From a virus, in IMG/VR virus record IMGVR_UViG_3300043256_000553, positions 1-25,981 of that record: a stretch of 25,981 nucleotides of DNA. One strand, written 5' to 3'. The notes below the pieces were generated by a model. That model saw only the letters and a program-made list of their open reading frames with translations. It searched no databases and was not told the origin of the DNA. Shown here one piece after another: positions 1 to 25,981 of the stretch. The number at the start of each line of letters is the position of its first letter. Within the stretch, counting starts at the first letter, position 1. The position numbers and the translations under genes are program-made.

Positions 1-106
1 AGTCCGACATCTCCCCCGGCAGAACCATAACCCTTCCGGAGCGGGTCTTGAGACCCGGCCACGATTGTCCCGCTGCGCGCATCGGCCATTCTTGCGGGTT
101 CGCCAT
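1..106 (-). CDS. Partial virion-module gene, N-terminus only
   Basis: The first 35 codons of a gene that runs off the left edge. Its ATG shares bases with the TAA stop of the adaptor-like gene before it (TAATG), so it is translationally coupled to the late operon. The visible N-terminus is rich in Trp, Pro and Arg and contains a WPGLKTRSG stretch. That loosely resembles the start of tail or connector proteins in short-tailed phages, but too little is present to name a family. Its place directly downstream of the head-tail adaptor makes a tail or connector role the simplest inference. Confidence 0.6.
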   Translation of the reverse strand, partial: MANPQEWPMRAAGQSWPGLKTRSGRVMVLPGEMSD

Positions 107-1752
107 TACAGTAGGAGGTTGTCAAGCTGCGTGACGCGAAGCTGCGGAATGCGATGGTGAACATCACCCTTGAACACGTCCGAAGCGGACCGCATCACCG
201 TGGTCCTGCCGCCGTACTTGCGATTGTTCTCCCGGACCATGGACGCAATCTTCTGCGTTGCGATGGCCTGCACGGCCTGCTGGTTGTCGATGTCCGTGTC
301 AAGAAGCAGAGCTTCCGATGCCGCCTTGTAGATCAAGGCATCAACAAACTCCTGCGGCACGAAGGGCACTTGGCTCTCCGGATGGATCGGTTCCAGGTGA
401 CGGGTGTAGAACTTGATGTGCAAGAACTGAGCATCCTGCCCGGCCGCTGCAGCAACAGGCACCGGGAACACCTCAATCCGTTTGCGCAGATTCGGCCCCG
501 GCTCGATGTACCGGAACAATCGAGGCCGGCCCGATCCAGTAGCGAACCCTGTCAAGATGCGCGCGTACTCCGTGGACTCCACTTCGGCCAACGGAGGCGC
601 CGACCAGTTGCCCGGCGAGATAGAGATTGCCTCACCCAAGTTCTCGGGAAGCTCGTAGATCCTCTGATCCCCCTCGAGAAAGACGTCGCCTTCTCGCAAC
701 AGCCATCGCCAGAATCCCTCGATGCGAAGGATTTCCTTTTCTGCCCAGTAGATGAAGTCCCGGAAGACGGCCAGCTTGGTCTGCCCGTTGAAACTCGCGG
801 TGTACTTCGCGTCGCCCTGCTTCTCCGCAATCAAGATGGCTCCCTGCGCACACCGATCGTAGGTCCACCGGTTCGACGGGTGAGCAACGCGAGACGGAGC
901 GATGTCCCGCGTGGTCTCCACTTCGAACAAGTGGCAGGCCATCAACGTCACGGCTTCCAAGTTGAACGGTGACGTTGCTACTTGGGTGGTCTTCGCTGCC
1001 GAGATGAACTCGAATCCAGGAGCTCCGGGGGCGCCCCACAGAGGGTTGCTAAAATCCTCGAAGGACATGACCGGCGTGTTGAGGTTCCGATCGTTGAGGT
1101 AGGCATCGAGCAACACCTTGTCATCGGCGCGTCGAATTCGGAAGCGCATCGACTGGTAGAAGCCTTGGTACTGGATGTCTCCCTCTCCATCCCAGTCCGG
1201 ATCCACAGCCAAGTTCTCGGTCGCTAGCGTCTTCGTCGCGAGAACAACGGCCTGATCGACTTCCAAGGTCACCGCAGCAGGGATCCCGGGAGGCAAGACG
1301 ACCGGTGTGTACTTGATGAACTTGAGGATCGGCGCCGAACCATCGCGCGGACACGTCACGCGCAACCCGTAGCCCTGATCAAAGCAAAGAGGCTCTTCGT
1401 CTCCACCAAGATCCACAAGGAGCGGATCCTTGGTCATCCGCGCCATCAGAGTAAACGCGGGATCGTTTTGCGTTTCTGTCAGCAGCGTCGCGATCCCGAT
1501 GAAGTCTTGCAAGTGAGACCAGACCGCGCGCACTGCGTAGTCAGGCCCATCAAGATCATCTGCCGTGAAGAGAACCTGGGTCTTCTGTTCGGTCGTCGAA
1601 TCAAGAACGGGTGATCCAACCTGCGCGGCCTGCACATCGACGGGAAGGATGCTCTCGTCGAACAGCTCTACCGCCCCACAGGGAACCGTGTAGTTGACAC
1701 CGATTCCACCGTCAGCCCGATCGAACTTGTCCAAGAACCGTTGGGTGGTCAT
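106..1752 (-). CDS. Fused jelly-roll-like and head-tail adaptor-like virion protein (548 aa)
   Basis: This looks like a two-part structural protein. Residues about 1-280 are beta-rich with the spacing of a concanavalin A-like/LamG jelly roll (a DGPDYAVRAVW strand near 68-80, later YQSMRFRIRR and a GAPGFEFISA end). Such folds often bind glycans or decorate virions. Residues about 300-530 resemble phage head-tail adaptor proteins: an aromatic helix with WRWLL near 347-351, then a GDQRIYELP strand near 360-368, and a helical C-terminus. The adaptor part would sit under the portal and join head to tail. The ATG follows GAGG at a good distance and overlaps the stop of the zinc-ribbon gene by ATGA. 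Both assignments rest on motif shape only. The joining of the two parts in one chain is the odd feature. Confidence 0.7.
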   Translation of the reverse strand: MTTQRFLDKFDRADGGIGVNYTVPCGAVELFDESILPVDVQAAQVGSPVLDSTTEQKTQVLFTADDLDGPDYAVRAVWSHLQDFIGIATLLTETQNDPAFTLMARMTKDPLLVDLGGDEEPLCFDQGYGLRVTCPRDGSAPILKFIKYTPVVLPPGIPAAVTLEVDQAVVLATKTLATENLAVDPDWDGEGDIQYQGFYQSMRFRIRRADDKVLLDAYLNDRNLNTPVMSFEDFSNPLWGAPGAPGFEFISAAKTTQVATSPFNLEAVTLMACHLFEVETTRDIAPSRVAHPSNRWTYDRCAQGAILIAEKQGDAKYTASFNGQTKLAVFRDFIYWAEKEILRIEGFWRWLLREGDVFLEGDQRIYELPENLGEAISISPGNWSAPPLAEVESTEYARILTGFATGSGRPRLFRYIEPGPNLRKRIEVFPVPVAAAAGQDAQFLHIKFYTRHLEPIHPESQVPFVPQEFVDALIYKAASEALLLDTDIDNQQAVQAIATQKIASMVRENNRKYGGRTTVMRSASDVFKGDVHHRIPQLRVTQLDNLLL

Positions 1753-2186
1753 GTGATCCTCGAGACGCTGTCATGCCGCGCCGCATTCTTCGGGTCTTCC
1801 CAGTAGTGCTTGTCTCCCGTCTGTCGGATCTTCCCGTGCCACAGGTGGGCCGGGTAGGAGTGCGTCTTGCCGATCGTCTTCCCTTGGCCGAGGCCTTCAC
1901 GCGCCGCGCGACGTTGGTTGTGCAGGTTTCGCGCGTAGGCTCGCTCCATCTTGAGAGCTTTGGCCTTGGTCGTCCCCTTCAAGGGGTTGTTCGTCACCGC
2001 GAACTGAGGAGGGATCTCGTTGACGTCCTGGCTACAACCGGTCGTGATGATGTGAACAGGACGCCACACCTTCTCAAAAAGCCCGCCGCATTCACATGCC
2101 CACGGTTGAGGTGGCCCCTTGTGCATGCTTACGTCGACTACCTCCGTAGCCTCGCACTTTCCACATTCGAAGTCGTGTCTTGGCAT
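1749..2186 (-). CDS. FmdB-like zinc-ribbon protein (145 aa)
   Basis: The N-terminus begins MPRHDFECGKC and has paired cysteines C8-x2-C11 and C31-x1-C33. This matches the small zinc ribbon of FmdB-type regulatory proteins, which are common in phage structural modules. The remaining hundred or so residues are basic, rich in His and Lys, without recognised motifs. The ATG at 2186 is chosen because GGGAG lies about eight bases upstream; an in-frame GTG five codons earlier is a weaker option. It ends in an ATGA overlap with the adaptor-like gene. The role is unknown. Nucleic-acid binding or a metal-stabilised virion part are both possible. Confidence 0.7.
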   Translation of the reverse strand: MPRHDFECGKCEATEVVDVSMHKGPPQPWACECGGLFEKVWRPVHIITTGCSQDVNEIPPQFAVTNNPLKGTTKAKALKMERAYARNLHNQRRAAREGLGQGKTIGKTHSYPAHLWHGKIRQTGDKHYWEDPKNAARHDSVSRIT

Positions 2187-2229
2187 CCCTTGATCTCCCA
2201 CCCACCTGGGCCGGGCTCTTGCACTTTCG

Positions 2230-2364
2230 TCAACCCGTACCCTTGCGTGCGTAGAACTTCTCGTAACTCCATCGGCACGCAGGGTTCGAGCAGGTGAAGC
2301 GCGCGAGTTTCCCCGCGCGCTCCGTCAGCATCACGCTGCCGCATTTCCGGCAGGGTCGTTGCAT
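2230..2364 (-). CDS. Tiny zinc-ribbon protein (44 aa)
   Basis: A very short gene whose ATG shares one base with the TGA stop of the major capsid gene (TGATG), indicating coupled translation. It has C5-x2-C8 and C25-x4-C30, the spacing of a minimal zinc ribbon, in an otherwise basic sequence ending in KFYARKGTG. Such mini zinc ribbons occur next to capsid genes in many phages, but their role is not established. The same frame is open further upstream inside the capsid gene, but the TGATG junction and the position of the cysteines favour the short form. Confidence 0.65.
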   Translation of the reverse strand: MQRPCRKCGSVMLTERAGKLARFTCSNPACRWSYEKFYARKGTG

Positions 2365-3386
2365 CAGCAGCCAGCAACTCCAGTGCAAAGGCTGTCGATG
2401 ATTCCCGTGGCGTTGGGGGCCAGAACTTCCAGCGTCCCTTCCCACTCGACCATTCCCTTGGTCGAAGAGCCAACCTTGGCAAGCTCCACAGCCAAGACCG
2501 GCCGGAGCACCGCAACACGGATCTTGTTGATCTCCATGGTCGCGATGTTGGCGGTCGGCTGGTAGCGGTGCAGAAGCACGCGCTGTGTGCCGAAGTCGCT
2601 CTGGTAGTAGTCGACGGTGTTGATCACCGTCTTCTCATCCACATTGATGTTGTACCGAACCTGAGAGTTCGGGTTCAACGTGAAGTTGGACATGGACCGC
2701 TTCTGCTCCGCGTTCGCGAAGATCGTGTCGGTCATTGCCCCCTTCTCCCACATGGCCTGCAGGTGGTCGTTGAGCAAACACTCGTCGATGCAGTTGGCCG
2801 GGGAAACCCCCGAAGCCGACGTCACCGTGCCAAGCTCGTCCGTGCTCAGCCCCAGCGTGGTTGCACACGTCGGGTCGGTTGCCTGCGCAAACTCCAGGTA
2901 GCCATCCATCTTGCGAGGCGCCGCGCCAGCCGCGTTGCCTTGAGCTACCTGTGACTGCCGCGCCGAGTGCCAGATCGCAAACTCGATGAATCGAGCGAGC
3001 TCCATGGACGCCTTGCGCAGCTGGTACACGTACTCGTCCCGGATCCCAGCCGTGTTGATGTCACGCTGGGTGTCCGACACGTCGAACGTGCGCCGGATGA
3101 TGTGGGTGAAGTTACAGAGACGCTTCCTCGGAACGAGGGCGTCGAATGCCGCGTCCGAACCTTCGGGCGTGGCCTGCACGTCAGCGTCACCCACGTCGGG
3201 ATCGCCAAACGATGCGAGGGTATCCACGAGCCATTCGTGGATGATGTTGCTCGCCGGCACCTTCTCCCACATGGAGAGGCCGAGAGTGTCCATCGGCGAG
3301 ATGTTGGTGATGATGTCGAGCAGGTCTTCTCGGTTACCTGTCCCCACATCGAAGGAGTTCAGGACTCCTACCGATTCCGTAAACAT
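2364..3386 (-). CDS. Major capsid protein, SU10/DUF5309 type (340 aa)
   Basis: This is the likely shell-forming protein, with an HK97-like fold expected from the family. Recognisable features of the SU10-type capsid family are an N-terminal DLLDIITNISPMDT region (residues 21-34), NIIHEW near 47-52, an R-x-N-F-T block near 89-94, VSDTQ near 103-107 and the YQLRKASMEL-ARFIE helix around 121-135. A YQSDFGT segment lies near residue 261. Length is normal for the family and no separate maturation protease was seen nearby. The gene follows the scaffold gene as expected. Its ribosome site GGAG lies inside a small hairpin. Confidence in the capsid role is high and in the exact family fairly high. Confidence 0.87.
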   Translation of the reverse strand: MFTESVGVLNSFDVGTGNREDLLDIITNISPMDTLGLSMWEKVPASNIIHEWLVDTLASFGDPDVGDADVQATPEGSDAAFDALVPRKRLCNFTHIIRRTFDVSDTQRDINTAGIRDEYVYQLRKASMELARFIEFAIWHSARQSQVAQGNAAGAAPRKMDGYLEFAQATDPTCATTLGLSTDELGTVTSASGVSPANCIDECLLNDHLQAMWEKGAMTDTIFANAEQKRSMSNFTLNPNSQVRYNINVDEKTVINTVDYYQSDFGTQRVLLHRYQPTANIATMEINKIRVAVLRPVLAVELAKVGSSTKGMVEWEGTLEVLAPNATGIIDSLCTGVAGC

Positions 3387-3390
3387 TCGA

Positions 3391-3411
3391 GCTCCGTTGG
3401 TTAGGCGGAGC
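3391..3411 (-). promoter_or_regulatory. Hairpin covering the capsid ribosome-binding site
   Basis: Between the scaffold stop and the capsid ATG there is a perfect 6-base inverted repeat, GCTCCG/CGGAGC, with a 9-base loop. The second arm in the mRNA contains the GGAG that sits 5-6 bases before the capsid ATG. Folding would hide this site, so translation could depend on ribosomes arriving from the scaffold gene. The inverted repeat is seen directly; the regulatory meaning is inference. Confidence 0.45.
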
Positions 3412-3422
3412 CCCTCGAGTGT

Positions 3423-4421
3423 CTACCTCAGCCGATTCATCAGGTGTTGGTGCAGCATTCGGTCCGCAGTGCGCTTGTCGGCGGGATCCATCGAGCGGGC
3501 TTTCTTCGCCCATTCATCCCGTTCGTCGACAAGCCCACGCTGTTGACGTTCGTCTTGAGTCTCCGTCGTTGCCGGAGCGAAGCGTGCTGTGCCACCTGTT
3601 CCACGTGGAGGTATAACCGTAGGGACCCGCGGGTTGCGGGGCCGATGGGTTACCGACAATTCTTCGTCGGTCGCGATGACGCGGAACGCTTGCTCTGGGT
3701 TGAGACCGTTGGATTCCATGACCGTTTGGATCTTCGACGGATGAATCTCCGCGTCGAATCCTGCGTACTTGCCTGCGAGCCCAACCATGGCCTGGGTAAA
3801 GCTGTGCTCTCGAACCTCTCGCAACGCAGGGCCAACCTCACCCATCACTTCCTCACGGATCGTGGATGCTTGCTGGCGTGCGTTCATGTCCGAAAGCACT
3901 CTTGCCCGGTCCTCTGGTTCCAAACTCTCCAGCTGTGCTTCCTGGATGCTCTGGATCTGACCCGCAAGGGCGTGGTTCGCGGTCCGCAACTCCTCAATGT
4001 CCCGATTCTGTTGGGCCGAAGTCGCTTGTAGCTCCCCGTTCGTACGCTCCAATTCTCGCCTCTGTCCCGCCAACTCTCGAATGCGTTCTTGCGCTCTCGG
4101 TGACGTTTGGTCTGTCGGCTGCCCGTTCTCAACAGGTGGTTGCGGTGGCTGCTGCGCGATCTGTTCGTGGAACTCTACCCCTACGTGCTCGTCCGGGAGA
4201 GGCGCCGGCCCGCCTTGGGCCTGCATGTCCTCTGCACGGCGCTGCGCTTGCTCCTCACGTTGAGCCGCGCGCTGCTGAGCAATGTAGCTTGTCGCCGGGG
4301 GTTCGGGACCCTGCGCTGCTGCATCACCGTCGACCTTCACAGATGGAAGGCCCATGGTGGCTTTCAACCGTTCCGCCGCTGAGTCGGCCCTTTGTTCAAA
4401 TCCTGGGGGAATTGCTGACAT
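3423..4421 (-). CDS. Capsid scaffolding protein (332 aa)
   Basis: The protein is acidic to neutral, rich in Gln, Glu, Ala and Pro, with a long predicted coiled coil from about residue 108 to 168 and a basic C-terminal helix ending HQHLMNRLR. This is the usual layout of phage scaffolds, where the C-terminal helix binds capsid protein during procapsid assembly. It lies immediately before the major capsid gene and after the portal, the standard position. The ATG at 4421 has GGGAG about nine bases upstream. No protease motif is visible. The call rests on composition and position, since scaffolds diverge too much for recognition by sequence. Confidence 0.75.
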   Translation of the reverse strand: MSAIPPGFEQRADSAAERLKATMGLPSVKVDGDAAAQGPEPPATSYIAQQRAAQREEQAQRRAEDMQAQGGPAPLPDEHVGVEFHEQIAQQPPQPPVENGQPTDQTSPRAQERIRELAGQRRELERTNGELQATSAQQNRDIEELRTANHALAGQIQSIQEAQLESLEPEDRARVLSDMNARQQASTIREEVMGEVGPALREVREHSFTQAMVGLAGKYAGFDAEIHPSKIQTVMESNGLNPEQAFRVIATDEELSVTHRPRNPRVPTVIPPRGTGGTARFAPATTETQDERQQRGLVDERDEWAKKARSMDPADKRTADRMLHQHLMNRLR

Positions 4422-4548
4422 AGATCCGGTCTCCCGGTTGCCGGTGCGCGACTCCGACTACCTCCGCGCAGACACCGTCACGATCTCGGCTACGTGGGCC
4501 GACGCTCTGCTTGGCAGGCTCTTGTTTCCCCCCTAGGTTGCCAGCCAT
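4396..4548 (-). CDS. Possible 50-aa small gene before the scaffold
   Basis: An open frame with ATG at 4548 preceded by AAAAGG four bases away. It ends 26 bases inside the scaffold gene. The peptide begins MAGNLGGKQEP and has no recognised motif. It would fill most of the otherwise empty stretch between 4422 and 4612, in an operon with almost no gaps. The frame stays open upstream without a better start. It could equally be a chance frame or an untranslated spacer, so this is a weak call. Confidence 0.3.
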   Translation of the reverse strand: MAGNLGGKQEPAKQSVGPRSRDRDGVCAEVVGVAHRQPGDRIYVSNSPRI

Positions 4549-4592
4549 GGGGCCTTTTACCGGAAGAGCTTCAAGGCAGAGCATCGACCCAC

Positions 4593-4606
4593 GGGGCCGA
4601 AGCCCC
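4593..4606 (-). other. GC hairpin with UUCG tetraloop after the 69-aa gene
   Basis: GGGGC-TTCG-GCCCC on the minus strand, seven bases after a stop codon. C(UUCG)G is an exceptionally stable RNA tetraloop. No T-run follows, so it is not a classic terminator. It may protect or punctuate the late mRNA between the portal-side genes and the scaffold/capsid genes. Confidence 0.5.
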
Positions 4607-4612
4607 TGGATC

Positions 4613-4822
4613 TCAGCGGTTGACGTTCCCGCCCCAACCCGAGCCGGCGTCCTGGTAGTGGTAGTTCGGAGGGCTCGACGGGTGGTGTGGGGAGCGCGTC
4701 TTGCTGTCCATCGCAGTCTGCGTCTTGCCGTCACCCGAGCTCCGCACGATCGCGCACGCCACGTACTCGTTGTGCGGGGTCGCCCCGCCCAGACCTGCAT
4801 TCACGTGTCCGCTTCCGTCCAT
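4613..4822 (-). CDS. Hypothetical small protein (69 aa)
   Basis: The ATG shares a base with the TGA of the preceding gene (TGATG), the same coupling used elsewhere in this operon, which is the main evidence that it is real. The product is Gly-, Ser- and His-rich, polar, with PHHPSSPPNYHY in its middle and a GSGWGG tail. It looks unstructured. It has no recognisable family. Its position between portal and scaffold suggests a minor head-assembly or virion component. Confidence 0.55.
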   Translation of the reverse strand: MDGSGHVNAGLGGATPHNEYVACAIVRSSGDGKTQTAMDSKTRSPHHPSSPPNYHYQDAGSGWGGNVNR

Positions 4823-5259
4823 CAGATCACTCCTATCGGTTTGAGTCGTCCGTCGGGCATCACTGTCGCCTTGTGGTGATTCTCCACCTGCTCGAGCTCA
4901 ATCGCAAGCCGCTTGAGATCCGACTCTTGCGAGTTGAGGATGGAAAGGATGGCATCGAAGGCTAGTACCTTCCCCTGCTCAATCCGCATCTCCGCGGTAT
5001 CTATCGACTTGATCAGTAGGGAGTTAGCCCTGTCCCTCAGCTTCACAACCTCCTGAGCGTAGCCCTTGTAGCCGGGGTGGTTCTGCACCTGCAAAATCTG
5101 TTGGCAGGCCCGCGCAAGAGAGCGCTTGGTCTGGATGTGGTGCTCCATCCGCAAGCGTTCGTGCCGCTCCTGATCCTCGATCGGTGTCTTGAGCGGGTCG
5201 ATCGGCGTCCGGTGATCCAGGAAAGCCGCCATTCCCGGCGGGATGCTGAGACTGGTCAC
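4822..5259 (-). CDS. Helical protein of unknown function (145 aa)
   Basis: It starts at GTG 5259 in a GTGA overlap with the portal stop and ends in a TGATG overlap with the next gene. Residues about 30-130 are strongly helical with heptad-like Leu/Ile spacing (QTKRSLARAC, then a second helix rich in Glu, Leu and Ile), so a coiled-coil bundle is likely. No family is recognised. Proteins of this size and shape directly after the portal are often minor head proteins or assembly factors, but that is inference from position only. Confidence 0.65.
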   Translation of the reverse strand: MTSLSIPPGMAAFLDHRTPIDPLKTPIEDQERHERLRMEHHIQTKRSLARACQQILQVQNHPGYKGYAQEVVKLRDRANSLLIKSIDTAEMRIEQGKVLAFDAILSILNSQESDLKRLAIELEQVENHHKATVMPDGRLKPIGVI

Positions 5260-7616
5260 GAGCCCCCCGGATTCGGTGCGCCCTGCGAGCCTTCGCTCTT
5301 CGCGGCCCCGTCTGCATCAGACGGCATGCCCCCTTCGCGGCGATGATTCGGACTCTGTGGGTCTTGGCCGGGGCCAGCAAAACCAGTGCCACCTTGCGCA
5401 CCGTTTTGCCCTTGCCCCTTCAACGCCATCATCTGGTTCGCCTCCATCAGTGCGCGGCTTTGAACTTCCTGCGCGCGTGCGATCTCCTTCGCATGATCCG
5501 CGTTGTGAGCCACCGCATCCGCAAAAATGGACGGCTCTTCTTGCTCCATCTCTTGCCCGTCTTCACCGTTGAGCCAATCTTCGTGCGCTTCGTAGTGCGT
5601 GACGTGATCGTCTTCCTTGCGAACCGGGGGAACCTTGCCATGCCACCAGAGCTCATGCTCTTCAATCGCCGAAAGAAGCCCGGCTTCCGCCGGATCCAAA
5701 GAGAGGAAGTCAGCAACATCACGGAAGCCAAACCCCTCCCGGAAGATCTTCCCCAGCAAAGCGCGGATCTTGATGACAACGGCTCCCTCTTGTTCATTGA
5801 TCGCCGGAGCACGATCCAAGAGATTGATCAGCTGTTGTGTCTGCACCATCTGCGTTGACAGACGGAAGCTCGCAACCGGGGTGATCATAAACTTCCCGGT
5901 GATATTCTCGGGCCTCACCGTGTACCGATCACGCCAAGCCAACCCCTGTGGTCCCAGCTGATTGATGACACGCGTGCGTGACAAGAACTGCTGATTGTTG
6001 GCCGCCATCTGGCGCAGCATCGGCACAAAGATCTCGTTCTCGAAGTTCTTGATCCCTCCGATCAAGCGCATGTTGGCTTCGTTGGTCTCTGACGTGTGCT
6101 GCGTCGCTGTCTTCGAACCTCCCCCTTGAGGAGACCGCGCCGCCATGAGCGGCGACGTGACACCGTGAGTCTCACGGATCTCTGTTTTGAGATCCCCCAT
6201 GCACTGCAACGCTGCGTCGCTGACCTTCGGGAGAAACAGGGGTTTGATCCCGTCCGCGGATTGCGCGCGAAGGATGAGGCCGGGTTGCGCGATCAACTGA
6301 CCATCCGGCACGTTCGCGCCATCCTCAACAACAAGCATGGGATTCGATTCCAGCTGTGTCGCGGCGTCGTAGAGGTTTCGCTTCGTATCGAGCTCGAAGG
6401 ACAATCGCGCGATCGGCTCCAGAACACCGATGCCGAAGAACTCCTCATGCAGCTTGATGTAGCGCGCCACTTGGTAAGGCTTCTCGCCGTGCCAGTGCGG
6501 GTTCTGCCTCACCACCGCAACACACTTGGCCGAGTTAGGCTCGATCAAGACAAGGTTGCACGGCACCTCTGGCTCACTGGGATCCTCACTGATTCGAAAG
6601 TACCCCCACCAATCGATCAGAGTGAAGTGTGCAATGTGCGAAGCCAGCGAGGCCTGCCGACTGTCGTAGACACCGTAGCTGTACGCCTTCCTCTCCTTGA
6701 ACTCGTCCCCGAAGTTCGCATCGTCATCCCCGGCCCGATCCTTGAGAACATCAAGGTTCTTGAAAATGCCCTTCCGACCGTACTCGATGATCTTGAAGGA
6801 AGGCCACAGGGATCGATCGCTACACCACTCCGCGTCCTGCACGCTGTTGGCTGTCGGTGGAGCCATCAAGTCGAAGATGGAGACGTTTCGAGCACGGTTG
6901 CCGTCGAACACGATCTCCTCTCGCTGAATCTCTCTGCGATTGATCTTCGACCGCCCCGCCTTCGTTTCATCCGGAACACGTTGCGCTCGCGCGTAGCGGA
7001 CGTCCTTGATTTCCTGTTCCCAGGAAGTCTTTTGAGCACAAGTCCCGTAGATACAGAAGTCACGGAGCAAGGTGTCCGCGGTTCGGTGGTAGTCCATCTC
7101 TACCAACTGTTGCTGGCAGAGTCCTTCTTGGTTCTTGGCGGCATCGTCATCGTGCCAATCCTCCCCACGAAACCGGAAGGTTGGCTCTTGATCGAACAAG
7201 GCCTTGAACAACCGAGGATGGATTGACTCGATCGCCTTGAAAGGCTCCGGACTGTGCAGCTGCATCCTCCCGTACTGGAAGGCCGCGATCGTTTCCCCTC
7301 GGTACAGCCGATACAGGATCAGCCACTTGTTCCGAAGGAACTCCATGACGTTGTAGGTGTCACGGACCCCATCCATAACCGCAGCGTACGCGCGTGTCGC
7401 GACCTCGGGATTGCCGGCCATGTTCTCGAAGCCCATCGCCTCCGAGTACAAGCGAGCCTGGAGCTCTGGATCTTGCTGATCATCCGGGCCTTCCTGGTAC
7501 GTCGTGCGCCCAGGAATGGGTTTCGTTCCGTCGCGTGGCGTAACCGACGGGAACCGCGCCTGGGGAGAGCCTTGCCCCAGTCTGCTTGCGTTGCCAAGGC
7601 CCCAGCGGTCACTCAA
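5256..7616 (-). CDS. Portal protein (786 aa)
   Basis: This is the large protein forming the dodecameric DNA gate at one head vertex. The length matches the long portals of P22-like and SU10-like short-tailed phages. It has the usual plan: an N-terminal helical wing (VMEFLRNKWLILYRLYRGET near 90-110), a central region with DWWGYFRI and FGIGVLEPIARLSFELD, a long stem/crown helix region containing TETNEANM and NFENEIFVPMLRQMA, and a low-complexity Gln/Gly/Pro-rich C-terminal tail. The start is an uncommon TTG overlapping the previous stop (TTGA); no in-frame ATG appears for about 60 codons, so coupling probably drives initiation. Neighbours (terminase upstream, scaffold and capsid downstream) fit a portal. 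Confidence is high on context and moderate-high on sequence. Confidence 0.85.
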   Translation of the reverse strand: MSDRWGLGNASRLGQGSPQARFPSVTPRDGTKPIPGRTTYQEGPDDQQDPELQARLYSEAMGFENMAGNPEVATRAYAAVMDGVRDTYNVMEFLRNKWLILYRLYRGETIAAFQYGRMQLHSPEPFKAIESIHPRLFKALFDQEPTFRFRGEDWHDDDAAKNQEGLCQQQLVEMDYHRTADTLLRDFCIYGTCAQKTSWEQEIKDVRYARAQRVPDETKAGRSKINRREIQREEIVFDGNRARNVSIFDLMAPPTANSVQDAEWCSDRSLWPSFKIIEYGRKGIFKNLDVLKDRAGDDDANFGDEFKERKAYSYGVYDSRQASLASHIAHFTLIDWWGYFRISEDPSEPEVPCNLVLIEPNSAKCVAVVRQNPHWHGEKPYQVARYIKLHEEFFGIGVLEPIARLSFELDTKRNLYDAATQLESNPMLVVEDGANVPDGQLIAQPGLILRAQSADGIKPLFLPKVSDAALQCMGDLKTEIRETHGVTSPLMAARSPQGGGSKTATQHTSETNEANMRLIGGIKNFENEIFVPMLRQMAANNQQFLSRTRVINQLGPQGLAWRDRYTVRPENITGKFMITPVASFRLSTQMVQTQQLINLLDRAPAINEQEGAVVIKIRALLGKIFREGFGFRDVADFLSLDPAEAGLLSAIEEHELWWHGKVPPVRKEDDHVTHYEAHEDWLNGEDGQEMEQEEPSIFADAVAHNADHAKEIARAQEVQSRALMEANQMMALKGQGQNGAQGGTGFAGPGQDPQSPNHRREGGMPSDADGAAKSEGSQGAPNPGGS

Positions 7617-7756
7617 AGGTACATCGCCTTTCTCTTGGTCCGCGGTTTAGGCGTGTCAGAGAACTTGGGAACGAGCTTCTTCTTCGGGTTGGGGTGAGGC
7701 CGTTCTAGCCTCGACTTCGTAGCCCGGTCCTGCGCACCGGAGGTTGCTTTGCCCAT
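7613..7756 (-). CDS. Small Lys/Arg-rich protein (47 aa)
   Basis: A short gene with ATG at 7756, four bases after the stop of the 48-aa gene, and a TGA that overlaps the TTG start of the portal. The product is very basic (NPKKKLVPK and KPRTKRKAMYL) with no hydrophobic core. It may bind nucleic acid or acidic head proteins. Translation through this gene probably delivers ribosomes to the weak TTG of the portal. No family recognised. Confidence 0.55.
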   Translation of the reverse strand: MGKATSGAQDRATKSRLERPHPNPKKKLVPKFSDTPKPRTKRKAMYL

Positions 7757-7760
7757 CGGC

Positions 7761-7907
7761 TCACCCTCCCTTGTGGCTCCGGGTCACTGGCTTCTGTCCC
7801 GGCTTCCGGCTCGCGTTGTAGATCTTCGCGGCCTTCGTCTTGCACTTCTTCGAGCTCCCGCCCTTCTTCTTGCACTTGTTCCTGATCGCTACGTACTTCG
7901 CCGGCAC
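7761..7907 (-). CDS. Small Lys-rich two-cysteine protein (48 aa)
   Basis: The frame starting at GTG 7907 has a strong GGGAGG eight bases upstream and reads MPAKYVAIRNKCKKKGG then CKTKAAKIYN, with cysteines C12 and C22. Short basic proteins with this C-KKKG...C-KTKAAKIYN look are familiar in phage structural regions, though their role is unknown. A longer overlapping frame from ATG 7950 gives only a repetitive Glu/Arg peptide and is judged a shadow. Function may be DNA or RNA binding. Confidence 0.55.
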   Translation of the reverse strand: MPAKYVAIRNKCKKKGGSSKKCKTKAAKIYNASRKPGQKPVTRSHKGG

Positions 7908-7937
7908 GTGCACCACCTCCCAGTCCTAGAAGAGTTC

Positions 7938-8726
7938 TCAGGTCTGCCATGGAACCGTCACCCGCGCCTTCGGCGCATCAACCGGGAAGACATCGTAGAT
8001 CGGACCCTTCCACCCCGGCAAGAGGCGGACTCTGCCAGGCCACCGTTTCTCGAGCTCCCCACACCACTCGATCGCGCGCCAGATGTTGTAGGTGGAAGCC
8101 CTCTTCGTAGCCGGGTTCGTGGACCCAAACTCATACGCTGTCCCACTTTGCAGCGTGAATCCCATGAGGTAGATCGGGTCCGCTCCCATGAGCAAACCCC
8201 ACTGCAAGGCGTAGCAAATCGAATTGGCGCCGTAGTGGAATGGCTTGTCTGCCTGATCCACGAAGTAGGGTGGCGCCGCGTTGGGGTGGTACTTGCCGTT
8301 GATCGTCCTCCCCGGCGCGCGGCGTGCATTCTGAATCGGAAACTTGACCACCTTGAGATTGTCCCCGCCGATCGTGCGGATCTGCAGAGACAGAGGCGTC
8401 TTGCCAAACGCCCCGGCACCCAACATGCCCTGGCTCATCAAGACGACCATGGGGGGACCTTTCTGAGAGAGCAAGGTGCGCTCGGTTGTCCAGACGTCTT
8501 TATCGACGATCTGCCAGTACGTCGGTCGTAGGGTCCGAAGAGTCCAGTTTGTTCCGAGGACGGGCTCTCCCCTTGCCTGTTGAAGTCTTGGGTGGTGAGC
8601 CACTCCCGCGGCTCCCCCAAGGATCCAAAGAGCTCTTCCTTTGTGGATGTTTTCAAGCCAACGCGGAGAAGGATCTCTGCCGCGCGGTGCTTGTACGTGT
8701 GCCGCTTCGAAATCTGGTAGGAGCAT
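7938..8726 (-). CDS. DUF115/MptE-like Rossmann-type protein (up to 262 aa)
   Basis: The recognisable domain starts near residue 29 with KGRALWILGG, a Gly-rich nucleotide-binding-type loop. It continues with GTNWTLRTLRPTYWQIVD near 58-75, and ends with GANSICYALQWGLLMGADPI and YLMGF, typical of phage DUF115/MptE-like proteins found beside glycosyltransferases. The chemistry in phages is unproven; relatives act in sugar or pterin nucleotide metabolism. The start is a problem: the only in-frame ATG (8726) lies 289 bases inside the upstream glycosyltransferase frame, and residues 1-25 look like a shadow. A frameshift, a very rare start codon or an indel could explain this. The gene ends just before the ribosome site of the 48-aa gene. 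Confidence 0.7.
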   Translation of the reverse strand: MLLPDFEAAHVQAPRGRDPSPRWLENIHKGRALWILGGAAGVAHHPRLQQARGEPVLGTNWTLRTLRPTYWQIVDKDVWTTERTLLSQKGPPMVVLMSQGMLGAGAFGKTPLSLQIRTIGGDNLKVVKFPIQNARRAPGRTINGKYHPNAAPPYFVDQADKPFHYGANSICYALQWGLLMGADPIYLMGFTLQSGTAYEFGSTNPATKRASTYNIWRAIEWCGELEKRWPGRVRLLPGWKGPIYDVFPVDAPKARVTVPWQT

Positions 8727-9793
8727 TCTTGACCCACCTCTGCAGCTTCGTCAAGGTGATTGAGGTAGTAGAGCACAAGCTCGAGAAAGTGTTCCGGACT
8801 CTCTGCGCGCGGGGCCATCGGGAACAAACGCGCGAGCTCTCCACGCACGTTGTCATTGATCACACACGTCCCACAAGCCGCCATCTCGAAGAACCGAGGG
8901 TTGACGTGTTGCGCCGGCAGGCCATAGACGTTCCAGAATCCTGTACCTCCCCACTCTGCCGGGGGAGTCGTCATCACCTGGAGGCCCGGCCAAGACGGGT
9001 ACCGCGACGCTTTCTTCACTACGAACTGCATCCACTCTGTCTTCCCAATGTGTGGATCTCGATGAACATTGAGACCCACCCCACATGACGCGTACAGATC
9101 GGCGTGAGCATCGAGACCAATCCACCGCCCTTGATGAGCTTTCGGATTGGTACTTTGCCAGTAGCGAATCTCCGTCCCTTCCACCAACTTCTCCACTGGC
9201 TTGAGCCATGGAGTCCGAGGCTTGAGATTCGCATTCCCCAAAAACAAAGCTCGAACTCTGATCTCACGTTGGTCGTACGGAACGAGCTTGAACCGCTCCG
9301 TGTTGACAGCCGGCGGGAGGTAGTAGACCTGATCGCGCGCTCCCTTCGATAGCTTGTGTGCAGCCAAGGTCCCCGGATCCATGGTGAAGATGTAGTCGAA
9401 GCGTGGTGAGTACCGGAGAGTCTCACCACACTCGTAGGGCTCATCGCACAGGTACACCGCTGTCGGAATGCCCCTCCTCTTGAGCTCGTGCTGGAACGTC
9501 TCATTCGCTGCTGCGCGACCATGGTGGCAGAAGACCAAGTCCGGTTCCCATTTATAGATGTGCTGCACCACACTCTTCGCGGTACGGTTGTTGGCAGGCA
9601 CGGCGTAGGGACTCCTCCGATTCAACGCCATGTACTTGATCAGACTAATGTCGAAGACCTTGACTTCACAACCAAGAGCCTTGAATCCCCACTCCCATCC
9701 GTCGTTGAAATCGTCAGAGAACAAAAGGCCAGGCCGGGCCAGAGCAACCTTGGGCACGCCCTCCACACGCTTGCGACGGATCACGGCAGTCAT
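8438..9793 (-). CDS. CgeB-like GT-B glycosyltransferase (451 aa as read)
   Basis: A probable sugar transferase of the CgeB/Glyco_trans_1_2 type. Motifs include a Rossmann start VALARPGLLFSDDF (16-29), DLVFCHHGRA (85-94), an acidic LCDEPYE (115-121), and the family's C-terminal signature HVNPRFFEMAACGTCVIND (296-314), followed by HTYKHRAAEILLRVGL (365-380), where family members usually end. Beyond about residue 383 the frame continues 68 residues with low-complexity sequence overlapping the DUF115-like gene. That tail is probably not a true domain. The ATG overlaps the previous stop by ATGA. The donor and acceptor are unknown. The context suggests a role in a virion, DNA or surface glycan pathway. 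Confidence 0.78.
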   Translation of the reverse strand: MTAVIRRKRVEGVPKVALARPGLLFSDDFNDGWEWGFKALGCEVKVFDISLIKYMALNRRSPYAVPANNRTAKSVVQHIYKWEPDLVFCHHGRAAANETFQHELKRRGIPTAVYLCDEPYECGETLRYSPRFDYIFTMDPGTLAAHKLSKGARDQVYYLPPAVNTERFKLVPYDQREIRVRALFLGNANLKPRTPWLKPVEKLVEGTEIRYWQSTNPKAHQGRWIGLDAHADLYASCGVGLNVHRDPHIGKTEWMQFVVKKASRYPSWPGLQVMTTPPAEWGGTGFWNVYGLPAQHVNPRFFEMAACGTCVINDNVRGELARLFPMAPRAESPEHFLELVLYYLNHLDEAAEVGQECSYQISKRHTYKHRAAEILLRVGLKTSTKEELFGSLGEPREWLTTQDFNRQGESPSSEQTGLFGPYDRRTGRSSIKTSGQPSAPCSLRKVPPWSS

Positions 9794-10458
9794 GCCGTGG
9801 ACATCACGAACTGAGGTGTCACTTCGTCTCGATCTGTAACCTTGACACTGTCATGCAGCGCATTGGGGGACGGGTCCAAAGGCTGCGTGCGTACGGCGGG
9901 ATGAATCCAGAAATGCTCGCCCATCTTGCCGACGTCTCCCTGTACCAAAAACAGCGAATCGTGCGGATGGATCTCCGGCCAGTAGCGAATCGATCCGCCC
10001 TTGATCCGTCGGAACATCGTCAGCCCACGAGTCATCTTGTTGTGGTTTCGTCCTACGTGGTAGGGAGGGTTCTGGCTCCACTTGGCTTCGTGATCGACCG
10101 TCACGCACCGGGCTCTCTGGTCCTGTCGCAGAACGGTCAACAACTTCTCGGCCCACTGATGGTCGTACACACCAAGACAGGGGTGAAAAAAGGCAATGGC
10201 CTTGGCCCGCCCGTACGAAGCTGCGATGTTGCAACAGCGCGTAAAGTAGATGCGCTTCTTGTTCACGAGGAGCGTCGAAGGAACATCTGGATTGCCCTGA
10301 ATCCAACCTCGCAACACGTCCGTCATCTCCCCACCGACGCCATCATTGATCACGGTGAGGCCGAACGGAATCTTGGTGTATTCCACCAAGCGATTCAGGC
10401 CATCAAGAACAACGTAGGGCTCACCCCACGCCGGCAGACACACGTCAACTTCAACCAC
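9790..10458 (-). CDS. GT-A/GT2-like glycosyltransferase without a clear DxD (222 aa)
   Basis: The N-terminus VEVDVCLPAWGEP and VINDG (about 36-40) match the nucleotide-binding start of family 2 glycosyltransferases, and FTRCCNIAASYG (72-83) matches their ArNxG helix. The place where GT2 enzymes carry a metal-binding DxD reads AFFHPCLGVYD (89-99), so the catalytic acidic pair is missing or displaced. The protein may be inactive, metal-independent or use the later Asp. GTG 10458 is preferred: AGGAG lies seven bases upstream and the start overlaps the stop of the zinc protein. A longer frame with TTG at 10494 adds a poly-Arg segment and lacks such a site. It ends by ATGA overlap with the CgeB-like gene. 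Confidence 0.68.
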   Translation of the reverse strand: MVEVDVCLPAWGEPYVVLDGLNRLVEYTKIPFGLTVINDGVGGEMTDVLRGWIQGNPDVPSTLLVNKKRIYFTRCCNIAASYGRAKAIAFFHPCLGVYDHQWAEKLLTVLRQDQRARCVTVDHEAKWSQNPPYHVGRNHNKMTRGLTMFRRIKGGSIRYWPEIHPHDSLFLVQGDVGKMGEHFWIHPAVRTQPLDPSPNALHDSVKVTDRDEVTPQFVMSTA

Positions 10459-10639
10459 TGGCTTTCTCCTGCGCCTTCTTTCCTTCTTCGGCAACCCACG
10501 TCAGATTGCATCTGCGAGAGCACCAAACAAACGTCTGCTGCCCAGCCCGACTCAAAGCTCGAGACCGATTCCGTGGGTATCGAACCACTCGGTTACATCC
10601 AAGGCACCGAAGGTGCACGACTTCGCTTGGGGGTTCCAC
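10451..10639 (-). CDS. Small zinc-finger-like protein (62 aa)
   Basis: It starts at GTG 10639, nine bases after a clear AAGGAG. Cysteines C12-x2-C15 and C40-x3-C44 (RCLGCNR and WCSRRC) suggest one zinc-binding unit separated by a basic, Arg-rich loop, with a Lys/Glu-rich tail. The fold resembles short phage zinc ribbons often linked to nucleic acids, but no family can be named. It overlaps the preceding hypothetical gene by 47 bases and the following glycosyltransferase by eight. Confidence 0.62.
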   Translation of the reverse strand: MEPPSEVVHLRCLGCNRVVRYPRNRSRALSRAGQQTFVWCSRRCNLTWVAEEGKKAQEKASG

Positions 10640-10952
10640 TCTTGACTACTCCTTGGTTTGCCAGCGCGACATCATCCGCCGCCCGCATGCGCGCATGAGG
10701 CGTCGCAGGCACCGCGGCTTCTTCCTGCCCCACAAGTGAGGAGGCCCGTAGTTCTTCTGCCGTCCTTGCCTCCTCCACGTACGTCAAGCCGGAGGTTGTC
10801 GGTCCAGGGGCTTCGGGAACGAACGCACTCTGCGGATTGCTTCCATCTCCACCTGCAGCCTTGAGACCGCGGTTCACGATCATCTCGACTTGATTGAGTA
10901 TGTAGTCGATGTAGGGGCTCTGCCCCAAAACGCCAACTAGGATCGTTTCCAC
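10593..10952 (-). CDS. Hypothetical protein after the terminase (119 aa)
   Basis: The GTG at 10952 overlaps the end of the large terminase by 16 bases, and a GGGAG lies about 12 bases upstream inside a hairpin. The frame remains open upstream to a start at 11027, so the exact start is uncertain. Residues 1-35 contain an amphipathic or mildly hydrophobic helix (TILVGVLGQSPYIDYILNQV). The rest is Ala-, Pro- and Glu-rich and probably disordered, ending SRAPSVPWM. No family is recognised. It may be a small terminase- or portal-associated protein, judged by position only. Confidence 0.5.
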   Translation of the reverse strand: METILVGVLGQSPYIDYILNQVEMIVNRGLKAAGGDGSNPQSAFVPEAPGPTTSGLTYVEEARTAEELRASSLVGQEEAAVPATPHARMRAADDVALANQGVVKSGTPKRSRAPSVPWM

Positions 10953-12631
10953 AGCGAGGGCTGACTCCCTCGCTTGCGGTAGAGATCTTGTTGGCCTTGT
11001 TGCCCAGGGCTTGCGTTGTTTTGCCATAGAGGATCCGTCCCGGCGCGCGGCTGGAGATTCTTGATCATGTCACGCGCATCGTATCTCGCATTCGGGTTGT
11101 ACTTGCCATCCACCAACGACGGCGGCTGAGTCATCGCGACGTAGGGAGTCCAGCTTGCCGGCGGGCCAGGGAAGAGCCAGCGTCCACGCTCGTCCCGCTG
11201 ATCGATGTCCGAGATTGCATCGGGAACATCGTCGTTTGCTGAGAACGGCCACTCCGTCATCTCCTCGAACATCGGTTTCCACTTGCGCATCTGGTCGCGA
11301 AGGGACTGCGCAAAGTAGATCCGACCCTCACGGAAGCGAGGCTCGATCCCGTGAATCCGTGTCATCTTGATCTCATTGCTCCGGCCACCCACCTCCACGA
11401 TGCGCGGGCGGATGAACGTCTTGCGGCGAAGCTCTTCCAGGTAACCTGCGATCAACTCCTTGTGCGTCGTCTTCTCGATCGCCACCGCCTTCGGCTCCCA
11501 GTGACACCACTGATCCCATAGAGCCGCCAACCTCTGCGTCGACTCAGCCGGTTTCCACCGATCGACCAACACGTCATGCACGTACGCGTACCGGTGCGTA
11601 TCCAAGCTCACAACCCAAAACGCCGTTCGATCATTCTGCTCCAGGGCTGAGAACGCGAAGTCCGTCATAATGTAGGTCCAGCACGCTCGAGGGATGTCCT
11701 GGTCCGGGATCACACGGAAGTACTCGGGGAGGAAGATCTGCTCCTCCTCGCTCATCGGCTTGTTGTGGTAGTACGCGTAGAACTGCCGAGAGGGCATGTT
11801 GCGTTTGCGCGACTCCACAAACGCACGCGTGAGTCGGCCGGGGAAGAAGAGGGTCCCTTCCGAATCGATCCACTCGTGACGAGAAATCTGCCAGTCTTTC
11901 TTGGCCTCCGGATCCTTGATGGTCTTGCACCAGAAATCCGCGAAGTGATGGATCGTTCCACACGCCAGCAAACGCGACCCCGGATCCAGCTGCGCCATGA
12001 GCTCGCCGATCCAAGTCTTGACATTCTCAATCGCTTCCGGCGTTTTCGTGTTCTCCTGCGAGATCGGATCGTCAAGCCACCCCATGTCCCAGTGCGCGCC
12101 GGTCTGCACCTCCCCTTCACCGAAGGCAGCAAGGGTCGGATCTTTCAGGTGCGTCATCGTGCGCTGTGCTGAAACGAACCCGGAGATGTAGGACCACGCC
12201 TTGGGATCCTTGTGCACACCGAACCGCTCTTCGAACCAAGGCGACTCGATGATCAACATGACGTTCTTGAGAAACTTGCGCGACTGCCGGCCGGTCTCTG
12301 ATCCGATAAACCCACGGATGTTCGGATTCTTCGCGATCTCCCAACACGCCAATCCCACCGTGAAGACCTGCGACTTGAAAGTCCCCCGCGGCCAAAGAAC
12401 CATCTTGTTCTTGTAGAGAATGACTTCCAGATTCTCCGGGTCTGGGGTTCCTTCCCAATTCAAGATGAACTGTGCACCACGACCATGCGGCTCCCACTGC
12501 GCATCGGGCGCTGCACCGCAGTCGCGAACGAAGTCGAGAAACCCCTCGTCTGACAAGTAGTACTCGCGCTCCTCTTCGATCCGCTGCTCACGGATCTGCG
12601 CCTTCGTCAGAACTGGTTCCGTCGCGGTCAC
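10937..12631 (-). CDS. terL: Terminase large subunit (564 aa)
   Basis: The packaging motor: an ATPase that pumps DNA into the head plus a nuclease that cuts the concatemer. The ATPase part shows a variant Walker A, LWPRGTFKS (79-87; the common GSGK is replaced by GTFK), a Walker B region ending in LDD (186-188) and a coupling motif LACGTIHH (222-229). The RNase H-like nuclease shows acidic residues in IMTDFAFS (D324), AIEKTTHKE (E386) and NDDVPDAISD (D467/D468/D471). The start is GTG 12631, because it overlaps the GT2 stop in the GTGA pattern used across this operon; the frame's upstream extension has no motif. A gene for a glycosyltransferase rather than the small terminase lies directly upstream. 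Confidence 0.9.
   Translation of the reverse strand: MTATEPVLTKAQIREQRIEEEREYYLSDEGFLDFVRDCGAAPDAQWEPHGRGAQFILNWEGTPDPENLEVILYKNKMVLWPRGTFKSQVFTVGLACWEIAKNPNIRGFIGSETGRQSRKFLKNVMLIIESPWFEERFGVHKDPKAWSYISGFVSAQRTMTHLKDPTLAAFGEGEVQTGAHWDMGWLDDPISQENTKTPEAIENVKTWIGELMAQLDPGSRLLACGTIHHFADFWCKTIKDPEAKKDWQISRHEWIDSEGTLFFPGRLTRAFVESRKRNMPSRQFYAYYHNKPMSEEEQIFLPEYFRVIPDQDIPRACWTYIMTDFAFSALEQNDRTAFWVVSLDTHRYAYVHDVLVDRWKPAESTQRLAALWDQWCHWEPKAVAIEKTTHKELIAGYLEELRRKTFIRPRIVEVGGRSNEIKMTRIHGIEPRFREGRIYFAQSLRDQMRKWKPMFEEMTEWPFSANDDVPDAISDIDQRDERGRWLFPGPPASWTPYVAMTQPPSLVDGKYNPNARYDARDMIKNLQPRAGTDPLWQNNASPGQQGQQDLYRKRGSQPSLWKRS
10954..10973 (-). other. 7-bp hairpin at the terminase 3' end
   Basis: A perfect inverted repeat GCGAGGG/CCCTCGC with a 6-base loop lies within the last codons of the terminase gene and ends one base before GTG 10952. 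The GAGGGAG that could serve as ribosome site for the next gene is in its stem. It could couple the following gene's translation to the terminase. No T-run follows, so termination is unlikely. Confidence 0.4.
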
Positions 12632-13362
12632 TGAATTTGCTTCCAAGGGAAGCGGAGCACGATCCGCTCCTTGGTCAAGTACCTGCGAGCCCCCATCCTG
12701 CGCGCTTCTCGAATCTTGCGCAAGTGGAGAGATCGATTGTGAGTGTAGCCCCTGTCCAAACTCATCACGGCCGCATCGGGAATGTGGGCCGTCGAGTAGA
12801 AGTCTGCCCAGCAGTCCTTCCACCAACGAGGCATGATCCCAATGGTGTTGAGAGTGTGGTGCAACATCACGTCGCTAAAGCCTTTATGCCCAACATAGTC
12901 TTCGTCGTAGCCACCCACACGCCAAAAGTCATCGGTGTGGATCAGGTAGATGTTGCAGCAGCCCTCGTCCATTGCCCCCGTCGACATGTGCTTCAAAAGC
13001 ATTCGGTAGCGCCCGCCCGGCGTGATCTGTGGCACGCGTGCAACGACCAACTCCATCACCTCGGCCGGGATGATCATGTCGGGATCGATCATCAGACACC
13101 AACCGTCACGCGCCGCATCCATACCCAGATTGCGAGCTCCTGGTTGGTTCCAAGCCTTGTCCTGCTCAACACGGAAAACCTGCACATCCAAACGCGTCTC
13201 CGGCATCACGAACGGATGCTTCGGTCCCGCATCATCGACCACAATGAAACGCGTGTTCCCCCTCACCTCCACAGAGTAGCTCTCCCACATCTCGATCTGC
13301 TTCGCCATCATCAACGGCTGGTCGTAGCACGCCATGACCAAGCAGAGCCGAGGTCGTATCAC
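12628..13362 (-). CDS. GT2-family glycosyltransferase (244 aa)
   Basis: A GT-A fold sugar transferase. Motifs in order: LVMACYDQP (8-16), IVVDDAG (40-46), the NQPGARNLGMDAA helix (72-84), a metal/nucleotide-sugar DxD as MIDPDM (91-96), and the acceptor-side block VGGYDEDYVGHKGFSDVM (149-166), which fits enzymes with a DED/D catalytic pocket. It would transfer a sugar from a nucleotide donor, with the acceptor unknown. GTG 13362 overlaps the methyltransferase stop by GTGA and gives a clean domain start; residues upstream look like shadow. It ends in a GTGA overlap with the large terminase, so it is tied directly to packaging genes. Confidence 0.82.
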   Translation of the reverse strand: MIRPRLCLVMACYDQPLMMAKQIEMWESYSVEVRGNTRFIVVDDAGPKHPFVMPETRLDVQVFRVEQDKAWNQPGARNLGMDAARDGWCLMIDPDMIIPAEVMELVVARVPQITPGGRYRMLLKHMSTGAMDEGCCNIYLIHTDDFWRVGGYDEDYVGHKGFSDVMLHHTLNTIGIMPRWWKDCWADFYSTAHIPDAAVMSLDRGYTHNRSLHLRKIREARRMGARRYLTKERIVLRFPWKQIQ

Positions 13363-14006
13363 AGGTCCCTCGCGAAGACGTAGCTTCCTACGCTGTCTCG
13401 CCCAAACCGCTCCTCCAGACGGGAACGCTCTAACAACTCCCACCCTTGCTCTTTGAGCCACCCGATCAGCCCCCATTCCGTGAAGTACCACAGGTGCTCA
13501 CGCGGCTTGAAGTGACGACTCCGAAGCACCACTTCCGCGTTCTCGTAGATCGGCGTCGAAATGAAAAGACAGTGTGTCACCCGCGCGATGAGAGCCTTCG
13601 GATTGTTCATGTGCTCGAGGCTGTCCCACAAGGTTACAGCCCGCACCGTCGCGTCAAACGGATCGCGCCAAAGTCCCTTCTCCTTGAGCCATGCGCGCGG
13701 AGAATCGGCCACGTCGTAGCCCTTCGTCTTCTCCATGCCCCGTTCCATGATGAAAGCCCCACTCCCGATCCCAACATCGAGAAGGCCACCATCCCACCAC
13801 GACTCGACAAACTCCACCCGCGACTCGTTGAGACGTTCCCCACGCTTGTTGCGCGAGATGACATCGAAAGCCTCGAAATAGGCGGCCGGATACTCGAACG
13901 GATGTTTCACTGGGAGATGACCGAATCCCTTCTCCGGGAACCACACAAACTCACCAGCACACCGACAGTCACGAAGCCAACGCGTACAGTCCTTGCACGT
14001 CTTCAT
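13359..14006 (-). CDS. SAM-dependent methyltransferase with N-terminal cysteine cluster (215 aa)
   Basis: A class I methyltransferase. Motif I is LLDVGIGSGAF (75-85), followed by an acidic strand end GYDVA (96-100) and a UbiG-like VTLWDSLEHMNNP (124-136). The first 16 residues hold four cysteines (C4, C7, C14, C16), a likely zinc knuckle that is not part of the standard fold. Methyltransferases of this type in sugar clusters often methylate sugars or sugar-linked lipids; no DNA-methylase catalytic motif (NPPY or PC) is seen. It overlaps its neighbours by ATGA upstream and GTGA downstream, so it is made together with the radical SAM enzyme and GT2. Confidence 0.8.
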   Translation of the reverse strand: MKTCKDCTRWLRDCRCAGEFVWFPEKGFGHLPVKHPFEYPAAYFEAFDVISRNKRGERLNESRVEFVESWWDGGLLDVGIGSGAFIMERGMEKTKGYDVADSPRAWLKEKGLWRDPFDATVRAVTLWDSLEHMNNPKALIARVTHCLFISTPIYENAEVVLRSRHFKPREHLWYFTEWGLIGWLKEQGWELLERSRLEERFGRDSVGSYVFARDL

Positions 14007-15394
14007 CGTCGAACAAGCTCCCCGCCAAGACGGTCATGCTGCTGGAACTTGTTCACCTTGGACAAGTGATCTCCCAGATTCACGCGCCAGTACTCACGTG
14101 CGTTGATGTACTTCTTGCTCATGTCGAAGAACGCGTTCTGAATTCGGCGGCCCAGGTTCAAGTGGATCAAGCCCTTCGTCACGACCGGGTAGAGCCATGG
14201 CCAGCGAACCACCGCGGACCAGTACTTGTGCAAGCGCTCAATCTTCTCCTTGTCCCGTAGGTTGGGCACCGAGCACTCATCAAAAAACGTCGCGTTGACA
14301 AGGTAAGTGAGCTCCTCCACCGACTTGACGACACCCTTCTTGACCAAGATGTCTGCCATCACCGTGCCCGGGTACGCCTGCAGGAGCGAACACCAAGACA
14401 GCGTGGGCTTGCATTTGATATTGAAGCGCAAGGTTTCCATCGCGTCCGCAAGCGGGTCATCGACGGGGAGGCCCAGGAGGTTCTGCATTCGGAACTTGAT
14501 CTTGTACTTGTGCAGGAGAGCGACGCCCTTCTCGATGAGCTCGTTGGACTCGCGTCGATCCAACACTTCCTTGCGTGTCTCCTCGTTACCGCTCTCGATC
14601 GCGAAGCTGGCGATATGGATGCCGGCTTGCTTGAGGAGCTTGACCCGATCTTCCGTGATCAGCTTGGGCCGCAGCTGCGCGAAGAAGGGGAACCGATACT
14701 TGCTGTAGAGATCGGTGAAGCGCTCCAACCACTGCATGTCGATGCCGAAAATGTCATCCTGGAACGCAACAAACTTGCCACCCCAAAGCCGAAGTGTCCG
14801 CTCAATATCCTCGACCATGTACTCCGGTGAGTGTTGCCGAACACGCGCCCCCTTCGTCATGTCCTGCCACTCCTTGTTCGAATTGTAGCAGTACGTGCAC
14901 TTGTAGGGGCAGCCGCGCGCCGCAAGGAAGTTGCGAATCAGGTTGTTGCGCACATGAGGAAACCGCACGTTGTAGAAGAGCTCCCGATCCGGCGGCGCCA
15001 AGGCATCCAGATTCACGATGGGTTCCAGATCTACATGGGAGCGCCCGTTCACTGCGTCGATCGTCGCACGCTCTCCATCACCGCGGATGATGATGTCCGC
15101 GTGCTCCTGCCCCGCCTTGGAGAAGAACAAGTAGTGCGGCCCGCCAAAGATTGTCTTCCTTCGCGGCCAGAGCTCCTTGACCCCCGCAGCCACCGCTCCC
15201 CAGCGACCCTCATCCCCTGAAAGGACTTGGAAGGCCACAAAGTCTGCGCCCCAGTTGGCAGAAGTCAGAAGAGCTTGCGACTCAGTACACGCCAACGTCG
15301 CATGCCCGGCCCGCAGCAGCGCCGACGACACGTACTCCATCCCCAAGGGTTCCTGGCTCACGCCGTCATGGGTGACGAAGAGAATGCGCTTCAT
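14003..15394 (-). CDS. B12-binding-type radical SAM enzyme (463 aa)
   Basis: The radical SAM iron-sulfur motif CPYKCTYC provides C162, C166 and C169, preceded by LAARG as in many family members. Residues 1-115 form a cobalamin-binding-like Rossmann domain (MKRILFVTHDGVS, FGGPHYLF, IRGDGERA), although the histidine motif that ligates cobalt is not evident. After the cluster come the expected barrel strands, such as AIESGNEETRKEVL near 267-280. Relatives methylate unreactive carbons or rearrange complex substrates, including sugars and lipids. A B12-type radical SAM gene inside a phage head operon is uncommon. The ATG has only a weak ribosome site, ten bases after the GT9-like gene. Confidence 0.82.
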   Translation of the reverse strand: MKRILFVTHDGVSQEPLGMEYVSSALLRAGHATLACTESQALLTSANWGADFVAFQVLSGDEGRWGAVAAGVKELWPRRKTIFGGPHYLFFSKAGQEHADIIIRGDGERATIDAVNGRSHVDLEPIVNLDALAPPDRELFYNVRFPHVRNNLIRNFLAARGCPYKCTYCYNSNKEWQDMTKGARVRQHSPEYMVEDIERTLRLWGGKFVAFQDDIFGIDMQWLERFTDLYSKYRFPFFAQLRPKLITEDRVKLLKQAGIHIASFAIESGNEETRKEVLDRRESNELIEKGVALLHKYKIKFRMQNLLGLPVDDPLADAMETLRFNIKCKPTLSWCSLLQAYPGTVMADILVKKGVVKSVEELTYLVNATFFDECSVPNLRDKEKIERLHKYWSAVVRWPWLYPVVTKGLIHLNLGRRIQNAFFDMSKKYINAREYWRVNLGDHLSKVNKFQQHDRLGGELVRR

Positions 15395-15404
15395 TCGTCT
15401 AGTC

Positions 15405-16316
15405 TCAGTGCCATGGTGCCGCTACGCCCCGCACCGGTCGCTGCGAACGATCTGTATTCCTTAGCCATTCCATCGCCTCATCCATGTGAAAGTTGGCCAC
15501 GTCGACCGCCTTGTAGATCCCATGCTGATCGCTGGTGTTTCGCTTCTTCGGATCTACCCAGCTTGTCCAGAAGTTCTGATGGAAGTGGTTGTGCCACAGA
15601 AGCAGGGTCGGCGTGCCCAAGTGCTGCGCCAGCATGCCATTTCCGGCGGGGAAGCCGACGAAGGCACGTGCGGTACGGAACAACGCAAACAGATGATCCA
15701 GGTCTGTCTTGCCCGTCAGGTCCACCAACCATTGTCTCTCCTGCAAACTCGCGCCCATCTCAACGTCCCACTCCCGCCCCGTGATGATGATGTCGTGATC
15801 AGGGAATGCACCGTGCAGGTCGAACAGGAATCGATTGACGTTGAAGCGCTTCATCCACTCCGAGTAAAAGCCGTGCCTGCAGAAGAAGACCACGATGAAC
15901 GGACTGCCGTCCATGCCCAACGCGAGCTCGTACTTCGCCTCAGCCGGCGTCCTGTTGACCGTGTAGTTCCAGTTGATCAAGCAGCCCGGCAGCGCTTCCT
16001 CCAACCGGTTGCCCAGCGCCAAGTGCTGGTTGAGAGCGATAACGTAGTCGAACCCGCAGAAGTTCTTCTTCACCATCGGGCTGCCCTTCCCGAACATCTT
16101 GTTGAAGGTGCGGATGTGTCTCTTGTCTTCCCAGAACCCGCCGAAGTCACCAAACGGCAAGCGGCGCAGATAGCCCTCCGTACGCTTCTTCGCCATCCCA
16201 GGTTGCCACACCCAAAACTCAGGCCGGCGTCCACCGAAGAGAGCCTTCTGCATGCTCTCCATCTTGAGCATGATCCAGTGCTGGTCGCCCATCCCCGGAG
16301 GGAGGAGAACCTTCAC
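15405..16316 (-). CDS. GT9-like (heptosyltransferase-type) glycosyltransferase (303 aa)
   Basis: A GT-B type protein resembling ADP-heptose:LPS heptosyltransferases. Residues 1-14 give KVLLPPGMGDQHW (the family's G-x-GD start), the central part has PFIVVFFCRHGFYSEW (139-154), and the donor-binding signature appears as AFVGFPAGNGMLAQHLGTP (218-236), followed by LLLWHNHF. In the family the donor pocket binds a nucleotide sugar. GTG 16316 is selected because it overlaps the upstream stop by GTGA and starts exactly at the domain. The radical SAM gene follows after ten bases. The acceptor is unknown. Confidence 0.75.
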   Translation of the reverse strand: MKVLLPPGMGDQHWIMLKMESMQKALFGGRRPEFWVWQPGMAKKRTEGYLRRLPFGDFGGFWEDKRHIRTFNKMFGKGSPMVKKNFCGFDYVIALNQHLALGNRLEEALPGCLINWNYTVNRTPAEAKYELALGMDGSPFIVVFFCRHGFYSEWMKRFNVNRFLFDLHGAFPDHDIIITGREWDVEMGASLQERQWLVDLTGKTDLDHLFALFRTARAFVGFPAGNGMLAQHLGTPTLLLWHNHFHQNFWTSWVDPKKRNTSDQHGIYKAVDVANFHMDEAMEWLRNTDRSQRPVRGVAAPWH

Positions 16317-17092
16317 ACGGCTGCCCAAAGCTCTTCCGCCTTTTCGATCACCAACTCTACCGACGGTTGCCATGCAGGAATCAACCTATGTGGCACCCTG
16401 AACGGGTTCCACGTTTTGCCGTAGCGAATGACGTCCTTGGGATTGGGAGACCAAGCGACGACGGGACAACCGCAGAGGAAGGCCAGGACCATGGGGCCGG
16501 AGCTCGGACCGATGACAAGCTCCGCGCGGCGCAGAATGCCCATCTGCTCACCGAGAGAGAGAGAGCGGCAGTCCTCGCCACCGATCGCCCACGCAGCCTC
16601 TTCGGTGCCGATACACGCGACGTCAAAACAGCGACCACTCAGGTTGGACATCAACCCACGCCAAGCATCCTCCGGCCAGTTGCGCTCCGCGTTCCACTGG
16701 CTCGCGCGCTGGTGCACGACGATTTTGTAGGTCTTGCCCGGTTCGCCCTCGAACAGAATGTGTTTTTCTGGCGCGTTCATCCGAGGCACAGGATCCCACA
16801 CCACGTCAAGTTTGTGCGGGAGCAACAGCTGGTAGCCGCGAAACTCCAACATGGGCGGCGTGTAGCCGACCCGACGCTTGCCATCCAAGATGTACTGGCA
16901 GTCGGGTCGGCCCATGATCGAGGGGATCGTGTAGTACTGCGCGAAGTCCTTGTAGATCGCGTCGTGCCCGAGCCGGCCGCACACGACCATCTTGTCGACG
17001 TCGTCTCCAGCCGCGAGCTCGCGTAGGTGGCTCTGCCAACAGAAGAGCTCCCACCCGAACTCCCCAACCCAAGGACCCGCGAGGATGTTCAT
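16313..17092 (-). CDS. Second GT9-like glycosyltransferase (259 aa)
   Basis: It opens with NILAGPWVGEFGWELFCWQ (2-20), a signature seen in a group of GT-B-fold proteins. The second half has IVVHQRASQWNAERNWP (124-140) and the donor-site signature VIGPSSGPMVLAFLCGCPVV (193-212), both typical of GT9-like enzymes. It is shorter than cellular heptosyltransferases. The ATG overlaps the small-terminase stop by ATGA, and its own stop overlaps the next GT9-like gene by GTGA. Two GT9-like proteins in tandem may act in sequence on one glycan or may pair. The sugar and acceptor are unknown. Confidence 0.77.
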   Translation of the reverse strand: MNILAGPWVGEFGWELFCWQSHLRELAAGDDVDKMVVCGRLGHDAIYKDFAQYYTIPSIMGRPDCQYILDGKRRVGYTPPMLEFRGYQLLLPHKLDVVWDPVPRMNAPEKHILFEGEPGKTYKIVVHQRASQWNAERNWPEDAWRGLMSNLSGRCFDVACIGTEEAAWAIGGEDCRSLSLGEQMGILRRAELVIGPSSGPMVLAFLCGCPVVAWSPNPKDVIRYGKTWNPFRVPHRLIPAWQPSVELVIEKAEELWAAV

Positions 17093-17826
17093 GGTGCTAC
17101 CACCACGTCCTTTCCTCCCTCGCCCTCCTGGGTTGCTTCGGGGCCGGATCCCGTGAGCGACAACTTTTTCACTTCCTGTTGTGCAAGTCTCTTCTTCTCC
17201 CTGACCGAAAGAATCGCATCAAGCTCTGTCTGTGCAGCCTCATCAAGTGACAGGGTATGCGTCACCTCTTGGCGAAAGACCGCTCTCTCGATGATGCCGA
17301 AGTCTTGCAAGGATGCGGTGTAGTCCTTCTGAATTCGCCATGCCAACGCCAGCTGTCCGCGTTGCACAGCTTGCTCGTAGAGCTCGTCGCGCCGCGCAGT
17401 AAGTTCGCCAACCACGGTCGACGCGCGAATGCCGGTTACCGTCTTCCCGAGCTCGTCCGCGTACGCGGCCCACGTGTCACGGACCACCGTCTCTGTGATG
17501 TTGAGTGCCACCGCGATGGCCGGCGGGGAGTGTCCCTTGTTCATCAGGGCACAGACCAGCGCACCCTTCTGCGTCTTGTGCAAACCGTCGAACCACTTGG
17601 CTTGGTCGGTCTGCACTTCCATGCGTTGCGCAAGGAACTTGCCCACTTCCCCCAACGACCGCTCTTCAAGGATGTCGTGGGCTTGGTGCGACTTCGCGAT
17701 TAAGCCGGAGGACACAACCGCTTCGCACATTGCGGCGGTTGACTTGAAGCCGGCGTGTTTCGCAGCAGCCTCAAGCCTGACGATCACCTGCTCATCAAAC
17801 AGGGAGCTTTTGGTTCGGCGGGCCAT
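17089..17826 (-). CDS. terS: Probable terminase small subunit (245 aa)
   Basis: The protein has a helix-turn-helix near residues 98-122 (HSPPAIAVALNITETVVRDTW), as in small terminases that recognise the packaging site. Long helices follow (ASTVVGELTARRDELYEQAV, then a Glu/Ala-rich stretch), suited to ring oligomerisation, and a Gly/Glu-rich tail ends the protein. It is the best packaging-site recogniser in the window but is separated from the large terminase by five sugar/radical genes. The ATG lies 13 bases after GGGAG and overlaps the end of the Tat-signal gene by 32 bases. A transcription factor is the main alternative. Confidence 0.6.
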   Translation of the reverse strand: MARRTKSSLFDEQVIVRLEAAAKHAGFKSTAAMCEAVVSSGLIAKSHQAHDILEERSLGEVGKFLAQRMEVQTDQAKWFDGLHKTQKGALVCALMNKGHSPPAIAVALNITETVVRDTWAAYADELGKTVTGIRASTVVGELTARRDELYEQAVQRGQLALAWRIQKDYTASLQDFGIIERAVFRQEVTHTLSLDEAAQTELDAILSVREKKRLAQQEVKKLSLTGSGPEATQEGEGGKDVVVAP

Positions 17827-18163
17827 GCGGCAACAAACGCTCCCATTTCCGCCGTTCGAGTTCCTGCAGCCAGAGCTTCTTGCGTTCCGCCTTGCGTCGC
17901 CGCTTCTCGATGTGGCGGGGTGGTTCGGAGGGGAGGGGGATAGGCATGGTGTTGACGAAGATCTCCGTCCGCATCTCCCGCTCTTTCGCCATCCACTCCC
18001 TCATCCACGCGGCGCGGCATGTCTCACGGGTACAGGACTGGTGTCCACACTTGGTTGGATCCTGTGCAGGTGCCGTACGGGGAATAGGCACCCGACGCGC
18101 GACCACACCAGCAGCCGCGCCCAAACCAAGCAACCCGAGGAAGCCGCGCCGCGAAGTCGTCAT
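17795..18163 (-). CDS. Tat-signal protein with cysteine motif (122 aa)
   Basis: ATG 18163 overlaps the lipoprotein stop by ATGA. The N-terminus TSRRGFLGLLGLGAAAG is a textbook twin-arginine signal (R5-R6, hydrophobic core, likely cleavage after APA near residue 33), so the product should be folded in the cytoplasm and exported through Tat. The mature part starts with three evenly spaced cysteines (C39, C44, C49: C-x4-C-x4-C), which might hold a metal, and continues as a charged helix rich in Arg/Lys/Glu (84-112). No enzyme family is recognised. The frame stays open further upstream, but that part lacks a signal and is a shadow. Confidence 0.7.
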   Translation of the reverse strand: MTTSRRGFLGLLGLGAAAGVVARRVPIPRTAPAQDPTKCGHQSCTRETCRAAWMREWMAKEREMRTEIFVNTMPIPLPSEPPRHIEKRRRKAERKKLWLQELERRKWERLLPHGPPNQKLPV

Positions 18164-18441
18164 TTCGATTCGGGGGGATGAACAGGCAGGGGCTCGACCG
18201 GGGGCGTGGTCGGCGGGGGAACAGGAAACAGCGCGATGAGCTCGTTGCCGAAGGCAACGCCCCACACCGCAAACTCGCCATCCGCGACCCAGCCGTCACC
18301 GTTGGTGTCGGCCAAGATGATGGTGCGCTTGGCCGCGTCCGCGACCTTCTCTGCATCCGCGACCGGGATGCGGATGTTCTGCGACGTGGTTCCGATGCCG
18401 GAACAGCTGCAGAGCAACAGCAGGAGGATGAGGTATTTCAT
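18160..18441 (-). CDS. EF-hand lipoprotein with Pro-rich tail (93 aa)
   Basis: The N-terminus MKYLILLLLLCSCSG is a lipoprotein signal; C13 (LCSC) fits the lipobox better than C11. Residues 45-56 (DTNGDGWVADGE) match a 12-residue EF-hand calcium loop, with D45, N47, D49, G50, V52 and E56 in the expected places. The C-terminus is strikingly proline-rich (PVPPPTTPPVEPLPVHPP). Rz1-type outer-membrane spanins are also small, Pro-rich lipoproteins, but no partner inner-membrane spanin or lysis gene is nearby, and EF-hands are not known in them. Superinfection exclusion or surface modification are alternatives. Overlaps neighbours by ATGA on both sides. Confidence 0.75.
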   Translation of the reverse strand: MKYLILLLLLCSCSGIGTTSQNIRIPVADAEKVADAAKRTIILADTNGDGWVADGEFAVWGVAFGNELIALFPVPPPTTPPVEPLPVHPPESK

Positions 18442-18659
18442 AGTGAATCACAAGCGAACGCAGCATTCGCTCGCATCCTCACGTCTTCCAGATGCGTCAG
18501 CATCAGACTGTGGTTTCGTCCTGCGGGGCAGAGCTCGTTGAGATCTTTAGCAAGAGCAAAACACAAACGCGAAACAGCTTCGTAATCTTCAACACGCGCC
18601 TGATTTGGCGACGGATGGTGAGAGAACCGATGCAGGAGCTCGTCTTCGGTTGACTTCAT
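18438..18659 (-). CDS. Acb2/Tad1-like hairpin-domain anti-defence protein (73 aa)
   Basis: The 73 residues match the small two-helix domain shared by phage Acb2 and Tad1: RFSHHPSP (11-18), a central Tyr-Glu-Ala helix with AVSRLCFALAKDLNELCP (28-45), then THLEDVRMRANAAFA (55-69), equivalent to the family's LE...M-ANAA-A signature. Acb2 sequesters cyclic di- and trinucleotide signals used by CBASS; Tad1 sequesters the Thoeris signal. The residue usually Trp in MWANAA is Arg here, and the usual terminal Arg is Cys, so ligand choice may differ. ATGA overlaps on both sides place it inside the late operon. Confidence in the domain is good; the ligand is unknown. Confidence 0.75.
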   Translation of the reverse strand: MKSTEDELLHRFSHHPSPNQARVEDYEAVSRLCFALAKDLNELCPAGRNHSLMLTHLEDVRMRANAAFACDSL

Positions 18660-19207
18660 GATGCGGGAGTCGCCTCCTTCTCCGCCTGATCGCGGTAGTC
18701 CTCGACCGTGGTTGGCGGAGCGTCGGCCCCACACCCGGCGGCCATGTCGTCCGGTGGTTCCTTGAACGCGTCCGGAGAGTGGAGCAACGTGTACCCCTCC
18801 TCGAACGCAGCGGCCGGCGACCACGACAGGTAGCCGTCGGCGTAGTTCACGAAGTAACCACCGATGAGGCCGGAAAGATCAGCCTCTTTCGGTAGGTGCT
18901 TGACGAGGTAGTGATCGCTGACGTCGACCGTTCGACCACCCGCAAGATGGAGCGTCGCGCCTTTATCCAATAGAGCTTCGACGCGCTCGATCTTGCCGGC
19001 CCAAACCTTCTTGTGGCTCTGGTACTGATCCATGGGCTGCGTTGCTGGCGCCACGTCGACTTCGGTGTCTTCCTGCATCTGCGTCTCCTTGGTGAGTTTC
19101 CTGATCTTGTCGAACGTTCCCGGCGCTAGCTCGTGGATCCAATGTGTCGGTTCCGCGTTCGCATCCAGCGCCGCAAGGTGTCTGTCGAGTGCCTCATCAG
19201 AGATCAC
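18656..19207 (-). CDS. Conserved phage protein with YQSHK motif (183 aa)
   Basis: The central part carries QYQSHKKVWAGKIE (61-74), a motif recurring at the start of many small phage proteins of unknown role, followed by GGYFVNYADGYLSWSPAAAF (116-135). GTG 19207 overlaps the upstream stop by GTGA. A second in-frame start, ATG 19078 (M44), has a strong AAGGAG six bases upstream and would give a 140-residue form that begins near the conserved motif, so two products are possible. The first 43 residues look like a short helical domain. The function is not known. Confidence 0.65.
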   Translation of the reverse strand: MISDEALDRHLAALDANAEPTHWIHELAPGTFDKIRKLTKETQMQEDTEVDVAPATQPMDQYQSHKKVWAGKIERVEALLDKGATLHLAGGRTVDVSDHYLVKHLPKEADLSGLIGGYFVNYADGYLSWSPAAAFEEGYTLLHSPDAFKEPPDDMAAGCGADAPPTTVEDYRDQAEKEATPAS

Positions 19208-19605
19208 CTCTCGGACTCTTCGTCGCCGATCTTGATGCGCGGTCGTCTGGTGAACGTGACTCGAGTGGTTTTCTCCTCGGCCACACGGCCGAGCAACTTG
19301 AACTGGACGATCGCGACTTCCGATCCGTCCAGGCCTTCCTGCTGATCCAGCCACCGCTCGACGTCGCGCATGTTGCTGCACCGCGGAGCGTCATCGATCG
19401 GGCACAGTGCACCCGGATAGTGGGGATCCTCCTTCGGGATCACCCGAAGCACGGTGATGTCGTACCCGTCCGCGAAGACCGAGTACCGGTTGCCCCTGCT
19501 CGGCTGACTTGGGGCCTGTGCCTCCGGGTCGTTCCCCGGAGTTGTGACCGGAGGTTTCTCCGCCGTTGCTGCCTGATCGCCCATGTCACCGACGGTAGAG
19601 ATCAT
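19204..19605 (-). CDS. Hypothetical protein (133 aa)
   Basis: The ATG at 19605 overlaps the Tat-protein stop by ATGA, and the stop overlaps the next GTG. The N-terminal 40 residues are Pro/Ala/Gln-rich and probably disordered. After that comes a compact-looking part, NRYSVFADGYDITVLRVIP, then SEVAIVQFKLLGRV and TTRVTFTRRPRIKI, alternating beta strands that suggest a small beta-sheet domain. No family is recognised. Its place between a Tat-exported protein and the anti-defence gene hints at a host-takeover role, but nothing in the sequence proves it. Confidence 0.6.
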   Translation of the reverse strand: MISTVGDMGDQAATAEKPPVTTPGNDPEAQAPSQPSRGNRYSVFADGYDITVLRVIPKEDPHYPGALCPIDDAPRCSNMRDVERWLDQQEGLDGSEVAIVQFKLLGRVAEEKTTRVTFTRRPRIKIGDEESER

Positions 19606-19937
19606 CGGCGTCGAGTCAAGTCGAAGTCACTGAACCTCTGCAGAAGTTCACTCCCATCCAACTCGCTCATGGAGAACCCTTCCTGCCACGCCTTCTGGGC
19701 CGCTTCGTTCAACGCCCTCTCAAAACACTCGGTCAACGGATAACCCACCGGGCTGATGTCCGAGATATCCCAGGAGAACCGGATCGTGCCGAAGTCGGAC
19801 TGGTAGAAGCCCACGACCTCGATGCGGGCCGGCGGGAACGAGTAGACCTTCGTCGAGGGGAGGAGGAGCTCGGTCGGAGTGACCAGCGCGCCGGCCCCGA
19901 GCCCCATCCACTGCAGAAACCCGCGGCGTGACAGCAT
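19602..19937 (-). CDS. Tat-signal protein, first gene of the late operon (111 aa)
   Basis: MLSRRGFLQWMGLGAGALVTP is a clear twin-arginine signal (R4-R5, short hydrophobic core, Pro-Thr at the end of the core). Short phage proteins starting this way recur in phages of Gram-negative hosts, and their role is unknown. The mature part has a beta-rich PPARIEVVGFYQSDFGTIRF region (35-54) and a helical C-terminus ending DLTRRR. The YQSDFGT segment also occurs in the major capsid protein. Three AAACCGG repeats lie directly before the ATG, and no good Shine-Dalgarno is seen. It ends by ATGA overlap with the next gene. Confidence 0.72.
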   Translation of the reverse strand: MLSRRGFLQWMGLGAGALVTPTELLLPSTKVYSFPPARIEVVGFYQSDFGTIRFSWDISDISPVGYPLTECFERALNEAAQKAWQEGFSMSELDGSELLQRFSDFDLTRRR

Positions 19938-19946
19938 GGCAGATGC

Positions 19947-19972
19947 CCGGTTTACCGGTTTGGCGCCGGTTT
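19947..19972 (-). repeat. Three AAACCGG repeats before the first late gene
   Basis: Exact AAACCGG heptamers on the minus strand at 19966-19972, 19955-19961 and 19947-19953, the last ending ten bases before the ATG of the Tat-signal gene. They occupy the place of the ribosome site, where no good Shine-Dalgarno is visible. They could be operator half-sites or RNA-protein binding sites. The repeats are seen directly; the role is inference. Confidence 0.55.
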
Positions 19973-20092
19973 ACGAGCTCGAGAGCCGGAATCTGTCCCT
20001 AGACCCCCCAAACATACCACGAACAAAAGGTGTACATCCTCCGGGGGGTTGGATACGTGTGTGAGAAACAAATACAGAGCCGGGGAATCCCT

Positions 20093-20119
20093 CCTGATAC
20101 GGTCCAACGTGCTATCAGG
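20093..20119. promoter_or_regulatory. Inverted repeat CCTGATA-N13-TATCAGG
   Basis: Perfect 7-base arms with a 13-base centre, 27 bases in total, a size expected for a dimeric repressor site. It lies just downstream, in the leftward direction, of AT-rich -10-like sequences at 20122-20136, so a bound protein could block late transcription. As RNA it could instead form a weak hairpin with a large loop. Confidence 0.45.
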
Positions 20120-20130
20120 CATATATACCT

Positions 20131-20136
20131 ATTATC
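20131..20136 (-). promoter_or_regulatory. Candidate -10 element for the late operon
   Basis: GATAAT on the minus strand matches five of six bases of TATAAT, inside the most AT-rich part of the region and about 195 bases before the first late ATG. No TTGACA-like -35 lies 16-18 bases upstream, so if real it needs an activator or a different sigma factor. Weak call. Confidence 0.25.
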
Positions 20137-20155
20137 CTATTTATTCTCGTACGCG

Positions 20156-20180
20156 GTACATAGGGGGGGGGAGGATGTAC
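20156..20180. repeat. G9 tract inside a GTACAT/ATGTAC inverted repeat
   Basis: GTACAT (20156-20161) and ATGTAC (20175-20180) flank a 13-base centre containing nine consecutive G (20163-20171). A second GTAC lies just left at 20149-20152. A G9 run is very unusual here and could be a slippage-prone length switch or a structural element; it could also be an assembly error. Confidence 0.5.
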
Positions 20181-20205
20181 AGGGTTTGTTAGCTGTCTGT
20201 TAGGT

Positions 20206-20250
20206 TGATTACGGCTTGATTCAGTTGATTTTGCATGATTTTGCATGATC
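20206..20250. repeat. Five phased TGAT repeats including tandem TGATTTTGCA
   Basis: TGAT occurs at 20206, 20217, 20226, 20236 and 20246, spaced 11, 9, 10 and 10 bases, or one helical turn. The fourth and fifth follow two exact tandem copies of the 10-mer TGATTTTGCA (20226-20245), and the last runs into the palindrome GATCGATC. This resembles iterons of a replication origin or a multi-site operator. Confidence 0.55.
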
Positions 20251-20374
20251 GATCTGCTCTCTCCCGTCGATCGAGCTCGATTTTGCTCCATTTTTGCGCG
20301 GTGGATGCGCGGGGTAAGATACGACTGCCACCCAGGGACCCGCTGCGGTCGTTCGCCCCTCGCGCTGGGCGTAA

Positions 20375-20479
20375 GCGACGCCAGGACACGGGCTTGCGGC
20401 GTCGCTGCGCCGCTGGGATGGGGCGAGGCCGGCTCACTTCGCCGGTACATGGAGTCGAGACCGCGGGGTCGTAGCCCCG
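20375..20479. other. Cluster of three GC-rich hairpins
   Basis: Three inverted repeats follow each other: GCGACGCC/GGCGTCGC (20375-20405, 8-bp stem, 15-base loop), CCGGC/GCCGG (20429-20445) and CGGGG/CCCCG (20464-20479). None is followed by a T-run. They could form a structured leader or small RNA upstream of the rightward genes, or be part of an origin. High GC content makes short stems likely by chance, so this is tentative. Confidence 0.35.
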
Positions 20480-20526
20480 ACAACCTGGCTCTTATGTCCC
20501 CCTCAGCCCCACTTCGAGACAATCCG

Positions 20527-20555
20527 GCTACACTGCGCCGATAGCGCGCTACACT
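20527..20555 (+). promoter_or_regulatory. Duplicated GCTACACT motif before the rightward genes
   Basis: GCTACACT at 20527-20534 and again at 20548-20555, 21 bases (two helical turns) apart. TACACT resembles a -10 box and similar motifs precede other rightward units (TATACT at 21727, CACACT at 22942). No consensus -35 is present, so an activator-dependent promoter is the best guess for the gene starting at 20613. Confidence 0.35.
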
Positions 20556-20612
20556 TCTGCGCTCCTTGAGTCGATAACCTCCGCGGGGGAGCTCACTTCA
20601 CAAGGGGACACA

Positions 20613-21140
20613 ATGAAAGCAGACACGATAGCAGGGTTGCTGAGGCTGGCACTGGACGCCGGAGCAAGCAACGCAGAGGCTAGGACGTCGCTCGGGCGCA
20701 TCCTTGCCGCGGCCCGCAAGGGCGACGCGGAGGCCTTGTCTTGGCTCACGGGACGCAAAGTCAACACTGAGAACGGGGTGAGCCAGGCAGCCTACGATGC
20801 TGCGCTCATCCGCGCCGAAGAAGCAGACCGGCAGAAAGCTCACGCGGAGCGCGTGCTTGTGGCTATCCAGCGCGATCTCAAACGCTGGGAAGACAAGTAC
20901 GCAGAGCTTGAACGCAAGCACAAGGCGCCCAAGCGGGCACCAAAGCGGGCACCAAAGCCCAAGGCTCCGCCGCGCTCAAGCGGGCGCGGAGCTCCTGACG
21001 GGGGCCGGGTGATCGTCGTTCGCTACGGTGGCAAGTGCGCTGATGGGGACTGCGGCAAGGACATTGCCAAGGGCGAGCGAGCCCGTTGGTGGGGCCGCGG
21101 GCGCCTGTACTGCCTGACGCACGACGGGGAAGCCGCATGA
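20613..21140 (+). CDS. DUF2786-like protein with C-terminal zinc knuckle (175 aa)
   Basis: The ATG follows AAGGGG at a good distance. The first 40 residues (DTIAGLLRLALDAGASNAEA, then a second helix) resemble the two-helix DUF2786 start found in phage and bacterial proteins. A charged coiled coil spans about 60-105. A Lys/Pro linker contains KRAP repeats at about 106-125. The end holds C142-x4-C147 and C167-x2-H170, a probable zinc knuckle of the C...GE...C-x2-H kind. The layout suggests a nucleic-acid-binding early protein. It is the first gene of the rightward string and overlaps the next by ATGA. Function unproven. Confidence 0.7.
   Translation: MKADTIAGLLRLALDAGASNAEARTSLGRILAAARKGDAEALSWLTGRKVNTENGVSQAAYDAALIRAEEADRQKAHAERVLVAIQRDLKRWEDKYAELERKHKAPKRAPKRAPKPKAPPRSSGRGAPDGGRVIVVRYGGKCADGDCGKDIAKGERARWWGRGRLYCLTHDGEAA
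20931..20954 (+). repeat. Tandem 12-bp repeat coding for KRAP linker
   Basis: AAGCGGGCACCA occurs twice back to back and is followed by a third partial copy, inside the 175-residue protein. It encodes the Lys-Arg-Ala-Pro linker. Slippage here could change linker length without breaking the frame. Confidence 0.7.
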
Positions 21141-21388
21141 AACCACCTTGGGACAACCCAGAGAATTGGGCAACGGCCACAACCCGTGGGGAAGCCTACG
21201 GGATGGGCTGGGCCGACTGCGAAGAACGCCACCGAGAGCTTGTGGCGTCGCTGAAGGAAGCGACTGAGCTTCTAAGCTTGTTTGGTGGTGCTCGAGCCCC
21301 CGGCGCAAGCTCGGTGCCAGAGACTCGACGGTTTGACGCTTGGATGAAAGCCAAGGCTGCCCTTACCAAGGCAGGAGTGAAGCCATGA
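21137..21388 (+). CDS. Hypothetical small protein (83 aa)
   Basis: The start ATG overlaps the previous TGA (ATGA), and the stop overlaps the next ATG the same way. It begins MKPPWDNPENWATATTRGEAYGMGWADCEER, then a long amphipathic helix (HRELVASLKEATELLSLFG) and a short C-terminal helix rich in Lys and Ala. It looks helical and cytoplasmic. No family is recognised. It is a small early gene coupled to its neighbours. Confidence 0.65.
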   Translation: MKPPWDNPENWATATTRGEAYGMGWADCEERHRELVASLKEATELLSLFGGARAPGASSVPETRRFDAWMKAKAALTKAGVKP

Positions 21389-21594
21389 CCATCCCACAAC
21401 CGAAGCGGGAAGCCTTCCCATCCCGCATCCGCCCCGCGACGCCAGGTAGCCCGCGGGCTGTGATCATGGCGCGAGACCTAGCCCGCTTCCTAGCTGGCCC
21501 GCTGAGCTTGCGGCGCCGCGTTGTGGCGCCGGGCGTTTTCGTTGTCGCCATAGTAACGGGCAAAGGCCTCATTCTGGACGCGTGGCGAGAATGA
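21385..21594 (+). CDS. Hypothetical small basic protein (69 aa)
   Basis: Starts at ATG 21385 in an ATGA overlap and ends in an ATGA overlap with the microprotein. The N-terminal half is basic and Pro-rich (FPSRIRPATPGSPR). The C-terminal half has a hydrophobic strand-like stretch VVAPGVFVVAIVTG (46-59), too short and Gly/Pro-broken for a sure membrane helix. No family is recognised. Confidence 0.6.
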   Translation: MTIPQPKREAFPSRIRPATPGSPRAVIMARDLARFLAGPLSLRRRVVAPGVFVVAIVTGKGLILDAWRE

Positions 21595-21674
21595 CGTCTA
21601 TCCTGACGTTTTTGGTCTATCTTGCCCTTGTCACGGGCGGGATACACTTCTGGCGCAAGCACTGGCGTCGCTAG
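21591..21674 (+). CDS. 27-aa single-membrane-helix microprotein
   Basis: A gene of only 27 codons, started by an ATG overlapping the previous stop (ATGA). Residues about 4-20 (ILTFLVYLALVTGGIHF) form one hydrophobic helix, followed by a basic tail (WRKHWRR), so the C-terminus should stay in the cytoplasm. Coupling to the upstream gene and the classic charge layout argue for a real product. Possible roles are a holin-like or membrane-modulating peptide, or a partner of the neighbouring small proteins. No homologue can be named at this length. Confidence 0.6.
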   Translation: MTSILTFLVYLALVTGGIHFWRKHWRR

Positions 21675-21694
21675 TCCCGCCTTTGGACTTCTGA

Positions 21695-21732
21695 CCCGCG
21701 CTACTGGCGTCCTCGGTAGCGCGGGCTATACT
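21695..21732 (+). promoter_or_regulatory. 10-bp inverted repeat upstream of a TATACT box
   Basis: CCCGCGCTAC (21695-21704) and GTAGCGCGGG (21716-21725) form perfect arms around 11 bases. TATACT (21727-21732) follows at once and matches five of six -10 bases. The repeat covers the -35 position, as an operator would, in front of the DUF932 gene. As RNA it is a stable hairpin but lacks a T-run, so an attenuator or mRNA end is less likely. Confidence 0.5.
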
Positions 21733-21773
21733 CTGGGCGGCGGAATGTCCCGCCATCAACCGGAGGCACTGAC

Positions 21774-22628
21774 TTGCTATACATGCACTGTGGCGCAGAG
21801 GCCGCAACCCTGGACGATCTGCGGGAGTACGTCCCGCCAACGCGTGAGGAGCTCCGCGCCAAGCTGGGCACGGAGAACGCGGGCAACCGATGGAAGCCCA
21901 TGCTTCACGCAGACCTTGTCGAAACCATCCTTGCGGAAGCGACAAGGCTCAGCCTCGTGGTCCAGCGCACAGCCTACGGAATGAGCAAGGACACGCACTC
22001 CCTGTACGGGTGCATCGATTTCAAGAACAAGAACCCCGGTGCCGATCACGGCTACGCGTTGGGCTTTCGCCACGACAACTTGCAGCGGTTCAAGCTGATC
22101 GGCGTGAGCGCTGCGCGCGTGTTCGTCTGTGACAACGGCGCGATCGTGGGGGACTTCGTGTTTGGCCACAAGCACACTCAACGCACTGAGCTTGCGCCGA
22201 CCGTCAAGGAAGGGATGGTCTTGTGGGCAAATCAGATCGCACGCTTGGCGGAAGTGTTCGATGCCATGAAGGCAACGGCCATCGATGACCGCGACGCAGA
22301 GCACTTGATGATCGAAGGCGCGCGGACGCACTACGCCGAAGAGCTCCGCACCAACGGGAAGCGACGCGTTGAGCGGGCGCCTTGCTACGCGTGGTCGCAG
22401 CTTGGCAAGATCGACCTCGAGTGGAACAACCCGCGGCATGAGGCCTTTGAACCGCGCACCCTTTGGTCTCTGTACAACGCGATCACCGAAGTCGGCAAGC
22501 GCTGGACCCCGCGCAATGTGGAACGCGGGTTGAAAGGATGGCCGGCAATGGTCGCCGACGAGTTCAACCTCGAGGCCATCCGCCCGCAGTTGCTATCGCT
22601 TGAGGCACCGGGCGTGTTCGACAAATGA
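21774..22628 (+). CDS. DUF932-family protein (284 aa)
   Basis: The pattern GFRHDN (97-102), then LIGVSAARVFVCDNGAIVGDF (109-128) and KHT (133-135) is the core of DUF932, a family frequent on phages and plasmids and without a settled function. Length is normal. The start is TTG 21774, because GGAGG lies seven bases upstream; the ATG nine bases later has a spacing too long for that site. The TTG may keep expression low. A candidate promoter with a large inverted repeat lies just upstream. It ends by ATGA overlap with a 30-residue membrane-type peptide. Confidence 0.78.
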   Translation: MLYMHCGAEAATLDDLREYVPPTREELRAKLGTENAGNRWKPMLHADLVETILAEATRLSLVVQRTAYGMSKDTHSLYGCIDFKNKNPGADHGYALGFRHDNLQRFKLIGVSAARVFVCDNGAIVGDFVFGHKHTQRTELAPTVKEGMVLWANQIARLAEVFDAMKATAIDDRDAEHLMIEGARTHYAEELRTNGKRRVERAPCYAWSQLGKIDLEWNNPRHEAFEPRTLWSLYNAITEVGKRWTPRNVERGLKGWPAMVADEFNLEAIRPQLLSLEAPGVFDK

Positions 22629-22717
22629 GACGCGAGACCACCCGTCGAACCCTGACGATCGTTGCTGGCCTTGCTGTGCTGGCCTGCTGGGTAGTCAACG
22701 CATGCGCTTCATCCTGA
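22625..22717 (+). CDS. 30-aa lipoprotein- or membrane-type microprotein
   Basis: The ATG overlaps the DUF932 stop by ATGA. The peptide starts with a positive MRRETTRR, followed by one hydrophobic stretch (TLTIVAGLAVLACWVVNAC) and a very short ASS end. VLAC and VNAC both loosely fit a lipobox, so it may be a tiny lipoprotein or simply one membrane helix. It overlaps the next gene by 16 bases. Its small size makes it easy to miss. Function unknown. Confidence 0.52.
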   Translation: MRRETTRRTLTIVAGLAVLACWVVNACASS

Positions 22718-22914
22718 CCGGCGGCGGGCCGGAGAACGGCCACAGCTACGACGGAGACGATGATCTCAAGGAGTTCGTCTGCATCGACGAGGCTCCTGAG
22801 ATCGTAGGTGCAGTCAAGGGCTACTGCTACAAGCGCACACAGGATGTAAGTGAAGAAGGGTTTGTGGTGTTCAGACTCCACAAAATCACGCCACCAAAGG
22901 TGTGGGATACCTAG
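22702..22914 (+). CDS. Hypothetical acidic protein (70 aa)
   Basis: ATG 22702 begins inside the last codons of the 30-residue gene. The product starts MRFILTGGGPENG, has an acidic stretch (SYDGDDDLKEF) and ends with strands KGYCYKRTQDV and GFVVFRLHKI, giving a small beta-rich protein. No family is recognised. It is the last clear gene before the intrinsic terminator at 23038-23077. Confidence 0.6.
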   Translation: MRFILTGGGPENGHSYDGDDDLKEFVCIDEAPEIVGAVKGYCYKRTQDVSEEGFVVFRLHKITPPKVWDT

Positions 22915-22918
22915 CCAC

Positions 22919-22947
22919 TTGACAACCCTGGAAGTCTGGCACACACT
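22919..22947 (+). promoter_or_regulatory. Candidate promoter TTGACA-N17-CACACT
   Basis: A perfect -35 hexamer TTGACA (22919-22924) is followed after 17 bases by CACACT (22942-22947), a weak -10 that shares the ACACT core seen at other rightward units. It lies five bases after a stop codon and points into a region with no good gene that ends at a strong terminator. Confidence 0.4.
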
Positions 22948-23077
22948 TCGGGTGCAGTTCAGGGTCCGATGGCAAGTCGGGCGCATGGATGTGGTTCTCT
23001 TCGAAGGCGAACCAACGTCGAGAGGTGCACGGTTGATCCCCCGTCAAGTTGACATGGCTTGACGGGGGTTCTTTTTT
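22948..23077 (+). ncRNA. Candidate terminator-ended small RNA
   Basis: Between a candidate promoter (22919-22947) and a strong intrinsic terminator lie about 130 bases with no supported gene. An open frame here runs into the terminator stem and lacks a ribosome site. The layout matches phage small RNAs, but the segment could also be just the trailer of the upstream operon. Confidence 0.35.
23038..23077 (+). terminator. Strong intrinsic terminator
   Basis: CCCCCGTCAAG (23038-23048) pairs perfectly with CTTGACGGGGG (23058-23068) around a 9-base loop, followed by TTCTTTTTT (23069-23077). This is the clearest terminator in the window and ends the rightward string that starts at 20613. The loop contains TTGACA, but no -10 box follows it. 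Confidence 0.9.
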
Positions 23078-23130
23078 GTGCTCTGCTCTCTCGACACCCC
23101 CAAACTTCCTAACCTGGAAGTGGAGTGATC

Positions 23131-24948
23131 ATGCTAGCCGTCGCACTTGCCACCGACCGACCCGAGTTCCTTGTGACCGGGGGAGAACCACGTGGACACG
23201 ATGCTGTCCATAACCGGCTCATCCATATCCCGGGCATGCGACGGGAGCCGGCGAACAACAGCCCGGTCGGCCGCTACCGATTCCCGCTGTCCTACGTGGC
23301 CGCTGCCTCCCTGCTGACGCTCGAGCAAGAGTACCGGGCGCGCTGGGAGGAGCCTGCGCATCAGGCCGCAGAGGGCATGGCACGAGCTCTCCTGGCACGC
23401 GACAGCATGCTTGTGCGCGGCTGCGCCATGGATCTCACATGGCCCACAGACCGCACCCCTCGAGTGCATCAGAAGCGAGCTCTGGCCGCCCTTCATGCGG
23501 TCAACTACCGGCAGCTGGTCACCGACGAAATGGGCGTGGGCAAGAGCCCCCTAGCCCTGTGGGCGTTCTGGGATGTCTACAACCGGCACGCGACTGGGCC
23601 GCACAGCAAGTGGGCACAGCGCATGCTGATCCTTTGCCCCGCCCCTGTGAAACGCAAATGGGTGCGTGAGGTGACTGCCACTCTGGGCATGACAGCCGTA
23701 ATGATCGATGGGCCGGCCAAGAAGAGGGGCGATCAGTTCGTAGAACTGCGCGACGCGACCGTGTGCGTGATGAACTACGACCTGCTGCGCTTCCTGAGTG
23801 AAGCCCAGCGTGAGCAACTTCACCAGTGGGTCTACGATCAGTTCGCGGTCTACGACGAGAGCCACTACCTGCGCAACCACTACAGCGGGCGCAGCAAGTT
23901 CGTGGCCGAGTTCAAGCCTCGGTATCTCCTCGAGCTCACCGGCACGCCGATCGAGAATCAGGTGGACGACCTGTACCACCAGTTGATCCTTCTGCAGCCC
24001 GGTCTCTGGCGCAACGAGTGGGAGTTCGAGAGCCGCTACCTCGAGACCTTCATGCTCAAGGTGGGCGGTGGGAAAAAGAAGGCAACCAAGAAGAAGATCG
24101 CACGCACCAAGAACCTGGATGAATTGAGCCGCGTGCAGACGTGCTACTCGTTCGGCCGCAAGCTCTGTGACGTCACAGACCTCCCGCCGGTTCAAGAGAT
24201 CGAGATTCCGCTCGTGCTCGATGCCCCAGCGCGCAAGTTCTACAAGCAACTGCGCGATTGGTGGCTCCTGGAGTTCGAAGACACGCCTGACGACAATGTC
24301 TTCTCCCCGCGTGTGAAGAGCTCTTTGGAAGCTGCGCAACGCTTGCTGCAGGTAGCCGAGTCCTTCATCGGCGGGGTGCCCGAGCCCCTACTCCCCATGG
24401 TGGCTCAGCAGTCCAAGTACTGGGAGAAGATTCCACACAGACCGAACGAGTTGTTCGCACCGAAGGGCGTCAAGGCCTCTTGGTTGATGGAGACTGTGGA
24501 GAACCTGTGGAAACAGGACCGGCGCAGCGTGGTGTTCTGTCCCTACAACGCCCCGTTGTTCTGGTTCAAGGATCACTGGGGCGACGATGCCCGGCTTCTC
24601 CATGGCGCGTTGTCCTCTGCTGCGAAGGACGAGATCATCGACACGTTCCTTCAAGGCTCGGGGCGCGTGCTGCTTGCGCAGCTGCGCATGGCGATTGGGT
24701 GGGATGCCTACACCGTGCAGGACTGCATCTTCTACGGATGGATGTGGGAGCCTGCCAAGAACCGGCAGGCTGTTGGTCGACTACACCGCATCGGACAGAA
24801 GGGCACGGTCAACGTGTACCACCCGTTCGTTGTGGACACGCTGGAAGAGCGCGTACGTGAAGCCCTAGCTGCCAAAGAGGGCGACGCAGAGAAAGCGCTC
24901 GCACACTGGTCTTTCGCTGACTTGCGAGAGGCTGTTTCTTCAACATGA
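23131..24948 (+). CDS. SNF2-family DEAD/H-box helicase/translocase (605 aa)
   Basis: An ATP-driven DNA translocase. Motifs in order: HQKRA (113-117), Walker A TDEMGVGKSP (131-140), motif II DESH (242-245), motif III LTGTPIEN (269-276), and motif VI QAVGRLHRIGQ (546-556), the SNF2 hallmark. A Lys-rich insert (KKKATKKKIA) sits near the middle. In phages such proteins are thought to act in replication, recombination or counter-defence, but the exact role is unknown. ATG 23131 is preferred over GTG 23125 because GGAG lies five bases upstream. It follows the terminator, so it needs its own promoter or readthrough; none is clear. It ends by ATGA overlap with the next gene. Confidence 0.87.
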   Translation: MLAVALATDRPEFLVTGGEPRGHDAVHNRLIHIPGMRREPANNSPVGRYRFPLSYVAAASLLTLEQEYRARWEEPAHQAAEGMARALLARDSMLVRGCAMDLTWPTDRTPRVHQKRALAALHAVNYRQLVTDEMGVGKSPLALWAFWDVYNRHATGPHSKWAQRMLILCPAPVKRKWVREVTATLGMTAVMIDGPAKKRGDQFVELRDATVCVMNYDLLRFLSEAQREQLHQWVYDQFAVYDESHYLRNHYSGRSKFVAEFKPRYLLELTGTPIENQVDDLYHQLILLQPGLWRNEWEFESRYLETFMLKVGGGKKKATKKKIARTKNLDELSRVQTCYSFGRKLCDVTDLPPVQEIEIPLVLDAPARKFYKQLRDWWLLEFEDTPDDNVFSPRVKSSLEAAQRLLQVAESFIGGVPEPLLPMVAQQSKYWEKIPHRPNELFAPKGVKASWLMETVENLWKQDRRSVVFCPYNAPLFWFKDHWGDDARLLHGALSSAAKDEIIDTFLQGSGRVLLAQLRMAIGWDAYTVQDCIFYGWMWEPAKNRQAVGRLHRIGQKGTVNVYHPFVVDTLEERVREALAAKEGDAEKALAHWSFADLREAVSST

Positions 24949-25403
24949 ATGATCCTTGGTCTAGTCATGTCCGCGGAGTTGCCCTCCGTCTTGCCTTGAA
25001 GAAATGCGGCATCTCTATCGACAATCTATCAGCAGCAAGAATTTACGACGAGTCCATGATGCGTTCGCTACGTTTCTTTCGATGGAAGAAACGCTTCGCA
25101 GGAAGATGTGAAGGGTTACCTGCATACAAAACTGTTTCACCTAAAGGATTTGCTCGGATGAAATCCTTGCGTCGAGAAAAGCAGTTGTTTGGAGCGAAAC
25201 TTTCGTACTCCAAGATTGCGTTCGTTCTGAACGGTGAAGGATTTTGCATGCAAAACGGCAATCCATTTTGCAAAGGAAGCGTTCATCGAATCCTGACTCA
25301 ACGGCAACCACGAAAAAAGAAACCCCTGTTCTCTCACAAGGAAACCACATGGAAAAAGCTGACCGAAAAATTGCTAAAGCAAACCCGCGCTGTCTCGCAA
25401 TAG
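24945..25403 (+). CDS. Basic protein with serine-recombinase-like helix-turn-helix (152 aa)
   Basis: It starts by ATGA overlap with the SNF2 gene. Residues 87-118 (SYSKIAFVLNGEGFCMQNG, then SVHRIL) match the segment of large serine recombinases that reads 'S...IA..LN..G....G.....V..IL', a DNA-binding part. No catalytic serine domain is present, so this is either a solitary DNA-binding protein or a remnant. Both ends are very basic. Base use is visibly AT-richer than neighbouring genes, with many Lys and Phe codons ending in A or T, suggesting recent acquisition. It overlaps the next gene by 55 bases. Confidence 0.6.
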   Translation: MNDPWSSHVRGVALRLALKKCGISIDNLSAARIYDESMMRSLRFFRWKKRFAGRCEGLPAYKTVSPKGFARMKSLRREKQLFGAKLSYSKIAFVLNGEGFCMQNGNPFCKGSVHRILTQRQPRKKKPLFSHKETTWKKLTEKLLKQTRAVSQ

Positions 25404-25615
25404 CTCAAAAGGGCATTCATACAGACATGGATTTTGCTCAATGCATGTCTGCCATGATCTCTGACTTGATCGAAGATAAAATCAACCACCGTATCGGCAA
25501 TGCTGTTTGCAACGCAGCTGGCAAGTTGCTCAAGCTGCACGAGCTCCGCCATAAATACGGAACTGTTGATGCCTCCGGAAATCGCATCCTCGAACTTGCT
25601 CCGAAGGCAGGATGA
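25349..25615 (+). CDS. Small conserved-looking phage protein (88 aa)
   Basis: ATG 25349 lies six to seven bases after AAGGA. The product has a helical N-terminus, then DMDFAQCMSAMISDLIEDKI (25-45) and NAVCNAAGKLLKLHELRHKYG. This resembles small phage or mobile-element proteins with an 'NAVCNAxGKLLK' segment, though the family's function is unknown. It shares the AT-richer start of the preceding gene, and returns to GC-rich use toward its end. The stop overlaps the next ATG (ATGA). Confidence 0.6.
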   Translation: MEKADRKIAKANPRCLAIAQKGIHTDMDFAQCMSAMISDLIEDKINHRIGNAVCNAAGKLLKLHELRHKYGTVDASGNRILELAPKAG

Positions 25616-25884
25616 GCCTCAAGAAGAAGCTCACCGAAGTCGCGACCGCAGCTGCCCAAGAGGCAACGCACACCGAGCGTGGTCGCTGTCTCTGGGTGCT
25701 GTCCCGCGTGATTGCAGAGCTCAAGGAAGACTTCGAGAAGAAGCTCCTGGCTGAATCTCAACGCGAACTTGCACGCATCAAGATGAGCATTGCCGCTGGC
25801 ATCTTCAAGCGCGCACGCCGGCACATCGTTGCTGGCACGCGTCCTCCCGTCGTGCACCGAGACGACAACGGCGAAGAGCCGTGA
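25612..25884 (+). CDS. Hypothetical helical protein (90 aa)
   Basis: Starts by ATGA overlap. Nearly the whole protein is helical and charged: KKKLTEVATAAAQEA, VLSRVIAELKEDFEKKLLAE and RIKMSIAAGIFKRARRHIV. A short Pro/Asp tail follows. A coiled-coil or small bundle is likely, perhaps binding nucleic acid. No family is recognised. The stop overlaps the next start by TGATG. Confidence 0.58.
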   Translation: MSLKKKLTEVATAAAQEATHTERGRCLWVLSRVIAELKEDFEKKLLAESQRELARIKMSIAAGIFKRARRHIVAGTRPPVVHRDDNGEEP

Positions 25885-25981
25885 TGGTGATGGGCAGCAA
25901 CAGTCGCGAGGCCCTCATTGAGCGCATCGCCGCCCTCACCAAGGAGCTGGCCGAGGCGCGGGCGGTCATCGCTGGCGACCC
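25884..25981 (+). CDS. Partial gene at the right edge, N-terminus only
   Basis: ATG 25884 shares a base with the previous stop (TGATG); GTG 25881 and ATG 25890 are in-frame alternatives. The visible part reads MVMGSNSREALIERIAALTKE and continues as an Ala/Glu-rich helix, suggesting a coiled coil. It runs off the window, so no function can be assigned. Confidence 0.5.
   Translation, partial: MVMGSNSREALIERIAALTKELAEARAVIAGD

Follow-up and report, generated by a model that had tools for sequence, protein, structure and literature searches.

A conserved pair of predicted glycosyltransferases between the large terminase and portal genes of uncultured phages, with a variable gene cassette upstream of the terminase

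Organization of the locus

The window, that is, the whole 25,981-nucleotide stretch of viral DNA analysed here (IMG/VR record IMGVR_UViG_3300043256_000553), carries a head and packaging module in which genes for putative sugar enzymes are interspersed with those of the probable small terminase (terS), the large terminase (terL) and the portal protein (Table 1). The complete genome of the window's phage is probably represented by a near-identical record of ~48.6 kb, which carries a terminal repeat of 127 nt. Among the 29 ORFs scanned only that of the major capsid protein matched SU10_MCP (PF17236, 7e-68). By Pfam, PHROGs and fold matches we recovered on the minus strand, and in the order described, each enzyme that an earlier note had named between terS, terL and portal; these are however eight enzymes and not a nine-gene cluster. 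The terL-portal interval also holds two small proteins, the larger of which gave no match in PHROGs. Four-base overlaps, said to join nearly all genes, were found at 5 of the 12 junctions from terS to portal, or at 6 if the second GT9-like gene starts at GTG 16316, thus the wording was too strong. The small terminase keeps its "probable" on account of position and of conservation upstream of terL in relatives (26-37% identity), whereas Pfam, PHROGs and NCBIfam gave no terminase match, the sole Pfam signal being a sub-threshold HTH.

Table 1. Features of the locus, listed from terS towards the capsid gene.
Feature	Position	Strand	Length	Basis and remarks
Probable terS	17089..17826	-	245 aa	Position and conservation upstream of terL in relatives
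GT9-like glycosyltransferase a	16313..17092	-	259 aa	PF01075 under cut-off
GT9-like glycosyltransferase b	15405..16373	-	322 aa	PF01075 under cut-off; alternative start GTG at 16316, then 4-nt overlap
Radical-SAM enzyme, weak B12-binding domain	14003..15394	-	463 aa	PF04055
SAM-dependent methyltransferase	13359..14006	-	215 aa	PF13489, phrog_6564
GT2 glycosyltransferase	12628..13362	-	244 aa from GTG	PF10111 over cut-off
Large terminase, terL	10937..12631	-	564 aa from GTG	phrog_38 1.6e-62
Small protein, no assigned function	10593..11027	-	144 aa	Relatives at 29-47% in some contigs
GT-A-fold glycosyltransferase, divergent	9790..10494	-	234 aa	Predicted structure and Foldseek
CgeB-like GT-B glycosyltransferase	8438..9793	-	451 aa	PF13524 1.2e-18, DUF3880 1.4e-6
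Maf/DUF115/GT42-fold protein	7938..8726	-	262 aa	AF2 model and VIA-align
Dual-frame overlap, CgeB tail / DUF115-like start	8438..8726	-	289 nt
Small protein, no assigned function	7705..7950	-	81 aa	ORF; 47% partial match in L128 and L147
Portal protein	5256..7616	-	786 aa	phrog_332 3e-21, phrog_1216 7e-18
Major capsid protein	2364..3386	-	340 aa	phrog_1328 5e-68; one possible glycan acceptor

The enzymes between terL and portal

The CgeB-like protein belongs to the GT-B glycosyltransferases by PF13524 (67.9 bits, cut-off 25), with DUF3880 also over its cut-off; a search of its profile against solved structures by sequence found none. The GT-A-fold protein had no match in Pfam, and its AF2 model (pLDDT 85.7) matched in Foldseek the mannosyltransferase 6yv7 (E=6e-8, TM 0.67-0.68) as well as many polypeptide GalNAc-transferases. 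The AF2 model of the DUF115-like protein (pLDDT 85.5) is closest in predicted fold to the Maf glycosyltransferase 5mu5 (VIA-align Z=12.4, rmsd 3.8, 195 aligned) and to the sialyltransferases Cst-I (2p2v, Z=11.6) and CstII (1ro8, Z=11.4); Foldseek alone gave nothing under E=0.001, with CstII best at 0.0084. A membrane-type hydrophobic stretch was seen in none of the cluster enzymes, the highest mean over 19 residues being 1.51.

The order terL-CgeB-DUF115-portal was recovered in all 34 eligible contigs retrieved through terL or portal; the CgeB and DUF115 genes precede portal in 40/40 eligible contigs found by the capsid protein. The terL/portal set comprises 50 contigs, after removal of three with terL matches of only 22-25% (L037, L038 and L039), of duplicate loci of one contig and of the window's own phage. 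Of the 63 capsid loci, we set aside six at 30-35% and that of the window's own phage, which left 56 near relatives; 40 of the 56 had the at least 6.5 kb upstream that made them eligible. The 34, 40 and 56 sets share contigs, and the contigs are related to each other; at ~10% terL divergence, 35 of 55 sequences (window included) remain. The best 80 of 88 CgeB relatives added 33 new contigs, giving a wider set of 83, but since this addition favours contigs bearing CgeB, the claim of a core rests on the terL/portal and capsid sets. The pair shows ~50% identity across eligible relatives, and its distances correlate with those of terL (Spearman 0.81 for CgeB and 0.78 for DUF115) much as do those of portal (0.84), capsid (0.89) and terS (0.75), the GT2 gene reaching only 0.40. 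Judged from these comparisons, the CgeB/DUF115 pair is a fixed core that diverges in step with terL and the head genes, and the placing of sugar enzymes between terL and portal is a fixed trait of the lineage, present in every contig able to show it. Because gene order is conserved across dozens of divergent contigs, the cluster is not a chance arrangement. A frameshift interrupts the CgeB gene in L019, likely an assembly error since it is whole in the close relative L018; in L028 the GT2 gene lies in two pieces in different frames.

The end of the CgeB gene and the start of the DUF115-like gene overlap by 190-292 nt in 80/80 contigs, and the two frames differ in 47/47 contigs checked. This length runs from the start homologous to that of the window to the first stop, hence an open frame is built into it, and the evidence lies instead in the near-constant position of the stop and in testing for selection. 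Codon-position and synonymous-shuffle tests support selection in both frames, the shuffle figure treating related sequences as independent. The earlier note made no mention of this overlap.

Proteins fixed in the head module might no longer be catalytic and might instead use their glycosyltransferase fold for a structural or assembly role, as the strong divergence of the GT-A protein (13-24% identity between 19 relatives and the window's protein) and the failure of Pfam to recognise the DUF115-like protein in 32/33 members (MptE-like PF01973 hits one, E=0.026) would allow. The CgeB-like protein, however, keeps a strong glycosyltransferase match and many polar residues invariant across 19 members, and genes for sugar tailoring adjoin, so that we consider such a loss very unlikely.

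The variable terS-terL cassette

The two GT9-like proteins reach 19.5 bits (a, E=6.6e-4) and 19.0 bits (b, E=9.6e-4) against the PF01075 cut-off of 22 and are thus not counted as members of the GT9 heptosyltransferase family; we call them GT9-like because these E-values suggest kinship. In NCBIfam, protein a matched the autotransporter O-heptosyltransferase model TIGR04414 far under cut-off (E=2.6e-4), and a PDB search gave no match at E≤1; protein b weakly matched models of RfaQ and heptosyltransferase III and, in the PDB, TibC (E=0.16). The methyltransferase is recognised over cut-off by PF13489 (1e-7) and by phrog_6564 (5e-58).

The radical-SAM enzyme matches PF04055 at 6e-15 (56.2 bits, cut-off 29.5), with the motif CxxxCxxC at C162/C166/C169 kept in both aligned sequences, and its B12-binding domain is a weak match (E=2.7e-4, 21.2 bits, cut-off 32.1). 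Its best named models, HpnJ in NCBIfam and AprD4 in the PDB (E=1.4e-6), both belong to enzymes acting on sugar moieties and resemble it in having a radical-SAM core and, as far as its sub-cut-off match suggests, a B12-binding-type N-terminus; it differs in falling far short of the HpnJ equivalog (TIGR03471, 63.8 bits, cut-off 577.6). Scanning viral contigs with the single sequences of terL and of this enzyme gave two loci each, one being the window's own phage, and profile scans were therefore used. The radical-SAM profile found 178 relatives (79 loci listed), of which those at 63-65% identity sit in a second phage lineage (L040 and L004). There the neighbours are GT9, GmhA-like, HddA-like and nucleotidyltransferase genes of heptose type, to which one contig adds metK, and the sugar genes follow what read as head genes. 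Apart from the window's own phage (L003), the other listed loci had at most 30% identity and were set aside. In genome contigs the radical-SAM pair retrieved two loci at 31-32%, both in metagenome-assembled genomes; one (L157), by reading of the locus, holds several radical-SAM genes with GT2- and methyltransferase-like genes, and no sugar-gene context was seen at the other (L156).

Across the lineage the terS-terL interval is a variable cassette. A GT2 match upstream of terL is present in 31/33 contigs of the terL/portal set and 33/45 of the wider set, and methyltransferases are the commonest recognisable genes of the region in relatives. The 64 cassette-region ORFs of relatives include 12 Methyltransf_23, 2 FkbM and one each of sulfotransferase, GT17, RfbT and rhamnosyl O-methyltransferase; since there are also 3 HNH endonucleases and 2 C5-cytosine methylases, and many ORFs outside the sugar and methyl families, the cassette is not devoted exclusively to glycan tailoring. 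In 8 of the 27 relatives that span terS-terL (contigs with terS detected), the gap, measured between match ends and not gene ends, is only 335-611 nt, the 611-nt gap of L149 holding one ORF. Thus, of the splitting of the packaging genes by sugar genes described in the earlier note, the terL-portal half is fixed and the terS-terL half is variable, and relatives without sugar genes, its proposed counter-evidence, were encountered in part for terS-terL and not for terL-portal.

This variability, together with the presence of the radical-SAM gene in 0/83 related contigs (27 of them spanning terS-terL), would suit a cluster that is passing cargo, a moron without any tie to assembly. Cargo status fits at most the radical-SAM/GT9 set, and the core pair, retained in all eligible relatives and diverging with the head genes, makes it quite improbable as an account of the whole.

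Proposed function

The earlier note suggested a complete pathway building a glycan on capsid, DNA or host surface. Pfam scans covering 48 of the 53 ORFs called in the probably complete genome recognised no gene for nucleotide-sugar synthesis, and completeness is therefore not supported. Nor did these scans recognise an enzyme of base hypermodification, be it base-hydroxymethylating, TET-like or other, although an unfamiliar one could escape them, and DNA is therefore an unlikely acceptor. Glycosylation of hypermodified virion DNA ahead of packaging would agree with the neighbouring packaging genes, and phage DNA glycosyltransferases exist (Pyle 2024, as cited in a passage of PMC12619734). The C5-cytosine methylases of relatives make simple methylation, and overall we regard this explanation as highly improbable.

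The host surface is a possible acceptor. The enzymes could remodel a host-surface glycan late in infection, leading to receptor masking, to avoidance of re-adsorption of progeny to debris or to superinfection exclusion. The host surface is a frequent target of phage glycosyltransferases, Pfam names GT9 as a family of LPS heptosyltransferases, and RfbT and rhamnosyl O-methyltransferase, families that tailor O-antigen and related glycans, have one match each among the cassette-region ORFs. On the other hand, no cluster protein looks membrane-bound, no flippase or lipid-carrier enzyme was recognised, and every eligible relative keeps the core pair within its head module, whereas host-surface genes are usually accessory in phages. 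We consider this explanation rather unlikely, and favour the virion as acceptor since the enzymes are soluble and lie in the late module.

The best reading, to which we give about an even chance, is that a virion protein is glycosylated in the cytosol late in infection, the outer caps being swappable. The late operon, so termed from gene order, would encode the cytosolic enzymes for this, which would act while heads are made and filled. In this scheme the DUF115/Maf-like and CgeB-like (GT-B) enzymes, joined by the more divergent GT-A, would place and extend a short sugar chain drawing on host nucleotide sugars, whereupon the swappable terS-terL cassette, in the window two GT9-like enzymes, a GT2, a methyltransferase and a radical-SAM enzyme, would add and tailor outer sugars. 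The last of these probably deoxygenates, rearranges or C-methylates a sugar. Exchange of the cassette would give the particle a different outer chemistry, much as surface antigens vary. The target of Maf is a protein, flagellin, and the predicted folds of the DUF115-like protein, near Maf and sialyltransferases, and of the GT-A protein, near GalNAc-transferases, agree with a protein acceptor, although a fold match does not in itself show activity. Against this reading count the missing recognition of nucleotide-sugar synthesis genes, the sub-cut-off GT9 matches, the want of a Foldseek match under E=0.001 for the DUF115-like model, the cassette-region ORFs of relatives that fall outside glycan tailoring, and the fact that the same enzymes could serve a host-surface glycan.

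In a stronger and unlikely version, modification would be an obligatory assembly step: the CgeB-like and Maf-fold enzymes, joined by ~289 shared nt, would act ahead of packaging on a prohead protein such as portal or capsid; the cassette would set a clade-specific, antigen-like outer glycan, in the window including a radical-SAM-edited sugar.

If the favoured reading is right, protein glycosylation belongs to head building, and is no accessory, in a widespread group of uncultured phages, with a modular cassette swapping the outermost chemistry. This would provide a compact genetic system for probing the role of phage sugar coats and a new place to seek radical-SAM sugar chemistry. Furthermore, two glycosyltransferase genes would have almost 100 codons of DNA in common, in different frames, across a divergent family.

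Comparison with known systems

The Maf and GT42 sialyltransferases (DUF115, MptE-like) share the predicted fold of the DUF115-like protein at 12% identity in the alignments, and differ in that the window's protein sits among phage head genes. Among phages, tf (Krylovvirus) and phiM5 have a related capsid protein (30% and 32%) and the same order terL-portal-scaffold-capsid, but in tf terL adjoins portal and in phiM5 just a putative peptidase lies between, with no sugar genes annotated there. The Manatee Spring phages ctKR88 and ct2t2046, with related capsid proteins (32-35%), carry their own glycosyltransferase and/or methyltransferase genes in or beside the late module; these however lie after capsid or before terminase and have no convincing similarity to the window's cluster enzymes, and ct2t2046, as phiM5 and tf, has no sugar enzymes between terL and portal. 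Pelagibacter phage HTVC023P, with the best-covered terL match and a long terS-terL gap, has one 201-aa gene between terL and portal without a Pfam match; Pfam recognised no sugar enzyme in 3 of its 7 terS-terL genes and the gene after terL. Among the matches listed, a literature search gave no account of terL-portal glycosyltransferases, which is weak evidence of absence.

According to passages in PMC12363180 and PMC12619734, phage-encoded enzymes glycosylate virions in mycobacteriophages, namely Che8, Corndog and Myrna (Freeman 2023, through these passages). The window likewise has phage-encoded glycosyltransferases among genes that would be late by their order, and a role on virion proteins is here proposed. 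Its CgeB-like and radical-SAM proteins had no tblastn match in 50,697 phage records. In contrast to the mycobacteriophage systems, the enzymes here hold a fixed place between terL and portal, with an overlap between two of their genes and an additional methyl/radical-SAM cassette.

Results

The window is an IMG/VR virus record of 25,981 bases that matches IMGVR_UViG_3300037247_001476 at 99.995-100%. The latter (48,719 bases) has a 127-base terminal repeat and so probably represents this phage's entire genome of about 48.6 kb, circularly mapped. The capsid protein matches SU10_MCP. Podoviruses such as tf are among its cultured relatives at about 30%, and on this kinship we take the phage to be short-tailed. 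Mean identity in relatives was far higher for the capsid protein (0.80, n=19) than for portal (0.57, n=30), CgeB (0.55, n=35) or DUF115 (0.51, n=33). At locus L008, outside the window, a short replication-region ORF repeats 15 residues (FDVGTGNREDLLDII) of the capsid N-terminal arm, with 47 nt at 91% identity to the capsid gene; a decoy, a regulator or a recombination trace are candidate readings.

Features of the window in minus-strand gene order, followed by other ORFs and by loci outside the window
Feature	Position	Strand
Probable terS	17089-17826	minus
GT9a	16313-17092	minus
GT9b	15405-16373	minus
Radical SAM	14003-15394	minus
Methyltransferase	13359-14006	minus
GT2	12628-13362	minus
terL	10937-12631	minus
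144-aa unknown		minus
GT-A-fold protein		minus
CgeB-like	8438-9793	minus
DUF115-like	7938-8726	minus
CgeB/DUF115 overlap	8438-8726	minus
81-aa unknown		minus
Portal		minus
145-aa unknown		minus
Scaffold-like (labelled by gene position)		minus
Capsid	2364-3386	minus
First ORF with Tat-like start	19602-19937	
Second ORF with Tat-like start	17795-18265	
Lipoprotein-like ORF	18160-18441	
ORF with capsid-arm copy	L008:7539-7733	
Sugar and methyl ORFs of L255	6219-7013, 12432-14084, 13900-14637	

The enzyme labels of the earlier note hold in substance, as judged from Pfam results and predicted folds. The GT2, methyltransferase, radical-SAM and CgeB-like proteins passed Pfam cut-offs and the GT9-like pair scored just below. 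For two proteins lacking a Pfam match (234 aa and 262 aa), structures were predicted from family alignments. The former has a predicted GT-A fold (Foldseek E=6e-8 versus a mannosyltransferase), and the model of the latter matches the Maf glycosyltransferase (Z 12.4), the sialyltransferases Cst-I (Z 11.6) and CstII (Z 11.4), and also HPPK of M. jannaschii (Z 11.1). Foldseek alone gave CstII at E=0.008 and no match under 0.001 for the 262-aa model.

The presence of sugar genes among terS, terL and portal was confirmed, and it is not a freak of one phage. When IMG/VR was scanned with terL and portal profiles, 50 distinct contigs other than the window's own phage were recovered (47-66% identity in terL, 42-53% in portal), and CgeB and DUF115 lay between the two genes in all 34 contigs holding both. 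A capsid-protein scan, whose outcome is independent of the sugar genes, returned 56 near relatives (69-87%), 40 of which have at least 6.5 kb upstream; the order CgeB, DUF115, portal was found in 40/40. The two contig sets overlap heavily. With 33 further contigs contributed by a CgeB scan (83 in total), the pair was placed between terL and portal in 56 of the 56 contigs with both. Pairwise distances of CgeB and DUF115 followed those of terL (Spearman 0.81 and 0.78; none of 500 permutations as high), as did those of portal (0.84), capsid (0.89) and terS (0.75), while GT2 distances tracked terL less well (0.40; 2/500 permutations as high). From its fixed position in all eligible contigs and its distances following terL, we conclude that the pair belongs to the core of the head module and has mostly been inherited together with it.

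The CgeB-like gene overlaps, at its 3' end, the 5' end of the DUF115-like gene, and 289 nt are read in two frames. This overlap is present in all 80 contigs with both genes, at lengths of 190 (4 contigs), 280 (3), 283 (2), 286 (14), 289 (51) and 292 nt (6), and the frame offset was the same in 47/47 contigs checked. In the 289-nt form (30 divergent members), entropy at DUF115-frame third codon positions was 0.91 bits within the overlap; it was 1.35 bits downstream (28 members) and 1.36 bits in the CgeB stretch directly upstream. When the DUF115 protein was recoded with synonymous codons, only 19-20% of trials on average preserved an open CgeB frame, yet the position of the CgeB stop hardly changes across the relatives. 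Mean identity of the CgeB frame was 60% in the first half of the overlap and 46% in the second, above the 50% and 39% of the unused third frame. From the low third-position entropy, the retained stop and the excess identity over the third frame, we conclude that selection acts on both frames, with the clearer signal in the first half of the overlap.

The content of the terS-terL interval varies. The gap, measured between matches, is 335-611 nt in 8 of the 27 contigs with both genes, enough for one small gene at most, and 1.7-4.8 kb in the others. We surveyed 64 ORFs from 23 relatives, taken from the interval or, where terS was not in view, from upstream of terL. Methyltransferases were the commonest match (Methyltransf_23 in 12, overlapped by related models), followed by HNH endonuclease (3), FkbM (2), C5-cytosine methylase (2) and single matches to sulfotransferase, GT17, GT9, RfbT and rhamnosyl-O-methyltransferase; many ORFs match no family, and Radical_SAM is absent from the 24 families listed. 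Window-like cassette genes among the 83 contigs were GT9a-like (5), GT9b-like (2) and methyltransferase-like (2), and a radical-SAM gene occurred in none of the 83, most of which do not span the interval. The interval thus looks like a variable hotspot in which glycan-tailoring genes are common.

Upstream of terS, two window ORFs begin with twin-arginine (Tat) signal-like sequences (SRRGFL), the second from an internal start at residue 35. PF10518 matched one of 29 ORFs scanned (0.0069), the scan not specifying which, and a similar start before terS was seen in one locus (L015) of 27 relatives searched. To our knowledge, Tat export of phage-encoded proteins would be out of the ordinary. A short lipoprotein-like ORF nearby (MKYLILLLLLCSCSG) is possibly a lysis (spanin-type) protein.

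Scans found close relatives of the radical-SAM protein (63-65%) at only two other loci, L004 and L040, on contigs of 58.7 and 59.3 kb from another phage lineage; the window portal has no match in the whole L004 record or in the 21-kb locus of L040. In L004, three glycosyltransferases, one a clear GT9, precede the radical-SAM gene, which is followed by metK, methyltransferases, HddA-like and GmhA-like proteins, a GT2-type protein and a nucleotidyltransferase. The metK product (methionine adenosyltransferase) passes the NCBIfam cut-off, and the HddA and GmhA matches stay under theirs. We read these sugar genes as putatively covering part of the needs of a nucleotide-heptose pathway. The genes preceding the cluster look like head genes, their sole family match being Phage_Mu_Gp36, under cut-off. 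Read by eye, L040 has the same gene order, with metK not seen. The two loci mark a second lineage of phages, whose large sugar cluster includes HddA-like kinase, GmhA-like isomerase and nucleotidyltransferase. The nearest named models of the window protein are HpnJ and AprD4, which act on sugar moieties. Together with the heptose-type neighbours in L004 and L040, this suggests that the radical-SAM enzyme edits a sugar, perhaps a heptose.

Discussion

The earlier note proposed that the cluster may build a glycan on capsid, DNA or host surface. This is partly supported, in that the terL-portal pair is lineage-wide; the terS-terL content is variable. All cluster enzymes look soluble from their sequences, which makes a cytosolic acceptor likely. 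A virion protein is our first choice, because the genes are integrated in the packaging operon and, of the core proteins, the one whose fold is clearest is similar to Maf, an enzyme that glycosylates flagellin; modification of the host surface is the main rival. Action on DNA is unlikely, since Pfam recognised no base-hypermodification enzyme in 48 of the 53 called ORFs (a 1282-aa ORF in part; portal, the 144-aa protein and a helicase were searched with PHROGs instead, two small ORFs with neither). With a virion protein as acceptor, the enzymes would glycosylate it in the cytosol using sugar donors supplied by the host, their genes being tied into the packaging operon. Such a role would parallel that in mycobacteriophages, where, according to two reports, phage enzymes glycosylate capsid and tail tube (PMC12363180, PMC12619734).

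Unlike in the window lineage, terL adjoins portal in phages tf and ct2t2046, and the two genes of phiM5 flank a putative peptidase. Two uncultured Manatee Spring phages (ctKR88 and ct2t2046; capsid 32-35%) carry sugar and methyl genes elsewhere in or near the late module. In L255, a locus of a distant capsid relative (32%), reading by eye found ORFs resembling a methyltransferase, between terL and portal, and, after capsid, a GT-B enzyme and a CMP-sugar synthetase. Sugar and methyl genes thus recur in the head modules of such phages. Among the phages compared, the order terL-CgeB-DUF115-portal was observed in the window lineage only. Within our knowledge and the literature searched, a lineage-wide, overlapped pair of putative glycosyltransferases fixed between terL and portal appears to be new, as does the apparent variable hotspot between terS and terL that accompanies it.
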